Positions 1 to 64,000 of a stretch of 64,000 nucleotides of DNA are shown piece by piece. A program made the position numbers and the translations under genes. This DNA is from Limnohabitans sp. INBF002. Its GTDB lineage: Bacteria > Pseudomonadota > Gammaproteobacteria > Burkholderiales > Burkholderiaceae_C. Each line of letters begins with the position of its first letter. The stretch's first letter is position 1. The notes beneath the pieces were generated by a model. It made no database searches. It was not told the origin of the DNA and saw only the letters and a program-made list of their open reading frames with translations. The stretch is taken from NCBI RefSeq assembly GCF_027924905.1, contig NZ_AP027055.1, positions 434,001 through 498,000 of the forward strand, written 5' to 3'.

Positions 1-744
1 CACGCCATATATTGATCGACCCGACTCGACATTTTTTAAGCGAATTTGTTCACCTAGACCACCATCTTGCAACGCTTCCGCGCGCATTGTGATGGAAAAG
101 CCTTGTCCTTCGCCTGCTGTGAGCTGAACCTCTTGTCCGCGCTTGACCAACACAGCGGTCTTCACGTCGTACGAACGCAGAGGGGTGTTGGGCGTGAGGT
201 CACGCACCAACTCCATGTTTTTGAGTAATTTGGTATCAGAAATGATTTGGTTTTCCATGCCCGCAGCAGGCATGTCGGCATAACTGAACATGTCTGGCCT
301 GATGACCGTGCCGCGCTTGAGCAACTCTTTGGACACCAACACTTTGTGCAACACAGGCGCAGATGGGCTGGCGCGGTTAAGCGGCGCTGTGGCTTGACCC
401 GTGTTCACGTTGACGAAAAGCTGCCAAGCGGGCTGCGCACAGCGCACGCGAAGGGCGGGTTGATTGGGAAACGGCTGTTCAAACTGCAGGTTTTGTTGAC
501 AGTTTTGCACCGTGATGCGTGGGTCCACAGGCACCACTTGTACCTGTTTACCCTGGAAAGAAGGGTGGTTTGCAGCCCATTGTTGGGCTTGCTTTTGCAA
601 AGCCTCAAAGGCGCTGTCTGGCAAAGGCGAATCCGCTGCAAACCCAATCTGGGCGTGGCTTAGAACGCATGCGGCCAGCCACATGCCCCAGCGCTTGACG
701 CGTGGGGTGTCGGCATTTTTTAGGCACAGCATTTGCATAGTCAT
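1..744 (-). CDS. flgA: FlgA, P-ring assembly chaperone (C-terminus cut by window edge)
   Basis: Periplasmic chaperone that assists FlgI assembly into the P ring. The reverse strand reads without a stop from an ATG at 744 (in-frame ATGs also at 738 and 732; no strong ribosome site picks one) to base 1, 248 codons. A hydrophobic stretch ending in an Ala-Ala-Asp site near residue 36 looks like a Sec signal peptide. The last part (LTAGEGQGFSITMRAEAL, then GEQIRLKNVESGRSIYG) is the typical SAF-domain end of FlgA, so only a few residues should be missing. It diverges from the LysM gene and has its own sigma-54 type promoter. Confidence 0.9.
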   Translation of the reverse strand, partial: MTMQMLCLKNADTPRVKRWGMWLAACVLSHAQIGFAADSPLPDSAFEALQKQAQQWAANHPSFQGKQVQVVPVDPRITVQNCQQNLQFEQPFPNQPALRVRCAQPAWQLFVNVNTGQATAPLNRASPSAPVLHKVLVSKELLKRGTVIRPDMFSYADMPAAGMENQIISDTKLLKNMELVRDLTPNTPLRSYDVKTAVLVKRGQEVQLTAGEGQGFSITMRAEALQDGGLGEQIRLKNVESGRSIYGV

Positions 745-791
745 TCGGGTCGGTGTTGATGTTTTGACATTTGTTCAGACCCAACCCTTCA

Positions 792-807
792 TGCAAGAAC
801 GAAGCCA
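792..807 (-). promoter_or_regulatory. candidate sigma-54 promoter of flgA
   Basis: On the minus strand the bases read TGGCTTCGTTCTTGCA. This matches TGGC-N7-TTGCA, with the exact -24/-12 spacing of sigma-54 promoters, though the AC of TGGCAC is not kept. The predicted start lies about 35-40 bases before the flgA ATG. Other flagellar operons in the window carry the same promoter type. Confidence 0.5.
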
Positions 808-841
808 ACTTTTAAAACGGACCGATTAACCGGAGCCCTCC

Positions 842-2008
842 ATGCGACTCGACCCGTCCTACAACCCTCAGGTGAACACCACCGACGCCTCCGGCATGCC
901 CAAGCTGCCGCGGAGTCAGTTGGCGTATGCCCGTACCGCGCCCGCTTTCACGCGCGCGATGGCCAGCGCCAGCCTATCTGGTTCATTGGCCCCCGAGGGC
1001 AGCACGGCAGCGTGGGGCACCTCGGTTCGCTCAGGCCAAACGTTGACAGGCATCGTGCGCGAGCAAATGGCTGCGCGCGGCGTGAACATTTCGAACAACG
1101 AGGCCATGCGCTTGGCGCAAACCGTGGCGCGTTCGAACAACATTGCCAACCCCAACATGATTCATCCAGGTCAGCAGCTGAACCTGGACAGTTTGAATTT
1201 TTCTTTGCAACAAGCGCAAGCGGTGAACCAAGCCATTGCAGCCAACAAAGCCGCCGCAGCTTCGGCGGCAGCCCCCGCGGTCACGCCTGCCGCCAACGTC
1301 AACACCTTGAACACCAACACGGCCTTGGGCAGCGCTGCCTTGGCAGGCACAGCGCAAGTGCAGTTGCTCACGCGCTCAGACCGCAGTGGCAATGTGGTGC
1401 TGGAAAAAACCATCGACCGCGCGATTGAAAAGGGCTTCATCCCCGCGCAAGACAAACAAGCCGTGATGAACAAGATTGTTCAGCTCTCGCAAGAACACCG
1501 TTTCGCGCCCGATGACTTTGCGCGCCTCACCTTGATGGAGAGCGATGGCATGAACCCCAAAGCTTCCAACAGCCGTTGTCACGGCATCATCCAGTTTTGT
1601 GATGGCCCTGACCGCGGCGCAGCCAGCGCTGGTTTTGGTGCCAACCCCAAAGCCATTCTGGGCCACAGCGTGTTGCAGCAGCTCGACATGGTGGGCAAGT
1701 ATTTTGATGACACGGGCTTGAAGAACTTTGGCCCCGTGGGTTTGGATGATCTGTACTTAACCGTGCTCACCCCAGCCGCGCGTAACGAAACGCGACCCAA
1801 CGCAGCTTTGAACATTCCGGGTCAGCAAGCCGCTTATTTGCATGTGAACCGCGACATGCGTGCGCCCATCACACGCAACTCCATCTTGGCGGGTTTGCAT
1901 CAAAACGCCAATGAACGTTTGGGCACGGACGTGGCGCAACGCCCCTCCATGCAGGCGGCTCGCTTGAGTGCCTATGCCGCGCAGGCTGCTGTGTCGGAAG
2001 TTCGTTAA
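842..2008 (+). CDS. LysM plus lytic-transglycosylase-like protein, probable flagellar peptidoglycan hydrolase
   Basis: 388 aa. Residues about 64-118 form a LysM-like peptidoglycan-binding module (SGQTLTGIVREQ to MIHPGQQLNL), followed by an Ala-rich linker. From about residue 180 to 310 there is a lysozyme/transglycosylase-like domain with a candidate catalytic Glu near 233 (LMESDGMNPKASN) and a GIIQF motif. There is no N-terminal signal peptide, so export through the flagellar type III apparatus or another route must be assumed. It sits between flgA and flgB, while FlgJ in this cluster lacks its hydrolase half. I infer that this protein opens the peptidoglycan for the rod. The ATG follows a GGAG. 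The family assignment is by eye. Confidence 0.75.
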   Translation: MRLDPSYNPQVNTTDASGMPKLPRSQLAYARTAPAFTRAMASASLSGSLAPEGSTAAWGTSVRSGQTLTGIVREQMAARGVNISNNEAMRLAQTVARSNNIANPNMIHPGQQLNLDSLNFSLQQAQAVNQAIAANKAAAASAAAPAVTPAANVNTLNTNTALGSAALAGTAQVQLLTRSDRSGNVVLEKTIDRAIEKGFIPAQDKQAVMNKIVQLSQEHRFAPDDFARLTLMESDGMNPKASNSRCHGIIQFCDGPDRGAASAGFGANPKAILGHSVLQQLDMVGKYFDDTGLKNFGPVGLDDLYLTVLTPAARNETRPNAALNIPGQQAAYLHVNRDMRAPITRNSILAGLHQNANERLGTDVAQRPSMQAARLSAYAAQAAVSEVR

Positions 2009-2035
2009 GTTTTTGCTTCTTGTTTTTCTGAGCTC

Positions 2036-2112
2036 GCGCGAGTGGCTGGGTGTGTGGCCCTCCTCATGCTGCGAGCAGAAATCGTCGGGACCACACACCC
2101 AGCCACTCGCGC
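2036..2112. repeat. perfect 22-bp inverted repeat with 33-base loop
   Basis: Bases 2036-2057 and 2091-2112 are exact reverse complements (core GAGTGGCTGGGTGTGTGG). They lie 28 bases after the stop of the LysM gene. No T-tract follows directly, so it is not a classical terminator, but it could end transcription, shield mRNA 3' ends or be a dispersed repeat. Confidence 0.85.
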
Positions 2113-2181
2113 TGCGTCGTTGCATTTTTGAGTGCGTAACGCGCTCTGTGTTGATGGCGCAGGGTGAGTTGCATAGGGTTT

Positions 2182-2201
2182 AGCGGCAAACATTTGCCGC
2201 T
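2182..2201. promoter_or_regulatory. palindrome AGCGGCAAA-CA-TTTGCCGCT, candidate activator site for flgB
   Basis: Two 9-base arms are separated by CA, ending 19 bases upstream of the flgB sigma-54 promoter. The GCGGCAA half-site recurs upstream of the giant flagellin. I infer binding by the flagellar sigma-54 activator encoded at 34021, in the manner of FlbD/FlrC-type activators. Confidence 0.5.
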
Positions 2202-2220
2202 TCTAGCGTCAAAACCACCG

Positions 2221-2236
2221 TGGCACGGCTCTTGCA
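2221..2236 (+). promoter_or_regulatory. sigma-54 promoter of the flgB operon
   Basis: TGGCACGGCTCTTGCA fits the TGGCACG-N4-TTGCA consensus exactly. It lies 58 bases upstream of the flgB ATG. The bases before it (AAAACCACC) also match those before the promoter at 33970. Confidence 0.85.
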
Positions 2237-2294
2237 TTAATCGACACGAGGTCTCACAACTTGAGGCCATGTGTCAATAAACAGGAGTCTTGTT

Positions 2295-2678
2295 ATGGAC
2301 GTTTTTAAATCAGCCTTTGGAATTCACGAGCGTGCGCTTGGCGTGAGAAGCCAACGCATGGAAGTGCTGGCGCGCAACATCGCCAACGCCGACACGCCTA
2401 ACTACAAAGCACAAGACGTTGATTTCAAGGCGATGCTCAAAGAAGCCAAGACTGAATATCTGACGGCCACCAACGACAAGCACTACGCCGGTCTGCAAGA
2501 AGCGCAAGACAACGGCATGCGTTTTCGCACACCGTTCAACAGCTCATTCGACGGCAACACCGTGGAGATGAACGTGGAACAAGCCCAATACGGTAAAGCC
2601 GCTGGTGAATACCAAGCGACTTTGCAATTCCTAGAAAACCGCATCAGCGGTCTTCGTAAAGCCATGCGCGGGGAGTAA
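2295..2678 (+). CDS. flgB: FlgB, flagellar proximal rod protein
   Basis: 127 aa, normal for FlgB. It forms the inner rod next to FliE and the MS ring and is exported by the flagellar type III system. The rod/hook N-terminal signature is present (LARNIANADTPNYKAQDVDF). The ATG at 2295 is preferred over an upstream in-frame start because AGGAG lies seven bases before it. First gene of the long flgB-to-flgL operon. Confidence 0.97.
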   Translation: MDVFKSAFGIHERALGVRSQRMEVLARNIANADTPNYKAQDVDFKAMLKEAKTEYLTATNDKHYAGLQEAQDNGMRFRTPFNSSFDGNTVEMNVEQAQYGKAAGEYQATLQFLENRISGLRKAMRGE

Positions 2679-2684
2679 TAGACC

Positions 2685-3110
2685 ATGCAACTCGACAACG
2701 TTTTTGGTATTGCAGGCACCGCGCTGAACGCGCAGTCCATTCGCATGAACACCACGGCTTCCAACTTGGCCAACGCCAACTCGGTCGCAGGCTCAGAGGA
2801 AGAGGCCTACCGCGGCCGTCGTCCCTTGTTCAAAGCTTTGATGGACCAAGAAATGACACACGCAGGCGCTCAGTTCGTCGGTGGCGTCAAGGTGGACCGC
2901 ATCGTCAACGACCCCGCACCCATTCGCAAGACGTGGGAGCCAGGCAACCCACTCGCCGACAAAGAAGGCTATGTCTTTCACTCCAACGTGAACGAAATGT
3001 CTGAGATGGTCGACATGATGGCCGCTTCGCGGTCTTACCAAAACAACGTCGAAGTGGTGAACACCGCACGTCAATTGATGATGCGCACCCTTGAAATCAC
3101 CAAGAGCTAA
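2685..3110 (+). CDS. flgC: FlgC, flagellar proximal rod protein
   Basis: 141 aa, usual length. Rod subunit of the FlgB/C/F/G family with the N-terminal motif ASNLANANSVAGSEEEAYR and a C-terminal helix (VNEMSEMVDMMAASRSYQNN) that forms the rod core. It starts 7 bases after flgB stops, so the two are co-transcribed. Confidence 0.97.
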   Translation: MQLDNVFGIAGTALNAQSIRMNTTASNLANANSVAGSEEEAYRGRRPLFKALMDQEMTHAGAQFVGGVKVDRIVNDPAPIRKTWEPGNPLADKEGYVFHSNVNEMSEMVDMMAASRSYQNNVEVVNTARQLMMRTLEITKS

Positions 3111-3115
3111 TCATC

Positions 3116-3808
3116 ATGGCAACTACAGCAACCTCCACCCTGCCTAGTGGCATCGTCAAGTACGAAGACTACCAAGCGCAACAAAAAGCCACGCCCACGA
3201 ACACCAACATGGGTCAGACGGAATTTTTGACACTCTTCACCACACAGTTGAAGAACCAAAACCCGTTGGACCCTGTCAAGAACGAAGCCTTCGTGGCCCA
3301 GCTCGCGCAGTTCTCACAACTTGAAGCTACCACGGCCATGAAAACCAGCATGCAGAACTTGGTCTCTAGCTTGGCCAATGACCGCTTGCTCGGTGCCACA
3401 TCTTTGATTGGCAAAACCGTTGGCGTGCCCGATGGTCCTGTGGCCGTCACGGACACCACCGTGTCGCAAGGCGTGGTCAATGCACCCACGGGCGCAGACG
3501 GTATCAAGGTTGAAATCTTCAACGACAAAGGCATCTTGGTGCGCACCCAAATCTTGGGCCCACAGCCTGTGGGCGACGTCACCATTGCGTGGGACGGGAT
3601 GAACGACGGCGGCACCGCAGTGCCCAATGGCAACTACCGCTATGTGGCCTCGGTCAACAGCAACGGCACCGTCACCAAACCCACGGTCAACACCTACGCG
3701 CAAGTGACCGGTGTGACCAGCGCAGGCACCGCCGACGGCACCATGTTGCTCGAAGTCGCCGGTGGCAAGACGGTCAATTTGACTGATGTGAAACGCATCA
3801 GCTACTAA
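3116..3808 (+). CDS. flgD: FlgD, hook-capping protein
   Basis: 230 aa, close to the E. coli protein. It caps the growing hook and guides FlgE polymerisation. The conserved N-terminal part is present (FLTLFTTQLKNQNPLDPVKN, then FVAQLAQFSQLE). The C-terminal half is the Ig-like/Tudor region (ILGPQPVGDVTIAWDG, NGNYRYVASV). It starts 5 bases after flgC. Its partner FlgE is about three times normal length, yet FlgD is normal-sized. Confidence 0.96.
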   Translation: MATTATSTLPSGIVKYEDYQAQQKATPTNTNMGQTEFLTLFTTQLKNQNPLDPVKNEAFVAQLAQFSQLEATTAMKTSMQNLVSSLANDRLLGATSLIGKTVGVPDGPVAVTDTTVSQGVVNAPTGADGIKVEIFNDKGILVRTQILGPQPVGDVTIAWDGMNDGGTAVPNGNYRYVASVNSNGTVTKPTVNTYAQVTGVTSAGTADGTMLLEVAGGKTVNLTDVKRISY

Positions 3809-3848
3809 TTTCAAGAATTCAAGAATTTCTCTCAGGAGCTAAAGCACC

Positions 3849-6800
3849 ATGTCTTTTTATACCTCTCTCACTGGTTTGAACGCCGCCACCGCACAGCTGG
3901 GCGTGACGTCCAACAACATTGCCAACGTGAGCACGACAGGCTTTAAGCGCAGCCGTACAGACTTTGGCGACATTTTTGCGACATCCCCTTTGCAAAAAGC
4001 ATCGGCCACGATTGGTCAAGGTGTGTCGTTGAAGCGCGTGGTGCAAGAGTTTGGTCAGGGCAACATGATGTTCTCGTCCAACACCTTGGACTTGGCGATC
4101 AGTGGTGACGGTTTCTTCCCGCTCAAGTCGCAAGACGGTTTCCAAGACATCTTCACGCGTAACGGTGTGTTCATGATGAACGACCAATACAACGTGGTGA
4201 ACTCAGCAGGTCAGCGTTTGATGGCGGCGTCAGTTGACTCGTCCGGCAAAGCGAACTTGGATGACATGAACGTGTTGACCATCCCGCAAAAAACCACCGG
4301 CATGGCCAAACAAACCAGCAAGGTGTCTTTGGGCTTGAACTTTCCTGCAGATGCCGAGGTGATTACCAAGGACTTCAACCGCAACGACCCCGACACCTAC
4401 AACAAGAGCACCGCGCTGACCGTGTATGACGCGGGTGGTAACTCTTACTTGGCCTCCGTCTACTACGTGAAGACACAAAACGCGAGCCAAGAAACCCCCA
4501 ACAACAAATGGCAAACCTATGTGTATGTCGGTGACAAGCTGGTCAACGCCTCGTTGCAGCAAGCCACCAACACCTTGGGTGAAGACATGTATGTCAACAA
4601 ATACGGCGAACTCAAGGCCAAGAGCGACTTTAAGACGCCAGAAGAAATTGCTGAATTGAACAGCAGCTTCTCTAAGAAAACCATCAAGTTCTCGTTGGAC
4701 AACTTGACCGACATTCGCACCTCGCAACCCGCTGCTGTGACAGCTGGCATTGCCACTGATTTGGGCACCGGCTCTAACGATGGCGTTGACTTTGCCAACT
4801 ATTTGAATGTCAGCAAGTCTGACCTCTTGCGCCAACAGGGCAGCAGTGCGGTGACTTACCCCGTGGACTCAACCACGGTCGGTGCACGCGACATCACCTT
4901 CGGCCCTGCGGCTGCACGTGTGACGGTCAACATTCCTGCAAACGGCACCACTGCGCCCACGCTGGCTGAAGTGGTCACGGCCTTGAACAACAACTCTAGC
5001 TTTGCCTCCACCTACGTGGCGCAAGCTGCGTCACCCACGGGAACGATCAGCAGCGTGAACTTTGGCGCCGCCTCGACACCTACCAACCCATTCGCAAGCT
5101 TTGGCGTGAATGTGGGTGGTCAGCAGTTTGATTTGACGGGCTTGACCAGCACACTGACCTCTTCCACGTTTGCCGCTGAATTGCAAACCAAATTGCGTGC
5201 GGCAGATGGTGGCCGCTCTGATATTTCTGTGAGCTTGGCCTCTGGCTCCTTGGTCGTGACAGACGCTGCAAAGCGCAACATCACCGGCATGGAACTGACC
5301 AAAATCTCCACAGCAGCGACCGACGTGTCGGTGGGTTCAGAGCCTGTTTATGGCAACACAGTGCTCCGCATCACCGCGCTTGATCCCAATGTGACGGCCG
5401 CTGAAATCAACGACACCAGCACGGGTGTGGTGGTTCAACAAAACTCGGTCACCCTCACAGGCTCCAACCAAGCCACACCGTACACACGCGCCAAGGTGAG
5501 CTACACCTTTGCAGGTGCGCCCACCGTTTTCAAAGCCAGCTTTGGCCCCACCTCGGCACCCATCACAGTGGAAGGTACCAGCGGTACGGACTTGGCCGAT
5601 AACTTGAACAAGAACGCCACCTTCTCTGCCGACTACGTGGCCAGCTACTCGGGAACTGCGCTGACCTTGACAGCCAAAGACCCCAGCAACGCCAACGCAT
5701 CCTCTATTTCGGGTGCAGTGAAGCTGTACTCAAACACCGCAGCGGCGCCCACCACGTTCACTGAGATTAACAATCCCGGAACCACAGCAGGAACCAACAA
5801 CCCTGTCTTGGCCAACGGCGTGGCATCCATTTTGGACACCACCAAGAAAAGCGTTGACGATCTGAAGAACCTCTTTTCGGTGAACATCGACAACGCGATT
5901 GACCCTGTGATCGTCGGCCTCGATCACCTGTTGGAGTCCATGAGCCATTTGTCTACATCGCAGAGCAAAAAGCTCTCCGGTGCTCAAATTGCGGATGAAT
6001 TGACCAACGTCATCAGCCGTGCGTATGGCGATGAAAAACCATTCAACTTCTCCACCGTCGGCACGCCAACGTTTAAGTTGTCACTGACCAAATCCAACAA
6101 AACGGTGTTGCCAGATTTGCCGATCGACTTGTCTGGTTCTAAAGACATGCGCAGCGAAGATTTGGTGCGCGAAGTGCAGTCTCAAATTGACGGTAACTCG
6201 CAGTACAGCGGTTTGGTCGATGTGACTTACGACACGCAAGCCCAAAAACTGGTGTTCACACCCACCGACAACGCCAAGGTCACGGTGTCCAGCGAGCAGT
6301 CCGCCATGGACTTGAGCGACCCCTTGGTGCAAGGTGTCAACGATTCTTCTGTGGGCTTGACCTTGTCGCCTTCTGTGTCCACGTCGCCTTACCGTGCGTT
6401 GAACGAGCAGCGCTACGGCATGAAAGTCGAGTACGACTCGGTCAAACAAACCTTTGTGTTTAAGTCTGGCACCACGGGTGACAACTCTGGCATTGCGATC
6501 ACCAACATTCGTCCTGGTAGTTTGGCAACCCAAACCTCCAAAGGCTTGGGCATGACCGGTGACCCTGCCAACTACACCGTGGCACCTTCGACCATTGATG
6601 CTTTGCGCGGTATCACCTCCAAGCCAGCCGTGTTGACAGGCAACCCCTTGGCTGTGAACGTGGACAACAACTTCTCTGTGGACAGCACCAACAACCAGTT
6701 CGTGGTGTCGGTCAATGGCATCACCGGCACGGTGGTGGTTCCGCCTAAAGATACCTACACCTTGGGCACCTTCATGGAAGCGCTGCAAAACGGTATCAAC

Positions 6801-7658
6801 AACTTGCAGAGCCAGTCTAAAAACGGCCTGACGGCTGAGTCTGTCAACGGCGTCAAGGTCAGCTACAACAGCGCCTCTAGCTCTTTAGAGTTCACCACCG
6901 GCACGGCCTCCACTGACTCGTACATCAAAGTCACCGGCGATGCACGTTGGGGCTTGGACGGTTTGGACGCTCAGTTCGGCACGACCACCACGTGGATCAA
7001 GCCCACCGCGTTCAAAGACGAAAAAGGCGCCACGGTCTACATCGACGGCTTCGGTGCCGAGTCATCGACCGCTACTGGCTTTGACACCTTGCCAGCCTGG
7101 TCTCCTGTTTACTTTGACAAAGGCGAGCTGACATTTGACACCGCGGGTAACTTGGTGTCACCCAAGCAAGGCGCGCAGTTGGACACGGTGTACTTGCCAA
7201 ACGGTAAGGGCGCTTTGACCATCAACATCGACTACTCCAAATCCACGCAGTTTGCGTCACCGTTCTCGGTGCTGTCGCAGTCGCAAGACGGCGCACCCGA
7301 AGGTGACTTGGTCGGTTTGGCGATTGCCGATGACGGCTTGGTTTCTGCCAGCTTCTCCAACGGCGCACAAAAGTCTTTGGGCAAAGTGGTGTTGGTCAAC
7401 TTCTCTAACCCGTCTGGCTTGCGTCAGATCGGTGACACCAACTACTACAAGACGTCTGACTCAGGCACACCGAAATACGGTGAAGCCGGTTCGGCTGGTT
7501 TCGGTACGGTGCGCTCAGGCGCGACCGAACGTGCCAACGTGGACTTGACCCAAGAATTGGTGGACTTGATCACCGAGCAGCGTAACTTCCAAGCCAACGC
7601 CAAGGCCATGGAAACCAGCACCTCGATGACGCAAACCATCATTCAGATCCGTAACTAA
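3849..7658 (+). CDS. flgE: FlgE, very large flagellar hook protein
   Basis: Hook subunit of 1269 aa against about 400 in E. coli. The N-terminus is canonical (SFYTSLTGLNAATAQLGVTS, NNIANVSTTGFKRSR), as is the C-terminal D0 segment (ELVDLITEQRNFQANAKAME to the end). Between about residues 290 and 1080 lies an insertion rich in Thr, Ser, Asn and Val, with several beta-rich segments resembling the Flagellin_IN modules of flagellins. The ends form the hook tube, so the insert should face outward and thicken or decorate the hook. An AGGAG precedes the ATG. There are no internal stops or frameshifts, so this is a true expansion. Confidence 0.95.
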   Translation: MSFYTSLTGLNAATAQLGVTSNNIANVSTTGFKRSRTDFGDIFATSPLQKASATIGQGVSLKRVVQEFGQGNMMFSSNTLDLAISGDGFFPLKSQDGFQDIFTRNGVFMMNDQYNVVNSAGQRLMAASVDSSGKANLDDMNVLTIPQKTTGMAKQTSKVSLGLNFPADAEVITKDFNRNDPDTYNKSTALTVYDAGGNSYLASVYYVKTQNASQETPNNKWQTYVYVGDKLVNASLQQATNTLGEDMYVNKYGELKAKSDFKTPEEIAELNSSFSKKTIKFSLDNLTDIRTSQPAAVTAGIATDLGTGSNDGVDFANYLNVSKSDLLRQQGSSAVTYPVDSTTVGARDITFGPAAARVTVNIPANGTTAPTLAEVVTALNNNSSFASTYVAQAASPTGTISSVNFGAASTPTNPFASFGVNVGGQQFDLTGLTSTLTSSTFAAELQTKLRAADGGRSDISVSLASGSLVVTDAAKRNITGMELTKISTAATDVSVGSEPVYGNTVLRITALDPNVTAAEINDTSTGVVVQQNSVTLTGSNQATPYTRAKVSYTFAGAPTVFKASFGPTSAPITVEGTSGTDLADNLNKNATFSADYVASYSGTALTLTAKDPSNANASSISGAVKLYSNTAAAPTTFTEINNPGTTAGTNNPVLANGVASILDTTKKSVDDLKNLFSVNIDNAIDPVIVGLDHLLESMSHLSTSQSKKLSGAQIADELTNVISRAYGDEKPFNFSTVGTPTFKLSLTKSNKTVLPDLPIDLSGSKDMRSEDLVREVQSQIDGNSQYSGLVDVTYDTQAQKLVFTPTDNAKVTVSSEQSAMDLSDPLVQGVNDSSVGLTLSPSVSTSPYRALNEQRYGMKVEYDSVKQTFVFKSGTTGDNSGIAITNIRPGSLATQTSKGLGMTGDPANYTVAPSTIDALRGITSKPAVLTGNPLAVNVDNNFSVDSTNNQFVVSVNGITGTVVVPPKDTYTLGTFMEALQNGINNLQSQSKNGLTAESVNGVKVSYNSASSSLEFTTGTASTDSYIKVTGDARWGLDGLDAQFGTTTTWIKPTAFKDEKGATVYIDGFGAESSTATGFDTLPAWSPVYFDKGELTFDTAGNLVSPKQGAQLDTVYLPNGKGALTINIDYSKSTQFASPFSVLSQSQDGAPEGDLVGLAIADDGLVSASFSNGAQKSLGKVVLVNFSNPSGLRQIGDTNYYKTSDSGTPKYGEAGSAGFGTVRSGATERANVDLTQELVDLITEQRNFQANAKAMETSTSMTQTIIQIRN

Positions 7659-7680
7659 TCTGCCTGATTAAGAGACTGAC

Positions 7681-8445
7681 ATGGACCGTTTATCTTTCAA
7701 CGCGATGGCCGCGATCAACGAAGACCGTTTGATCCGGCAGCAGTTGTCCAACGACATCGCCAACGTCACCACCGTCGGTTTCAAGCAAACCTTCGAAGCC
7801 ACCATCCAACCGCACCAAGCGGTGGGTGAGGGCTTTGATTCACGCTTGCAGCCCCGTCTGTACACCACAGACCGCGTGCGCTTGGATGCCGGTCCTTTGA
7901 TGGTCACAGGCCGTGACCTGGATGTCTCTTTGAACAACAAAACCGTCCTTGGCGTGACCGGCAATGACGGAAAACTGGCATTTACTCGCCGCGGTGACCT
8001 GCGCGTCAACCCCAACGGCGTGTTGGAAACCGGTTCGGGCCACATGGTGCAAAGCCAAGATGGCGGCCCCATCACCATTCCCGTGGGCTCACGCATCAAC
8101 ATCACCAAAACAGGCGAAATCTTCGCCTCAGACCCCACCCAGCAAGGCATTCCACAGGAACAGCTGGTGGGCAGCCTGATGCTGCGCGATGCCAGCACCA
8201 CGAACTTGATCAAACGCGAAGACGGTTTGTTTCGGGTTGACGAAAAACCACTTGGCACGGACTTTGCAACTGGTCCTGAGCCAGTTTCTTTGACACCGCA
8301 GGCTTTAGAAGGCAGCAGTGTCAATCCAATGGCATCGATGGTGAAGCTGATTGAACAGAGCCGCTCGTTTGAGCACCAGGTTCGGTTGATCAAAGAAAGC
8401 AAATCCAACGATGAGTCGGGCGCCTCCATGATGAAGGTGTCCTGA
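7681..8445 (+). CDS. flgF: FlgF, proximal rod protein
   Basis: 254 aa, normal length. It has the rod-family N-terminus (DRLSFNAMAAINEDRLIRQQ, SNDIANVTTVGFKQ) and a C-terminal helical part (NPMASMVKLIEQSRSFEHQV). It forms part of the rod between FlgB/C and FlgG. Spacing to flgE is 22 bases and to flgG 29, consistent with one operon. Confidence 0.96.
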   Translation: MDRLSFNAMAAINEDRLIRQQLSNDIANVTTVGFKQTFEATIQPHQAVGEGFDSRLQPRLYTTDRVRLDAGPLMVTGRDLDVSLNNKTVLGVTGNDGKLAFTRRGDLRVNPNGVLETGSGHMVQSQDGGPITIPVGSRINITKTGEIFASDPTQQGIPQEQLVGSLMLRDASTTNLIKREDGLFRVDEKPLGTDFATGPEPVSLTPQALEGSSVNPMASMVKLIEQSRSFEHQVRLIKESKSNDESGASMMKVS

Positions 8446-8474
8446 ATTTGACAGATTAAAGGGGGCTTAAAGCC

Positions 8475-9260
8475 ATGGATGCATCATTGTGGGTAGCCAA
8501 AACCGGTCTTGACGCGCAGCAGACGCGCATGAACGTCATTTCGAACAACTTGGCCAACGTGAGCACGACTGGCTTTAAACGCGACCGTGCCGTTTTTGAA
8601 GACTTGCTCTATCAAAACGTCAAGCAACCCGGTGGTCAAACCACCAACAACACCTTGTCACCCACGGGCTTGATGCTCGGTACCGGTGTGAAGATCAATG
8701 CCACTGAAAAACTGCACTTGCAGGGCAACTTGATCAACACCCAATCGCCTTTGGACTTGGCGATCATGGGTGGTGGCATGTTCCAGATTCAAATGCCGGA
8801 CGGCACCACGTCGTACAGCCGTGACGGTAACTTCAAGATCAGCAACACCGGCCAGATCGTGACAGCGTCTGGCTTTCCGCTGATTCCCAACATCACCATC
8901 CCCGAGAACGCAGCCAGCGTGACCTTTGGTCAAGACGGCACCGTGTCCGCCGAAATCGTGGCTGGTGGTGGCTCTCAGAACATTGGCCAAATTCAAATTG
9001 CGCGTTTTGTGAACCCAAGCGGCTTGAAGCCGATTGGCAACAACTTGTTTGAAGCCTCACAAGCCAGCGGTGTGGCCCAGGTGCTCACACCTGGCCTCAA
9101 TGGCGCGGGCGCTTTGAAGCAAGGCTCGCTCGAAGCCTCTAACGTGAACGTGGTGGAAGAGATGGTCAACATGATCGAAACCCAGCGCGCTTACGAGATG
9201 AACTCCAAGTCCATCTCTGCCGTGGACGGCATGCTCAAGTTCTTGAACCAAAACATCTGA
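8475..9260 (+). CDS. flgG: FlgG, distal rod protein
   Basis: 261 aa, essentially the E. coli length. It builds the distal rod that passes through the P and L rings. Signatures: MDASLWVAKTGLDAQQTRMN, NNLANVSTTGFKRDRAVFED, and the C-terminal VEEMVNMIETQRAYEMNSK. The unchanged length shows that the expansion seen in FlgE and FlgK spares parts that must fit inside the rings. Confidence 0.98.
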   Translation: MDASLWVAKTGLDAQQTRMNVISNNLANVSTTGFKRDRAVFEDLLYQNVKQPGGQTTNNTLSPTGLMLGTGVKINATEKLHLQGNLINTQSPLDLAIMGGGMFQIQMPDGTTSYSRDGNFKISNTGQIVTASGFPLIPNITIPENAASVTFGQDGTVSAEIVAGGGSQNIGQIQIARFVNPSGLKPIGNNLFEASQASGVAQVLTPGLNGAGALKQGSLEASNVNVVEEMVNMIETQRAYEMNSKSISAVDGMLKFLNQNI

Positions 9261-9272
9261 TTGAGGTTCATC

Positions 9273-9956
9273 ATGACAACATTGCGTGCTTTATCCGTCA
9301 TCGGTCTCGTGGTTGCCTTGCAAGGCTGCGCCACCGAGCCCGTCGACATGGTGTTGCGACCTTCGCCTGAATTCCAACCGGTGTACCCGTTGGCCAGCGA
9401 CCGGCAAAAAGTTGCCACCGGCGGCATTTACAGCAACCGGCAAAGTGATGCCTGGTTCGGCCGTGGCCGCAATTACCAGGTGGGCGACATCATCACCGTG
9501 TTGTTGAACGAATCCACACAAGCCGCACGCACACAAAACACAGACGTGAGCCGTGAGTCTAAAAACTCATTGCCCTCTGGCTTCAACACCAAGATTGGCA
9601 ACATGTCGCCTTTCTTGAGCGGCATTGACGTCAACGCCAACAACAACAGCAGCAAAGGCGCAGGCAAAGCCGACCAACAAGCCTCGTTGTCCGGCTCAGT
9701 GGCTGTGACCGTGGTTGAAATTTTGGCCAACGGCAACTTGATGGTCCGTGGCGAGAAAAAACTAGGCCTCTCTGAAGGCACCGAAGTCATTCAAGTCTCA
9801 GGCGTGATTCGCCCTGAAGACGTGGGCCCCAACAGCACCGTGCAATCACGCCGTTTGGCCAATGCACAAATCGCCTACCGCGGTTCAGGTGACTTGGCCA
9901 ATGCCACCAAAGCAGGCTGGGGTACCAGCTTGATGCACAAGTACTGGCCTTTCTAA
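9273..9956 (+). CDS. flgH: FlgH, L-ring lipoprotein
   Basis: 227 aa. It forms the outer-membrane L ring. The ATG at 9273 is chosen over an upstream TTG because GAGG sits seven bases before it and the resulting N-terminus is a lipoprotein signal ending in LQGC (Cys 19). The conserved core is present (YQVGDIITVLLNESTQAART, LVRGEKKLGL-type segment, ending AGWGTSLMHKYWPF). It follows flgG by 12 bases. Confidence 0.97.
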   Translation: MTTLRALSVIGLVVALQGCATEPVDMVLRPSPEFQPVYPLASDRQKVATGGIYSNRQSDAWFGRGRNYQVGDIITVLLNESTQAARTQNTDVSRESKNSLPSGFNTKIGNMSPFLSGIDVNANNNSSKGAGKADQQASLSGSVAVTVVEILANGNLMVRGEKKLGLSEGTEVIQVSGVIRPEDVGPNSTVQSRRLANAQIAYRGSGDLANATKAGWGTSLMHKYWPF

Positions 9957-9958
9957 GT

Positions 9959-11098
9959 ATGAAAAACTTTTCCTCTTTCTTGCGCGTTTGCGTGACCAGC
10001 CTGTGCGTCTTGGCCACCGGTGCTGCACAAGCTGACCGCGTCAAAGACTTGGCCACGCTGGCTGCCCAACGCCCCAACCAATTGATTGGTTACGGTTTGG
10101 TGGTCGGCTTGCAAGGCACAGGCGATGACGCCTCGGTGCCGTTCACCACGCAAAGCATGAAAGCGATGCTCTCGCAAATGGGTGTGCGCATTGACGGTCC
10201 TTTGACCGACTTTGAAACAGCCGCCACTGCCGCGCGTGTGGACATCAAAAACACCGCCGCCGTGTTGGTGACGGCTGACTTGCCTGGTTTTTCCAAACCT
10301 GGTCAACGCATTGACATCAACGTGTCTGCGATTGGTAAAGCCTCTAGCTTGCGTGGCGGTAGCCTCATCATGACGGCCATGCGCGGTGTGGACGGCGAAA
10401 TTTACGCTTTGGCACAAGGCGCTTTGACGGCCACAGGCATTGATGTCAGTGCCGCTGGCTCTAAGGTGCAAATTGGTGTGCCTACCTCAGCCCGTATTCC
10501 TGGCGGCGCGATTGTGGAGCGCATTGTGGACACGCCGTTCGAGTCTGCTGAAAACGTGATCTACAACATCCGTGAAAACGATTTCTCCACCACGACGGCC
10601 ATCGTCAACGCGATCAATAAAAAATTTGGTGGCGATGTGGCACAAGCCATTGATGGTGTGTCGGTATCGGTACGAGCCCCCCAAAACTTGAACCAACGTG
10701 TCGCATTCATGAGCATGATCGAGGCCCTAGAGGTCACGCCCGGTGAGCCGCCTGCACGCGTGGTCATCAACTCACGCACAGGCACGGTGGTGATTAACCG
10801 CTCGGTGCGCGTCACGGCGGCAGCGGTGTCGCACGGCACCATCTCGGTGGCCATCACGGCGACCAACGAAGTGTCACAACCCAACATGCTCGCCGGTGGT
10901 CAAACCACCGAAGTGCAAAACGCCGACATCAAAGTGGCTGAGCCGAACAAGCCGATGTTCTTGTTCCAGCCCGGTGTGGAGCTGCGTCAAATTGTGGATG
11001 CGGTCAACCAAGTGGGCGCGACGCCCTCTGCTTTGATCGCCATTCTTGAAGCCTTGAAAAGCTCTGGCAGCCTGCGCGCCGAGCTGGTCATCATCTAA
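9959..11098 (+). CDS. flgI: FlgI, P-ring protein
   Basis: 379 aa, usual for FlgI. A Sec signal peptide ends near AAQA-D (about residue 25) and is followed by the hallmark RVKDLATLAAQRPNQLIGYG and LVVGLQGTGDD. It polymerises into the periplasmic P ring with help from FlgA, encoded at the start of the window. The start lies 2 bases after the flgH stop. Confidence 0.98.
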   Translation: MKNFSSFLRVCVTSLCVLATGAAQADRVKDLATLAAQRPNQLIGYGLVVGLQGTGDDASVPFTTQSMKAMLSQMGVRIDGPLTDFETAATAARVDIKNTAAVLVTADLPGFSKPGQRIDINVSAIGKASSLRGGSLIMTAMRGVDGEIYALAQGALTATGIDVSAAGSKVQIGVPTSARIPGGAIVERIVDTPFESAENVIYNIRENDFSTTTAIVNAINKKFGGDVAQAIDGVSVSVRAPQNLNQRVAFMSMIEALEVTPGEPPARVVINSRTGTVVINRSVRVTAAAVSHGTISVAITATNEVSQPNMLAGGQTTEVQNADIKVAEPNKPMFLFQPGVELRQIVDAVNQVGATPSALIAILEALKSSGSLRAELVII

Positions 11099-11111
11099 AG
11101 CGAGCACAGAC

Positions 11112-11612
11112 ATGAGCAGCCCCGTCGACACCTCAACGCCTAGGTCCTACACGGACTTCACAGGCCTGGGCGAGTTGCGCGGCAAAGCGCAGCAAGACCA
11201 AAACAGCGCGCTGAAAGAATCTTCACAGCAGTTTGAAGGCCTTTTCATCCAAATGATGTTGAAGTCCATGCGTGAGGCCAACGAGCCCATGAAGGACGAA
11301 GAAAACAAATCTCACGCCCTCGAAACCTTTGAAGGCATGTTTGACAAAGAAGTCTCTTTGCAAATGTCTAAGCGCGGCGCCTTGGGCGTGGCCGACTTCA
11401 TGGAACGCGCCGTCAAGCAACAACAAGCACCAGCCCCCAGCACCGATGCGCTGCTGAAATCACGCAGCAAGGGCATGGCGCTGAACCCCAAACAACAGCC
11501 AATTCCGCTGCCCACTGCAGCAGAGTTGAGCAAAGGCTTTGCTTTGGAAAAAGCATTGCCTCTCAAGAGCTTGCAAGAGTTCAAGGCCCCTTTCTCTGGA
11601 GGCCGTAAATGA
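11112..11612 (+). CDS. flgJ: FlgJ, rod-scaffold domain only
   Basis: 166 aa, about half of the ~310-aa FlgJ of enterics and many betaproteobacteria. The rod-binding domain is present (SSQQFEGLFIQMMLKSMREA, then FEGMFDKEVSLQMSKRGALG). The C-terminal glucosaminidase domain is absent; the protein ends in a Pro/Ala-rich tail. The stop overlaps the flgK start (ATGA) with no leftover reading frame encoding the missing domain, so this is not a frameshift. Peptidoglycan cleavage for the rod must come from elsewhere, possibly the LysM/transglycosylase-like gene at 842. Confidence 0.93.
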   Translation: MSSPVDTSTPRSYTDFTGLGELRGKAQQDQNSALKESSQQFEGLFIQMMLKSMREANEPMKDEENKSHALETFEGMFDKEVSLQMSKRGALGVADFMERAVKQQQAPAPSTDALLKSRSKGMALNPKQQPIPLPTAAELSKGFALEKALPLKSLQEFKAPFSGGRK

Positions 11613-14600
11613 GTGACATGCTCGGCATCAGCAGCAATGCGATTGGTGCGTACCAACGTGCCCTGAGCACGGTTGCCAACAACATCTCGAACGTCAACAC
11701 CGAAGGCTATTCACGCCAAGACGTGGTGCTCAAAGACTCTGCGCCCAAGAAATTGGCCAGCATGTATGTGGGTACGGGCGTCATGTTGCAAAACATCAAG
11801 CGCCAATACGACGCGTTTGCTGAATCGAATTTGCGCAACAGCACCAGCGACTTGGCTAGCCAAAAACCCATGGTCGATTACGCCAAACGCGTGATGGACA
11901 TCATGGGTGACAAGAGCATTGGTTTGAGTTCTGCCTTCGATGATTTCTTTGCCGCTGCCGGTGCGCTGTCGGCCGATCCCGCATCAACAGTGCAGCGCAC
12001 CAGTTTCTTGCGCAGCGCCGACGGTGTGGCTTCCCGCTTTGGTGAACTGAATACGCAGCTCGATTTGATTGCCACTGAAACCCGTCAAGGTGTTGAAAGT
12101 GTGGCCGCGCAGATCAACACACTGACCAGTCAGTTGGCATTGGTCAACCAAAGCTTGGCGAAATCACCCACGGTAGAAGGTCAGCCTGCTGAGCTGTTAG
12201 ACCGTCGTGATTTGACTTTGCGTCAGCTGTCAGATTTGGTGCGCATTAAAACGACCTTCACAGCCAACGGTACGGTGAATGTCAGTTTGGGCACCACCAT
12301 GACACAAGGCTTGGTGGTTAACGGCAACAAAGCCCGTCCCATTGGTATCGATAGCTCTGTTCAGGGAAAAATTGAACTGGTGCTCGACCCCTATGGCAAC
12401 ACCGAATCATTGGCCAGCGCAAGCGGCGGCCAGCTCGGCGGCTACCAAAGCTTCATCAGCCAAGTGCTGGAGCCCGCACAGAAAAACTTGTCGGCTTTGG
12501 CGCAAACTTTTGTGGCCGAAACTAACACCATTCAACGCAACGGCATCGATGGCTACGGCCAAATGGGTGCGGACTTGTTTGCGTTTGCTCCTGATGTGAG
12601 CATGCCTGCTGCAGCCATTCGTTTGGCTGTGAATGACGGCATGCGTGTTGCCACTGCTGCGCAGTTCCGTGTGGGTGAGGGCAGTACCAACATCACCACC
12701 ACACGTGCCACGGTCAAGTTCACCGGCACAACACCTGCAACGCAGCTGAGCAATGCACAGTTGGTCAACAACCCCAACGCGTCTGCCGGTGTGACCTTTA
12801 AGGTTGACGGCGCACGTGTGTACACGCCCGTCACATCCTTGTCTGCCGGTGTCAAAGCTGCGTTCTATTTGGATGAAGCCGAACCAGGTCAACAGCTACA
12901 GGTCATGACGCGCGATGGCCGTCAGCTGCTAGGACAGGCTTTGACTGAAACTGAAAAGTTTCAACTCTTCACGCCTGAAAATGGATTTTCCGCAAACGCC
13001 AACTACAGCGATGCGTACCTCAACAAAACAGGGGCAGAGGCTTACCGTGGCTTAGACATGTTCTATGGCGCGAAAGCTGAAGTTCTTTATGGTCAGAACT
13101 TTGACCAATACGGTGCCGCGGGCACAGCCTTGCCTTTGGCTGCGTCGATGGAAACATCACGCATCTCGTCGAGCGATGCCAAGATTGCCGCTGGTGCGAT
13201 CACCGTGAATGGCTTGGCGCTGTCAGCCTTCAATGCCAACACAGATTCGGAAATCATCATTTCTGGCGCCAAGGTCGGGACGACCGCAACGCCTTTCAGC
13301 TTTCAAGCAGTGGTGGGTGGTGAACTCATTTCGACCACCGTCTCATCTGCCAATACAGCTAGCCTGAGCCAGTTGGCCGCTGCATTGAATACCAACTTGC
13401 AATCGCAAGGACTCTTTGCCACGGTGATCAACAACAACTCTGACATCCGCATCACGGATGGCCGGGGGCGTGACATCAGTGGCGTTTCATTGAAACCGAC
13501 ATCCACCACTGCAGGTGCCTCCGCTGGTCATGTGCAGGTCTATTCGGCGGCCGTTCAGGTGGCCAATTGGATCAATGGCAGCTCTCAGGCCACGGTGCTC
13601 AACCCGATGTTTGGGGCGGGTAACAACCCTGGATTCTCCAAATTCCAAGCCACATTGGGCGGTGTGTCGTTTGAATTGACACCGACGACGGCCACCGACC
13701 TCAATAGCCTTGCTGCGGCACTGCAGCAACAGTTCAGAGACAAAGACAAAAGCACAGACATCAGCGTTGTGGTGGATGGCACACACTTGAAGATCACGGA
13801 TAGTCAAGGGCGTTCATTTAAAAACTTTGCGCTTACCCCGGCAGATCCAGCATCGCTCGCTTCGGGTGGTCAAGTTGAAATTGCCAACAGCAATGTCTCC
13901 CAAACCAACGTGCGAGCTGAGGTGTTCTCAGAGGTGCGTGTGCCTGTGGGGCAATTGAATTTGAAGAAGCCGTTGACCATCAATGGTCAAGCCATCACAG
14001 ATTACAAGACCGTCAATGAGTTGGTGGACAAGATCAACGCATCCAGTGCTGGTGTCACCGCTTCGATTGAAACCAACGGTGAATTTGTTTTGTCTGACCC
14101 CTTGGGCAGCCCGATTCGTATCAACGCCACAGCAGATGGCAATGCACTGAACATCCAGCCCACGACTTACAACGCACAAGTGCGCATGGTGCAAGTCGTG
14201 CGCGATATGCGCATTGCGGCAACTGACGTTGACTTTAAAAAGCCGCTGCAGCTCAACGGTGTGAACATTGGCGAAGTGGCCTACGACCTGCCAGTCACTC
14301 ATTTGACTGACTACGAAATCAAGTTCGGCTCTCCGCTGCAATCTGTATCGGCAGCAACTCCTGCAGCTTTAGAAACAGCGCTCAATGCCAACACCGCTTT
14401 TGCTGCCTCGTACCAAGCCAAGGTCACAGGTCAGCGTTTGGTCATCACGCCTCAAAAAGGCGAGGTCAGCGATGCTGATTTAGACAACACGTTTTCAGTT
14501 AAGTCAGACAGCGAATTTTTGTCGCCCCAAACGGAAATCAAAACACTCAGCGCATTTGTCGATCGCATCAACTCTAAGAGCGCCAGTACCGGCGTTGTTG

Positions 14601-15502
14601 CTGAAATTGACTTGTACGGTGATTTGAAACTCAGCACCACAGATGAAAAAGGCACGCGCAGCATTTCTGTGGGCCCAGGCAAAGATGCGGCAGGCAACCA
14701 AACGCCAAACGCTTTGGGTCTTGACCCGATGGACTTTGATGTCACAGAGCGTCTGAAGCGTAAATTGTTAGACCCAGACTTCAATACAGACATTCGTGTG
14801 TCATTCGGCAGCTACGGTGACCCTGCGGAGTTTGGTGACCCAGCCGACCTCTCCAAGATGGGTTTGCGCACGGGCGCTTACCTTGAAGCCGGTTGCCCGG
14901 ATGATTTGCTGTTGTTCTTGACAGGCAAGGGCTCCGCCAACGTGGCGGTTGGATTTGAAGGTCAACCCGACAACGTGCGCGACAGCTTGCGTGCCCAATC
15001 ACTCACCATCAAGTTCACAGCCGCAGACCGTTACACCATCGTGGACGCAGCCACAGGGACCGAATTGGCGGATCGCCATTACGACCCCTCTGTGCTCGAG
15101 CCTGTGGTTGAGTTTCAAGGTTTGCAAATCAAGCTCAGCCACGCACCTGCTGTGGGCGACAGCTACAAGATTGATGGCAACTTTGATGGCCTGGGCAACA
15201 ACGTCAACATGCTGGACATGGTGGACTTGAACAAAAAGCCCACCGCCAATGGCAAAACTATTGCCAACACCTACATCGACCAAATCAATAGCGTGGGTAA
15301 CCTGGCTCAGCAAGCCATCATCACGCAAGAAGCGTTGACGGTGGTTAATGAACAGGCCGTTGCTTCACGCGACAAAGTGTCGGGCGTTAACTTAGACGAT
15401 GAAGCCGCAGCGCTCATTCGTTACCAGCAGGCGTATCAGGCGTGCGCCAAAGCCCTGCAAGTGTCGGGTGAGTTGTTTGACTCCATCGTTCAAATCCGTT
15501 GA
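11609..15502 (+). CDS. flgK: FlgK, very large hook-filament junction protein (HAP1)
   Basis: 1297 aa against about 550 in E. coli. Canonical N-terminus (GISSNAIGAYQRALSTVANN, ISNVNTEGYSRQDVVL) and C-terminus (SGVNLDDEAAALIRYQQAYQ to VSGELFDSIVQIR). The middle, roughly 400-1080, holds several Flagellin_IN-like segments such as LTINGQAITDYKTVNELVDK and ITVNGLALSAFNANTDS. The gene overlaps flgJ by four bases, implying translational coupling. The enlarged middle should project from the junction, matching the enlarged FlgE below and the giant flagellin above. Confidence 0.95.
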   Translation: MSDMLGISSNAIGAYQRALSTVANNISNVNTEGYSRQDVVLKDSAPKKLASMYVGTGVMLQNIKRQYDAFAESNLRNSTSDLASQKPMVDYAKRVMDIMGDKSIGLSSAFDDFFAAAGALSADPASTVQRTSFLRSADGVASRFGELNTQLDLIATETRQGVESVAAQINTLTSQLALVNQSLAKSPTVEGQPAELLDRRDLTLRQLSDLVRIKTTFTANGTVNVSLGTTMTQGLVVNGNKARPIGIDSSVQGKIELVLDPYGNTESLASASGGQLGGYQSFISQVLEPAQKNLSALAQTFVAETNTIQRNGIDGYGQMGADLFAFAPDVSMPAAAIRLAVNDGMRVATAAQFRVGEGSTNITTTRATVKFTGTTPATQLSNAQLVNNPNASAGVTFKVDGARVYTPVTSLSAGVKAAFYLDEAEPGQQLQVMTRDGRQLLGQALTETEKFQLFTPENGFSANANYSDAYLNKTGAEAYRGLDMFYGAKAEVLYGQNFDQYGAAGTALPLAASMETSRISSSDAKIAAGAITVNGLALSAFNANTDSEIIISGAKVGTTATPFSFQAVVGGELISTTVSSANTASLSQLAAALNTNLQSQGLFATVINNNSDIRITDGRGRDISGVSLKPTSTTAGASAGHVQVYSAAVQVANWINGSSQATVLNPMFGAGNNPGFSKFQATLGGVSFELTPTTATDLNSLAAALQQQFRDKDKSTDISVVVDGTHLKITDSQGRSFKNFALTPADPASLASGGQVEIANSNVSQTNVRAEVFSEVRVPVGQLNLKKPLTINGQAITDYKTVNELVDKINASSAGVTASIETNGEFVLSDPLGSPIRINATADGNALNIQPTTYNAQVRMVQVVRDMRIAATDVDFKKPLQLNGVNIGEVAYDLPVTHLTDYEIKFGSPLQSVSAATPAALETALNANTAFAASYQAKVTGQRLVITPQKGEVSDADLDNTFSVKSDSEFLSPQTEIKTLSAFVDRINSKSASTGVVAEIDLYGDLKLSTTDEKGTRSISVGPGKDAAGNQTPNALGLDPMDFDVTERLKRKLLDPDFNTDIRVSFGSYGDPAEFGDPADLSKMGLRTGAYLEAGCPDDLLLFLTGKGSANVAVGFEGQPDNVRDSLRAQSLTIKFTAADRYTIVDAATGTELADRHYDPSVLEPVVEFQGLQIKLSHAPAVGDSYKIDGNFDGLGNNVNMLDMVDLNKKPTANGKTIANTYIDQINSVGNLAQQAIITQEALTVVNEQAVASRDKVSGVNLDDEAAALIRYQQAYQACAKALQVSGELFDSIVQIR

Positions 15503-15517
15503 TCAAGGTAAATCATT

Positions 15518-16441
15518 ATGAAAATTTCTACTAGCCTTTACTTCGATCGCTCCACGCAACAACTGGGCAACGTGCAAGCCAAGCTCACCAAAGTGCAAGA
15601 GCAGTTGTCCACGGGTTTGCAAATTGTCAAACCCAGCGATGCACCCGACAAAGCCTCGTTAGTGACACGCCTTGAGTCTGAACTGGCACGCCAATCGGGT
15701 TACCAAGACACGCTGAAATCTGTCAACGTGCGCTTGAGTGCTGAAGAAACCGCCCTCAAAAACACCAGTGACGTGATGTACCGCGTCAAAGAGTTGGCGG
15801 TGCAAGCCGCCAACGACACCTTGGGTGCGCAAGACCGTCAAAGCATCGCACTGGAACTTGGCACGCTGCGCGATCAAATTTTGAGCATGGCCAACAGCCA
15901 AGACAGCAATGGCAACTATTTGTTCTCGGGTAGCCGTGCAGGCGAGCCCGCATTCAGCCAAAACAGCGATGGTCGTGTGGTGTACCAAGGCGACCATTCG
16001 CGCATGAAGGTGAACGTGGGCGACAACCGCCGCATGAACTTGAACCTGCCGGGTTCTGATGTCTTCACGCGCGTGGTGCGCGACGACGGCAAAGGCAACA
16101 AGGTGGGCGTTGACTTCTTTCAAGCTTTGGATGACCTCACGCAAGCAGTCAAGAGCGCAGATCGCACCAGTATTCAACGTGGCATTTCTGAAGTTGACAC
16201 TTTACAAAATGGCATCAGCGAAGGCTTAGGTCAAATTGGTGCAGATTTGTCAGTTGCTGACATGCAAACCAATGTGCTGGACCAAGTGGTGTTGCGCTTG
16301 CAAACCACACGTTCAGACATTGAAGACTTGGATTACACCGAGGCCATCACGCGGATGAACAAAGACCAACTGGCTTTGGAGGCTGCTCAAAGTAGCTTTT
16401 CGAAAATTTCGCAAATGAGTTTGTTTAAATTTTTGAATTAA
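15518..16441 (+). CDS. flgL: FlgL, hook-filament junction protein (HAP3)
   Basis: 307 aa, close to normal. The flagellin-like N-terminus (MKISTSLYFDRSTQQLGNVQ, QLSTGLQIVKPSDAPDK) and C-terminal helix (DYTEAITRMNKDQLALEAAQ) mark it as FlgL. It joins FlgK to the filament. It starts 15 bases after flgK and probably ends the flgB operon, because a sigma-28 type promoter begins just after its stop. Confidence 0.96.
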   Translation: MKISTSLYFDRSTQQLGNVQAKLTKVQEQLSTGLQIVKPSDAPDKASLVTRLESELARQSGYQDTLKSVNVRLSAEETALKNTSDVMYRVKELAVQAANDTLGAQDRQSIALELGTLRDQILSMANSQDSNGNYLFSGSRAGEPAFSQNSDGRVVYQGDHSRMKVNVGDNRRMNLNLPGSDVFTRVVRDDGKGNKVGVDFFQALDDLTQAVKSADRTSIQRGISEVDTLQNGISEGLGQIGADLSVADMQTNVLDQVVLRLQTTRSDIEDLDYTEAITRMNKDQLALEAAQSSFSKISQMSLFKFLN

Positions 16442-16445
16442 TGAC

Positions 16446-16472
16446 TCAAGTTTTTTGAGGAACAACCGATTG
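16446..16472 (+). promoter_or_regulatory. candidate sigma-28 (FliA) promoter of fliD
   Basis: TCAAGTTT, 11 bases, ACCGATTG. The FliA consensus is TAAAGTTT-N11-GCCGATAA: seven of eight -35 bases and five of eight -10 bases match, with exact spacing. It starts 5 bases after the flgL stop and 53 bases before the fliD ATG. Confidence 0.6.
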
Positions 16473-16498
16473 AGTAGATTCGGTAAGGAAAATTTCTA

Positions 16499-18631
16499 AT
16501 GGCAACCACTGCAGTAAGTTCGACCAGTACAACAGCTGCAACTACTGCGGCAACGAACAAAGCGAATGCTCAAAAGATCATGACATCTTTAGGGGCAGGG
16601 TCAGGTGTCGATGTCACCTCGCTGGCGCAAAGTTTGGTGAATGCTGAGAAGTTGCCCAAAGAAACAGAGCTCAATACAAAGATCTCGAAAAATGATGCCC
16701 GTGTTTCGGGCTACTCTGCCGTGATGTTCATGATGACGGAGTTGAAGACATCTTTCACAGCCCTGAAAGACCGAAACAATTTCAATGCATTGGCTACTTC
16801 AAACTCCAATTCAAGCGCATTTGGGGTAACCACTAGCGAGGCCGCTGTTACAGGCAATCATGAGGTTGAAGTGTTGCGTCTTGCTAAGGCGCAACGTACG
16901 GTAAGCGGCGGTTTGGCCTCTGCCTCTGCGCTGTTGAATGGTGGTAAAGCGATGACGCTCTCGCTTAAGGTGGGTGATGCTTCTGCTGTGGCGCGGTCTA
17001 TCACCACGCGACAGGGCGCAACTGCTGCGACCGAGGCTACTTCGGTGACATTTCAAAATCTGGCTGTAAATGAAACAGTCACTGTGGGAGGACTGAAATA
17101 CACCGCCACGCAAGCGACAACGGCCGCTGATGTGGCCGCTGCTTTTGCCAATCCATCTTCTACCCCAGCAAATGGCAGCTTCAGTGGCAGCTTGACGGGG
17201 TTTGCTGCAGCATCTTCTGCCACTCCAGGCACTTTGATATTTACAAGTGATACGGCGAACGCGAATGTGACTGATTTGACGGTCTCTACGACGGCGACCA
17301 CATCACCCATTCTCGCGACGAGCCAAGGTGCTGCTGCCACCACTGAGCGCACAACCGTCACATTCAAGGACATGGCCGCAGGTGAATCCATCACTGTTGG
17401 TGGGTTGAAATACACCTCGACAGGTGTGTCGACAGCGGCTCAGGTCGCTGCTGCATTCAGTGGTTTGCAGGCAGGTGCTACGACACCCAGTAATCCGTTA
17501 ACAGGTACTTTCACGGGGGCTTTGACCGATTTCAATGCGGGCGTCACTGATAGTTCGGGGACTCTGTCATTTACCAGCACTACGGCCACCAGCAATGTGT
17601 CGGATTTAGCGGTGTTTGGATCAAGCGTCGATATTTCACTGGCGGCAGGCAAAGACACACCACAAGGTATTGTCGATGCCATTAACGCCAGCAAAGTGGG
17701 AGTTACCGCGCAGTTGGTGAACACAGGCGATGGCTCGGCCACGCCGTATCAGATTATCTTGAGCGGTCCTGTGGGGTTGGCTGGTGCGTTTTCTATCAAC
17801 ACGCAATATGGTGAGGGTACAGGTAGCCCAGGCTTGACCTTTCCATCGGGACATGCTGCTAACCAAGTTGCGACGGATGCCTTGGTCAAGGTCGATGGCA
17901 TCAGTTACACGCGCTCTAGCAATACGCTGACAGACGTTGTGTCTGGTCTGACCTTAAATTTGAAAAGCACCACGACCAGCTCAGCTTCGCTTGATGTGAC
18001 ACGCGACAACGCGGTGCTTAAAGAAAAGTTTGCAGCACTGGTCACCGCTTATAACGATGCCGACAACATTTTGAACGAGGTGTCCAATCCCAAATCAACG
18101 TTGGATACCTACGGTGCAACCTTGGTGGGGGACAGCACGGTTCGCTCCCTGCGTCAGCAACTGCGCGGCATGGTCTCGGGTCTTTCCTCAACACCTGGCG
18201 AAAACATCAAGTCTTTCGCGCAAATGGGGATCAGCATTGACCAAAAAGGTGTCATGTCTCTGGACGACGCCAAGCTTGAAACTGCCTTGACCGACAACTA
18301 CACAGATGTGGTCAAGTCCTTCACGGGCGGTTACAACAACTTGGGAACGTACAGCACCTTGTCTGCTGGCTTTGCGGGTGATGCAGTTAAGAAAATTACA
18401 AGCATCATCGGTAGCAAAGGTGCGCTCACCACCAATACTGCAACCGCGAACACTCAAAATACCAAATACAAAGCTGACTTAGAAAAGCTCAACACGCGCA
18501 TGGATAGCTTGTTGGCCCGTTACACCAAGCAATTTGGCGTGATGGAGAGTTTGGTTGGTCAGGTCAATAGCCAGAAGACGAGCCTCAAGAGCAGTTTTGA
18601 AGGCTTGATGGCGATGTATACCAAAGCTTAA
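16499..18631 (+). CDS. fliD: FliD, filament cap with tandem repeat
   Basis: 710 aa against about 470 in E. coli. FliD caps the filament and folds flagellin into place. N-terminal signature: SLGAGSGVDVTSLAQSLVNA. C-terminal coiled coil: NTRMDSLLARYTKQFGVMES to SLKSSFEGLMAMYTKA. Residues about 170-272 and 273-374 are two copies of one ~100-aa module, each carrying a TVGGLKYT motif after a TVTFKDMA/SVTFQNLA segment. They lie in the outer domain, so the cap is enlarged outward. An AAGGA lies upstream of the ATG. Confidence 0.94.
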   Translation: MATTAVSSTSTTAATTAATNKANAQKIMTSLGAGSGVDVTSLAQSLVNAEKLPKETELNTKISKNDARVSGYSAVMFMMTELKTSFTALKDRNNFNALATSNSNSSAFGVTTSEAAVTGNHEVEVLRLAKAQRTVSGGLASASALLNGGKAMTLSLKVGDASAVARSITTRQGATAATEATSVTFQNLAVNETVTVGGLKYTATQATTAADVAAAFANPSSTPANGSFSGSLTGFAAASSATPGTLIFTSDTANANVTDLTVSTTATTSPILATSQGAAATTERTTVTFKDMAAGESITVGGLKYTSTGVSTAAQVAAAFSGLQAGATTPSNPLTGTFTGALTDFNAGVTDSSGTLSFTSTTATSNVSDLAVFGSSVDISLAAGKDTPQGIVDAINASKVGVTAQLVNTGDGSATPYQIILSGPVGLAGAFSINTQYGEGTGSPGLTFPSGHAANQVATDALVKVDGISYTRSSNTLTDVVSGLTLNLKSTTTSSASLDVTRDNAVLKEKFAALVTAYNDADNILNEVSNPKSTLDTYGATLVGDSTVRSLRQQLRGMVSGLSSTPGENIKSFAQMGISIDQKGVMSLDDAKLETALTDNYTDVVKSFTGGYNNLGTYSTLSAGFAGDAVKKITSIIGSKGALTTNTATANTQNTKYKADLEKLNTRMDSLLARYTKQFGVMESLVGQVNSQKTSLKSSFEGLMAMYTKA

Positions 18632-18678
18632 TCTTTAGTAGACATTCAATCCGCGACCATTTATTTGCGTTTGATCGC

Positions 18679-18705
18679 TAAAGTTTTCGGCGCTCAAGCC
18701 GATCT
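18679..18705 (+). promoter_or_regulatory. sigma-28 (FliA) promoter of flaG
   Basis: TAAAGTTT, 11 bases, GCCGATCT. The -35 is a perfect match to the enteric FliA consensus and the -10 matches six of eight positions. It lies in the fliD-flaG gap, 68 bases before the flaG ATG. Confidence 0.85.
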
Positions 18706-18772
18706 ACCACTTTAAGAAACCTGCATTCCTTGTGGGTACAGCCCTTTGGGGCGATCGAAAGGGTGGTGGATT

Positions 18773-19174
18773 ATGTCTACAGGTCTTCAATCAATTAGTT
18801 CATCTTCGGCGCAAACTCGCCAAGTTTTGAGCGCGCTGGCTCCGTCTGCAGCTAAAGGTACTGCACCTGCGTCATCTGCTGCACCTGTCAGTCAAGTGGC
18901 CAAAGAAAACTTTGCCAAAAAAGCAGAAGTTGGCTCTGACTTGCAAAAATTGCATGAATCCATTCAGGCTTCTGTTGAACGCCTGAATGCCATGATGAAA
19001 GACAGCGGTCGCGACCTCAATATTGGTATCGACAAGGCCTTAGGCGGCCCCGTGGTGACGGTACGCAATGCTGAATCTGGTGAAGTGGTTCGTCAAATTC
19101 CCAATGAAGTGGTTGTCAAGATGGCGCACAGCATCGAAGCCTTCAAGGGCTGGCTGCACGATGGCAATGCTTGA
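18773..19174 (+). CDS. flaG: FlaG family protein
   Basis: 133 aa. Small protein found beside fliD/fliC in polar flagellates, where it affects filament length. The FlaG core is at the C-terminus: LNIGIDKALGGPVVTVRNAE, EVVRQIPNEVVVKMAHSIEA. The N-terminal third is Ser/Ala-rich and probably flexible. The ATG at 18773, preceded by GGTGG, is preferred over an upstream TTG. A near-consensus sigma-28 promoter precedes it, so it is a late gene. Confidence 0.9.
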   Translation: MSTGLQSISSSSAQTRQVLSALAPSAAKGTAPASSAAPVSQVAKENFAKKAEVGSDLQKLHESIQASVERLNAMMKDSGRDLNIGIDKALGGPVVTVRNAESGEVVRQIPNEVVVKMAHSIEAFKGWLHDGNA

Positions 19175-19191
19175 TGCATTAAATGCATCAA
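19171..19191. repeat. 21-base palindrome at the end of flaG
   Basis: TTGATGCATT-A-AATGCATCAA overlaps the flaG stop codon. The arms are perfect but AT-rich and the loop is one base. An A-run and no T-run follows on the plus strand, so terminator function is doubtful; a protein-binding site before fliC is possible. Confidence 0.6.
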
Positions 19192-19206
19192 ATTTCAAAA
19201 AAAACC

Positions 19207-19233
19207 TCAAGTAATTTCTGAACCAGTCGATTC
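19207..19233 (+). promoter_or_regulatory. candidate sigma-28 promoter of fliC, overlapped by an inverted repeat
   Basis: TCAAGTAA, 11 bases, GTCGATTC: correct FliA spacing, five of eight matches in each half. It lies 75 bases before the fliC ATG. The repeat AACCAGT-CGATTC-ACTGGTT (19221-19240) overlaps its -10. Confidence 0.5.
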
Positions 19234-19308
19234 ACTGGTTATCAGGAAATCAAAAAGAACTTCTGACCTTTTTTCAACCCAATGTGATCTACCCCTTAGG
19301 AGAACATC

Positions 19309-21408
19309 ATGACAGTCATTAATACAAACGTGAAGTCGCTCGTCGCTCAAGACGCGATTATGAAAAACAACCGTGCCTTGTCGACCTCGATGCAACGTCT
19401 GTCGACTGGCAGCCGCATCAATTCGGCCAAGGATGACGCTGCTGGCTTGGCCATCAGCACTCGTATGGACTCACAAGTTCGCGGCTTGAGCATGGCCATC
19501 CGCAACGCCAACGACGGCATCTCTTTGATGCAAACCGCTGAAGGTTCGATGGACGAAGTGACAGGTATCTTGCAACGCATGCGTGAGTTGTCTGTTCAGT
19601 CTGTGAACGGTACTAACAACGATTCAGATCGCGTAGCTTTGAATGATGAGATCACGCAACTCAAGTCTGAAATTGATCGTATTGCCACAACGACAGAGTT
19701 CAACAATCAGAAACTGTTAGACGGTTCTTTCAAAGACAAAAAACTACAAATTGGTGATAAGTCTTACCAAACAATGCAAGTTGACATTGGGTCTGTCAGC
19801 ACCAAAGACTTGGGCATGGCATCGGGTTCCTTTGATGGCCAAACCTTGGTGGGTAACCGCGTAGCGTTGACAGCTTTTGATAAAGGTGATGTCATGATCA
19901 ACGGCCAAGAATTGGCCAAGTTTGATCCAACAACGTCTAAGGATGATCTCGAAGATTTGATCCAAAACATCAACGAAAACGTTGACAACGTGACTGCTTC
20001 AGGCTTTAACACCGTGGTTGCCAAGCAGATAGGTACTGGTATCACGACCGACGGCCAGTTCAAAATTCAAGTGCAAGCTTTGGGTGCTAGTGCTGCTACG
20101 ACATACAGCATCTCGGCATCAGAAAATATGCAAGAGTTGGTGGACAACATCAACAATGAAGCTGGTGCAGTAGTACAAGCTAGCATCAATGATCAAGGTA
20201 AGTTGGTCTTGAGCAACAACACAGGTGCAACCATTAAAGTTGCAGATGGTTCAGGCAGTGCGAACAGTTATGAAACTGCGTCCGGTTTCAATCATGGAGC
20301 TACAGCAGCTGCCTATTCGACTTTCACTGGTTTCCTGAAGTTAGATTCCGATGACGGCAACCCTATCCGTATTGAAGCAGGCAACCGTCAAGGCACTGCA
20401 CCTGGTAGCTTGACTGATTTGGCAAGCTTGGGCTTCCGTGAGGTGAGCTCTAACTACAACAAGGCACAAGATGCTTACACCGTTACTGGTACAGCTTTGA
20501 CTACAGCAGGTGTTACAACAGCCTGGGGTCAAACAGACATCAATATCAACGGCGTAGATATTTACGATGCAGATATCGCTACTACGACTTTCCAAGGTAA
20601 GTTGGATGCGATCAATAACTTCTCTGAACAAACTGGCGTGATTGCATACGCTCAGTTAGATAAAACATTTACTTTCACAGCAGGCAACCTCAAAGGGATG
20701 ACTGCAGCTGACAAGATTTTGTTCAACGGTGTTGAAGTATTCTCTTCAACGGGTACTTCTACGACACTGTCGGCTCTTGCCACTGCGATCAACACCAAAA
20801 CAGGCACAACAGGTATTACAGCTGAAGCAGATGGATTCAATTTGAGATTGACGGGCACCAATGTCCAATCGTTGAAAATTGACACGAGCAACACTGGTGG
20901 CACTTCTGCTCCAACCGTATTTGCCGATAACCAGCAAATTTTTGCATCCATCCGTCTTGATTCCGCAAATAATAGTCCTATTAGCATTCAGTTGGGTGAT
21001 GATGCAACTGTCGCTGAGCACGGATTCCTCGAGCAAAACGTTGGAGCTGCTGACTATCAAGTAAACGCTGCAGCGTTGGGTGTGGGTAGCGGTCAAAGTT
21101 TGACAGGTTTGAATGTCAGCACCGCAAGTGCTGCTACTGCAGCCATCTCAACTATTGACAATGCCATCGAGAAAGTTAGCTCTATGCGCAGCAAGTTGGG
21201 TGCGATGGAAAACCGCCTCAACAGTACAGTCAATAACCTGAGCAACATCGTGACTAACACGCAAGCATCACGTAGCCGCATCCAGGATACTGACTACGCA
21301 TCTGAAACCACAGCTTTGGCTAAGGCTCAGATCATCTCGCAAGCGGCAACAGCGATGTTGGCTCAGGCCAACCAGCAGCCACAAAGCGTGTTGTCTTTGC
21401 TCAAGTAA
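19309..21408 (+). CDS. fliC: FliC, flagellin (699 aa)
   Basis: Filament subunit. Canonical N-terminus (VINTNVKSLVAQDAIMKNNR, LSTGSRINSAKDDAAGLAIS) and C-terminus (MENRLNSTVNNLSNIVTNTQ to QPQSVLSLLK). The middle, about residues 170-580, contains Flagellin_IN-type segments (ININGVDIYDADIA, MINGQELAKFDP). It is visibly AT-richer than the hook genes and longer than a typical ~500-aa flagellin. Likely sigma-28 dependent. It is convergent with the glycosylation operon and shares a terminator with it, so it is a likely substrate of the TPR-glycosyltransferase there. Confidence 0.97.
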   Translation: MTVINTNVKSLVAQDAIMKNNRALSTSMQRLSTGSRINSAKDDAAGLAISTRMDSQVRGLSMAIRNANDGISLMQTAEGSMDEVTGILQRMRELSVQSVNGTNNDSDRVALNDEITQLKSEIDRIATTTEFNNQKLLDGSFKDKKLQIGDKSYQTMQVDIGSVSTKDLGMASGSFDGQTLVGNRVALTAFDKGDVMINGQELAKFDPTTSKDDLEDLIQNINENVDNVTASGFNTVVAKQIGTGITTDGQFKIQVQALGASAATTYSISASENMQELVDNINNEAGAVVQASINDQGKLVLSNNTGATIKVADGSGSANSYETASGFNHGATAAAYSTFTGFLKLDSDDGNPIRIEAGNRQGTAPGSLTDLASLGFREVSSNYNKAQDAYTVTGTALTTAGVTTAWGQTDININGVDIYDADIATTTFQGKLDAINNFSEQTGVIAYAQLDKTFTFTAGNLKGMTAADKILFNGVEVFSSTGTSTTLSALATAINTKTGTTGITAEADGFNLRLTGTNVQSLKIDTSNTGGTSAPTVFADNQQIFASIRLDSANNSPISIQLGDDATVAEHGFLEQNVGAADYQVNAAALGVGSGQSLTGLNVSTASAATAAISTIDNAIEKVSSMRSKLGAMENRLNSTVNNLSNIVTNTQASRSRIQDTDYASETTALAKAQIISQAATAMLAQANQQPQSVLSLLK

Positions 21409-21423
21409 GCATATCGCTCAATC

Positions 21424-21452
21424 AAAAAAGCCGGGTTTATCCCGGCTTTTTT
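21424..21452. terminator. bidirectional rho-independent terminator between fliC and the pse operon
   Basis: A six-A run, GCCGGG, loop TTTAT, CCCGGC, then six T. The symmetrical A and T runs allow it to stop both fliC (plus) and the convergent glycosyltransferase operon (minus), whose last stop is at 21467. Confidence 0.92.
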
Positions 21453-21466
21453 GTGTTCTAGGCAGG

Positions 21467-23068
21467 TTAAAGATCAGCGGCAATTTGAGGTAACACTGAG
21501 TCAATGATTTGCCCTACTTCTGGGCGATACAGCTTGACAGAATTGTTTGGATACCAAGGGTATTGAGTTTGACCTAGCAAGACCCACGGATGCCCATTTG
21601 GCAAAAATAAACTGAGTGGAATACCTACAGCCATCGAAAACTGCGCTACGGCTGTTCCTGCAGAAACCACATGATCCAAACTTCCAATTAAGGATGTCAA
21701 AGCGTCTAGATCGTTCATTAAATCAACGTCTTCCCAGCGATGAATCTTCATACCAAAAGCATCTTCTGCTGCAAAGAGTTCACGCTCACAGTCTCCGTAC
21801 TGGAGGTTGACAAACTCAACTTCATTACGCATCTCAAAAATGGGTCCCCACGATGAGAGTGGCGTGTAGTGTTGGTTACGCTGAGCGTTCAACGTGCCGC
21901 TACGCCAACATATGCCAATCTTTGGTTTTCTCGAGTTGATTCGCGCTTGAAAATTTGCCACCTGATTTGAATCTGGCACCAAGTATGGCGATGCTTTGCT
22001 GAAGTCCTGAATAGTACGTCTGTAAATTCCAAGCAACGACCCTAATGGAATATGAAAGTCGTAGTCTTTTATGACAGGTAGACCATTAGGTGGGCTGTAA
22101 AACGCCTGCGTACGTACAACACATTTCGGAAAAGATCGTTGCAATGTCGTAACTAACCGAGGATCGCATTCAATGATTACATCGTTGTGATCTTCGAGTA
22201 AATCACGAAGTGTGGGCATGAACATGAGTTCATCGCCCAAACCTTGTTCACGCCAAACCATGAGTTTTTTCCCGGGTATGGGCTGGCCTTTCCACTGAGG
22301 TACCTCGAATTTTCTTTTCGGTGTTCGACTTTGCATATCAGTCATTACAAAGCCATGGTCGTAATAATCCCACGCCTTATCAAGTTGGCCGAGTTTCATA
22401 TATTCGAAACTCATTCGGTATTTCAAATCAGATTGAGCGGGGCTGTCTTCAGGGCTTTTTTCTAAACATTCGTTATAGATCGCCAGGGCATTTTCGGGTT
22501 GGTTTATTTCTCCAAAAATATTGCCAATGTTCGATAGTGCGTTGATATTTTTTGGGTCCAGATCTAGCGCGGTTTGGAACGAGATCAGTGCATCCTGTCG
22601 CCTCCCCAAAGCCAGCATGACCGACCCCATATTTTGGTGAGCTTTTGAATCAAGTGGCTTCAATGACAATGCTTGCATGGCATAAAACGCAGCATCAGTG
22701 AATTGATTGTTTTTACCGGCAGCACAGCACAGATTGATCCATGCCTCATAGTCATCATTTTTTTTCCCAACGTACTTTTTGAAAAACTGAATGGCTAGGT
22801 CAAACATGCCTAATTGCATGTAAGTCACGCCGCAATAGTTCAAGATATTGATTTCTTCAGGGAAATCCTCATGAAGCTTATAAAAAATATCCGCAGCTTC
22901 ATTGAGTTTTCCTTGGCCGTAATAGGTCACGCCTAACTCAATTCGTACCTCAGTTGATTTGGGTAGCTCTTTCAATAGCTTCAATAAGCTTTCAAGCGAT
23001 TTTTGCAGACGGCCTGCCTTACGGTCTGTTCTTGCCTGAACAAAGCGCTTAGATTGAAGTTTGTTCAT
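21467..23068 (-). CDS. TPR-glycosyltransferase, FlmG-like candidate flagellin glycosyltransferase
   Basis: 533 aa. Residues about 1-250 are TPR repeats (for example AWINLCCAAGKNNQFTDAAF and NPKNINALSNIGNIFGEIN-type units). Residues about 265-533 resemble a GT-B heptosyltransferase-like fold (KLMVWREQGLGDELMFMPTL, KIGICWRSGTLNAQ, DHVVSAGTAVAQFSMAVGIP). The TPR plus GT layout matches Caulobacter FlmG, which transfers pseudaminic acid to flagellins and recognises them with its TPRs. It is the last gene of the pse operon, 6 bases after pseB, and lies next to fliC. No Maf-type transferase is in the window, so I infer this is the transferase. An ATG at 23068 was chosen; a GTG one codon earlier is also possible. 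Confidence 0.75.
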   Translation of the reverse strand: MNKLQSKRFVQARTDRKAGRLQKSLESLLKLLKELPKSTEVRIELGVTYYGQGKLNEAADIFYKLHEDFPEEINILNYCGVTYMQLGMFDLAIQFFKKYVGKKNDDYEAWINLCCAAGKNNQFTDAAFYAMQALSLKPLDSKAHQNMGSVMLALGRRQDALISFQTALDLDPKNINALSNIGNIFGEINQPENALAIYNECLEKSPEDSPAQSDLKYRMSFEYMKLGQLDKAWDYYDHGFVMTDMQSRTPKRKFEVPQWKGQPIPGKKLMVWREQGLGDELMFMPTLRDLLEDHNDVIIECDPRLVTTLQRSFPKCVVRTQAFYSPPNGLPVIKDYDFHIPLGSLLGIYRRTIQDFSKASPYLVPDSNQVANFQARINSRKPKIGICWRSGTLNAQRNQHYTPLSSWGPIFEMRNEVEFVNLQYGDCERELFAAEDAFGMKIHRWEDVDLMNDLDALTSLIGSLDHVVSAGTAVAQFSMAVGIPLSLFLPNGHPWVLLGQTQYPWYPNNSVKLYRPEVGQIIDSVLPQIAADL

Positions 23069-23074
23069 CACGTT

Positions 23075-24079
23075 TTAAACCGTTTGTGCGAGTTCTTGTA
23101 ACTGCGCAACGCTTAGAAAATCTGGATTGGTTCCTGAGTCGTATGAGAAGTCAGCAGCGATTGGTTTCGCACCATGCTCGTTGATGTAGGCTGTCCGCTT
23201 TTCAGGCTGGCTTCCAGACAAGATGGCGTAGTATTCGCCAAGGTCAACTGTGTTTGGACTATCACTGAACGTGATCATTTCTTCGTGAATTTTTTCGCCA
23301 GGACGAATTCCAACAATCTCAAGTTTGCACTCAGGCGCTATGGCCTTCGCAACGTCTGTGATGCGATAAGACGGAATTTTTGGCACAAATATTTCACCGC
23401 CAAGTGCCTTTTCTAAAGCCCACAGCACCATCTCCACGCCGTCATGCAGGGAAATGTTGAAGCGTGTCATTTCAGGGTGAGTGATAGGAATAACACCTGT
23501 TTTTGCTTTTTCTTTAAAGAATGGAAATACTGAGCCACGAGATCCCATGACGTTGCCATATCTCACGACAGAGAAACGAAGATCACGAGTACCTTTGAAA
23601 TTGTTAGCTGCAATAAATAATTTATCGCTGCAAAGCTTGGTTGCACCATACAAGTTGATAGGTGCTGCCGCCTTGTCTGTAGACAGTGCCACCACGCGGC
23701 GTACGTCATGATCTAAGCAGGCGTCAATGACGTTTTGTGCACCAAGCACGTTGGTTTTGATGAATTCAAATGGGTTGTATTCAGCTGCAGGTACTTGTTT
23801 GAGGGCGGCTGCATGCACAACTGTGTCAATACCTTCCATTGCGCGATAAAGACGTTCTTTGTCGCGCACATCGCCAATGAAGAAGCGAAGAGCTGGGTAT
23901 AAGTGTGGAGGAAATTCCTGTGCCATTTCGAACTGCTTCAGCTCATCACGGCTATAAACAACCAGACGTTTAATCTTGGGGCAATGGTCAAGTACCGAGC
24001 GCACAAACGCTTTGCCAAATGATCCCGTACCTCCGGTGATGAGGATGGATTGATCGCAGATGTCTAGTTCTTTTTGCAT
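23075..24079 (-). CDS. pseB: PseB, UDP-GlcNAc 4,6-dehydratase (C5-inverting)
   Basis: 334 aa from ATG 24079 (a TTG four codons upstream would give 338). First enzyme of CMP-pseudaminic acid synthesis. An extended SDR: nucleotide-binding ILITGGTGSFGKAF near the start, VVHAAALKQVPAAEYNPFEF, and the catalytic region ALSTDKAAAPINLYGATKLC with Lys and Tyr. FSVVRYGNVMGSRGSVFPFF is typical of PseB/FlaA1. Separated from pseI by 69 bases, the largest gap in the operon. Confidence 0.95.
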   Translation of the reverse strand: MQKELDICDQSILITGGTGSFGKAFVRSVLDHCPKIKRLVVYSRDELKQFEMAQEFPPHLYPALRFFIGDVRDKERLYRAMEGIDTVVHAAALKQVPAAEYNPFEFIKTNVLGAQNVIDACLDHDVRRVVALSTDKAAAPINLYGATKLCSDKLFIAANNFKGTRDLRFSVVRYGNVMGSRGSVFPFFKEKAKTGVIPITHPEMTRFNISLHDGVEMVLWALEKALGGEIFVPKIPSYRITDVAKAIAPECKLEIVGIRPGEKIHEEMITFSDSPNTVDLGEYYAILSGSQPEKRTAYINEHGAKPIAADFSYDSGTNPDFLSVAQLQELAQTV

Positions 24080-24148
24080 AAGAGTGTCCAAAAATTGACA
24101 GGCTGAAGTAGCCAGTTAATAAGGAGCATTTCTCATGCCAGCTTAAAT

Positions 24149-25198
24149 TTAAGCGATAGAGTCCCAATCTACGGGGGTTGCAGCCTGTATGGCTCGTGTC
24201 ACTTTTTTGCCAATCACGGCATCTAGGTGCTTTGGCGCAAGGCCGTAGCCTGGTCGCACACTGCGCACATCTTGATGGCTGACCACATCGCCTGGCTTTA
24301 GGTCGTTGACAAAGTACAACGAGCGACGGAACTTTACATTGGCTTGCTCGCTGGACTTTCTACCGTAGTCCACCTTGCCTAGCGCGTGCCAAGCAGTTTT
24401 TGCACCCGCACAGAGTGCTTTCATGTCTTGTGGTTCTAAAGAGAAACTGTCGTCTGGTCCGCCACCCTTGCGGTCGAGGGTGAAGTGCTTTTCGATGATG
24501 GCGGCACCCAGCGCGACGCTGGTGATGGCGGTTGTATTGTCAAGTGTGTGGTCAGACAAACCCGTGACTAATCCAAAACGCTGAATCATGTCGGTGATGG
24601 TGTGTAGGTTGTAGTCTTCTGCAGGTGCTGGATAGCCACTAACGCAATGAAGAATGGCCAACTCTTTGCAGCCACCTGCACGAGCGGCATCAATGGCCTC
24701 TTGAATTTCTTCCGAATCAGCCATCCCCGTAGAGATGATCATGGGTTTGCCGGTGCTGGCCGCGTATTTGATGAGTGGTAAATCAATAGCTTCAAATGAC
24801 GCAATTTTATAAGCCGGTGCATTCAAGTCTTCTAATAGATCAATGGCAGTGCGGTCAAATGGCGAGCTGAAAATGGTGATGCCGAGCTTGTTGGCATGGT
24901 CGAACAAGGGCTTATGCCATTCCCAAGGCATATGCGCTTCTTCGTACAAGTCGTAAAGCGTGCGTCCATTCCACAATCCACCATGAATTTTGAAATCATC
25001 TCTGTCGGATGGCAGTGTGATGGTGTCGGGTTTGTAGGTTTGCAATTTAACGGCATCTGCACCAGATTTTTTGGCTTCTTCGATGATGCGCAATGCAGTT
25101 TCAAGCTTACCGTTGTGATTAGCTGAAAGTTCGGCGATAATATAAGGTGGGTAATAAGGGCCGATTGGCCTTTTATTAATGGTGATCGGGTAAATCAT
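24149..25198 (-). CDS. pseI: PseI, pseudaminic acid synthase
   Basis: 349 aa. Condenses 2,4-diacetamido-2,4,6-trideoxy-altrose with phosphoenolpyruvate. NeuB-family barrel with PPYIIAELSANHNGKLETAL, ADAVKLQTYKPDTIT, GLSDHTLDNT and IIEKHFTLDRKGGGPDDSFS, followed by a C-terminal SAF/antifreeze-like domain (FVNDLKPGDVVSHQDVRSVR). The neighbouring pseB, C, G, H and F indicate pseudaminic rather than sialic or legionaminic acid. It starts one base after the pseH stop. Confidence 0.93.
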   Translation of the reverse strand: MIYPITINKRPIGPYYPPYIIAELSANHNGKLETALRIIEEAKKSGADAVKLQTYKPDTITLPSDRDDFKIHGGLWNGRTLYDLYEEAHMPWEWHKPLFDHANKLGITIFSSPFDRTAIDLLEDLNAPAYKIASFEAIDLPLIKYAASTGKPMIISTGMADSEEIQEAIDAARAGGCKELAILHCVSGYPAPAEDYNLHTITDMIQRFGLVTGLSDHTLDNTTAITSVALGAAIIEKHFTLDRKGGGPDDSFSLEPQDMKALCAGAKTAWHALGKVDYGRKSSEQANVKFRRSLYFVNDLKPGDVVSHQDVRSVRPGYGLAPKHLDAVIGKKVTRAIQAATPVDWDSIA

Positions 25199-25199
25199 G

Positions 25200-25751
25200 T
25201 TATTGATCGCCTTTTACTTTTAATTTAATTAGAATTTCTGACCTTTTTGCACGCCACTCTTCCAAGAGGATACTTAGCCTGATTATGTCAATAAATTTTT
25301 CTTCATAGAGATGATGAGATTTAAACACCCCCTCGATTTGGAAACCGAATTTATCGTGAAGATTTATTACAGATTTATTAAAATCAAGTACCTCACAATA
25401 AAGTTTTCTAAGTTGTAACTGATCGAATGCGTGATCAAGTGCCAGGAGCTCCATTCGTGAGCCGCAACCAACTGGTGCTTCTGGCGCAGCATAAAATGCC
25501 CACGCTGCATTCTTATTTAAATAATCTATCTGGCTAAATCCAACTACTCCATAAGGAGTCCCATCCTGCTCGTACATGAATTGTTTCTGATTTTTTTGAT
25601 CCTTAATCTTATTCCACCAAGCTAAGTGCTCTTCATTAGAAATTTCATGCCGTGAGTACATATTAGCCTTTACAAAAGGTGAATTCCTCCAGGTTAATAT
25701 TAATGAGAGTTCTTCATTTTTTATTTCACGCAAAATTCCAATTTTCTTCAT
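25200..25751 (-). CDS. pseH: PseH, GNAT N-acetyltransferase
   Basis: 183 aa. Acetylates the 4-amino group of the amino-altrose intermediate, using acetyl-CoA. GNAT features: ILTWRNSPFVKANMYSRHEI near the start, PYGVVGFSQIDYLNKNAAW, and the LRKLYCEVLDFNKSVINLHD / KFGFQIEGVFKSH motif near residue 140. It is strongly AT-rich compared with neighbours, suggesting a different origin or relaxed codon use. It lies 13 bases after pseG. Confidence 0.88.
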   Translation of the reverse strand: MKKIGILREIKNEELSLILTWRNSPFVKANMYSRHEISNEEHLAWWNKIKDQKNQKQFMYEQDGTPYGVVGFSQIDYLNKNAAWAFYAAPEAPVGCGSRMELLALDHAFDQLQLRKLYCEVLDFNKSVINLHDKFGFQIEGVFKSHHLYEEKFIDIIRLSILLEEWRAKRSEILIKLKVKGDQ

Positions 25752-25764
25752 GATTATCTTTCGA

Positions 25765-26868
25765 TTATTTTTTGAGTTTCAATTGTGCGATCACAAGTTG
25801 CAGTCCAAATCCCTTCGTAATTCCGCTTGAAATACAAATTAGTCTATCTAAGCTCGATGGATTTTCATTGATAAAAGTGATTTTTCTTTTCATTGATTCA
25901 GCTAGATTATTATTTTCAGATTCTGAAATAAGTAATGCTGCTCCAATTTTATGAAGATGTAGTGCGGTACTTTTTTGATTCTCTGCCAAAGATAGTAGTA
26001 GCGTTGGTAATCCTAAGCAGCATCGTTCCCAGTTTGTTGAGCCTGCTGCGCCTATGGCTAGGTCGCTTTCTGCCATTAATTTGGCCATATTGATTTCATT
26101 AACTAAAATCCTAGTATTCCAAGGCATTAGTTCGGCTTGCATGCGTACATTGGCTATCCACGGAGCGTGCGGTCCCATGACAACTGTTATTTGGCAATCG
26201 TCTGGTAGTGGGCACTGGCACAAAGATTTAAGCACTTCTGTAGTTTTGTTGTCTTTATCCACTCCACCCATAGTTATGAGTAAATTTTTGACTTTGGGGC
26301 GCGCACGCCTAGCAAGACTAGTTTCGCGCAATGACGAAAATTCAGGGCGTAGCAATGCATATCGAGGGCCAATCAATGCGGTCGTATGGGCATGTACCAG
26401 CTCTTTGTAGTCTTCTGCAGTTCGTCCTAGGTTTTGGTCTAGTAGCAAGTCGCAGTCATGAACGCGATCAGCTAAATCGTCAATTACCATCAGTTGCTGG
26501 CAGTGAGAGCGCATGGCTTTTTCCCAGCGCTGATCCAAAGCATAGTGGTCCACCACTAACCAATCCACAGCTAGTTTGCCGATTGCTTGTTGCGTGTCTG
26601 CGGCGTCAGTGCACCAATCGGTGCCCAACCATCTTGCATGATGAAGTGTTGTATCAGGCGTCTTTAGAGGCAGCTCGGCGAGTGCAGTAAGCGCTACAAC
26701 CTGATGTCCATGCTCTCGAATGAGCTCTAGCAAATGGCCAAGGTGTGCGCGGCAGATAAAAATGCAGTCTGCGCCTTGACGGCGCAGTGCATTGGCTAAC
26801 GTCAGACAGCGCATTACATGGCCAGTACCGATCTGAACCGACGCATCTGTACGAAATACGAATTTCAT
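25765..26868 (-). CDS. pseG: PseG, UDP-sugar hydrolase
   Basis: 367 aa. Removes UDP from the diacetamido sugar before condensation by PseI. GT-B-like fold beginning KFVFRTDASVQIGTGHVMRC, with LMVIDDLADRVHDCDLLLDQ and the C-terminal AIGAAGSTNWERCCLGLPTL. The ATG at 26868 is preferred over an upstream in-frame start because it overlaps the pseF stop (TAATG). The C-terminal third (about 25765-26000) is markedly AT-rich while the N-terminal half is not, suggesting a mosaic gene. Confidence 0.92.
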   Translation of the reverse strand: MKFVFRTDASVQIGTGHVMRCLTLANALRRQGADCIFICRAHLGHLLELIREHGHQVVALTALAELPLKTPDTTLHHARWLGTDWCTDAADTQQAIGKLAVDWLVVDHYALDQRWEKAMRSHCQQLMVIDDLADRVHDCDLLLDQNLGRTAEDYKELVHAHTTALIGPRYALLRPEFSSLRETSLARRARPKVKNLLITMGGVDKDNKTTEVLKSLCQCPLPDDCQITVVMGPHAPWIANVRMQAELMPWNTRILVNEINMAKLMAESDLAIGAAGSTNWERCCLGLPTLLLSLAENQKSTALHLHKIGAALLISESENNNLAESMKRKITFINENPSSLDRLICISSGITKGFGLQLVIAQLKLKK

Positions 26869-27569
26869 TAAAAAATCAATTCTACGGAGTTCATGCTTTG
26901 CAGCATCCATTCAGCGCGTTCCCAGTCTTCTTGGGTGTCTATGTCTTGTACGCGGTGTCTTGGTATGGGTATCGGTGCGGTTGCCTCTGTAAATAGGGGT
27001 AGATGCGCTAGCCAAGCATTTGCATGCCCCCAATAAAACTGCCCTGCATCGTGCCAAGCTTCAATCAAGTCTTGTGACCGTGTGTTGAAGTGTTCAGGCT
27101 GAAACATCTGAACCCGCTGGTCGGGTGTGATGCGAATGGCTCTTTGAATCGGAAAGGCATAGCTGGTAACTGAAAACGCATAGTCAGCACCGCTGGTTTG
27201 TAAGACGTCTAAGCCACGTCGCAGATCGCTGGCTTGCATGAAGGGTGCTGTTGCATAGATGCAGCAAACTTCATCAGTCGCAATGCCCTGGGCGTTGTTC
27301 CATTTAATCGCATGAGCAACAACGGGAATGGTGCCTGTGTGATCGTCGGATAGTTCGGAAGGGCGAACAAACGGGACTTCAGCGCCATGCGCAAGTGCAA
27401 CTTGCGCAATCTCATCATCATCCGTGCTGACGATGATGCGATCGAAGCATTGGCTAGCAATGGCCGCACGAATGGACCATGTGATCATGGGAAAACCACC
27501 AAAAAGTTTGATGTTTTTTCTGGGGATGCGTTTGCTACCACCACGTGCAGGAATGACGGCTAGTTTCAT
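26868..27569 (-). CDS. pseF: PseF, CMP-pseudaminic acid cytidylyltransferase
   Basis: 233 aa. Activates pseudaminic acid with CTP, the last step before transfer. N-terminal nucleotide-binding motif AVIPARGGSKRIPRKNIKLF, then IIVSTDDDEIAQVALAHGAE and EVCCIYATAPFMQASDLRRG, typical of the NeuA/PseF family. It overlaps pseC by 4 bases (ATGA) and pseG by one base, so the three are translationally coupled. Confidence 0.94.
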   Translation of the reverse strand: MKLAVIPARGGSKRIPRKNIKLFGGFPMITWSIRAAIASQCFDRIIVSTDDDEIAQVALAHGAEVPFVRPSELSDDHTGTIPVVAHAIKWNNAQGIATDEVCCIYATAPFMQASDLRRGLDVLQTSGADYAFSVTSYAFPIQRAIRITPDQRVQMFQPEHFNTRSQDLIEAWHDAGQFYWGHANAWLAHLPLFTEATAPIPIPRHRVQDIDTQEDWERAEWMLQSMNSVELIF

Positions 27570-28735
27570 GCGGTCAATTCTTTCCGTAGTGCTGCGACAA
27601 CGTGGTCTTGCTGCGCGTGTGTGAGGTCTTGGAACATGGGAAGACTGATCGCTTGGGCGTAGTAGAGCTCAGCTTGTGGGTAGTCGCCCATGGTGAAACC
27701 CATCTGCGCGTAGTATGGCTGTGTGTGTACAGGGATGTAGTGCACGTTGACGCCAATACCTTGTTCACGCAGACCTTCAAAAATTTGACGGTGTGTTTGT
27801 TTGGTTTGGTCTAAACGCACTCGAATGACGTAAAGGTGTAAGCCTGAATAGCTGTCAGGATGCTGCCAAGGCGTGACCAAGGGAAGGTCTGATAACAATT
27901 CGTCATACCGTTTGGCTAATGCGTGACGTTGGGTCACAAACGCATCTAACCTTTGCATTTGGCTGATCCCCAACGCTGCTTGTAACTCGGTCATGCGGTA
28001 GTTGAAGCCCAACGTAATTTGTTGGTAGTACCAAGGCCCATCAGCTGGATGAGTCATGTGTGTCTCATCTCGGGTGATGCCGTGGCTGCGTAGCAAATTC
28101 ATGGAATGGGCTAAATTGGGGTCGTTAGTAACGGCCATTCCGCCTTCAGCAGTGGTGATGATTTTGACGGGATGAAAACTAAAAACTGTGATATCGCTGT
28201 AGCGGCAGTTGCCAATGAATTCGTTTTTGTATTTACCACCGATGGCATGTGACGCGTCTTCAATGATTTTGAAACCATATTTTTGACTTAGCACGTGAAT
28301 GGCGGCCATGTCGCAGGGTTGCCCACACAGGTGAACGGCAACCAAGACCTTGGGTAGCCGTCCCTGCTTGTCAGCTTCTACGAGTTTGGCCTCGAGCGCC
28401 AGGGGGCAAAGGTTGTAGGTGCGTGCGTCGATGTCAATAAAGTCGACCTGAGCGCCGCAGTACAACCCGCAGTTGGCTGATGCGACAAAGGTGATAGGCG
28501 TTGTCCACAGCCAATCACCCGGACCTAAGCCCAGCGCCAAGCAAGCGATGTGAAGCGCAGACGTTGCACTGTTAACGGCCACGCCGTGCGTGGCGCCGCA
28601 ATGTTTGACGACAGCCTGTTCGAACGCAGGTACGACTGGCCCTTGGGTAAGGAAGTCGGAGCGTAGAACATCCACCACGGATTGAATATCGGCTTCTGAG
28701 ATGTTTTGGCGACCATAAGGAATGGGTTTAACCAT
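27566..28735 (-). CDS. pseC: PseC, UDP-4-keto-6-deoxy-sugar aminotransferase
   Basis: 389 aa from the ATG at 28735. PLP-dependent DegT/DnrJ/EryC1-type aminotransferase; adds the 4-amino group after PseB. The PLP-binding Lys is K191 in DITVFSFHPVKIITTAEGG. Other motifs: AVNSATSALHIACLALGLGP, TPITFVASANCGLYCGA, ITLGFNYRMTELQAALGISQ. First gene of the operon that runs pseC-F-G-H-I-B-TPR-GT. A sigma-54-like element lies 65 bases upstream. Confidence 0.94.
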   Translation of the reverse strand: MVKPIPYGRQNISEADIQSVVDVLRSDFLTQGPVVPAFEQAVVKHCGATHGVAVNSATSALHIACLALGLGPGDWLWTTPITFVASANCGLYCGAQVDFIDIDARTYNLCPLALEAKLVEADKQGRLPKVLVAVHLCGQPCDMAAIHVLSQKYGFKIIEDASHAIGGKYKNEFIGNCRYSDITVFSFHPVKIITTAEGGMAVTNDPNLAHSMNLLRSHGITRDETHMTHPADGPWYYQQITLGFNYRMTELQAALGISQMQRLDAFVTQRHALAKRYDELLSDLPLVTPWQHPDSYSGLHLYVIRVRLDQTKQTHRQIFEGLREQGIGVNVHYIPVHTQPYYAQMGFTMGDYPQAELYYAQAISLPMFQDLTHAQQDHVVAALRKELTA

Positions 28736-28799
28736 AGGTTCTTTCAGCTTGAAATGGCCTGTCAAATTACAGACATGAAAATCTTATTGATTAAATGAA

Positions 28800-28814
28800 G
28801 CAATTTATAAGCCA
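28800..28814 (-). promoter_or_regulatory. possible sigma-54 promoter of the pse operon
   Basis: On the minus strand TGGCTTATAAATTGC shows TGGC and TTGC at the exact sigma-54 spacing, lacking the AC of TGGCAC. The predicted transcript would start about 50 bases before the pseC ATG. The divergent gene at 28959 has its own sigma-54-like site 58 bases away. Confidence 0.4.
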
Positions 28815-28871
28815 ATAGCGCAATGTTTCTAAGAGATGTCTTGTACGTGGCTTGCCAGCAAGGTTTTCATG

Positions 28872-28887
28872 TGGCATCACTTTTGCT
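28872..28887 (+). promoter_or_regulatory. candidate sigma-54 promoter of the small TPR-like gene
   Basis: TGGCATCACTTTTGCT fits TGGCA-N6-TTGC with correct spacing. It lies 72 bases before the ATG at 28959. A short inverted repeat CTTGC-CA-GCAAG (28851-28862) sits just upstream. Confidence 0.6.
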
Positions 28888-28958
28888 TGTGGGTCTGTAT
28901 GCGCCATCGTGTGACAACGATCGGCATGTTTTTCTGACACCTCTAGCAGGAGCTTTCC

Positions 28959-29426
28959 ATGACACTCATTCAAGAATTGATGAATCAAGCCGCCGTAGGT
29001 AGCTTGCTCAATGCTCAATCTATCAAACGTTTCAGCGCCCCTGAAATTCGTGAAGCTATTCAATCGCTGGTTGCTACAGAGCAATTGGACCTGGCAAATG
29101 CTTTGGGCGATGCAGGCATGAGCCTGTATCCACACAGCGAAGACATCTTGGCGATCACCAGCTTGCTGGCCATGATGAACCAAGACTGGCCATTGGCTGT
29201 TGAGCTGATGGATGAGTTGGTTGAAATTCAAGGTGCCAACACACCCGCCTTCACTTTTGTGATGCTGGTGCGTGCATTGCGATGCAACCTTGATCCAGAG
29301 CGTGCATTGGCTGTTGCACGTCAAGGATTGGCTTCGTACCCAGGCCAGGTGGAGCTGTTGGCCGAGAAGTTGTCGCTGGATGATTTCAGCGATTCCATGA
29401 TGCCCGTTTCGGGCTTGCAGCACTAA
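28959..29426 (+). CDS. small TPR-like protein of unknown function in the flagellar island
   Basis: 155 aa, mostly alpha-helical. Helix pairs such as EQLDLANALGDAGMSLYPHS, LAMMNQDWPLAVELMDELVE and NLDPERALAVARQGLASYPG look like degenerate TPRs, similar in style to type III secretion proteins of the HrpB1/HrpK group or TPR-type chaperones. No signal peptide, so cytosolic. AGGAG lies upstream of the ATG. Placed between the pse operon and the giant flagellin, with its own sigma-54-like promoter. A chaperone or export helper for the giant flagellin is a guess; I do not recognise the family with certainty. Confidence 0.8.
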   Translation: MTLIQELMNQAAVGSLLNAQSIKRFSAPEIREAIQSLVATEQLDLANALGDAGMSLYPHSEDILAITSLLAMMNQDWPLAVELMDELVEIQGANTPAFTFVMLVRALRCNLDPERALAVARQGLASYPGQVELLAEKLSLDDFSDSMMPVSGLQH

Positions 29427-29471
29427 GCGGCAAAAAGTCGTGAATGACCGGCAAGCGGCAACCGCTTGCCG
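29427..29471. promoter_or_regulatory. cluster of GCGGCAA-type half-sites and a 10-bp hairpin upstream of the giant flagellin
   Basis: GCGGCAAA at 29427 is followed by CGGCAAGCGG-CAA-CCGCTTGCCG (29449-29471), a perfect 10-base inverted repeat. The motif matches the palindrome upstream of flgB and lies about 95 bases before the giant flagellin's -24/-12 element, a usual distance for a sigma-54 activator site. The hairpin could instead end the upstream gene, though only three T follow. Confidence 0.5.
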
Positions 29472-29565
29472 TTTCAACGACAAAACATTGCCACTGAGTA
29501 CTTAAATGAACACCAAACCACGCTTTAAAAGGGGAAAACCCTTATTAAGTTGTGTCAGAAATAGT

Positions 29566-29581
29566 TGGCACGCGTTGTGCT
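29566..29581 (+). promoter_or_regulatory. candidate sigma-54 promoter of the giant flagellin
   Basis: TGGCACGCGTTGTGCT. The TGGCACG part is perfect; the -12 reads GTGC in place of TTGC, at correct spacing. It is 46 bases before the ATG at 29627. Confidence 0.65.
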
Positions 29582-29626
29582 TAATCAGTGGCAAGTTTGA
29601 TTGACCGATAGGGTCAGGAGAAAAAA

Positions 29627-32600
29627 ATGGCAGTTATCAATACCAACGTTAAAGCTTTGTTTTCGCAGATGGCTCTGAAGACCTCCGGTCTTGAGCAAAG
29701 CAAAGCAATGCAGCAATTGTCGACAGGCAAGCGAATCAACTCAGCGCGAGATGATGCCGCAGGCATGTCGATCGCAACACGCATGACACATCAGATTCGA
29801 AGTCTGAACCAAGCTGTGCGTAACGCAGGGGATGCTATTAGCCTGATCCAAACGGCTGAAGGTGCAACCAACGAAATCACGGACATGATGCAACGCATGC
29901 GTGAGTTGGCTGTGCAGGCTGTCAACGATACAAATAACAATGCTGACCGCAGTTATTTGGACTTGGAGTTTCAACAGCTGAAACAACAAATTGTTCAAAT
30001 TGCCGACAACACAGAGTGGAACGGTTTCCCTGTGCTGAACGGTAAAGCGGGCGAACAAGTTGGTGAGATGCCTGTGTACAAGGTCACTTCCGAAAACCAA
30101 TTCGGCAGTGTGTTCTTGAACCCCACAACCGCACGCAGCATGTCTGGTGCCGATGCGGGTGAGGTGCAAACATTCACGCTGTCTGGCACAACACCTGCAG
30201 TGGGAACCATGACGATTGCCGGTGTCGATGTTTCGATCACGGCTTCTGAAAATACGCTTGCACTGGCTTCTGCCAAGATTAAAACAACGCTGAACAATTC
30301 AGACTTGTTTACTTCCCGTGGCATGACTGCGGACGTGACATCCCTCGGGGTTGTCACCATCAATTTCAATCCTGCAGAAGGTGATGTACCAACATCTAAC
30401 GTGCTGGTGGGGTCGACAGGTTTGTCAGCCACTGCCGTGACAACTTCGCGCAAAGCTGCAACCCAATCTGTTGAGGTTTTCTCTGACAGTGGCGAGTACT
30501 TGAAAAGTGGCTCACTGCAATTCAGCGTGGCCTCTGGTGCAACCGCAGGCTCTGCAGTTGTCGCAACTTTCACGACTGCAGATAACCAAAAAATCACAAT
30601 GACGGGTTCATTGGTGACGCAAAGCCCAGCTGTCGTGAAGTTTGCAAAAGCAGACGGCTTGAACAGCTCTGTGATTTCAGGCGACCTGACCTACACACTG
30701 CAAGATGCCGATGGCGCTGGTTTGAACTTGGCTACGCGTGGCATCAGTATGAGTGTGGGTGTAGCCGGCAGTATTCCAACATTGCGTGATGGCGACTTGA
30801 CCATCAATGGTGTGAATATTGGCCCATCATCGTCGAGTGACGATGTGTTGTCCCCACGTAACAACGCGGCTGGCAGTGCCATCGCGAAGGCTGCCGCAAT
30901 TAACCGCATGGCCGTGGATCAAGGTATTTCACAAGGTGAGTCTCAATCGATCACTTTCAGCGGTTCGCCAATGCCCGGCACTATCACTGTGGGTGGTGTC
31001 AGCGTTGTATTGACCAATGATGACAGCACACCTGCATTAGCGGCTGCCAAGATTGCAGCTGCAATGCAAGCGAGCCCTCTTTACGACAGTACGACTGGAA
31101 TCAAGGTGGTTTACGCCACTGGCTCAGCAGTCATCAATGTCGATTTCCCATCTAAGGATGGCAATGTTCCTAAGTTAGAAGTGCTTCCAGGCACAACTGG
31201 AACAGGCAGCGTGGTCAACACCACCAAAGAATTCGCAACCAAGATGCCTGGCACGGGCGTGTTTGCCAAAGTCAACGAAAACATTTTCACTGGCCAAGCC
31301 ATGACGGCAGGTCCAGTGGCATCGGGTGTGGTGTTCATCAACGGTTACGCATCGGCTGACATCACAACTGTGTACAACAACTCGCAAGCTACACGTGCAA
31401 ACGTGGTGCGTGCCATTAACTTGATCAGTGATCGCACAGGTGTCAAAGCAATTGACAGTGGTTCTGATGCAAAAGGCGTGTCTCTGGTTGCTGCAGATGG
31501 CCGCAACATCGAAGTTCGTTTTGAAACATCGGCATCTACCAACTCACAGGCATTTGGTCAGCGCATTGGTATGGGTGAGGGCGTGCAAAGCTCGACCATT
31601 TCCTTGGAGTCAAAAATTCAAGCACCTGTGGTCTTAGGATCTGGTGCCGCTGGTGACATCACACGTGCTGGATTGGTTTCCGGTAACTACTCGAAGAATG
31701 AGTCTGTGCTGAACAGCCAATCTCGTGATCCGGTTAAGGCTGCTGTGGCTCAAGTGAGCAGCGTTAAGTTGACCGGCGCGGTGGGTACAACAGACACTGT
31801 TTCGGTGGTTGTGAACGGTACGACTTTTACATCTGTAGCGGCGGCCTCGAAAACACCACAAATTGTTTCCAGCGAACTGATCACTGCGATTAACCAAAAC
31901 AGTACTTTGGGTGTTTTTGCCACCAAAGGTAATGACATTGGCGAAATTTTGTTGACAGCCCGCACACCAGGTGTGGCCTTCACGATGACCACTGCGAAGA
32001 GTGCTGGTGCAACGGTCGGTGTTGCTGCAACTGATGTGACTGCAAATCAGCCTGCTCAATTCAAGAATTTGGGAATGGATGATCTAGAGATCAACGGCAT
32101 CAAAATTCGCCCCACCACACCAGCTGACGACAAGTTTTCAAATACCTTGGTGTCTAGCAGCGATCCGGCTTCTAGCGGCATCGCTTTGGCTGCTGCAATT
32201 AACGCCAGCACGAATTTGACGGGTGTCACGGCACAGGCTAATCCTGTGGTCAGTGAAGGCTCAATTACTAAAACGGGCACCCCCGAAAACGGCAAGCAGT
32301 CCGTTTGGGTCAACGGAATTGAAATTCAAGTTGATTTCGTCCAAAACGAAAGCGGCACAGACCGTCGCGCAAAAGTTGTTGCTGCGATCAATGAGCGTGT
32401 CGGCCAACACGGTGTCACTGCGACCGATAACGGTAAAGGTGTGACATTGTCGACAGACGGTCGTAACTTGTCTGTTTGGTATGACTCCAGCAAGGACGAG
32501 TTGTCTGCAGCCAGCTTTGGTTTGGACAAAGGCGGCGCTGTTGCTCAAATATCGAAGATCAAAGTGGCTGGTGCAGGCGTTGCTGCCACTGAGACTGCTT

Positions 32601-33622
32601 CGGTCTACATCAATGGTGTGAAGGTTGAAACAGCAGCCTTGGGAGCAACCGCGACTGAGGCGGCCACAACAGCTGCGCTGGTCTTGGCGATCAATAACAA
32701 CACGTCTTTGAAGAACGTGACTGCGAAACTGGATCCTTCTGACTCAACGAACACCAGTATTTTGATTACCTCGAATGTGGCTGGTAGTGGATTTGATTTG
32801 CGTGCTCCTGCCGTGACAGCGGGTAGCGGACAAACATTGACTCTCAGCACAGTTGCTGCCAACTCCCAAGGTGCCACTGATGCTTCAGCGGTTGACATGA
32901 CTGCAGCTTACTTGACCAATGTGTTGGGTAGTGCCACAGCGCCTGTCAGTGTGATGAACATCAAAACCATTTACGGTACGGTTCGCCTGACTGCGGATGC
33001 ACCTGTGTTGCCAGCGATGCCAGGCCCAGATGGCTTGCCACCCAACATGATGAACATCACAGGACGTCCAATTCAGATTCGCAGTGGTGCGGATGGTTTT
33101 GGTAGCTTGAGTAATTTCTCTGCATTAGGCTTTAGCGAGGGCAGCTTCGGCGGTCGTGCAAGTGAAGACATGGATCCTCCACGCGTCGGTCGCATGGCAT
33201 TCCAAGTTGGCTCAAGCGCTAACCAAGTGATCACGATTGATTTGGCTGATTTCGGCAAGAACGGTTCGATCACAGGTCAAATTACCAGCGACGTCGATCT
33301 GGCTGAAGAAGCTCGAAGTGTGCGTATCAACAGCCGTGAGGGGGCTACAGCTGTCCTCAACTTGTTGGATACGTCCATGGACAAGATCAACGCCACACGC
33401 GCCACCATGGGTGCGGTGATGAACCGCCTCGACCACGTGATCAACAACTTGACCAACGTGTCGATGAACATGTCTGCGTCGCGCAGCCAGATTGAAGATG
33501 CCGATTACGCGGCAGCTTCGACCGAGTTGGCCAAGACACAGATCATGCAGCAAGCCGCTACCGCGGTGCTGGCGCAAGCCAACACCAGCCAGCAGTCGGT
33601 GATGAAGCTCTTGGGCGGTTAA
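29627..33622 (+). CDS. giant flagellin (1331 aa) with duplicated internal modules
   Basis: Second flagellin. Both ends are canonical: VINTNVKALFSQMALKTSGL, STGKRINSARDDAAGMSIAT and, at the C-terminus, VMNRLDHVINNLTNVSMNMS to QQSVMKLLGG. The central ~1050 residues are a mosaic of repeated beta-rich modules: D at about 179-281 and 438-540, A at about 388 and 817 (DLTINGVNI / DLEINGIKI), B at about 569-634 and 892-955 (both with AIN, GV and DGRN motifs), C at about 706-811 and 971-1085 (VAQVSSVKL / VAQISKIKV). Giant flagellins that make thick filaments are known from some marine gammaproteobacteria. An AGGAG precedes the ATG. Sigma-54 type promoter, unlike fliC. Confidence 0.95.
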   Translation: MAVINTNVKALFSQMALKTSGLEQSKAMQQLSTGKRINSARDDAAGMSIATRMTHQIRSLNQAVRNAGDAISLIQTAEGATNEITDMMQRMRELAVQAVNDTNNNADRSYLDLEFQQLKQQIVQIADNTEWNGFPVLNGKAGEQVGEMPVYKVTSENQFGSVFLNPTTARSMSGADAGEVQTFTLSGTTPAVGTMTIAGVDVSITASENTLALASAKIKTTLNNSDLFTSRGMTADVTSLGVVTINFNPAEGDVPTSNVLVGSTGLSATAVTTSRKAATQSVEVFSDSGEYLKSGSLQFSVASGATAGSAVVATFTTADNQKITMTGSLVTQSPAVVKFAKADGLNSSVISGDLTYTLQDADGAGLNLATRGISMSVGVAGSIPTLRDGDLTINGVNIGPSSSSDDVLSPRNNAAGSAIAKAAAINRMAVDQGISQGESQSITFSGSPMPGTITVGGVSVVLTNDDSTPALAAAKIAAAMQASPLYDSTTGIKVVYATGSAVINVDFPSKDGNVPKLEVLPGTTGTGSVVNTTKEFATKMPGTGVFAKVNENIFTGQAMTAGPVASGVVFINGYASADITTVYNNSQATRANVVRAINLISDRTGVKAIDSGSDAKGVSLVAADGRNIEVRFETSASTNSQAFGQRIGMGEGVQSSTISLESKIQAPVVLGSGAAGDITRAGLVSGNYSKNESVLNSQSRDPVKAAVAQVSSVKLTGAVGTTDTVSVVVNGTTFTSVAAASKTPQIVSSELITAINQNSTLGVFATKGNDIGEILLTARTPGVAFTMTTAKSAGATVGVAATDVTANQPAQFKNLGMDDLEINGIKIRPTTPADDKFSNTLVSSSDPASSGIALAAAINASTNLTGVTAQANPVVSEGSITKTGTPENGKQSVWVNGIEIQVDFVQNESGTDRRAKVVAAINERVGQHGVTATDNGKGVTLSTDGRNLSVWYDSSKDELSAASFGLDKGGAVAQISKIKVAGAGVAATETASVYINGVKVETAALGATATEAATTAALVLAINNNTSLKNVTAKLDPSDSTNTSILITSNVAGSGFDLRAPAVTAGSGQTLTLSTVAANSQGATDASAVDMTAAYLTNVLGSATAPVSVMNIKTIYGTVRLTADAPVLPAMPGPDGLPPNMMNITGRPIQIRSGADGFGSLSNFSALGFSEGSFGGRASEDMDPPRVGRMAFQVGSSANQVITIDLADFGKNGSITGQITSDVDLAEEARSVRINSREGATAVLNLLDTSMDKINATRATMGAVMNRLDHVINNLTNVSMNMSASRSQIEDADYAAASTELAKTQIMQQAATAVLAQANTSQQSVMKLLGG

Positions 33623-33643
33623 TAAGCGCCCTTGATCTCACGC

Positions 33644-33955
33644 ATGAAAGCTGATCAAGGCACCGCGCCTTCATCCTCGCCCTTACCCAAGGGCCCCAAC
33701 TGCTGGGAGTGTCGCTACATGGCGATCACGTGGGATGTGCGCCTGCCTTATGGCTGCAAGCTCATGGGCTTTCGTTCGAAAGTAGTTCCCTCTCTGGAGG
33801 TGCTGCGCACGGACGGGCGGTTTTGTGGCGGGTTCTCGCCTAAACCAGCCAAAGCAAACGCCCAAGAAGCGTCTAAAAAGCCTGTCGGTAACTCGTCGCA
33901 ACGTCGAGAAACTGCCACTGGCAGGCCCATCACACACATAAATTTAATTACATAG
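33644..33955 (+). CDS. small four-cysteine protein, function unknown
   Basis: 103 aa from the ATG at 33644 (an upstream in-frame TTG also exists). Cys 20, 23, 38 and 61 (PNCWECRYMAITWD, PYGCKLMGF, DGRFCGGF) could form a zinc or iron-sulfur site. The C-terminal third is low-complexity and basic. It lies 21 bases after the giant flagellin and upstream of the activator, same strand. I do not recognise a characterised family. The compact cysteine-rich core argues that it is a real gene, but no start signal is strong. Confidence 0.6.
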   Translation: MKADQGTAPSSSPLPKGPNCWECRYMAITWDVRLPYGCKLMGFRSKVVPSLEVLRTDGRFCGGFSPKPAKANAQEASKKPVGNSSQRRETATGRPITHINLIT

Positions 33956-33969
33956 GTTACAAAACCACC

Positions 33970-33985
33970 TGGCACGGCCTTTGCA
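33970..33985 (+). promoter_or_regulatory. sigma-54 promoter of the flagellar activator operon
   Basis: TGGCACGGCCTTTGCA is an exact consensus -24/-12 element, 35 bases before the GTG at 34021. It is nearly identical to the flgB promoter, including the upstream AAAACCACC. An activator gene driven by sigma-54 suggests feedback or an upstream master regulator. Confidence 0.88.
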
Positions 33986-34020
33986 TAACAGTCTTACCTT
34001 TATTTCGGACTGTACTCAAA

Positions 34021-35520
34021 GTGAATGCTTCTTCTGTCAACGTAATTCATGCCGTGTGGTTGGACCCCTTCAGTCCAATCGACGCCGCAGATCGCGCCCA
34101 GCTGGATGCCGCAGGTATCAGTCTGGAAACTGTGTCTACCTTGGGTGACCTCACGCTGGCTTTGCGCCGCGCACATGTGTTGGTCATTCGCTTGGGCGAT
34201 AGCGCCGAGCTGCTCCAAGAAGTTCAAACCCTCATTGCCCAACTCGGCCACACCGTGCCCGTGCTGTGCCGCGTAGACCGTCGTCGCATGGAAGTGGCTG
34301 TGGACGCGATGCGTTTGGGTGCTTTGCATGTGCTGTCGTCAGACGAGTGGTCTGCCGCTGCATGGCAAGGCGCTGTGAAGGGCTTGAACGCCCCCGAACT
34401 CAAAACCAAAAGCTACGTGTTTGTGGACCCCATCAGCCAGCATTTGTTGGCCTTGGCCCAACGCGTGGCACAAACCGATGTGACTGTTTTGTTGGTCGGC
34501 CCCACAGGTGCTGGTAAAGAAGTGTTGGCCCGTGTGTTGCACGAGTCGTCACCCCGCGCCAAGGCACCGTTTGTGGCGCTCAACTGCGCGGCCATGCCAG
34601 AGCACTTGATCGAAGACATGTTGTTCGGTCACGAGAAGGGCGCTTTTACCGGCGCTTTGAAAGAGCACAAAGGTTTGTTTGAACAAGCCCACGGCGGCAC
34701 CATCTTCTTGGACGAAATTGGCGAGATGCCCATGAACTTGCAAGCCAAGTTGTTGCGCGTCTTGCAAGAGAAAAAACTCAACCGCTTGGGCGGCGAGGCC
34801 ACCATCGACCTCGACATCCGCGTGATCGCGGCCACCAACAAAGATTTGAAGCTCGCCATTGAGCAACGCGAATTCCGCGAAGACTTGTATTTCCGCATCA
34901 GCACGTTCCGCTTGCGTATTCAGCCCTTGAAAGACCGTCCCGGTGACATCGTGCCTTTGGTGGCGCAGTCATTGGCCCGTCATGTCAAAGGTGGTTTGCC
35001 TTTCACGGTCACGTCAGAAGCACAAGTGTTGTTGCAAAGCTACCCCTGGCCTGGCAATGTGCGCGAACTCGAAAACGTGGTGCAACGCGCCGTTGTGTTG
35101 AGTGGTGGCCGCACCATCAGCCCTGCGCATTTGATGTTTGACGATGCACAGATGGACGAGCAAGCCATGCCCGCGATGCCCAGCATCGCCGCAGCCTTGC
35201 CGCCAATTTATGCGCAAGCGCCTGTTGAGCCTGCATTTGTTGCAGCCGCCCCCGTGGCACCCGCCGCAACTTATTACGCCTCTGTGCCAGCCTATGGCGC
35301 CACCGCAATGGCACCGATTGAGATGCGCGAAGAGCCAGCAGCCCCCATCAACTTGGACAGCGCCGTGAAAGCCAGTGAGTTGCAAGTCATCATGGCGGCG
35401 ATTCAAAGCACCGACAGCCGCCTGGAAGCGGCTGCCAAGTTGGGCATCAGCCCACGCACCTTGCGCTACAAGCTGGCGCAAATGCGCACCCGTGGCATGA
35501 ATGAAGGAGCCTCAGCATGA
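34021..35520 (+). CDS. sigma-54-dependent flagellar transcriptional activator (FleQ/FlrC-like)
   Basis: 499 aa, GTG start. Residues 1-125 are a degenerate receiver-like domain. The AAA+ domain spans about 140-375, with Walker A GPTGAGKE near 160, the sigma-54-contacting GAFTGA at 207-212, Walker B GGTIFLDEIGEMP and RDNA-type sensor motifs. An Ala/Pro-rich linker leads to a Fis-type helix-turn-helix at about 450-495 (AAAKLGISPRTLRYKLAQMR). It shares an operon with fliE (4-base overlap). It is the natural candidate to act at the sigma-54 promoters in this island. Whether it is the FleQ-like master or the FlrC-like class III activator cannot be told here. Confidence 0.93.
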   Translation: MNASSVNVIHAVWLDPFSPIDAADRAQLDAAGISLETVSTLGDLTLALRRAHVLVIRLGDSAELLQEVQTLIAQLGHTVPVLCRVDRRRMEVAVDAMRLGALHVLSSDEWSAAAWQGAVKGLNAPELKTKSYVFVDPISQHLLALAQRVAQTDVTVLLVGPTGAGKEVLARVLHESSPRAKAPFVALNCAAMPEHLIEDMLFGHEKGAFTGALKEHKGLFEQAHGGTIFLDEIGEMPMNLQAKLLRVLQEKKLNRLGGEATIDLDIRVIAATNKDLKLAIEQREFREDLYFRISTFRLRIQPLKDRPGDIVPLVAQSLARHVKGGLPFTVTSEAQVLLQSYPWPGNVRELENVVQRAVVLSGGRTISPAHLMFDDAQMDEQAMPAMPSIAAALPPIYAQAPVEPAFVAAAPVAPAATYYASVPAYGATAMAPIEMREEPAAPINLDSAVKASELQVIMAAIQSTDSRLEAAAKLGISPRTLRYKLAQMRTRGMNEGASA

Positions 35521-35861
35521 TTGACCGCATCTCCAACGCCAACATTCAATCGATGATTGAAACGCTGCGTTCGCACCAGACGCAGGCCACCGGTGTCAAT
35601 TCGCCTGCTGGCGAAACGTCGCCCACCAAGATTCAAGGCCAACCCGACTTCTTCAAGTCGGTGCAAAACGCGCTCGACAGCGTGAACGAGACACAGCTCA
35701 AGTCATCGACCATGCAAGACGCCTATGACCGCGGCGAAGAAGTACCGCTCACCGAAGTGGTGTTGAGCATGCAGAAATCGTCGCTGGCTTTTGAAGCCAC
35801 CTTGCAAGTACGCAACAAAGTGATGAAAGCGTACGAAGAAATCATGAACATGCCTGTGTGA
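35517..35861 (+). CDS. fliE: FliE, MS-ring/rod junction protein
   Basis: 114 aa. Connects the MS ring to the rod. The C-terminal half is typical: FFKSVQNALDSVNETQLKSS, DAYDRGEEVPLTEVVLSMQK, SSLAFEATLQVRNKVMKAYE. The start overlaps the activator stop (ATGA), and fliF begins 20 bases after its stop. Confidence 0.97.
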   Translation: MIDRISNANIQSMIETLRSHQTQATGVNSPAGETSPTKIQGQPDFFKSVQNALDSVNETQLKSSTMQDAYDRGEEVPLTEVVLSMQKSSLAFEATLQVRNKVMKAYEEIMNMPV

Positions 35862-35881
35862 TGCTGGATTGAAAGACTGAT

Positions 35882-38038
35882 ATGGCAACCGATACCTTAA
35901 ACATGAACGCTGTGGGCATGCCCGTAGCCAACGGCGTAGACAACGCTTCAGCTTCCAATGCGAATGGTGCTGCGTCAGGCGACGCATCACGCATGCCCGC
36001 ATGGATCAACGCCAAAGAAGGCCCCGGCGCTGTGGTGATGGACGTGTTGCGTCAACCCAGTGTGCGCAAGGTCTTGCCCTTTGTGGTGATCTTCATGCTG
36101 CTGATGTCGGTGGCTGTGTTCTTCACCTCGATGAAGCCCACGCCTTACCGTCCTTTGGTGTTGATGCTCAACGATGCGGACAAGCAGTTGGCCATCGAAG
36201 CCTTGAAGACCGGCGAATACAAGCCAGAGGTGGACGCCAACACTGGCCAAATCTCTGTGCCCACCAACCGTTACCAAGAAGCCCGCATGTTGCTGGCTTC
36301 CAAAGGTTTGCCACGCACCGAAGCTTCGGGCATGGACAACCTCAAAGACATGCCCGCCATGACCACCAGCCAGTTCATGGAGCAGGTGCGCTACAACAAC
36401 GCGATGGAGCAAGAACTCGCACGCAGCATTGTGCAAATCGGCGGCATTAAATCAGCCCGCGTGCATTTGGCAGCGCCCAAGCAAAGCGTGTTTGTGCGTG
36501 ACCGTGCACCCACCAAGGCGTCGGTCATCATCACGCGTTTGCCTGGCCGCACCATCTCGTCGGCCAACGTGCAAGCCATCATTCAGTTGGTGGCGTCTAG
36601 CGTGCCTTACCTCGCACCTGAAAACGTGTCGGTGGTTGACAACTTTGGCAGCTTGATGAACGACATGTTGACGGAAGCGCCTTTGGGCTTGACCGCACAG
36701 CAGCTCACCCACAAGCAGCAGATGGAAGACCTCTACCGCACCCGTTTGATTCAGTTGCTGGCTCCCATCGTGGGCGAAACCAACGTGACGGCTCAGGTGA
36801 GTATGAGCTTGGACTTCACACAAACCGAAGTTACCAACGAAGAGTTTGATGGCCAAGACAAAGGTCCCAAGACACGTTCTGAATTGTTTGTGGAAGACCG
36901 CAACACGTTCCGTGATGCGATTGGTATTCCTGGCTCCTTGTCCAACACGCCGCCAGCACCGACCAACCCACAAGCCACCACGCAAACCAACGCCGACCCC
37001 TTGAAGGGTGTGAGCGAAAAAGGCGTGCAAGTGACAGCCCGTAGCACCAAAAACTACGAACTCGACCGCGCCGTGCGTCACACCAAAGGTGCCATGGGCA
37101 CGATCACCAAGATTGGTGTGGGTGTGTTGATCAACGAACGTCCTGTGGCGCCGGGTGCCAAGGTCGAAAAGAACGCCGATGGTTCTACCCCAACCTCAGT
37201 GCCTTACACCCCAGAAGAAATCGAACGCTTGAACCAATTGGTCAAAGGCGCTGTCGGTTTCAACAACGACCGTGGTGACGTGGTCACCGTGGTGGGCACC
37301 AAGTTTGAGCCTCAGTACGACCCAACTGTCATCCCTTGGTACCGTGACGAGAACTACCAAGTCATGGTCAACGCCGGTGTGGTCGGTGGCATCTTCTTGC
37401 TCATCCTCTTGACCGTGGTTCGTCCGATGGTGCGCCGCTTGTTGGCCCCCGAGATCGATCCCAAAGCTTTGGCCGCTGCGGCTGCCGATGCCGCCACCTC
37501 CCAAGCGCAAATGGCGATTGATGTGGCCACCGCTGAGAACGCTGCCGCACAAGCTGCCGCTGCGCACGCCAAGCGATCACACGAAGGCGAGATGCTGCGT
37601 ATTTCCGAAGAGGCCATCCGTGCCGCCGAAGAGTCCGCACGTTTGGCCCAAAACGCTACCCGTACTGCTGAAGAAGCTCGCCTTGCCGCAGAAGCCAAAG
37701 CGCTTGCCGATGCGCAAGCGGCTGAAGAAGAACGACTGCGTCAAGCCGAACTGTTGGCCGAACAACAAGCCCAAGCCACCGCTTTGGCTGAACAAGTCGC
37801 TCAAACAGAAGCCGCTGCCCAAGAAGAAGCAACGGATGACATTGAAATTGAAGAAGGCGAAACGCTGGAAGAGGTGAAAGCCCGCATGGCCAGCATGAAG
37901 CCTAAGAAACAGTCAATCTCTGCCGACTTGCTCAACACAGCCAATTCGTATGACGATAAAGTGGCGTTGATTCGCATGATCATGGCTGAGGACTCCACCC
38001 GCGTGGCGGGTGTGCTCAAGAGCTTGATCGAGAAGTAA
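35882..38038 (+). CDS. fliF: FliF, MS-ring protein with long cytoplasmic coiled-coil insert
   Basis: 718 aa, against about 550 in E. coli. TM1 is near residues 63-85 and TM2 near 495-517 (GVVGGIFLLILLTVVRPMVR). The periplasmic ring-building motifs are normal (YKPEVDANTGQISVPTNRYQ, AMEQELARSIVQIGGIKSAR, VHLAAPKQSVFVRDRAPTKA). After TM2, about 125 residues rich in Ala, Glu and Gln (527-650) form a probable long coiled coil before the FliG-binding end (IEIEEGETLEEVKARM, LLNTANSYDDKVALIRMIMA). The insert would lengthen or stiffen the link between membrane ring and switch. The last 65 residues are copied in the gene at 40494. Confidence 0.96.
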   Translation: MATDTLNMNAVGMPVANGVDNASASNANGAASGDASRMPAWINAKEGPGAVVMDVLRQPSVRKVLPFVVIFMLLMSVAVFFTSMKPTPYRPLVLMLNDADKQLAIEALKTGEYKPEVDANTGQISVPTNRYQEARMLLASKGLPRTEASGMDNLKDMPAMTTSQFMEQVRYNNAMEQELARSIVQIGGIKSARVHLAAPKQSVFVRDRAPTKASVIITRLPGRTISSANVQAIIQLVASSVPYLAPENVSVVDNFGSLMNDMLTEAPLGLTAQQLTHKQQMEDLYRTRLIQLLAPIVGETNVTAQVSMSLDFTQTEVTNEEFDGQDKGPKTRSELFVEDRNTFRDAIGIPGSLSNTPPAPTNPQATTQTNADPLKGVSEKGVQVTARSTKNYELDRAVRHTKGAMGTITKIGVGVLINERPVAPGAKVEKNADGSTPTSVPYTPEEIERLNQLVKGAVGFNNDRGDVVTVVGTKFEPQYDPTVIPWYRDENYQVMVNAGVVGGIFLLILLTVVRPMVRRLLAPEIDPKALAAAAADAATSQAQMAIDVATAENAAAQAAAAHAKRSHEGEMLRISEEAIRAAEESARLAQNATRTAEEARLAAEAKALADAQAAEEERLRQAELLAEQQAQATALAEQVAQTEAAAQEEATDDIEIEEGETLEEVKARMASMKPKKQSISADLLNTANSYDDKVALIRMIMAEDSTRVAGVLKSLIEK

Positions 38039-38061
38039 TAAATTTTCCGAGGATTTGAATC

Positions 38062-39096
38062 ATGGCTGACGACACCATTGTGATGACCGACAAACTGCGT
38101 GCTGAGCTCGCAGGCATTACCAGCACCCAACGTGCTGCCGTTTTGATGCTGTTGCTCGGCGAAGAGCAAGCGGCAGAAATCATCAAATACCTGAGCCCCA
38201 AAGAGGTCCAAGCGCTGGGCGCTGCGATGGTGCAAGTGGCCAACTTCTCACAAGAAGCGGTCAACTATGTGCTCGACGAATTTGTGGACCATTTAAAGAA
38301 CCAAAACAACGTCAGCATCGGCGGCGCCGACTATGTTGAAAAAGTCATGCGCCTCGCCTTGGGTGACGACAAAGCCGCCTCTGTGTTGGGCCGCATCATG
38401 CCGGGCCAAGGCACCAAAGGTTTGGACATCTTGTCGTGGATGGATGCCCGTGGCATTGCCGACATGATCCGTGGCGAACACCCACAAGTCGTGGCCATCA
38501 TCTTGTCGCTCTTAGAGAGCGAAGTGGCCGCTGACGTTTTGAACTATTTGCCACCCGACACCCGTGCCGAGGTGATTCAACGCGTGGCCAGTTTGGACAC
38601 CGTGCAGCCCTCTGCCATGGCCGAACTCGAAGCCATCATGAAGCAGCAGTTCTCCAAGAACGCATCGGCCCAGTCGTCGAGCTTTGGTGGCATTCAAGCC
38701 GCAGCCAAGATCATGAACTTGACCAAGACGGCGCTGGAAGCCAGCATCATGAACGGCTTGAACGACATTGATCCGGACCTGATGCTCAAGATTCAGGACA
38801 ACATGTTCACCTTCGAAAACTTGGTCAGCGTGGACAACAAAGGTATCCAGGTGCTCATGCGTGCGGTGGAGCCAGACATGTTGATGATGGCCTTGAAAAA
38901 TGCCAGCGAACCTTGCCAAGCCCGTTTCTTCGACAACATGTCCGAACGTGCGCGCGGTATGTTCCGCGACGACATGGAAGCCAAAGGCCCGCAACGCATG
39001 GCCGACGTGGAAGACGCGCAAAAGCAGATCATGCGCAAAGCGCGTAAGTTGTCCGATTCGGGTGAATTGATCTTGGGCGGCGCAGACTTTGTTTAA
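38062..39096 (+). CDS. fliG: FliG, motor switch protein
   Basis: 344 aa, slightly longer than E. coli (331). Builds the rotor ring that contacts the stator. N-terminal FliF-binding domain (TQRAAVLMLLLGEEQAAEII), middle EHPQ motif (MIRGEHPQVVAIILSLLESE), and C-terminal torque domain (MFTFENLVSVDNKGIQVLMR). fliH overlaps its last 8 bases. Two potential membrane anchors for its N-domain are encoded nearby, FliF and the FliF-like protein. Confidence 0.97.
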   Translation: MADDTIVMTDKLRAELAGITSTQRAAVLMLLLGEEQAAEIIKYLSPKEVQALGAAMVQVANFSQEAVNYVLDEFVDHLKNQNNVSIGGADYVEKVMRLALGDDKAASVLGRIMPGQGTKGLDILSWMDARGIADMIRGEHPQVVAIILSLLESEVAADVLNYLPPDTRAEVIQRVASLDTVQPSAMAELEAIMKQQFSKNASAQSSSFGGIQAAAKIMNLTKTALEASIMNGLNDIDPDLMLKIQDNMFTFENLVSVDNKGIQVLMRAVEPDMLMMALKNASEPCQARFFDNMSERARGMFRDDMEAKGPQRMADVEDAQKQIMRKARKLSDSGELILGGADFV

Positions 39097-40507
39097 TCAA
39101 CCCCATCCCGTTCGGGCTGACGTTCCCTGGCAGCCCAATGCCGGCATCGCAGAAAAACTGAGCAGCCGTGGCTATGCCACGACCAGCTGGACCAGCGATG
39201 AACCGGAAACGTTTGCCGACCTTGGCTACCCAGCCAAGTCCAGCGGGTTCTCGGCGGCGCATTACCAACCGATGCGCCAACCTTTGTCCAAGCAAGCCCA
39301 AGCTTCGCTCGCGCTCTTAGAGGGCGAGTACCGCAACGAGGCATTGGGCGAAGAAAAACCTGCATCTCACACGGGCTCAGAAACCAACGAGCATTTGCCG
39401 TTTGTCATGGATTCATTCGGCGCGACACGCAAATCTAAACTGCGTGTCAACGTGGACGCCTCTGTGTTGCAACGTGCGTTGGCACAAGCAGAATTGGCCG
39501 AGACCTTGGTGGTCAGCCCCATCACGTCCGACGAGAAAGTGGCAGACCCGATCGTGATTCATCCCGATGTGGCAGATGCGGCAACACCTGAGTCATTGAG
39601 TGCAGAGACCGCTGCCACGGAAAACACAGACGCTATAGATGCTGTAGATGCAGCGCTCGAAGTTGAGGCTGCTGCTGAAGCACAAGAAGCTGAGGCCGTT
39701 GAACTAGCTGAAGCCATTGAACCCATAGAGCCCGAACTGCCAGCGGTGGTGGGCGGTATTCCCCCTGAAGAAGTCGCGCAGCGCGAGGCTGAACAATTTG
39801 CCAAGGGCTTGGCCCAAGCGCAAGAAGAAGCTGCGGCGCAGCTGGCCGCGGCGGTGGAACAAGCCATGGCCGAAGGTTTGGCCAAAGGGCTGGAACAAGG
39901 CAAAGCCGAAGGTCTGTCGGAAGGTTTGCAGCAAGGCTTAGAACAGGGTTTGGCACAGGGCAAAGAACAAGGTCTGGCCGAGGGCGAGCAAACAGCGCGT
40001 ACCGCGGTGGCCGAAGAAATGGCCGCGCAACGTGTGTTGTTTGAAAACGCATCGACCGAACTGGGCGCGCTGATTGCAGACCCCAAGAAATTTTTTGAGC
40101 CACTCAAACGCCTCGCCCTGCACATTGCCGAGCAAGTGGTGGTGGGTGAGCTGCAAACGTCCAGCAAGGCAATGGAGCGCTTGGTGCAGCGTTGCTTGGA
40201 TGAGTTGGATCACCCAGTGCATGGCGCGGTGGTGTTGGAACTCAACCCCGCAGACAAAGCCCGCTTGCAAGAGCACAGTGCCGACTTCATCAAAGGCATG
40301 CGTCTTGAAGCTGTGCATGACATGCAACCCGGCAGTGTGCGCGTGTTTGCCAATGACACTGTGATCGAAGATTTGGTGTCGCACCGCCTTGAAAGCTTGG
40401 CGCATGCCTTGTTGGTCGATGTGCCTGCGTGGCGCGAAAAGTCGCCTCTGGCGCAACCCCTTTTAGAAGTTCAAGAAGAAGCGGAGGACAGCGATGTTCA
40501 TTCCTGA
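39089..40507 (+). CDS. fliH: FliH, large export-ATPase regulator
   Basis: 472 aa, twice the E. coli size. The TTG start at 39089 overlaps fliG by 8 bases and is the least certain point. Residues about 160-250 are Ala/Glu-rich. About 261-303 is a run of GxxxG repeats (EGLAKGLEQGKAEGLSEGLQ), a FliH hallmark that forms packed helices. The C-terminal domain (KRLALHIAEQVVVGELQTSS, VVLELNPADKARLQEH) is the VATPase-E-like part that binds FliI and FliN. It overlaps the next gene by 14 bases. Confidence 0.92.
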   Translation: MFNQPHPVRADVPWQPNAGIAEKLSSRGYATTSWTSDEPETFADLGYPAKSSGFSAAHYQPMRQPLSKQAQASLALLEGEYRNEALGEEKPASHTGSETNEHLPFVMDSFGATRKSKLRVNVDASVLQRALAQAELAETLVVSPITSDEKVADPIVIHPDVADAATPESLSAETAATENTDAIDAVDAALEVEAAAEAQEAEAVELAEAIEPIEPELPAVVGGIPPEEVAQREAEQFAKGLAQAQEEAAAQLAAAVEQAMAEGLAKGLEQGKAEGLSEGLQQGLEQGLAQGKEQGLAEGEQTARTAVAEEMAAQRVLFENASTELGALIADPKKFFEPLKRLALHIAEQVVVGELQTSSKAMERLVQRCLDELDHPVHGAVVLELNPADKARLQEHSADFIKGMRLEAVHDMQPGSVRVFANDTVIEDLVSHRLESLAHALLVDVPAWREKSPLAQPLLEVQEEAEDSDVHS

Positions 40508-41162
40508 CGTCATCAACACCTTGTTGATGGGTTTGATTTTCATGGTCGTGATTGTGACCATCGTGCGCCCGTTTGTGCTCAACATGGTGGGCCAAGTCGC
40601 CTCCAACAGCGAGATGCAAAAAGCAGCCGTTGCTGCGGTTGAGCGCGAGATGATTCGCAAGGCCGAACTGTTTGAAGCCCAACGTGCGGACAAAATCAAA
40701 TACCAAATGTTGCTTTTGGAAAAGCCTGAAAAGCCAAGGCCAAAACCTGTGTTCGAAACCGAGCCCGAGCCCGAGGTGGTGCCCGAGCCCGTGGTGGCTG
40801 TTGAGCCCGAGGTGGTGGCCCAAGAGCCCGTGACGGCAGAAGTGGCTGAAGCCCCTGTGGACCAAGCGCCTGCTGAAGCGGCCTTGGTTGAAGGCCACGC
40901 AAGCGCCGAAGCGCCAGCGGCTGAACCCGAAGAAGAAGCGATGGCGGAAGGTGAGATTGAAATTCGCGAAGGCGAAACTTTGGCTGAAATCAAAGACCGC
41001 ATTCGCAAAGAACAACAGAAGGCCAAAAAGCCCACCATTCCGCCAGAGTTGCTCAACAGCGCCAACAGCTACGAAGACAAAGTGGGCGTGGTCCGCATGG
41101 TGGTGCAAGCCGACCAAGGCCGTGTGGCCGCTGCGATTCGCGGCATGATTGAAGTGAAATAA
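40494..41162 (+). CDS. stand-alone paralogue of the FliF C-terminus: one TM helix plus FliG-binding-like tail
   Basis: 222 aa. One N-terminal membrane helix (INTLLMGLIFMVVIVTIVRP, about 8-29) resembles FliF TM2, with the same RP after it. A helical stretch and a Pro/Glu/Val-rich acidic linker (about 75-155) follow. The last ~68 residues align to the FliG-binding end of FliF at roughly half identity (EIREGETLAEIKDRI, ELLNSANSYEDKVGVVRMVV). There are no ring-building motifs. It sits between fliH and fliI, overlapping fliH by 14 bases and ending 8 bases before fliI, so it is co-expressed with the basal body. I infer a membrane tether for FliG or the export gate. No characterised flagellar protein of this shape is known to me. 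Confidence 0.85.
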   Translation: MFIPDVINTLLMGLIFMVVIVTIVRPFVLNMVGQVASNSEMQKAAVAAVEREMIRKAELFEAQRADKIKYQMLLLEKPEKPRPKPVFETEPEPEVVPEPVVAVEPEVVAQEPVTAEVAEAPVDQAPAEAALVEGHASAEAPAAEPEEEAMAEGEIEIREGETLAEIKDRIRKEQQKAKKPTIPPELLNSANSYEDKVGVVRMVVQADQGRVAAAIRGMIEVK

Positions 41163-41170
41163 ACAAACCC

Positions 41171-42490
41171 ATGCTCGACTTTGCCAAAGAAGTTCAGATC
41201 AGCTTGCCCAAGCTGCGCAGCCCCGAGCCGCAACGCAGCGGCACCTTGGTGCGCTTGGTCGGCCTGACACTGGAGACGCGCGGCATCATGGCCCCCTTGG
41301 GGGCTTGCTGCGAAGTGATGGGCAAAGAGGGTCACCGCGTCGAAGCCGAGGTGGTGGGTTTCAACGACAAAACCTTGTACCTCATGCCGTTCACCGACCC
41401 CGTCGGTGTGGGCCCTGGCGACACGGTGCGCATCATGTCTAACTCTGGGCAAGTGCGTTTGGGTAATGAATTGTTGGGTCGCGTGATTGACGGTCGTGGT
41501 GTGCCCATTGATGGCAAGCCCATGCCGCATTTGCCTGACCAACTCAGCCTGTTGGGCTGCCCGCTCAACCCGATGGAGCGTGGTCCGATTGAAGAAGTGT
41601 TGGATGTGGGCGTCAAAGCCATCAACGGCGCTTTGACCATTGGCCGTGGCCAACGCATTGGTTTGGTGGCCGGTTCTGGTGTGGGTAAGAGCGTGCTTTT
41701 GGGCATGTTGACGCGCTTCACCAAAGCCGACATCGTCGTGATTGGTTTGATTGGTGAACGCGGCCGCGAAGTGCAGGCGTTCATTTCTGAATCCTTGGGT
41801 GCAGAAGGCTTGGCCAAATCGGTGGTCATCGCAGCACCTGCCAACGTGTCACCGGTGCTGCGCCTCAAAGCCACGCACATGACGCACGTGATTGCAGAGT
41901 ATTTCCGCGACCAAGGTAAAAACGTGTTGATGCTGTGCGACAGCTTGACCCGTGTGGCCCATGCGCAGCGCGAAATTGGCTTGGCCATTGGTGAGCCACC
42001 AACGGCCAAAGGCTATCCACCCTCGGTGTTCGCCTTGTTGCCCAACTTGATTGAACGGGGTGGTGTGGGTCGTCATGGTCACGGTTCCATCACTTCCATT
42101 TACACCGTGCTCGCCGAAGGCGATGACGCGTCAGATCCGATTGTGGACATCGCGCGTGCGTCGCTCGATGGTCAAGTCATGTTGTCGCGTCGCTTGGCCG
42201 ACCAAGCGCATTACCCCGCGATTGATTTGAACGGTTCCATTTCGCGTGTCATGCAATCTTTGGTCAGCCCCGAGGAGTTGAAGCAATCTAACAAGCTGCG
42301 CCGCTTGTGGTCGGTCTACCAACAAAACGCAGACTTGGTGCAAGTGGGGGCCTACGAAGCGGGCTCGAACCCCGAGCTGGACGAGGCCATCCGCTTGCGT
42401 GAGCCAATCTTGGACTTCTTGCGCCAAGACATGGACAAAGGCCAAGACTACGCCATGACGCGTAACCAACTGAGCCACATGCTGTCATGA
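41171..42490 (+). CDS. fliI: FliI, flagellar export ATPase
   Basis: 439 aa, normal. Powers release and unfolding of export substrates. Walker A in GLVAGSGVGKSVLLGMLTRF (P-loop near residue 166-173), family motifs VVIGLIGERGREVQAFISES and LLCDSLTRVAHAQREIGLAI, and the C-terminal RLREPILDFLRQDMDKG. fliJ overlaps its stop by 4 bases. Confidence 0.98.
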   Translation: MLDFAKEVQISLPKLRSPEPQRSGTLVRLVGLTLETRGIMAPLGACCEVMGKEGHRVEAEVVGFNDKTLYLMPFTDPVGVGPGDTVRIMSNSGQVRLGNELLGRVIDGRGVPIDGKPMPHLPDQLSLLGCPLNPMERGPIEEVLDVGVKAINGALTIGRGQRIGLVAGSGVGKSVLLGMLTRFTKADIVVIGLIGERGREVQAFISESLGAEGLAKSVVIAAPANVSPVLRLKATHMTHVIAEYFRDQGKNVLMLCDSLTRVAHAQREIGLAIGEPPTAKGYPPSVFALLPNLIERGGVGRHGHGSITSIYTVLAEGDDASDPIVDIARASLDGQVMLSRRLADQAHYPAIDLNGSISRVMQSLVSPEELKQSNKLRRLWSVYQQNADLVQVGAYEAGSNPELDEAIRLREPILDFLRQDMDKGQDYAMTRNQLSHMLS

Positions 42491-42927
42491 AACCACGCGC
42501 CGCCTGGCCTGTGTTGGCCAAAAAAGCCAAAGAAAAATGTGAAGAGGCGCAAGCCGAAGTCAACAAAGCGCGCGATCGCATCACGCACTTGGTGCAAAGC
42601 CGAGAACGCATGCAGCTGCTTTACGCTGACTATGTGACGCGCAGCAAAGCGGCTGAGAGTCGGCCACACAGCATGGCTGAGACGCTGAACTTTCGCGCCT
42701 TCATGCAACAGCTGCAAGCGTTGATCGCCCGTGTTAACCTTGATTTGAACGAAGCCAAACATGCGTTTGAGCTGACGCGCCTCAAGCTCAAAGCAGCTGA
42801 GCAAAAACGCATTCAAATGGAAACCTTGGTCGAACAAGACATGAAGGCCGTGCGTGACTTTCACCGCAAGCGCGAACAAAAAGAGATGGATGCCGCAGGC
42901 ATCACCCTCTACAACCTCAAACACTGA
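42487..42927 (+). CDS. fliJ: FliJ, export chaperone escort
   Basis: 146 aa, same as the family. Almost entirely an antiparallel coiled coil (AEVNKARDRITHLVQSRERM, LTRLKLKAAEQKRIQMETLV). Sits in the FliI hexamer and recycles chaperones. Its end is convergent with the minus-strand gene at 42938; fliK does not follow. Confidence 0.93.
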   Translation: MKPRAAWPVLAKKAKEKCEEAQAEVNKARDRITHLVQSRERMQLLYADYVTRSKAAESRPHSMAETLNFRAFMQQLQALIARVNLDLNEAKHAFELTRLKLKAAEQKRIQMETLVEQDMKAVRDFHRKREQKEMDAAGITLYNLKH

Positions 42928-42941
42928 CGCCTGCGCGTCAG
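42924..42941. terminator. weak hairpin at the fliJ end
   Basis: CTGACGC-CTGC-GCGTCAG spans the stop codons of fliJ and of the convergent gene. No T-run on either side, so termination is only suggested by its position. Confidence 0.35.
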
Positions 42942-43678
42942 GCGCTGACCCAGCCGGCTTGTAGCCAATGCCAGTAGTTGGGTTTGAAGGCCCATGGCAT
43001 CCACGTGGTTTGGGTTTCGGGTGCAAATACCTGACCTGTGAGGTGGTCTTGCCAAACCTCTTTGGCCCCCACGCTGGCTAACAATTTTTGTGAAAACGCG
43101 CTGTCCATGCCTTGCTTGGCAGAGACGTGGTGGCTCCACACATTCAGACCCGCTGGCAACAAGCGCCCATCGGTGGGACCAGACAACACATCGTGCAGGC
43201 TTCCCCAATTGCGCCCTGTGAGGGTGGCCTTGAGTTGCCCCAACTCGCGCTCCACACGTGCTTCATCACGCACGCGGTAGCGGTGTTGGCCCAACACGTT
43301 GTCAAACCAAATACAGGCTTGCGGGTGTTGTTGCAGCAAATCGGGTAGGGTGGCTAAAGCGTCTTGGCGGTGGTGGTGCACGTGTGTGCCTTGCGCTTTC
43401 AATCGACGGCCATGACGCCAGTTGAACAACCACGGCGCCAAGGGGTCGATGTCATACGCATCAATCCGTTTGAAACGTGCCAACCAGCTGGGCGGCATCA
43501 TCCAGCCTGCACTGCCGCCAATCAGCAGCAAGTGCTCAGACTCAGGGTGCACTTGCGCCAAGAACTGCTCGATCAGCTGTAGCGTGGGTTGCCAGCGTTT
43601 GCGCGCGTAGTGCGCGTGCACGTGCCAGTTCAGGCCACCTGTGCCGCCTGCGTGAATCAAATCACGAACGAAACCCAT
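42938..43678 (-). CDS. methyltransferase-like protein, function unknown
   Basis: 246 aa from the ATG at 43678. A glycine-rich stretch followed by an acidic strand (HLLLIGGSAGWMMPPSWLAR, RIDAYDIDPLAPWLFNW) resembles the SAM-binding part of class I methyltransferases or spermidine-synthase-like proteins. CIWFDNVLGQHRYRVRDE follows where a motif IV would be. It starts 4 bases after the upstream adhesin-like gene stops, on the minus strand between fliJ and fliO. No link to flagella is visible. The start is uncertain because the AAAGG is unusually close to the ATG. Confidence 0.75.
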   Translation of the reverse strand: MGFVRDLIHAGGTGGLNWHVHAHYARKRWQPTLQLIEQFLAQVHPESEHLLLIGGSAGWMMPPSWLARFKRIDAYDIDPLAPWLFNWRHGRRLKAQGTHVHHHRQDALATLPDLLQQHPQACIWFDNVLGQHRYRVRDEARVERELGQLKATLTGRNWGSLHDVLSGPTDGRLLPAGLNVWSHHVSAKQGMDSAFSQKLLASVGAKEVWQDHLTGQVFAPETQTTWMPWAFKPNYWHWLQAGWVSA

Positions 43679-43682
43679 GCCT

Positions 43683-44075
43683 TTAGCAAACCAAGCGCAT
43701 GATTTTGAAGATGGGGGTCTCAGGTGGCACCGGCTCGAAAGGGCCAATCACGCCTTCGGTCGACAAGGCGTCCCCACTCAAGCGCACGCCCGTGTGATAC
43801 GACAGCGACAACGTGCGCACGGTTTGTTCTTTGCAGTTGAACTCCATTTGCATGCGGGTGGACTTGAAGTTCTTGCCTGTGGGGGCATGCACTTTGGGTT
43901 CGCGGTAGTCCAGCATGGTCCACGCTTTGTGGTTCTCACCGGCGTGCGTGATGTTGTCGGTGTCCACATAGAACGTGCCGATGTCAAACAACCCAATCGC
44001 CGTCCATTGCGCGGCGAGCGTGAGGTTGCTGGTGAGCACGAGGCTGGCAAGGAGGAGGGCTTTGAGGTGGTGCAT
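43683..44075 (-). CDS. secreted protein, surface-adhesin E-like
   Basis: 130 aa from ATG 44075. The first ~22 residues (HHLKALLLASLVLTSNLTLA) are a clear Sec signal peptide. The rest resembles the small 'surface-adhesin protein E' type proteins: WTAIGLFDIGTFYVDTDNI, then a single Cys in MEFNCKEQTVRTLSLSYH. Probably periplasmic or surface-exposed. Its 5' end is back-to-back with the fliO promoter region. Function unknown. Confidence 0.75.
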   Translation of the reverse strand: MHHLKALLLASLVLTSNLTLAAQWTAIGLFDIGTFYVDTDNITHAGENHKAWTMLDYREPKVHAPTGKNFKSTRMQMEFNCKEQTVRTLSLSYHTGVRLSGDALSTEGVIGPFEPVPPETPIFKIMRLVC

Positions 44076-44101
44076 GAAATAACTATACCGTGCCAAGAAG
44101 C

Positions 44102-44117
44102 TGGCACGTGCCTTGCA
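44102..44117 (+). promoter_or_regulatory. sigma-54 promoter of fliOPQR-flhB
   Basis: TGGCACGTGCCTTGCA, an exact -24/-12 consensus, 63 bases before the fliO ATG and within the 104-base gap to the divergent gene. It makes fliOPQR-flhB an operon separate from fliEFGHIJ. Confidence 0.87.
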
Positions 44118-44179
44118 ATACCCCTAGAGATAGGCACGTCCAGTGTCAAAAAACCGTCATCGCGCACAGGAAAAACATC

Positions 44180-44452
44180 ATGCAAAGTTTCGATTGGGGT
44201 CAGTTCATCGCCAGCACATTCAGTGTGTTGCTGCTGCTGTGCGGCGCCCTGTGGTGGGTCAAGCGTAACCGCGGCTTTTCCGCTAATGGCATGGATGACA
44301 AACGCATTCAAGTGCTCGAGGCTTTGCCCCTGAGCCTCAAACACAAGATGGTGTTGATTCAAGTCGACAACCAAATGGTGCTGGCCAGTGTCAGCCCTGC
44401 CGAGGTGAAAACCTTGCACGCGTGGACACAGGAGGCCAGCCATGCTGCGTAA
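44180..44452 (+). CDS. fliO: FliO, export-gate assembly protein
   Basis: 90 aa from ATG 44180, preceded by AGG. One N-terminal membrane helix (FIASTFSVLLLLCGALWWVK) and the short cytosolic FliO domain (KRIQVLEALPLSLKHKMVLI, VDNQMVLASVSPAEVKTL). Helps FliP assemble. Overlaps fliP by 11 bases. Confidence 0.93.
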   Translation: MQSFDWGQFIASTFSVLLLLCGALWWVKRNRGFSANGMDDKRIQVLEALPLSLKHKMVLIQVDNQMVLASVSPAEVKTLHAWTQEASHAA

Positions 44453-45212
44453 GCCCATCACCAAAAAAATTCTTTATGTCATCTTGGCTTTGCTCTTGGT
44501 GGCCTTGGCCTCGTTGCCCATGATGGCGCACGCCCAAGGCATTCCCTTGGTCAACGTGACGGGCGCTGGCAAAGGCGGTCAGCAATACAGCATGAGCCTG
44601 CAATTGCTGGGCTTGATGACCACGCTCACGCTGTTGCCATCCATGTTGTTGATGATGACTTCGTTCGTGCGCATCATCATCGTGCTTTCCATCTTGCGCC
44701 AAGCCATTGGCACTGCGCAAACGCCGCCCAACACCGTGTTGGTGGGTTTGGCTTTGTTCTTGACCTTCTTCATCATGTCGCCCGTTTTTGAGACGGTTTA
44801 CAAAGAAGCGATTGGCCCTTACATGAACGGCAACCTCGACTTTGACAAAGCCTTGGTCAAAGCCGAAGTGCCCGTGCGCGATTTCATGACCAAGCAAACC
44901 CGTGAAGACGACATTGCCATGTTCATGCAAATTTCGAATCGCCGTGAGTTGACGGACGCCACGCAAGTGCCGTTCACCACCTTGATGCCAGCGTTCATCA
45001 CCTCTGAAATCAAAAGTGCGTTCACGATTGGTTTCTTGATCTACATCCCGTTTGTGGTGATTGACTTGATCGTCGCCAGCGTGTTGATGTCCATGGGCAT
45101 GATGATGTTGTCGCCCATGATTATTTCGATGCCGATCAAGCTCATGCTGTTCGTGCTGATTGACGGTTGGACGCTGTTGATGGCTTCGTTGGCCAACAGC
45201 TTTGTGTTTTAA
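44442..45212 (+). CDS. fliP: FliP, export-gate membrane protein
   Basis: 256 aa. Signal peptide ending near MAHAQG, then the FliP core: TTLTLLPSMLLMMTSFVRII, IVLSILRQAIGTAQTPPNTV and the C-terminal PMIISMPIKLMLFVLIDGW. Forms the pentameric core of the type III export gate with FliQ and FliR. Confidence 0.98.
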   Translation: MLRKPITKKILYVILALLLVALASLPMMAHAQGIPLVNVTGAGKGGQQYSMSLQLLGLMTTLTLLPSMLLMMTSFVRIIIVLSILRQAIGTAQTPPNTVLVGLALFLTFFIMSPVFETVYKEAIGPYMNGNLDFDKALVKAEVPVRDFMTKQTREDDIAMFMQISNRRELTDATQVPFTTLMPAFITSEIKSAFTIGFLIYIPFVVIDLIVASVLMSMGMMMLSPMIISMPIKLMLFVLIDGWTLLMASLANSFVF

Positions 45213-45223
45213 GGAGCCGCATC

Positions 45224-45493
45224 ATGGATAGCGCAGCAGTTGTAGATTTAGCACGTCAAGCCCTGTGGATGACGATGATCATTTCAGGCCCCCTGTTGGG
45301 TGTGGGATTGATCGTCGGTTTGGTGGTCGGTATTTTTCAAGCCGCCACCTCCATCAACGAACAAACCTTGAGCTTCATTCCCAAAATTTTGGCTGTCGGC
45401 TTGACCATGTCACTGGCGGGCGGTTGGATGATCAACACCATGGTGGACTACACCAAGGGCATCTTCATTCGCATTCCTAGCTTGTTCATGTAA
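45224..45493 (+). CDS. fliQ: FliQ, export-gate membrane protein
   Basis: 89 aa, the normal length. The ATG at 45224 follows AAGGAG; longer in-frame readings begin inside fliP. Two membrane helices (MTMIISGPLLGVGLIVGLVV and the one around LAVGLTMSLAGGWMINTMV) with FQAATSINEQTLSFIPKI between. Confidence 0.97.
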   Translation: MDSAAVVDLARQALWMTMIISGPLLGVGLIVGLVVGIFQAATSINEQTLSFIPKILAVGLTMSLAGGWMINTMVDYTKGIFIRIPSLFM

Positions 45494-45505
45494 CCACGCG
45501 CCACC

Positions 45506-46273
45506 ATGAACGCCTCGCTCATTGAAATCCTAGACAAGTTTTTGGTCGTCATTTGGCCCATGCTTCGCTTGTCTGCGTTTCTGGCGTTCACGTCTATTTT
45601 TTCAGCGCGTGCCGTCAACATGCGCATTCGCATTTCTTTGGCGTTTGCGATGGCCTTTTTTGTGTCGCAACAAATTGAGATTCCCAAAATCGACCCGATC
45701 ACCGCCGATGGTCTGATGGAAATCTCACGCCAAATCTTGATTGGTTTGACCATGGGCTTGGTGTTCCAAGTGGCCTCTGCGGCATTGGTGGTGGCCGGTC
45801 AAGCGATGTCGGGTTCTATGGGCTTGTCCATGGCTAACATGGTCGACCCCAACATGGGCAGCGTGCCTGTGTTGTCCCAGTTGTTCAACATCATGGGGAC
45901 ACTGATTTTCTTGGGCATGGGCGGGCACTTGATTGTGTTTAGTTTGGTGATGGAGTCGTTCAAGCTCATCCCGATTGGCCAAGCGTTTTTCAGCCAAGAC
46001 ATGCTGGGCAAGATGATCAACTGGAGCGCCATGATGTTTTTGGGCGCGTTGTTGATCGCGTTGCCCGTGATGATGACCTTGCTGTTCATCAACGTCGGTC
46101 TAGGCTTTGTGGCACGTGCCGCCCCTAGTTTGAATATTTTTACCGTGGGCTTTCCCGCGTTGATCTTGACGGGTTTCATCGTCATGATTTTTTCTATGGG
46201 CAACAACGTGGCCCGCATTGATTGGGTATGGACGCAGGCTTTCATGATGCTGCGTTCGTATTTGGGAGGCTGA
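45506..46273 (+). CDS. fliR: FliR, export-gate membrane protein
   Basis: 255 aa, normal. About six membrane helices; motifs RLSAFLAFTSIFSARAVNMR, MEISRQILIGLTMGLVFQV and AAPSLNIFTVGFPALILTG. Completes the FliPQR gate. It ends 1 base before flhB. Confidence 0.97.
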   Translation: MNASLIEILDKFLVVIWPMLRLSAFLAFTSIFSARAVNMRIRISLAFAMAFFVSQQIEIPKIDPITADGLMEISRQILIGLTMGLVFQVASAALVVAGQAMSGSMGLSMANMVDPNMGSVPVLSQLFNIMGTLIFLGMGGHLIVFSLVMESFKLIPIGQAFFSQDMLGKMINWSAMMFLGALLIALPVMMTLLFINVGLGFVARAAPSLNIFTVGFPALILTGFIVMIFSMGNNVARIDWVWTQAFMMLRSYLGG

Positions 46274-46274
46274 C

Positions 46275-47423
46275 GTGTCGGAAGAAAGCGGCCAAGACAA
46301 AACCGAAGAACCGACGGCGCAGCGGCTCAAGAAAGCCCGTGAAGACGGACAAATTGCACGTTCGCAAGAATTGGCCCCAGCGGCCATGATGGTGATCGCC
46401 ACCCTATTCTTCAGCATGATGGGGCAGTACCTGTTCACCCGCATGAGTGACTTGTTCAAACATCAGTTGCAGTTTGACCGACGCATCACCGACAAACCCG
46501 AGTTGCTGCCCGCTATTTTTGGCAGTTCCGTGGTGGACGGCTTTTTGATTGTGTTGCCCTTGCTGGCGATTCTTTATGTGATCGCCGTGTTGTCAACAAC
46601 TTTGGCGGGGGGCTTTATCTTCTCGCCCAAGATGATCATGCCCAAGTTCAGCAAGCTCAATCCCATGACCGGTTTGGCCCGCATGTTTGGCCCCGAAGCA
46701 TTCATCAACCTGGGCAAGTCGCTGCTCAAGTTTTTGGTGGTGGGTGCCATCTTGTTGGTGTCGGTCATGAACAACTTGCAAGACCTCACACACATCTCGC
46801 AAATGGATTTGAATCTCGCCGTCAAAGTGGCTGGCACCATCATTGTGGATTCGTGTTTCTGGCTCAGCCTAGGTTTGGTTTTGGTCGCGTTGGTGGATGT
46901 GCCGTTGCAACGCCATCAGCTCAACAAGAAGCTGAAGATGACCAAGCAAGAGGTGCGTGACGAGATGAAAAACTCGGAAGGTAACCCCGAGGTCAAGGGC
47001 CAAATTCGCCGACGCCAACGCGAGATTTTGAACAACAAGATGATGGGCAAGGTCAAAGACGCAGACGTGGTCATCACCAACCCAACCCACTTCGCGGTGG
47101 CCTTGTCTTACGACCCCATGGGCGACGGTGCGCCGCTCTTGATTGCCAAGGGCGAAGATGGTTTGGCGGCCCGCATTCGTGAGGAAGCCAAAGAGCACAA
47201 TGTTTATATTTTTGAGGCGCCTTTACTGGCTCGCGCCTTATACTTCACGACCAAGCTGGATCATCCGATTCCAGAGGCGCTGTACCACGCTGTTGCGCAG
47301 GTCATTGCCTATGTGTTCAGCCTGAACCAGTCTTATGGTCGTGGCCAGGAAGTGGTCAAACCATCGCCCTCCATTCCGGACGAAATGAAATTCGATTCGA
47401 ATGGCGCTTTGATGAACTCTTAA
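46275..47423 (+). CDS. flhB: FlhB, export-gate substrate-specificity switch
   Basis: 382 aa, GTG start. N-terminal SGQDKTEEPTAQRLKKARED, four membrane helices, then the cytoplasmic domain with the self-cleavage motif NPTH at 269-272, the same positions as in E. coli. Cleavage switches export from rod/hook to filament proteins. Its usual partner FliK, the hook-length ruler, is not in the window, a point of interest given the giant hook subunit. Confidence 0.98.
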   Translation: MSEESGQDKTEEPTAQRLKKAREDGQIARSQELAPAAMMVIATLFFSMMGQYLFTRMSDLFKHQLQFDRRITDKPELLPAIFGSSVVDGFLIVLPLLAILYVIAVLSTTLAGGFIFSPKMIMPKFSKLNPMTGLARMFGPEAFINLGKSLLKFLVVGAILLVSVMNNLQDLTHISQMDLNLAVKVAGTIIVDSCFWLSLGLVLVALVDVPLQRHQLNKKLKMTKQEVRDEMKNSEGNPEVKGQIRRRQREILNNKMMGKVKDADVVITNPTHFAVALSYDPMGDGAPLLIAKGEDGLAARIREEAKEHNVYIFEAPLLARALYFTTKLDHPIPEALYHAVAQVIAYVFSLNQSYGRGQEVVKPSPSIPDEMKFDSNGALMNS

Positions 47424-47442
47424 GACCCAAGTTTGAGCCCGC

Positions 47443-48975
47443 ATGACAGACATCTACCAAAGCCCCGGTGACCGGTTGCGATTTGAAATACTCCTGAAGT
47501 CATTGACCGAAGGCAGTATCAATCTCGCCGTGTTGAGTGACCACGATAGGGTGCTTGACTACTACGGCAGCTTGTTTGAAGAGCGTCTGCGTGCCAAAGG
47601 TGAAAACCACATCGAGTGGTGCAGCTCGACCAACTCTGAACGTCTGGTTCAAAAGTTCAACGAAATCCTGTCTGAAATCACGCTGGACCAAGCGCTGGAG
47701 AAAGACAAAAAGCACGCGCCGCGTCGCTTCTTGGTGTTCCGCGATTCCATCTTGATGCAAGACTTTGAGCTGCAACTCTTGGCGCGTTTGGTCAATGGTT
47801 TTCCAGCGGGCAACATCAGCGTGATTTTGCTCATCAACAGTGCTGGCAACCACCAAGGCAAGCTCGATGCCTTTGGCAAGAATTTGCTGAAATGGGACGT
47901 CGAAACCGAAGCCGGCGAACCCAAAAAACAACTCACCGATTGGGTCGCCACCACACCCGATCCTGAACCCACGTTGATTGAACCTTCCTTCTTGCCCGAG
48001 CCACCCACGCTCAGCGATGAAGTGATCCCCGTTTCAAAGCTGCTCAACCTCCCCACCAAAACCGCTTGGCGCGTGCCCGGCTTTGGCAAAAAGCAAGAGC
48101 CCCAGTTGGATGCAGAGCCGTTGCCCGCTTTTGTGCCAACGCCATTGCCTGTGCCGCCAACGCCGCCAGCGATGCCGGACAGCTCACGCGAACCCGCACT
48201 GACCACGCCTGCCCCCTTGGCTGCAGCGGCACCTGCGGCGACAGACGCTGACCTTTTCAAACGCCCTGTGCGCCGCTCGCGCGCGGGTTGGGTGCTGTTG
48301 GTGTTGCTCATGTCCATGGCCGCGTTTGGCTTCATGTACAAAGACTTGGTGCTTGAAGAGGCCGAGCTGCTGAAAAAATATTTGCTACGCGGCACCCCCG
48401 CTGTCGCCGCGCCTGATGAGGCCGCCAGCGCTGCGGCAGCCGCTGCTGCTGCAAGTGCCGAGGCTTTGGCCGCTGCCCAGCTCGCCGCCTCGGTGGCGAA
48501 TGAAGCCGCACGCGTTGCCAGCCAAGCCGAGGAGATGGCTTCTGCCGCCAGTGCGACCGCATCGGTGGCTGCACCCGTGGCGGTGACCGCATCAGCCCCT
48601 GCGCCTGCTGCATCGGCTGAACCTAAGACATCAAAACCCACTGAAAAAGTCGTCGAAAAAGCAGAGGCCAAGCCAGACGCCAATTCAGATGAAGCTTGGG
48701 TCAAGCAACTGCCCGCCAACGGCTATGTGGTGCAGCTGGCGGCGATGGATACGACAGAAGACATGCGTAGCTTCCAGCGCAGCAATGCCGCCTATGCCAA
48801 GGCCCGCATCATGCGTGCGCGCCACAAAGACACGGGCAAGCGCTATGTCATTTTGGTGGCTGGGCCTTTTGAAACCAAGGCTCAAGCCGATGCTTTCATG
48901 CAGTCCAGCCCGTTGCTGGCCAAAGGTTGGTTGCGCAGCACCAAGTCAATGCAAACCCAATTCACAAAGCCCTGA
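47443..48975 (+). CDS. DamX-like protein: cytosolic domain, TM helix, SPOR domain
   Basis: 510 aa. Residues 1-165 are a globular cytosolic domain (LAVLSDHDRVLDYYGSLFEE, FLVFRDSILMQDFELQLLAR) that may be a degenerate AAA-type domain, since no Walker A is seen. A Pro-rich linker, one membrane helix at about 282-302, then a long Ala-rich periplasmic stretch. The C-terminus (about 428-505) is a SPOR domain (GYVVQLAAMDTTEDMRSFQR, KRYVILVAGPFETKAQADAF) that binds denuded peptidoglycan. The layout resembles DamX. It follows flhB by 19 bases, so it may position flagella or report on the septum or pole. Confidence 0.8.
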   Translation: MTDIYQSPGDRLRFEILLKSLTEGSINLAVLSDHDRVLDYYGSLFEERLRAKGENHIEWCSSTNSERLVQKFNEILSEITLDQALEKDKKHAPRRFLVFRDSILMQDFELQLLARLVNGFPAGNISVILLINSAGNHQGKLDAFGKNLLKWDVETEAGEPKKQLTDWVATTPDPEPTLIEPSFLPEPPTLSDEVIPVSKLLNLPTKTAWRVPGFGKKQEPQLDAEPLPAFVPTPLPVPPTPPAMPDSSREPALTTPAPLAAAAPAATDADLFKRPVRRSRAGWVLLVLLMSMAAFGFMYKDLVLEEAELLKKYLLRGTPAVAAPDEAASAAAAAAAASAEALAAAQLAASVANEAARVASQAEEMASAASATASVAAPVAVTASAPAPAASAEPKTSKPTEKVVEKAEAKPDANSDEAWVKQLPANGYVVQLAAMDTTEDMRSFQRSNAAYAKARIMRARHKDTGKRYVILVAGPFETKAQADAFMQSSPLLAKGWLRSTKSMQTQFTKP

Positions 48976-48998
48976 CGCGCACGCTAGGAACGAGCCTT

Positions 48999-49430
48999 AT
49001 GAGCCAAGAACACGATAAAAGTATTCATTCTGAATCTGCTCCTTTTGAGCCCAGTTATCAGGTTGATTCGTTGCCCAAGATTTCGGTGCCCGATTTGCCA
49101 GACGACGCCGAAGGCCTGACCGCCGAAGCCTTGGCACAAGTGCCAACACTGACCGACCAAGTTGACGAGGCGCCGGGCAAAGACCTGGTGGACGGTGCGC
49201 CGGCGCCACGGGTGATGCCAGTGGTTCAGCCCGTGGATTCGACCCCCGACGCGGCCATGGCCGACGAGCCGGCCAGTCCAGCGCCTTCAGAACCCCCTCA
49301 AGACACGCCAGTTCAAGCCGATACATGGGTTGAAGAGCTGCACGTTCGCATGGGCAAGCTCACAGACGACATTCAAACACTCAATGTCCGGCTAGACCGA
49401 CTTGATGAACAAAATAAGGCAAAGGCTTGA
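48999..49430 (+). CDS. acidic, largely disordered protein with C-terminal coiled coil
   Basis: 143 aa from ATG 48999 with an upstream AGGAACG. The first ~105 residues are rich in Asp, Glu, Pro and Ala with no clear fold. The last ~35 (DTWVEELHVRMGKLTDDIQT, LNVRLDRLDEQNKAKA) form a short amphipathic coiled coil. No signal peptide or membrane helix. It lies between two membrane coiled-coil proteins with 23-base and 2-base gaps, suggesting a shared complex. No family recognised. Confidence 0.75.
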   Translation: MSQEHDKSIHSESAPFEPSYQVDSLPKISVPDLPDDAEGLTAEALAQVPTLTDQVDEAPGKDLVDGAPAPRVMPVVQPVDSTPDAAMADEPASPAPSEPPQDTPVQADTWVEELHVRMGKLTDDIQTLNVRLDRLDEQNKAKA

Positions 49431-49432
49431 AC

Positions 49433-50689
49433 ATGGCTGAAGAACAAAACACCACGGAAGATGCGGCAGCGCCTGCCGAAGCCATCGTTGATGTCGAGAC
49501 AACGGCTGATCGTTTGACCGAAATTGCTTCGCAATCGCTGGACACCAGCGAGGTGGCACGTCAGATTGAAGAGTTGACATCGGTGGTGCTTGACTCCGCC
49601 GAGGTGTCGACACGTTCTGCATCCATTGCGGCCGACGTGAGCGCCACCATGCGCGCTGTGGTGTCCAAGATTCAAGAGAACAACCGCCGCAACGTGATGC
49701 ATTCGCGCATCATGCTGGGCGCTTTTTGCGCGTGTTTGCTGATTGCCATGGGTGTGTTCTTTGCCATCACCTTGAAGATGACCAAATCCATCAAAGAGCT
49801 CGACACCATGGTGTATGCCATGGCCAAGCGGGTGATTGAGGTGGATGCCAGCCTGACGGCCATTGGCAAAACCAACTCTGATTTTTCTGAAATTACTGAA
49901 AAACAAGAAGAAGTCATCACCACCCAAACCCAAGTGGCCAAACGCTTGGAAGAGATTGGCAAGAGCATGGCCGCCATGCCAGCAGTGGTGGCGGTGGAAG
50001 CCAACAAGTCCAGCGACCTCAAGTTCAAAGACATGCAAAAGCAGTTGACGGGTTTGGAGAGCAAGCTTCAGTCGTTTGACTCCAAGTTGCAGTCGGTGGC
50101 CGAGAAAGCATCTTCACGCGCACCAGCCCCTGCACCGGCTGCGTCGCAAGGCCCCAGCACACAAGTGTTGCTGACCGAAATTCAAAAAATTAAGTCTGAC
50201 TTGAATGCCGCGGTGCAAGTGCGTGAACGCACGCAAACCGCAGCAGAAGCGACTGCGATCAAGAACATCGAGAAAACCGTAGACAAAGCAGCTGCGGCTG
50301 CAGGCGATGCACAGAAAGCGGCTGACAAAGCCGCCCAATCTGCCAAGGCCGCGGCTGATGCACAAAAGGCCGCTGCTGCGTCCGAGAAGGCCTCTGCGGC
50401 TGAGCGTTTGGCGCAACAAAAAGCAGCCGCTGAGCGTGCGGTGGCCATGCGCATGCAGCCTGAGAAGCCAGAAAAGTCAGCCGAGCAAATCGCTGCTGAA
50501 CGTGCGGCCGCTGAAAGAGCTGCTGCCGCCCGTGCTGCCAAAGCTGCAGCCGACAAGGCTGCCGCAGACAAAGCCGCTGCCGCTGAACGTGCGGCTGAGA
50601 AAGCCCGCGCTGCTTCAGCTGCTGCCGCTGCGACTCAACCCGTCATCGTTCGCGAGAAGCCCATTCAATACCCACGCGCCGCGGATTGA
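49433..50689 (+). CDS. membrane-anchored Ala/Lys-rich coiled-coil protein
   Basis: 418 aa. The ATG at 49433 follows AAGG. Residues 1-92 are a cytosolic helical part, a membrane helix is at about 93-115 (IMLGAFCACLLIAMGVFFAI), followed by predicted coiled coil (EKQEEVITTQTQVAKRLEEI, LTGLESKLQSFDSKLQSVAE) and a long Ala/Lys/Glu-rich helical repeat region to about residue 400. TolA-like in composition but without a recognisable TolA C-terminal domain. It ends 8 bases before a convergent gene and marks the end of the flagellar island. Function unknown. Confidence 0.78.
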   Translation: MAEEQNTTEDAAAPAEAIVDVETTADRLTEIASQSLDTSEVARQIEELTSVVLDSAEVSTRSASIAADVSATMRAVVSKIQENNRRNVMHSRIMLGAFCACLLIAMGVFFAITLKMTKSIKELDTMVYAMAKRVIEVDASLTAIGKTNSDFSEITEKQEEVITTQTQVAKRLEEIGKSMAAMPAVVAVEANKSSDLKFKDMQKQLTGLESKLQSFDSKLQSVAEKASSRAPAPAPAASQGPSTQVLLTEIQKIKSDLNAAVQVRERTQTAAEATAIKNIEKTVDKAAAAAGDAQKAADKAAQSAKAAADAQKAAAASEKASAAERLAQQKAAAERAVAMRMQPEKPEKSAEQIAAERAAAERAAAARAAKAAADKAAADKAAAAERAAEKARAASAAAAATQPVIVREKPIQYPRAAD

Positions 50690-50697
50690 TCAAGCCA

Positions 50698-52323
50698 TCA
50701 AGCGGGCTGAACTGCGAAGCTGTTGGCTCGGCTGAGTGGCCAGTCGCTGAACACGGCAGGCAACACGCTGACATCGCTTTGCAGCAGGGCATCCGGCGCG
50801 ATGGTGTCCACCAACTCTGACAAATGCAGCGTTTGTGTTTCGCTCACGCGGCGCATGATGTGGCGCGGTGTGAAGTCGTGCGGTGTTTGCAAGCCCGAGG
50901 CTTCCATCAACTCTTGCAAGGCTTCCAGCGTGTGTGAATGGAAGTTGTGCACGCGCTCCGCTTTGCTAGGGACCACCAACGCCAGTTGACGTTTGGGGTC
51001 TTGGGTGGTGACGCCTGTGGGGCAGTTGCCGGTGTGACAGGTTTGCGCCTGAATACAACCCAATGCAAACATGAACCCGCGTGCGCTGTTGCACCAGTCG
51101 GCACCGAGGGCTAAGGTGCGTGCCATGTCAAAGGCGCTCACAATTTTGCCGCTGGCGCCCACGCGAATGGTGTCACGCAAGCCTGCGCCCACCAAGGTGT
51201 TGTGGACCAAGCGCAAGGCCTCTTGCAGGGGCATGCCCATGTGGTCAGAAAACTCCAACGGTGCAGCGCCTGTGCCGCCTTCAGCGCCATCGACCACGAT
51301 GAAGTCGGGTTGAATGCCGCTTTCCAACATGCCTTTGACAATGGCAAACCATTCCCATGGATGACCAATGCACAGCTTGATGCCGACGGGTTTGCCGCCG
51401 CTCAAGGTGCGCAGTTGTTGGATGAAGGCCATCAACTCCAGTGGGGTTGAAAAGCTGCTGTGCGTGGCAGGCGACACGCAGTCTTGGCCCACCATCACAC
51501 CGCGTGCTTCAGCAATTTCTTCGGTCACTTTGGGGCCGGGCAAGACGCCGCCGTGGCCGGGCTTGGCACCTTGGCTGAGCTTGATCTCCACCATCTTCAC
51601 CTGCGGTGAGCTGACGTTTTCTACAAAACGCTCGGGGCTGAAATGACCCGACGCATCACGGCAACCAAAGTAGCCTGAGCCAATTTCCCAAATCAAATCG
51701 CCACCGTGTGTGCGGTGGTGTCGCGAGATGGAGCCTTCGCCGGTGTCGTGCGCAAAACCACCCAGCTTGGCGCCTTGGTTGAGGGCCAAGACCGCATTGG
51801 CGCTCAAGGCCCCAAAGCTCATGGCCGACACGTTGAACAGGCTGATGTCGTAGGGTTGTGTGCAGGCTTTGCCGCCCACTTTCACGCGAAAGTCGTGACC
51901 GGCCAACTTGGTGGGGGCGATGGAATGGTTGATCCACTCATACCCAATGGCGCGTACATCCAGCTGTGTGCCGAAGGGGCGTTTGTCTGAAGCGCCTTTG
52001 GCGCGCGAGTACACCAAGGTGCGTTGGGCGCGAGAGAAGGGCGAGGCCTCGGTTTCTGACTCTAAAAAGTATTGGCGAATTTCAGGTCGAATGGTTTCGA
52101 GCATGAAGCGCAAATGCCCAATGATGGGGTAGTTGCGCAAAATCGCGTGGTGCGATTGCTGCAAGTCGTACAAGCCGACGATGCTGAGCAGCAAAAACAG
52201 CGTGGGCCACCAACCGCTCAGGCCCATCACGCCTGCACCGAGCAACGTGAAGATCAGCAAAACCACCGAGGCCATGAACGCTGTGTAGCGCACTGGATAA
52301 ATCTGATTGAGTTTGTCCAGCAT
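50698..52323 (-). CDS. FMN-binding glutamate-synthase family protein, membrane-anchored
   Basis: 541 aa. Two N-terminal membrane helices (FMASVVLLIFTLLGAGVMGL and the next), then the FMN/Fe-S barrel of the glutamate synthase large-subunit core: MSFGALSANAVLALNQGAKL, SQGAKPGHGGVLPGPKVTEE, FIVVDGAEGGTGAAPLEFSD and Cys-rich CIQAQTCHTGNCPTGV. It lacks the glutaminase and GXGXG parts of GltB, so it is not glutamate synthase itself. Members are annotated in many proteobacteria without a proven reaction. Convergent with the flagellar island. Confidence 0.88.
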   Translation of the reverse strand: MLDKLNQIYPVRYTAFMASVVLLIFTLLGAGVMGLSGWWPTLFLLLSIVGLYDLQQSHHAILRNYPIIGHLRFMLETIRPEIRQYFLESETEASPFSRAQRTLVYSRAKGASDKRPFGTQLDVRAIGYEWINHSIAPTKLAGHDFRVKVGGKACTQPYDISLFNVSAMSFGALSANAVLALNQGAKLGGFAHDTGEGSISRHHRTHGGDLIWEIGSGYFGCRDASGHFSPERFVENVSSPQVKMVEIKLSQGAKPGHGGVLPGPKVTEEIAEARGVMVGQDCVSPATHSSFSTPLELMAFIQQLRTLSGGKPVGIKLCIGHPWEWFAIVKGMLESGIQPDFIVVDGAEGGTGAAPLEFSDHMGMPLQEALRLVHNTLVGAGLRDTIRVGASGKIVSAFDMARTLALGADWCNSARGFMFALGCIQAQTCHTGNCPTGVTTQDPKRQLALVVPSKAERVHNFHSHTLEALQELMEASGLQTPHDFTPRHIMRRVSETQTLHLSELVDTIAPDALLQSDVSVLPAVFSDWPLSRANSFAVQPA

Positions 52324-52351
52324 GCGAGGTGCTCCTTGGGCTAAATGGTGT

Positions 52352-52834
52352 TTATCGTGGGTTCGTCAGTTTGGCAGCGAGTTTAGATTGCGCCAAGGCC
52401 GAAACTTCGGCGCGCAAGCGTGCAGAGGACAGTTGTTGGTCCGCGGCATGTTGCACATCAGAGAGGTGCGACAAGATCGTGCCGCGTAAATCGAGCAAGT
52501 CTTGGTCAAGCTTGTGCAGACGCTCTTGCAACTCGCGTTGCAAGGCCATGCGCTGGGTGAGCAAGTTCACTTCGGCCGCAATGGTGCGCCATGTTTGTGT
52601 CAGTTCATCGCTGGGAGCCACGCGCAATTGCTCAAACAACTCATGGATGAGCGGATCGAAGATGGGCGAGGTGTTCTCGCGCGCGTCTGGGGTTTCGGTC
52701 AGCGTTGGCACGTTTTCTGGCACAGCCGCTGGTTGCGTGTGAGACTGCAAGATCGCATTGACCTGGCCCCACCCCTCTTCAGGCGAGTACTGCTTGAGTC
52801 CTTTGAAGGACAAGAATTGTGGTTCGGAGCTCAT
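52352..52834 (-). CDS. coiled-coil partner of the ParA-like ATPase
   Basis: 160 aa. Residues about 65-140 are helical with heptads (LTQTWRTIAAEVNLLTQRMA, LQERLHKLDQDLLDLRGTIL). No membrane helix or signal peptide. The ATG overlaps the stop of the ParA-like gene (ATGA), so the two are translationally coupled and probably act together. No family recognised. Confidence 0.8.
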   Translation of the reverse strand: MSSEPQFLSFKGLKQYSPEEGWGQVNAILQSHTQPAAVPENVPTLTETPDARENTSPIFDPLIHELFEQLRVAPSDELTQTWRTIAAEVNLLTQRMALQRELQERLHKLDQDLLDLRGTILSHLSDVQHAADQQLSSARLRAEVSALAQSKLAAKLTNPR

Positions 52835-53784
52835 TTACTCATCACACCCATGGACATGCGTTTGAGGAATTGCGGGATGCCCATCGACGCAATTTGCGTG
52901 GTCTGGGGCGCTTGTTTGGTGGGCATTTCGTCCGGACGGACTTTTTGCATGCGGTGGCGGCCCAGGATGGAGTATTGGCTAGACAGCGTGCTGGATGTGG
53001 CCAAAAAATTGTTGCGCTTCACACTTGCGGTCGGGCTATTGAATGCCGCGGCCGTGTTGCCGCGCATGGCGGGTTGTGTGATGCGGGTGCTGCTGGTGGT
53101 TTGGCGCATGCCTTGTGCGGATTCGCGCATGTCACGCGCCGCACACACCGATTGCCCAAACTCGTTGAACGACGCACCGCAGGCGTCTTGCAAGTCCATC
53201 AAATAGCCGCGCTCAAACATTTCGCGCGCGGTTTGCGCTTCCAAGATCGGGGGGGCGAGCATGAAGCTGACAGGAAAGCGCTGTTTCGAGAACACATCAC
53301 TTTTGAGCTGATCTGCGTGCACGCGCGTCGGACAAACCAACAACGTGGGCGGTGTGTGGATGGCCGAGTCGAACACCCAGCGGTGACGGCTCAAGAAACC
53401 AGCCGTCGCAGCCAGTTCAATTTCAGAGACCGAGGTGGGGACGATCACCAAGTCGTATTCGAACATCAGCTCGCCTGCGATGGAGTCGGTCCAAGTCAAG
53501 TCGCAAATGACAACTTCTGTGCTGCTGGCTGCGCGGCGCAGGTGCAAGCGGGCATCCAAGATGGGGCGGTTGCCGCCTTGGTCGAGCGGCAAGATGTGGT
53601 GTTGCACCACCACGCCAATATTAGGGGCGCGTGTCAGCCAAGTGCTAGACGAACCGTGTGTGTCAAAGTCAATCATCGTGACCGTCTGGCCTTGGCGACG
53701 CAAATAAGCAGCCAAGTTTGCTGAAACGGTGCTTTTGCCCACGCCACCTTTTTGACTGGTGACCAAAATTTTGAATGTCGACAT
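52831..53784 (-). CDS. ParA/MinD-type ATPase
   Basis: 317 aa. Deviant Walker A KGGVGKST at about 12-19 (ILVTSQKGGVGKSTVSANLA), TMIDFDTHGSSSTWLTRAP (Walker A' Asp) and VVICDLTW (Walker B region). After about residue 210 a Ser/Thr/Gln-rich tail of some 100 residues departs from plasmid and chromosomal ParA. No ParB and no parS-like repeat nearby, so a role in positioning a protein cluster or organelle is more likely than DNA partition. The closeness to the flagellar island is suggestive only. Confidence 0.85.
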   Translation of the reverse strand: MSTFKILVTSQKGGVGKSTVSANLAAYLRRQGQTVTMIDFDTHGSSSTWLTRAPNIGVVVQHHILPLDQGGNRPILDARLHLRRAASSTEVVICDLTWTDSIAGELMFEYDLVIVPTSVSEIELAATAGFLSRHRWVFDSAIHTPPTLLVCPTRVHADQLKSDVFSKQRFPVSFMLAPPILEAQTAREMFERGYLMDLQDACGASFNEFGQSVCAARDMRESAQGMRQTTSSTRITQPAMRGNTAAAFNSPTASVKRNNFLATSSTLSSQYSILGRHRMQKVRPDEMPTKQAPQTTQIASMGIPQFLKRMSMGVMSK

Positions 53785-54109
53785 CTTTTTTATCCTTCGC
53801 GCTGGCGCTCAGCGCTGTATTTTTTTATGGAACACCCGTAATTTCTAACGGGGGGATTGAATTTACATGGGGGCCACCACACTGGTCAATGCGCCATTTA
53901 GCCGACAAATACAAGATAAATGGGGCACCTTTACCTGAATTGAATACTTTTAGGTTGATCCATATAATTAAAAGAATCAAAATTAAGAATATTACCTATG
54001 TTGTTGATTTTTAAAAAGAATATGCAAAGTGTCAAAAAAAACAACACTTCGGGCGGGAAGTGCCATCCGTTAAAATTGGAAGGTTAATTTCTACAAATTG
54101 AAAGTCCTC
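53785..54109. other. AT-rich intergenic region between the ParA-like and Pal-like genes
   Basis: 325 bases, clearly AT-richer than both flanks, separating divergent genes. A plus-strand open frame of 79 codons exists but lacks a ribosome site and family features. It holds a sigma-70 promoter for the lipoprotein gene and a hairpin CACTTC-GGGCGG-GAAGTG at 54045-54062 within its leader. No promoter for the ParA-like gene was recognised. Confidence 0.7.
53940..53968 (+). promoter_or_regulatory. sigma-70 promoter of the Pal-like gene
   Basis: TTGAAT, 17 bases, TATAAT: a near-perfect housekeeping promoter. It would give a leader of about 130 bases before the ATG at 54110. Confidence 0.75.
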
Positions 54110-54598
54110 ATGTCCAAACGCCTTTTTGCTCTCTTGTCCATCGTGTCAGTTGCTTTGTTGACTGCTTGCAGTTCAACCAAACTGGACAACGTGTCTGATG
54201 CCAAAGCATCTTCTTCGGTTGCTTCTGTGGCCGCCGATCACCTGAACCCCAACAGCCTGATCTCTAAAGAGCGCAGCGTGTACTTCGACTTTGATAAGTT
54301 TGATATCAAAGCTAACCAAGCTGCTGTGGTTGAGCGTCAAGGCAAATACTTGGCTGCCAACGCTGCTTTGAAAATTCGTGCCGAAGGCAATGCCGACGAG
54401 CGCGGTGGCCGCGAATACAACTTGGCTCTGGGCCAAAAGCGTGCTGAAGCTGTGGTGCGTGGTTTGAAAGCCTACGGCGTGAAAGACGGCCAAGTTGAAC
54501 CCGTTAGCTTTGGCAGCGAAAAGCCTTTGGCCGCAGGTCATGACGAAGCTGCTTGGGCACAAAACCGCCGCGTTGACTTGGCTTACCCAAGCAAGTAA
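54110..54598 (+). CDS. OmpA-family, Pal-like outer-membrane lipoprotein
   Basis: 162 aa. Lipoprotein signal ending LLTAC. The OmpA-like peptidoglycan-binding domain fills the rest: SVYFDFDKFDIKANQAAVVE, ALKIRAEGNADERGGREYNL, ALGQKRAEAVVRGLKAYGV and QNRRVDLAY. It tethers the outer membrane to peptidoglycan. No tolB or tolA nearby, so it may be an extra Pal-like protein and not the Tol-Pal member. It has its own strong sigma-70 promoter. Confidence 0.9.
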   Translation: MSKRLFALLSIVSVALLTACSSTKLDNVSDAKASSSVASVAADHLNPNSLISKERSVYFDFDKFDIKANQAAVVERQGKYLAANAALKIRAEGNADERGGREYNLALGQKRAEAVVRGLKAYGVKDGQVEPVSFGSEKPLAAGHDEAAWAQNRRVDLAYPSK

Positions 54599-54622
54599 CT
54601 CGTTGATTGATCGCTGCGGTTG

Positions 54623-55519
54623 ATGCAACTCAACAGCGAAGTCATCACAACACCACCGCGGGCCTCGGCCACGGTGGTGTTGTTACGTGACGTTCCCCAA
54701 AAAGGCCTGGAGGTCTTTTTGCTGCGCCGCCACACGGCCTCGGCTGTGTTGGGTGGTGCTTATGTTTTTCCGGGTGGCAAATTAGACGAGGCCGATTGCA
54801 CGCCTGATTTGCATACCCATCTCGACGCCTCGCCGCAAGCACTGCACAGTGCCTTGGGTGAGCCCGATTTAGATGTGCACACGGCCGCAGGTTTGTATGT
54901 AGCTGCCGTGCGCGAAGTGTTGGAAGAGTGTGGCGTGTTGTATGCCCGCTTGCACGACAGCCAAGCCTTGGCGCATGACGCTGCGCAACGCCAACATTGG
55001 CAACACGCACTGCATGGCGGTCAAGCGTTTGTCGACGTGTTGCAAAGTGCAGGTTTGCGTGTGGACACGCAGCACTTGGCACCTTGGTCGCGTTGGATCA
55101 CGCCGCTGCAACCCTCAGTGACCAACAAGCGGTTTGACACCCGTTTTTTTATTGCGGTATTGCCGCCGGGGCAACACCCCATACACGACAACATCGAAGC
55201 CATCGACAGCGTGTGGCTCAGCCCGCGTGAGGCCTTGGACCGCTACTGGGCAGGCGATCTGCCGCTGGCGCCGCCACAAATCATGACCCTGGTGTCGTTG
55301 CTGTCACACAGTTGTACAACGGATGTGTTGAACTGTGCCAAACAGCAAACGCCTGCGTTGATTCTTCCTGAACCGTTTGATGACGAAGGCGTGCGCACCC
55401 TGTGCTACCCCGGTGACCCGCGTCACTCGGTGGCGCAACGTGCCATGCCTGGTCCTACCCGTTTGCGTTTTGTGGCGGGTCGTTTTGAGCCCGTCGGTGG
55501 TTTTGAGGATTTTTTATGA
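54623..55519 (+). CDS. NUDIX hydrolase
   Basis: 298 aa. N-terminal ATVVLLRDVPQKGLEVFLLR and GGAYVFPGGKLDEADC, then an extended Nudix region with VAAVREVLEECGVLY containing the RE-x2-EE-x-G core. Acts on a nucleoside-diphosphate-linked substrate, perhaps a CoA-type molecule given the following fatty-acid and acetyl-CoA genes. Overlaps fabI by 4 bases and starts the operon that runs to the ZIP transporter. Confidence 0.87.
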   Translation: MQLNSEVITTPPRASATVVLLRDVPQKGLEVFLLRRHTASAVLGGAYVFPGGKLDEADCTPDLHTHLDASPQALHSALGEPDLDVHTAAGLYVAAVREVLEECGVLYARLHDSQALAHDAAQRQHWQHALHGGQAFVDVLQSAGLRVDTQHLAPWSRWITPLQPSVTNKRFDTRFFIAVLPPGQHPIHDNIEAIDSVWLSPREALDRYWAGDLPLAPPQIMTLVSLLSHSCTTDVLNCAKQQTPALILPEPFDDEGVRTLCYPGDPRHSVAQRAMPGPTRLRFVAGRFEPVGGFEDFL

Positions 55520-56292
55520 ACCCGATGTCAGCCTTTGATTTAAAGGGCAAAAAAGGTTTGGTGCTCGGCCTTGCCAACGAGCACAGCATTGCATGGGGTT
55601 GTACGCGCCAAGCGCAGGCCATGGGTGCTGAGGTGGTGGCGTCTTGCTTGAACGACAAAGCACGTCCCTATGTTGAGCCGCTCACACAGCCGCTGGGCGT
55701 AGACCTGCAAACTTGCAACATCGAAACACCAGAAGATTTAGAAAAGCTGGTGGCCTACGCTGTAGCCAAACTGGGTCGCTTGGACTTTGTGATTCATTCA
55801 ATTGCTTGGGCACCTTTGGCTGATTTGCATGGTCGCGTGGTGGACAGTTCCAGCACGGGCTTTGCACGGGCCATGGAGGTGTCGTGCCATTCGTTTGCGA
55901 CGTTGGCCAAACTGTGTACCCCGCACATGACGCAAGGCGGCAGCATGGTCACCATGTCTTACCTAGGGGCGGATCAAGCTGTGCCGCACTATGGTCTGAT
56001 GGGGCCGGTGAAGGCTGCTTTGGAATCGCTGGTGCGTTACATGGCGCAAGAGCTGGGCCCACAGGGTGTGCGCGTGCATGCCGTGTCGCCTGGCCCTATC
56101 CTCACGCGAGCAGCCTCGGGCATTGAAGCCTTTGATGCGCTCATGCAAAGCAACGTTGCCAAAGCGCCGCTGGGTCGGTTGGTGACCTTGGATGAAATTG
56201 CCAACCTCAGCACCTTTTTGTGTACCGATGCCGCCAGTGGCATGACAGGCCAAACGATTTATGTAGACGCCGGCAGCCACGCGGTTAACTGA
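55516..56292 (+). CDS. fabI: FabI-type enoyl-ACP reductase
   Basis: 258 aa. SDR-fold NADH-dependent enoyl-ACP reductase: KGLVLGLANEHSIAWGCTRQ near the start, FVIHSIAWAPLADLHG, active-site YLGADQAVPHYGLMGPVKAA with Tyr and Lys six residues apart, and AVSPGPILTRAASGIEAFDA. In an operon with the MaoC-phosphotransacetylase and acetate kinase, so it may be a second, dedicated copy. Confidence 0.9.
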   Translation: MNPMSAFDLKGKKGLVLGLANEHSIAWGCTRQAQAMGAEVVASCLNDKARPYVEPLTQPLGVDLQTCNIETPEDLEKLVAYAVAKLGRLDFVIHSIAWAPLADLHGRVVDSSSTGFARAMEVSCHSFATLAKLCTPHMTQGGSMVTMSYLGADQAVPHYGLMGPVKAALESLVRYMAQELGPQGVRVHAVSPGPILTRAASGIEAFDALMQSNVAKAPLGRLVTLDEIANLSTFLCTDAASGMTGQTIYVDAGSHAVN

Positions 56293-56300
56293 AGAGCACC

Positions 56301-57728
56301 ATGAACGACATCACCGAAACCACGAACGATCCCAACAACGAGTGGCTAGAAAACTACCCTTACGAGAACATCGTGTTGGGGCAGGCAGCGCGCATGGTGC
56401 GTACTTTGGCCTTGGCTGACATCCAAGCGTTCGCCGCGGTGTCGGGCGACATCAACCCCGCACACCTGAACCCTGAGTACGCCAATGCCACCTTGTTTCA
56501 TGGCGTGATTGGCCACGGCATGTGGGGCGGTGCTTTGATCAGCAGTTTGTTGGGCACGGTGTTTCCAGGCCCAGGCACGATTTACCTAGAACAAAACCTG
56601 CACTTCAGTCGCCCCGTGCGCGTTGGCGACACCTTGAACGTGACCGTCACTTGCACGGCCAAAAACGACGAGAAGAAAACCCTGGATCTTGACTGCTTGT
56701 TGGTGAACCAAAAAGGCGAGCGTGTGCTTTATGGCATTGCGCGTGTCATGGCCCCGACCGAAAAGTTGCGCATGCCCCGTGTACATGCGCCACACATCAG
56801 CTTGTTCGATCCTGAGCAACGTCACGCTAACTTGTTGGCCTTGGGCGCCAAGCTTGAGCCTGTGCGTTGCGGTGTGGTGCATCCGTGTGATGCAGATTCG
56901 TTGCAAGGTGCCATGGATGCGCATCACGCAAGTTTGATTCATGCGGTGCTCATTGCCCCAGAGAAAAAATTGCGCGCTGTGGCCGCAGAAGCCGGCATTG
57001 ATTTGACAGGCATCGAGGTGATCGATGTCGAGCACAGCCACGCGGCGGCTGAGTTGGCTGCGCAAATGGCGGCAGACAAAAAGCTAGAAGCTTTGATGAA
57101 AGGCAGCTTGCACACCGATGAGTTGATTCATGCTGTGGTGTCGCAAAAAGGTTTGCGCACAGGCCGACGCATGTCGCATGTGTTTCGCTTTGAGGCGCCC
57201 ATGTACCCCAAGCCGCTGTACATCACCGATGCCGCGCTGAACATCGCGCCGACCTTGGCCGAGAAAGCCGACATCGTGCAAAACGCCATTTTGTTTGCGC
57301 AAATCATGGGTGTTGATCAGCCGAAGGTGGCCATTTTGTCGGCGGTGGAAACCGTCAACCCCAGCATTCCCTCCACGATTGATGCGGCTGCTTTGTGCAA
57401 GATGGCGGACCGTGGCCAAATCAAAGGTGGCTTGCTCGATGGCCCGCTGGCCTTTGACAACGCCGTGTCCACACACGCGGCCGAAATCAAACACATCGCC
57501 TCTGCGGTGGCCGGCCACGCCGACATCTTGGTCGCCCCTGATTTGGAGTCGGGCAACATGATGGCCAAGCAACTGGAATACCTCGCGGGCGCTTCTGGCG
57601 CTGGCGTGGTGTTGGGTGCGCGCGTGCCAATTGCGTTGACCAGCCGTGCAGATTCTGCCGCCACGCGCAGTGCTTCTGCGCTGTTGGCCAAGCTGATTGC
57701 GCACCACAACCGCACACATTCGGCATGA
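56301..57728 (+). CDS. fusion of MaoC-like enoyl-CoA hydratase and phosphate acetyl/butyryltransferase
   Basis: 475 aa. Residues about 20-150 are a MaoC/hotdog domain (FAAVSGDINPAHLNPEYANA, FHGVIGHGMWGGALISSLLG). Residues about 165-470 are a phosphotransacetylase domain (MYPKPLYITDAALNIAPTLA, KAIADRGQ-type region, LVAPDLESGNMMAKQLEYLA). Converts acyl-CoA to acyl-phosphate after hydration chemistry. Starts 8 bases after fabI and overlaps ackA by 4 bases, so acyl-phosphate is probably passed to acetate kinase. Confidence 0.93.
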   Translation: MNDITETTNDPNNEWLENYPYENIVLGQAARMVRTLALADIQAFAAVSGDINPAHLNPEYANATLFHGVIGHGMWGGALISSLLGTVFPGPGTIYLEQNLHFSRPVRVGDTLNVTVTCTAKNDEKKTLDLDCLLVNQKGERVLYGIARVMAPTEKLRMPRVHAPHISLFDPEQRHANLLALGAKLEPVRCGVVHPCDADSLQGAMDAHHASLIHAVLIAPEKKLRAVAAEAGIDLTGIEVIDVEHSHAAAELAAQMAADKKLEALMKGSLHTDELIHAVVSQKGLRTGRRMSHVFRFEAPMYPKPLYITDAALNIAPTLAEKADIVQNAILFAQIMGVDQPKVAILSAVETVNPSIPSTIDAAALCKMADRGQIKGGLLDGPLAFDNAVSTHAAEIKHIASAVAGHADILVAPDLESGNMMAKQLEYLAGASGAGVVLGARVPIALTSRADSAATRSASALLAKLIAHHNRTHSA

Positions 57729-58918
57729 GCATTCTGTCCGTCAATGCGGGCTCGTCTAGCCTCAAGTTTGCGCTGTACCCCATTGAAGGTGCGGGCATTG
57801 GTGAGGCCGAAGTCACTGGCAACATCGAAGGCTTAGAGCCATCGGGTCAGCCGCGCATCAGCTTTTGCGCGACGGGCCAAAACAAAGAATCAGCCGCTGT
57901 GGCGGTGAAGCCTGCGCAAGATGTGTTTGACGCAGCGCTCGACACCCTCAAGGGCTTGTTGGCCGCACGATTTGCGCATTTGAAAGTGCAAGCCATTGCC
58001 CATCGGGTGGTGCACGGTGGCAGCTATTTTTCGAGCAGCGTGCGCGTCACATCTGATGTGCTGACGCAGCTGGCCTCGCTCAATGCCTTGGCACCTTTGC
58101 ACCAGCCGCATAACTTGGCGGGTATTGAGGCGTTTGCCGAATCGTTTCCAGACGTTGCGCAGATCGCTTGTTTTGACACCGCGTTTCATCGCACGCTGTC
58201 GCCACTCGAAACCACGTTTGCCATTGACCGCCAGCTCACCGCGCAAGGCGTGCGCCGCTATGGCTTTCATGGGCTTTCGTACCAATACGTGGCGCAAGTT
58301 CTCCAGCGTGAATCCCCCCGTTCCGCGGGCCGCACGGTCATGGCGCATTTGGGCAACGGTGCCAGTGTGTGCGCCACCACGCAGCACCAAAGTCGCGCCA
58401 CCACCATGGGCTTCTCGGCTTTAGACGGCTTGATGATGGGCACGCGCAGCGGCGCGCTCGACCCCGGTGTGTTGCTGTATTTGATGGAGCAAGGCTGGGG
58501 GCACGACCAAATTCAAAAGCTGCTCTACAAACAAAGCGGCTTGTTGGGTGTGTCGGGCGAGAGTGCCGACATGCGCACCTTGCGTGCGTCAAGTGCAGCA
58601 GGCTCTGCGGCTGCACGTTTTGCCACCGATTTGTTTGCACACCGTGTGGTGCGCGAAGTGGGGGCGCTGAGCGCCTGTATTGGGGGCCTTGACGTGCTGG
58701 CCTTCACCGGCGGCATTGGTGAGCACGATGCCGTGCTGCGTCAACAGGTGTGCGATGCCTTGGCCTACATGGGTGTGCACATCGACGCAGCAAGCAACGC
58801 CCAAGCCACAGGCGACAGCACGGCCTCTATTCACGCCGACAATAGTGCGACTGAAGTGTGGGTGGTCCCCACCGACGAAGGCCGCGTGGCCGCGCAAGAC
58901 GCTTTGGCGTTTCTCTAA
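57725..58918 (+). CDS. ackA: acetate kinase
   Basis: 397 aa, normal. Converts acetyl-phosphate and ADP to acetate and ATP, or the reverse. Signatures: ILSVNAGSSSLKFALYP at the start, AHRVVHGG, RRYGFHGLSYQYVAQVL, VMAHLGNGASVCATTQHQSR and FTGGIGEHDAVLRQQVCDAL. Start overlaps the phosphotransacetylase stop. Confidence 0.97.
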   Translation: MSILSVNAGSSSLKFALYPIEGAGIGEAEVTGNIEGLEPSGQPRISFCATGQNKESAAVAVKPAQDVFDAALDTLKGLLAARFAHLKVQAIAHRVVHGGSYFSSSVRVTSDVLTQLASLNALAPLHQPHNLAGIEAFAESFPDVAQIACFDTAFHRTLSPLETTFAIDRQLTAQGVRRYGFHGLSYQYVAQVLQRESPRSAGRTVMAHLGNGASVCATTQHQSRATTMGFSALDGLMMGTRSGALDPGVLLYLMEQGWGHDQIQKLLYKQSGLLGVSGESADMRTLRASSAAGSAAARFATDLFAHRVVREVGALSACIGGLDVLAFTGGIGEHDAVLRQQVCDALAYMGVHIDAASNAQATGDSTASIHADNSATEVWVVPTDEGRVAAQDALAFL

Positions 58919-58939
58919 GAACTGAATTGAAGGAATCGC

Positions 58940-59410
58940 GTGAACATCAAAGACGCCATGAGTTGCTTCACCACCGGTGTGACGGTGGTGACGGCGCACA
59001 CCCAAGGCCAAGACTGGGGCATGACGTGCAACTCGTTCAACACCGTGTCGCTAGACCCCGCCATGGTGTTGTGGAGCGTGCGCAAAAGCTCGCTCAGCCA
59101 CGAAGCCTTTGTCAACGCGGGTGGCTACATGGTCAACGTGTTGGGGGCTCAGCAAAAAGACGTGGCGCTGAAGTTTGCGCAAGGCACACAGCAAGAACGC
59201 TTTGCAGACCAAAGCCTAGTGCGTGGCATCCACCAGCATCCGCGTTTAGACGGCGTGATTGCTTGGTTTGATTGCCGCATTGCCCAAGTGGTGTCGGCTG
59301 GCGACCATGACATCTTGATCGGCGAAGTGCTCGACTTCGGTGTGCAAGCTGGCCATGGCTTGGCTTATGCACAGCGCAGCTTTGGCGTGCTTTCGCCTCT
59401 GGAAGACTAA
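58940..59410 (+). CDS. flavin reductase-like (FMN-binding split barrel) protein
   Basis: 156 aa, GTG start. MSCFTTGVTVVTAHTQGQDW, GMTCNSFNTVSLDPAMVLWS and HPRLDGVIAWFDCRIAQVVS are typical of the flavin reductase domain family that reduces FMN/FAD with NAD(P)H. 21 bases after ackA, 8 before the transporter. Substrate and partner oxygenase unknown. Confidence 0.9.
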   Translation: MNIKDAMSCFTTGVTVVTAHTQGQDWGMTCNSFNTVSLDPAMVLWSVRKSSLSHEAFVNAGGYMVNVLGAQQKDVALKFAQGTQQERFADQSLVRGIHQHPRLDGVIAWFDCRIAQVVSAGDHDILIGEVLDFGVQAGHGLAYAQRSFGVLSPLED

Positions 59411-59418
59411 GCCCCCGT

Positions 59419-60333
59419 ATGGACATCGTTGTTGCCTGGGCCTTCATCCTTGGCGTGATGTGTTCAATCTCTTTGCTGATTGGTGCCTTGATTGGCATTT
59501 ATTTCAAGATACCCAAACGCATTGTTGGCTTGATGGCGGCGTTTGGTGCCGGTGCGTTGCTGTCAGCCTTGGCCATTGAATTGGTGGCGCCATCTATTGA
59601 TGCTTTCATGCAGGCCAGCACGGCTGAAATCCGCGCTCGCGAAGTCCGCAATTTTTTCCACCTCGTTGCGGGTGCGTTTGTGGGCGGCATTATTTTTGTC
59701 CTGCTTGACTGGGTGCTGATTGAGCACGGTGGCTACTTGCGCAAAACCGCGTTTCTGATTTCTAAAATCATGCACGAGCGGGCCCACTTGCCCCAGCACC
59801 ACACCCAGCCTTTGCCCACGGGCGAAGATTTAGAGAAAAAACACGCCTCGCACGACAACGCAGCCGTCGCCATTTGGTTGGGTAACTTGCTCGATGGCTT
59901 ACCTGAGAGCTTTGTGGTGGGTACGGTGCTGATGGCTACGGTGACGGCCAGCGGCCATGCGGGCACGCCCGTGGTGTTTTGGGAGGTGTTGCCGTACACC
60001 TTGTTGGCAGGTTTGTTCTTGTCTAACTTGCCTGAAGCCTTGTCGAGCTCGGCGCAAATGCGTCTGCAGGGCATGAGCGTGCAACGCATTTTGACCATGT
60101 GGCTCTCTTTGGTGCTGATGACAGGCGTGGCGGCTGCGCTAGGCGCCGTCATGGGGGAATGGGTACCGCACAACGCCATGGTCTTCATCGAAGGCTTGGC
60201 CGCTGGAGCCATGCTCACCATGATTTGTGCAGCCATGCTGCCCGAAGCCACGCATTTGGCACCGCCCAACTGGGTCGGTTTGGCCACTCTGAGCGGCTTC
60301 TTTTCAGCGCTCTTGTTCAAGGTACTCGAGTAA
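59419..60333 (+). CDS. ZIP-family metal transporter-like membrane protein
   Basis: 304 aa, about eight membrane helices. ZIP-type TM motifs: AIWLGNLLDGLPESFVVGTV and LFLSNLPEALSSSAQMR, with an Asp/Glu pattern in the metal path and a His-rich cytosolic loop (ERAHLPQHHTQPLP) near residue 120-135. Likely divalent metal import or export; the ion is unknown. Last gene of the operon, before the tRNA. Confidence 0.85.
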   Translation: MDIVVAWAFILGVMCSISLLIGALIGIYFKIPKRIVGLMAAFGAGALLSALAIELVAPSIDAFMQASTAEIRAREVRNFFHLVAGAFVGGIIFVLLDWVLIEHGGYLRKTAFLISKIMHERAHLPQHHTQPLPTGEDLEKKHASHDNAAVAIWLGNLLDGLPESFVVGTVLMATVTASGHAGTPVVFWEVLPYTLLAGLFLSNLPEALSSSAQMRLQGMSVQRILTMWLSLVLMTGVAAALGAVMGEWVPHNAMVFIEGLAAGAMLTMICAAMLPEATHLAPPNWVGLATLSGFFSALLFKVLE

Positions 60334-60371
60334 AGCCGCATGCAAATTGGTTTACAATGCTGCCTTGATTC

Positions 60372-60448
60372 GGTGGTATAGCTCAGTTGGTTAGAGCGCA
60401 GCATTCATAATGCTGATGTCGCAGGTTCAAATCCCGCTACCACCACCA
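60372..60448 (+). tRNA. tRNA-Met (anticodon CAT), elongator type
   Basis: 77 bases. The acceptor arms GGTGGTA/TACCACC pair fully, the D-loop reads AGTTGGTTA, the anticodon arm is CAGCA-TTCATAA-TGCTG, the T-arm is GCAGG-TTCAAAT-CCCGC, and the CCA end is encoded. CAT could also be the lysidine-modified Ile tRNA, but the GGTGG acceptor and overall form favour Met. Confidence 0.93.
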
Positions 60449-60451
60449 AAT

Positions 60452-60485
60452 AAAAACCCACAGTTTTGCGACTGTGGGTTTTTTG
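60452..60485 (+). terminator. rho-independent terminator after tRNA-Met
   Basis: AAAACCCACAG, an 8-base loop, CTGTGGGTTTTTT: an 11-base stem followed by Ts directly after the tRNA. Confidence 0.93.
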
Positions 60486-60598
60486 TTGTCTGCATTTCTT
60501 CATGAGGCTACCCGCGAAGGTGTACACCCTCCGATAGATTGACCGCAGAGTGCCCGGACTGAAAAATGCAAAGAACATTTCAGTGAAAGGTGCCACAC

Positions 60599-61045
60599 AT
60601 GACATCCCGCCAGGCCATCCTCGTGGCCAACTCATACGTCGCTCGGTTATTTGAACGTAGCAGTGTGCAATTGCCTTGGGCCGAAACACGAGATTGGTTG
60701 CATTCTGAGAGCCGCATGCGGGCACAAGACATCGAGCGTGCGCCATTAGGACATTCGTTGGCTGGCCGTGCGGGTTTGGCGCCCCACACCGATGTTCGGC
60801 ATCGCGAACGTACGGCATTTGCGCACGACTTAGCCATTGACTTGAAGCAAGCATTGGCCACGGATCAATGGGGCGCGTTAGAAATTTTTGCATCCGATCC
60901 TTTTTTGGGCGAGTTGCTGGCGCAGTTGAGCCCAGATGTGAAGGCCACCGTGCGCGCCACGCACGCGCTGGACTGGACCACCTTGTCTGCACATGAGATT
61001 GAAGAGCGCAGGCGCAAGGCATTCAAGGTTCAACGTTCGCTATGA
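60599..61045 (+). CDS. host-attachment-protein-like family
   Basis: 148 aa from ATG 60599, preceded by AAAGG at 8 bases. The start ILVANSYVARLFERSS, the central LGHSLAGRAGLAPHTDVRHR and the C-terminal VKATVRATHALDWTTLSAHE resemble the 'host attachment protein' family related to release-factor-like folds. True function unknown. Overlaps the hydrolase gene by 4 bases. Confidence 0.75.
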   Translation: MTSRQAILVANSYVARLFERSSVQLPWAETRDWLHSESRMRAQDIERAPLGHSLAGRAGLAPHTDVRHRERTAFAHDLAIDLKQALATDQWGALEIFASDPFLGELLAQLSPDVKATVRATHALDWTTLSAHEIEERRRKAFKVQRSL

Positions 61046-61695
61046 AGATATGGATGGCAGAGCTTGAGCGAATCGAGATGGATGGTTTGACGCTGGAGGG
61101 GCTTTTGTCGCTGCCACCAGATGCCAAAGGCTTGGTGCTGTTCGCGCACGGCAGCGGCAGCAGTCGGCATAGCCCGCGTAACAACTTTGTTGCCAAGGTG
61201 TTGTGCGACCACGGCGTGGGCACGTTGCTCCTGGATTTACTCACGCCAGAAGAGGAACAAGATGCTTCCGCTCGTTTTGACATTCAATTGCTGAGCGAGC
61301 GCTTGGTGGGGGCGACGCGCTGGGTACGGCATCAGTCATACACCAAACATTTGCCCATTGGCTACTTTGGGGCCAGCACGGGGGCGGCGGCTGCCTTGCG
61401 TGCTGCGGCCAGTTTGGCACCTTTGGTGCAGGCGGTGGTGTCACGCGGTGGGCGGCCTGACCTTGCGGGCGCGCGTGTCTTGGCTCAGGTCGATTGCCCC
61501 ACCTTGTTGTTGGTGGGTAGCTTGGATGAGGAGGTGTTAGCGCTCAACCGACAGGCGGCGCTTCTCATGCAATGCGATGTTCATCTGACCGTTGTACCTG
61601 GCGCAACGCATTTGTTTGAAGAGCCGGGCACACTAGAGGCGGTGGCCCGACATGCCGCCCAATGGTTCGAGCGGCATTTGCGAATCAAGCATTGA
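61042..61695 (+). CDS. alpha/beta hydrolase (dienelactone-hydrolase-like)
   Basis: 217 aa. Nucleophile elbow GASTGAAAAL (Ser near 111), acid loop VGSLDEEVL, and catalytic His in GATHLFEEPGTLE. FAHGSGSSRHSPRNNFVAK is the oxyanion region. Family members are esterase-like with unknown substrates. Coupled to the preceding gene by ATGA overlap. Confidence 0.87.
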   Translation: MKIWMAELERIEMDGLTLEGLLSLPPDAKGLVLFAHGSGSSRHSPRNNFVAKVLCDHGVGTLLLDLLTPEEEQDASARFDIQLLSERLVGATRWVRHQSYTKHLPIGYFGASTGAAAALRAAASLAPLVQAVVSRGGRPDLAGARVLAQVDCPTLLLVGSLDEEVLALNRQAALLMQCDVHLTVVPGATHLFEEPGTLEAVARHAAQWFERHLRIKH

Positions 61696-61705
61696 AGGGG
61701 AAGAC

Positions 61706-62284
61706 TCAAACTAGCACATGGTGCTTGCCGACAAGGTGAACGCTGCTGGCTTGTAGCCCCTCATCGCCAATCTCTTCCACGTAGTAGACCGGTGTGCCGA
61801 TCTGCAATGTGTCTAAGTCATCGCCAATCAAACTGTTGCGGTGAAAGTAAAGCCATCGGCCATCTGCAGACGCAATGCGCCCGAATGTCTTGTCTGGCGA
61901 AATTTCGGTGATGTGGCCATGCGGCTTTTCTTCGTGGTGTTTGACAAGTCCTTTTTGGTGGCGCACCAAGTCTTCGAGTTGTCGACGCATGGCCTTGAAC
62001 GCATCGCGCAACGATACATACACATCGGTGTGAGCATGGTTCAAAGCGGGTTCGCGTCCAGCGATCAGTTCGTGGCCAGGCACCTTCAGATCAATGCGCA
62101 CATGAAAGTGATTGCCCTGGTGGTGGTGCTTGTGCAGCTGTTCGACCATCACTCGGCAGCTGTTGATCGAAGGGTAGAACTGCCCTAGCTTCTGAACTTT
62201 TTCACGAATCTTGGTCTCTAGCGCTTCGGAGCTGTCCACGTGACGGAAACTGATTTGAAGGGGAATAGATTTTGGGAATGTCAT
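61706..62284 (-). CDS. HPF/RaiA-like ribosome-associated domain fused to a cold-shock-like domain
   Basis: 192 aa. Residues 1-115 are the sigma-54-modulation/HPF fold (LQISFRHVDSSEALETKIRE, VRIDLKVPGHELIAGREPAL, DVYVSLRDAFKAMRRQLEDL). Residues about 120-170 read GHITEISPDKTFGRIASADG and RWLYFHRNSLIGDDLDTLQI, a cold-shock/RNA-binding OB-fold. Likely binds ribosomes or RNA under stress; the exact role is unknown. Confidence 0.88.
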   Translation of the reverse strand: MTFPKSIPLQISFRHVDSSEALETKIREKVQKLGQFYPSINSCRVMVEQLHKHHHQGNHFHVRIDLKVPGHELIAGREPALNHAHTDVYVSLRDAFKAMRRQLEDLVRHQKGLVKHHEEKPHGHITEISPDKTFGRIASADGRWLYFHRNSLIGDDLDTLQIGTPVYYVEEIGDEGLQASSVHLVGKHHVLV

Positions 62285-62356
62285 GCGCTAATTCTGAAGC
62301 GCCAACGTGCAGGCGTCTGTTCGATGCCTCACACGTCCCCATTCCTTTGAGCCTTG

Positions 62357-62926
62357 TCAGGGCTTGATGTGGCGAAACGATTTCACGGTTCGGATTGCCA
62401 AACTCGCACAGGCCAGCACAAGCACCGTGCCAAACCAATCGCCGACAGCCATGACCAATGCGCTGGTGATCACGCTGTCAGTCTGACCTGTCCCAAAAAA
62501 CCAAAGCTGGTGAAGGAGGCCGTTGGTCAAGGCAAAGAGCACCGTGAGTTTGAAAAAGGCTTTGCTATTCAGACCCGTCAGTCCTGTGCTGAGCTGAAAG
62601 AAACGGATGGCGATGAAGCGTGCCAAGTAGGGCGAACCACCAGAGATCAGCGCGGTCCCTAGATTGAACACATGGGCATCAGGCGCGCCAAACATGTAGT
62701 TGATGGCGATAGAACCCAGCACGATGCCCAGTGCCCCCATGTGCGTCAGCACCAGCACAAACAACAGGCGCAAACCACTGGGGAGGTAGAGCCAGTTGAC
62801 GCCTTGAGAAAACTCAAACCATTCGAAGTAATGGCCGTTCAGTTGGTAGGCGTAAAAATAAGCAACAGCACATGCTAAGCTGACGATGGCTTGGCTTTCA
62901 ATGCTGAGTTTTTCTGACGACTGCAT
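62357..62926 (-). CDS. small multi-pass membrane protein, MASE1-like N-terminal part
   Basis: 189 aa from the ATG at 62926. About five membrane helices; SQGVNWLYLPSGLRLLFVLV resembles the start of MASE1 sensor domains, but no signalling output domain follows. Stand-alone. Role unknown. Confidence 0.75.
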   Translation of the reverse strand: MQSSEKLSIESQAIVSLACAVAYFYAYQLNGHYFEWFEFSQGVNWLYLPSGLRLLFVLVLTHMGALGIVLGSIAINYMFGAPDAHVFNLGTALISGGSPYLARFIAIRFFQLSTGLTGLNSKAFFKLTVLFALTNGLLHQLWFFGTGQTDSVITSALVMAVGDWFGTVLVLACASLAIRTVKSFRHIKP

Positions 62927-62980
62927 CAAGCCATTTTATCGAGAAGATACGGCTTGATGTATACATACCGGCAGGCCTTG

Positions 62981-63718
62981 TCACGGCATGTTCTGGTGCA
63001 GTTGGACCACGTTTTTAGCGCGTTTGCGGAAGCGGATATTGAGCATTTCTACAATCACCGAGAACGCCATCGCGAAGTAGATGTAGCCTTTTGGAATGTG
63101 GTGGCCCAGGCCTTCGGCCATCAGCACCACGCCCACCACCACCAAGAAGGTGAGGGCCAGCATTTTGATGGACGGGTGATTTGACACAAAGCGGCCAATG
63201 CCCGAAGCAAACGCCATCATCAAACCCACAGACGCGATCACGGCGGCAATCATGATGGCCACCTCGTCCACCATGCCCACGGCGGTGATGATGGAGTCGA
63301 GAGAGAACACCAAGTCGATCACCATGATTTGCAAGATGATGGCGAACATGGTGGCTTTGACAGCACTGCCACCGTGTTCTTCTTCACCTTCGAGTGATTG
63401 GTGAATTTCGCCAGTGCTTTTCCAAATCAGGAACAGACCGCCCGAAATCAAAATCAAATCACGGCCAGAAATATCTTTGCCAAACGCGGTGAACAAAGGC
63501 TCGACCAAACCCACGATGACCGACAGCAACAGCAGCAAGCCGATGCGCATGAACATGGCCATGAACAGGCCAATGCGGCGCGCAAATTCGCGCTTCTCAG
63601 GTGGCAGCTTGTCCACCAAAATGGAAATGAAGATGATGTTGTCAATGCCCAGCACCAGTTCGAGTGCAGTGAGGGTGGCAAAGGCAATCCACGCTTGTGG
63701 GTCGGTCAAGAGTTCCAT
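62981..63718 (-). CDS. TerC-family membrane protein
   Basis: 245 aa, about seven membrane helices. The two TerC acidic motifs are present: ALELVLGIDNIIFISILVDK and MVIDLVFSLDSIITAVGMVD, with an HIPKGYIYFAMAFSVIVEML C-terminal segment. The family is implicated in metal (manganese or tellurite) export or homeostasis. No ter cluster nearby. Confidence 0.93.
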   Translation of the reverse strand: MELLTDPQAWIAFATLTALELVLGIDNIIFISILVDKLPPEKREFARRIGLFMAMFMRIGLLLLLSVIVGLVEPLFTAFGKDISGRDLILISGGLFLIWKSTGEIHQSLEGEEEHGGSAVKATMFAIILQIMVIDLVFSLDSIITAVGMVDEVAIMIAAVIASVGLMMAFASGIGRFVSNHPSIKMLALTFLVVVGVVLMAEGLGHHIPKGYIYFAMAFSVIVEMLNIRFRKRAKNVVQLHQNMP

Positions 63719-63760
63719 GTGGTACTTTCTAATTCAGATGCACCGGATGGTAGCGATCGC

Positions 63761-63789
63761 CTAAAAGTCCACAAACTGTGGGCTTTTAG
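63761..63789. terminator. hairpin between the enoyl-CoA hydratase and TerC genes
   Basis: CTAAAAGTCCACA-AAC-TGTGGGCTTTTAG: 12 of 13 stem pairs. Its position just after the hydratase stop (minus strand) fits a terminator, with a short T-run. Confidence 0.55.
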
Positions 63790-63796
63790 CGCGGGC

Positions 63797-64000
63797 TTAT
63801 TGGTGTTTGAAGTCGGCAGGGCGTTTGTTGACAAACGCGTCCATGCCTTCTTTTTGGTCGGCGGTGGCGAACAAGGCGTGGAACAGGCGGCGCTCAAACA
63901 TCACGCCGTCGGCCAAGCCGCTTTCAAACGCGCGATTGACCGACTCTTTGGCGGCCATCGTGGCGATTTGCGAGTAGCCACAAATCATCAGCGCAGCGCC
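63797..64000 (-). CDS. enoyl-CoA hydratase/isomerase, C-terminal part (N-terminus outside the window)
   Basis: 67 residues to the stop. ESVNRAFESGLADGVMFERR, LFHALFATADQKEGMDAFVN and KRPADFKHQ are the standard end of short-chain crotonase-family enoyl-CoA hydratases. The active-site loop lies outside the window, so the substrate cannot be judged. Confidence 0.9.
   Translation of the reverse strand, partial: GAALMICGYSQIATMAAKESVNRAFESGLADGVMFERRLFHALFATADQKEGMDAFVNKRPADFKHQ

What the first reader, a model, noticed from the sequence alone, without database searches (positions are those of the whole stretch)
40494..41162. A free-standing FliF C-terminus: a second membrane tether for FliG?
The 222-aa protein between fliH and fliI has one membrane helix like FliF TM2, a long acidic Pro/Glu/Val linker, and a tail about half identical over ~68 residues to the FliG-binding end of FliF (EGETL, LLN-ANSY-DKV, RM, RVA). 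It lacks all ring-building parts. It could hold FliG outside the MS ring, fill vacant FliG sites, or anchor the FliH/FliI export ATPase to the membrane. It is in frame, tightly packed in the operon and so likely expressed.
Basis: partly seen in the sequence, partly recalled or inferred. Interest (0 to 1): 0.88.

Follow-up and report, generated by a model that had tools for sequence, protein, structure and literature searches.

The report
Free-standing FliF tail protein
A freshwater bacterium carries, beside its normal flagellar ring protein FliF, a small extra membrane protein that keeps only FliF's last membrane helix and the tail that should grip the rotor protein FliG, so its motor may have a second kind of membrane tether.

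Summary
ORF 40494-41162 (222 aa) is a real, selected gene between fliH and fliI: a truncated FliF paralogue made of FliF TM2 (profile E 4e-8), a disordered linker, and a tail identical in 34 of 68 residues to the same genome's FliF end (0 of 2000 shuffles). It has no ring-building domain and no named family. In its genus (which includes Limnohabitans sp. Jir61) it is present in 64 of 64 genomes with this FliG, of 84 searched. The same tail ends other free-standing membrane proteins in 18 genomes of three other families of the order, with different membrane parts and gene positions; more than one birth is likely. What is shared is the tail, not the fliH/fliI position. Best reading: an extra membrane-anchored docking tail for FliG at the MS/C-ring junction; the FliG contact is inferred by homology, not shown. 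Systems with a free tail tend to have longer FliF linkers, which hints at a rotor whose FliG sites outnumber or outreach the FliF tails. Eight literature searches listed no description.

The parts
40494..41162 (+). ORF X, 222 aa, free-standing FliF TM2-linker-tail protein between fliH and fliI
   Evidence: in all 65 loci with fliI examined (loci chosen for an X match; fliH seen in 63) it ends 2-43 nt before fliI
40483..40487 (+). GGAGG, ribosome-binding-like, 6 nt before the ATG, inside fliH
   Evidence: read
40509..40565 (+). single membrane helix (residues 6-24), homologous to FliF TM2, followed by the RP motif
   Evidence: helix 3-75 in the model
40752..40943 (+). acidic Pro/Glu/Val/Ala linker (residues 87-150), disordered in the model, fast-evolving
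   Evidence: (pLDDT below 50)
40944..41159 (+). tail (residues 151-222), homologous to the FliG-binding C-terminus of FliF; helices 163-178, 184-189, 193-221 in the model
35882..38038 (+). fliF, full length with ring domains, and its own tail
37361..37417 (+). FliF TM2 (residues 494-512), the segment homologous to the ORF's N-terminus
37829..38035 (+). FliF tail (residues 650-718), the segment homologous to the ORF's C-terminus
38062..39096 (+). fliG, the only FliG match in this genome; expected partner of both tails
39089..40507 (+). fliH (TTG start as listed, not checked), overlapping the ORF
41171..42490 (+). fliI

Best explanation
The ORF encodes a membrane-anchored second docking tail for FliG. 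Shown: it is homologous to FliF from TM2 onward and lacks the rest, it is kept under purifying selection, and it was found in every genome of the genus in which this FliG was found. [quoted passage not shown] Inferred further, with less certainty: it acts in the rotor at the MS/C-ring junction, holding FliG subunits that no FliF tail occupies (or sharing them with FliF), so that the C ring is fastened to the membrane by more than the MS ring alone. Related bacteria have the same tail on other membrane proteins, which fits a general docking module for FliG. My step estimates: real and selected gene 0.97; truncated FliF paralogue 0.97; tail binds FliG-N 0.7; works in the assembled rotor 0.45.
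For: TM2 and tail homology. The X-tail profile finds canonical gammaproteobacterial FliF tails: 15 of 25 entries examined pass HMMER's inclusion threshold, profile-profile probability 93%, one also at E 2e-4 in a whole-genome search; FliG lies beside all 24 of these canonical loci. In published structures the FliF C-terminus wraps FliG domain 1 (PMC11087270, passages). Genus: X, as a match in a short open frame, in 70 of 71 matched genomes and in 64 of 64 with FliG; the 13 genomes with no X or FliF match have no FliG match. One FliG match in the own genome, so both tails face the same partner. Same tail on other free-standing membrane proteins in 18 genomes of three other families. FliF linker from the RP motif to the tail's YDDK-type motif: 66-83 residues in 9 of 11 measured genomes where no free tail was found, 88-165 in 11 measured genomes of other families with one, 127-184 in 33 FliFs of the genus. 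Purifying selection.
Against: No FliG complex was modelled or measured. Eight family genomes with this FliF type, 2 of 5 in family f47, 1 of 15 in f18 (G831) and one of two in f19 (G900) have no free tail that the search found, so this rotor type does not need it as such. G900 and G831 have long FliF linkers (100 and 119) without a free tail found, though both are incomplete (70%, 86%). The linker contrast (one-sided p 2e-4) treats related genomes as independent. X and FliF linker lengths do not correlate genome by genome (29 pairs, rho 0.25, p 0.19). The E. coli FliF tail is not found by the profiles. The four Limnohabitans type strains compared in PMC3031073 are recorded as non-motile (passage). 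The model is poor overall (pLDDT 69, pTM 0.27).
Confidence: 0.47

Rival explanations
1. Off-ring FliG holder: the protein captures FliG at the membrane before or away from the MS ring, as an assembly factor, a cap against premature FliG polymerisation, or a recruiter to the assembly site, and is displaced by FliF.
For: Same tail homology; overlap with fliH and tight operon suit an early assembly role; FlhF is a published case of a protein that holds FliG ahead of FliF, though at FliG's M and C domains (PMC11236974, passages); free tails on membrane proteins away from the flagellar operon in family f18.
Against: A displaced competitor might be expected to have a weaker or drifting tail; the X tail is nearly as constrained as FliF's (0.08 against 0.05). 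It keeps FliF's TM2 and a similar linker length, which a mere holder would not need.
Confidence: 0.25
2. Export anchor: the protein ties the FliH/FliI ATPase to the membrane near the export gate.
For: Position directly before fliI in 65 of 65 loci of the genus group examined, behind fliH in the 63 where fliH is on the locus (loci chosen for an X match).
Against: The tail is a FliF tail, and no FliH- or FliI-like part was found; the counterparts in families f47, f18 and f19 lie between fliF and fliG or away from fliH and fliI.
Confidence: 0.07
3. The tail binds some partner other than FliG (for example another FliF-tail protein or a polar factor), in FliF as well as in X.
For: FliG binding of this lineage's tail has not been shown; the stretch before the last 34 or so residues, conserved in this lineage, did not align with the canonical tails.
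Against: The last 34 or so residues align with canonical FliF tails whose genes sit next to fliG.
Confidence: 0.12
4. Relic: a partial fliF duplicate without a function.
For: It is a truncated FliF paralogue; type strains of the genus are recorded as non-motile.
Against: dN/dS 0.07-0.08 outside the linker; found in 64 of 64 FliG-bearing genomes of the genus, with no stop inside the matches, down to about 27-30% identity.
Confidence: 0.02

Closest known systems
FliF (flagellar MS-ring protein; PF01514, PF08345, TIGR00206)
   Same: Homologous TM2, similar linker length, homologous tail.
   Different: No TM1 and no periplasmic ring-building domains, so it should not form an MS ring; 222 aa against 718.
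FlgV of Campylobacterota (PMC10655999, abstract and passages read)
   Same: Works like it in outline: small inner-membrane accessory protein, reported as a ring close to the MS/C-ring junction and to interact with FliF.
   Different: FlgV is described with two membrane helices and a GFFxG motif; X has one helix and the motif is in none of 48 X rows. The passages read claim no FliF-tail homology for FlgV; I did not compare the sequences.
FlhF, FliG-interacting domain (PMC11236974, abstract and passages read)
   Same: A protein other than FliF that tethers FliG before C-ring completion.
   Different: An SRP-type GTPase, binds FliG's M and C domains, and lets FliG still bind FliF.
FliO
   Same: Small flagellar-operon membrane protein with a cytoplasmic tail (recalled).
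   Different: A separate FliO gene is present at 44090-44452 (PF04347); X has no match to it.

Membership tests
FliF | YscJ/FliF and FliF_C ring-building domains | tested here: not met
   No such Pfam or NCBIfam match in X; found in the window's FliF
FliF | Second membrane helix with RP motif | tested here: met
   Profile E 4.4e-8; hhalign probability 98%
FliF | C-terminal tail homologous to other FliF tails | tested here: met
   34 of 68 identical; 0 of 2000 shuffles; 15 of 25 canonical entries found
[quoted passage not shown]
   No multi-chain modelling or binding assay
FlgV | Two membrane helices and a GFFxG motif (as described in PMC10655999, passages) | tested here: not met
   One helix; motif in 0 of 48 X rows
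FlgV | Ring at the MS/C-ring junction | not testable with these tools
   Needs cryo-ET
FliO | FliO domain PF04347 | tested here: not met
   No match in X; FliO is another gene
free-standing FliF-tail proteins (group proposed here) | FliF-type tail at the C-terminus of a membrane protein that lacks ring-building domains | tested here: met
   X and proteins in three other families; Pfam was run on X and on five of the others, with no ring domain

The most novel reading that the evidence does not exclude
The FliF tail is a portable FliG-docking module. In one flagellar lineage of Burkholderiales it has been copied several times onto different inner-membrane proteins, which hang extra components on the rotor or fasten FliG subunits that the MS ring cannot reach; C-ring size would then not be tied to the number of FliF subunits.
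Probability: 0.35. Interest if true: 0.88.

Novelty: new variant of a known kind. Interest (0 to 1): 0.75.

Why it matters
FliF is taken to be the membrane attachment of FliG, and how MS-ring and C-ring numbers are matched is still discussed (one published motor was interpreted as 33 FliF with 34 FliG; PMC11087270, passages). A natural protein that keeps only the membrane helix and the FliG-docking tail gives a direct genetic handle on that question and points to a new class of rotor accessory to look for.

Tried and rejected
Pairwise TM2 comparison alone was not convincing enough (1 of 2000 shuffles as good); the profile test replaced it. The same TM2 profile does not find the membrane helix of the f47 free-tail protein (S_G635, E 7.5), so a TM2 origin is shown for this genus only. 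Solved-structure searches with the FliF tail and with alignment A1 gave only matches I take for chance, so no FliF-FliG complex was reached by sequence. Pfam, NCBIfam and PHROGs gave only sub-threshold or weak matches for X. E. coli FliF was too distant for the tail profiles. Two of the 24 loci (L174, L196) were read in a wrong frame by my script and stayed in the canonical set as noise. The tail tree has few columns and an unsettled bootstrap; I use it only for X being one side of a branch (all of 200 bootstrap trees; branch support 72/100) and for the other free tails needing at least two changes by starred branches. X-to-FliF linker correlation was tested and not found. A free tail of canonical type in other flagellar lineages would have been missed: the profile did not reach the FliF tails of most other family genomes either. 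No fold search was run on the low-confidence model.

Literature: the listings of full-text searches showed no title or abstract start about a free-standing FliF tail; most listed papers were not opened. One search was for motility of the genus. Only PubMed Central papers under open licences are held. Two papers on FliF-FliG crystal structures are not held and are known to me only through citations and recall.

Full report
What is there. The ORF at 40494-41162 (+) is as described: 222 aa, ATG to stop, overlapping fliH by 14 nt and ending 8 nt before fliI. It lies in a large flagellar region. Family searches confirm fliF, G, H, I, J, O, flgE, flgK and two flagellins; other gene names here are from gene order and recall. 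I did not check for fliL, fliM or fliN.

It is a truncated FliF paralogue. The tail aligns with the window's own FliF at 34 of 68 identical pairs, score 164 against a maximum of 53 in 2000 shuffles. The N-terminal helix is FliF TM2: a profile from 36 of 39 FliF frames collected (three lost to the motif filter) hits X at E 4.4e-8, while the other window frames of 60 aa or more, FliF apart, have E 0.97 or worse; profile to profile, probability 98%. No ring domain and no family above a cut-off is found. The AlphaFold model, made from 15 sequences, has a helix at 3-75, a disordered stretch 87-150, and tail helices 163-178, 184-189 and 193-221; overall confidence is poor (pLDDT 69, pTM 0.27), local confidence in the helical ten-residue blocks is 77-93.

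It is kept. Over 12 near relatives (the window's genome among them) the median dN/dS is 0.07 for residues 1-34, 0.08 for 35-84, 0.20 for the linker (dS saturated) and 0.08 for the tail, against 0.05 for the FliF tail in 8 loci. A scan of named genomes gave 15 loci, titled Limnohabitans sp. Jir61, Comamonadaceae, Burkholderiales or Betaproteobacteria; 14 have fliH-X-fliI and one (L031) starts inside X. In the genus, 71 of 84 genomes match; 70 of these have X as a match in a short open frame (120-326 aa, some at contig ends) and one (G322, 73% complete) has FliF alone (counted). FliG is found in 64 of 84, all of which have X; six genomes have X without a FliG match, and the 13 genomes with neither X nor FliF match have no FliG match. 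Placement directly before fliI was checked in 65 loci, all chosen for an X match, giving 48 different proteins among the 63 with fliH. X falls to 27-30% identity to the window's copy and keeps the RP motif after the helix (KP in some rows), and P.EL, D, RVA and MI in the tail. The genus name is inferred from G080 and L023 (Jir61) being the same contig place.

Where it is not. With a single-sequence query 14 of 299 family genomes match, with a 28-sequence profile 12 of 299. In both, only the four genus members have the small protein; the rest are FliF tails or, for two genomes, weak matches outside the tail proper. G037's match lies in an 84-aa frame at a contig start followed by fliG, so I take it for a cut FliF. 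Eight genomes of four other genera share this FliF type; FliI is 72-78% identical to the window's in the four of them searched, against roughly 40-57% for other genomes with a flagellar FliI, so this is a separate flagellar lineage. No X match lies between fliH and fliI in the six of these eight genomes whose region could be read.

The wider finding. The X profile over 349 genomes of the order gave 10 matches, seven of them with a free-standing tail outside the genus. Reading the DNA around them and in their families gives five architectures. (1) This genus: one helix, fliH-fliI. (2) Family f47: one helix, 127-178 aa by the starts taken, directly between fliF and fliG, in 3 of the 5 matched genomes of 60. 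(3) Family f18, genus g158: four helices (a fifth, borderline, in G522), 255-438 aa, away from the flagellar operon, with an Adhesin_E-like gene near by in 4 of 7 by tblastn. (4) Family f18, genus g261: two helices, 258-262 aa, beside a conserved 198-205 aa membrane protein in 7 of 7; PDG-rich repeats in the three read in full. (5) One f19 genome: one helix, 283 aa, beside homologues of window genes 47443 and 49427. In f18, 15 of 26 genomes match: 9 with free tail and FliF, 5 with the free tail only (70-92% complete), one (G831) with FliF only. So 18 genomes outside the genus have a free tail: 14 in f18, 3 in f47, 1 in f19. Tail profiles of FliF and of X find the free tails of the other families at E 5e-11 to 3e-32 (Z set to 1000, seven proteins). 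In the tail tree X is one side of a branch in all of 200 bootstrap trees (branch support 72/100), while the other free tails need at least two changes by starred branches: those of g261 group with g261 FliFs (96/97), and two of the three f47 ones lie with f47 FliFs (92/76, not starred), the third unresolved. Columns are few and the bootstrap unsettled, so more than one birth is likely but the number is open.

What the tail does. The X-tail profile finds FliF tails of other members of the class: 15 of 25 entries pass the inclusion threshold; E. coli does not, and two entries were misread frames. One was also found in a whole-genome search at E 2e-4. FliG lies on all 24 of these loci beside the FliF match. 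In published structures the FliF C-terminus (514-560 in Salmonella) wraps FliG domain 1 (PMC11087270, passages). The own genome has one FliG match, so X and FliF should share it. This makes FliG docking likely but not shown.

Rotor or not. FliF's linker, measured from the TM2 RP motif to the YDDK-type motif of the tail, is 66-83 residues in 9 of 11 measured genomes where no free tail was found (the other two, 100 and 119, are incomplete), 88-165 in 11 measured genomes of other families with a free tail, and 127-184 in 33 FliFs of the genus (G480, G037 and G617, among others, could not be measured); one-sided Mann-Whitney p 2e-4 for the first two groups, not corrected for kinship. X's own linker by the same measure is 132-178. 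A longer reach plus extra anchors is what a C ring wider than its MS ring would need; this is my inference. Against it, the two linkers do not correlate genome by genome (29 pairs, rho 0.25, p 0.19), and described Limnohabitans type strains are recorded as non-motile (PMC3031073, passage).

Comparison. FlgV of Helicobacter is the nearest in kind that I know: a small membrane protein reported to form a ring close to the MS/C-ring junction (PMC10655999, abstract and passages). X differs in having one helix and a FliF tail. FlhF holds FliG by other domains (PMC11236974, abstract and passages). The listings showed no description of a free FliF tail.

Noticed in passing
L147:5836-6624 and 6628-7224 (-); also L149, L151, L166, L169, L170, L171: Two-helix FliF-tail protein outside the flagellar operon, in these seven loci beside a conserved 198-205 aa membrane protein with no family above a cut-off; homologues of that partner also lie on L145 and L210 with the four-helix type.
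   Followed up: partly
window 43683-44096 (-): Adhesin_E family gene (PF16747) inside the flagellar region; homologues lie near free FliF-tail genes in families f18 and f19.
   Followed up: partly
window 47443-50689 (+): Three uncharacterised genes after flhB, one with a SPOR domain; homologues of two of them lie beside the free-tail gene of L152.
   Followed up: partly
window 29627-33622 and 19309-21408 (+): Two flagellins, one of 1331 aa with a very long middle part; FlgE-like and FlgK-like proteins are also very long (1269 and 1297 aa).
   Followed up: no
L113-L118 versus L119-L142: A distinct flagellar lineage within the family: FliI 72-100% identical in five genera, roughly 40-57% in other genomes with a flagellar FliI.
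   Followed up: partly
L208 and L209 (genome G900): One genome with two flagellar clusters, one of this lineage and one less alike.
   Followed up: no
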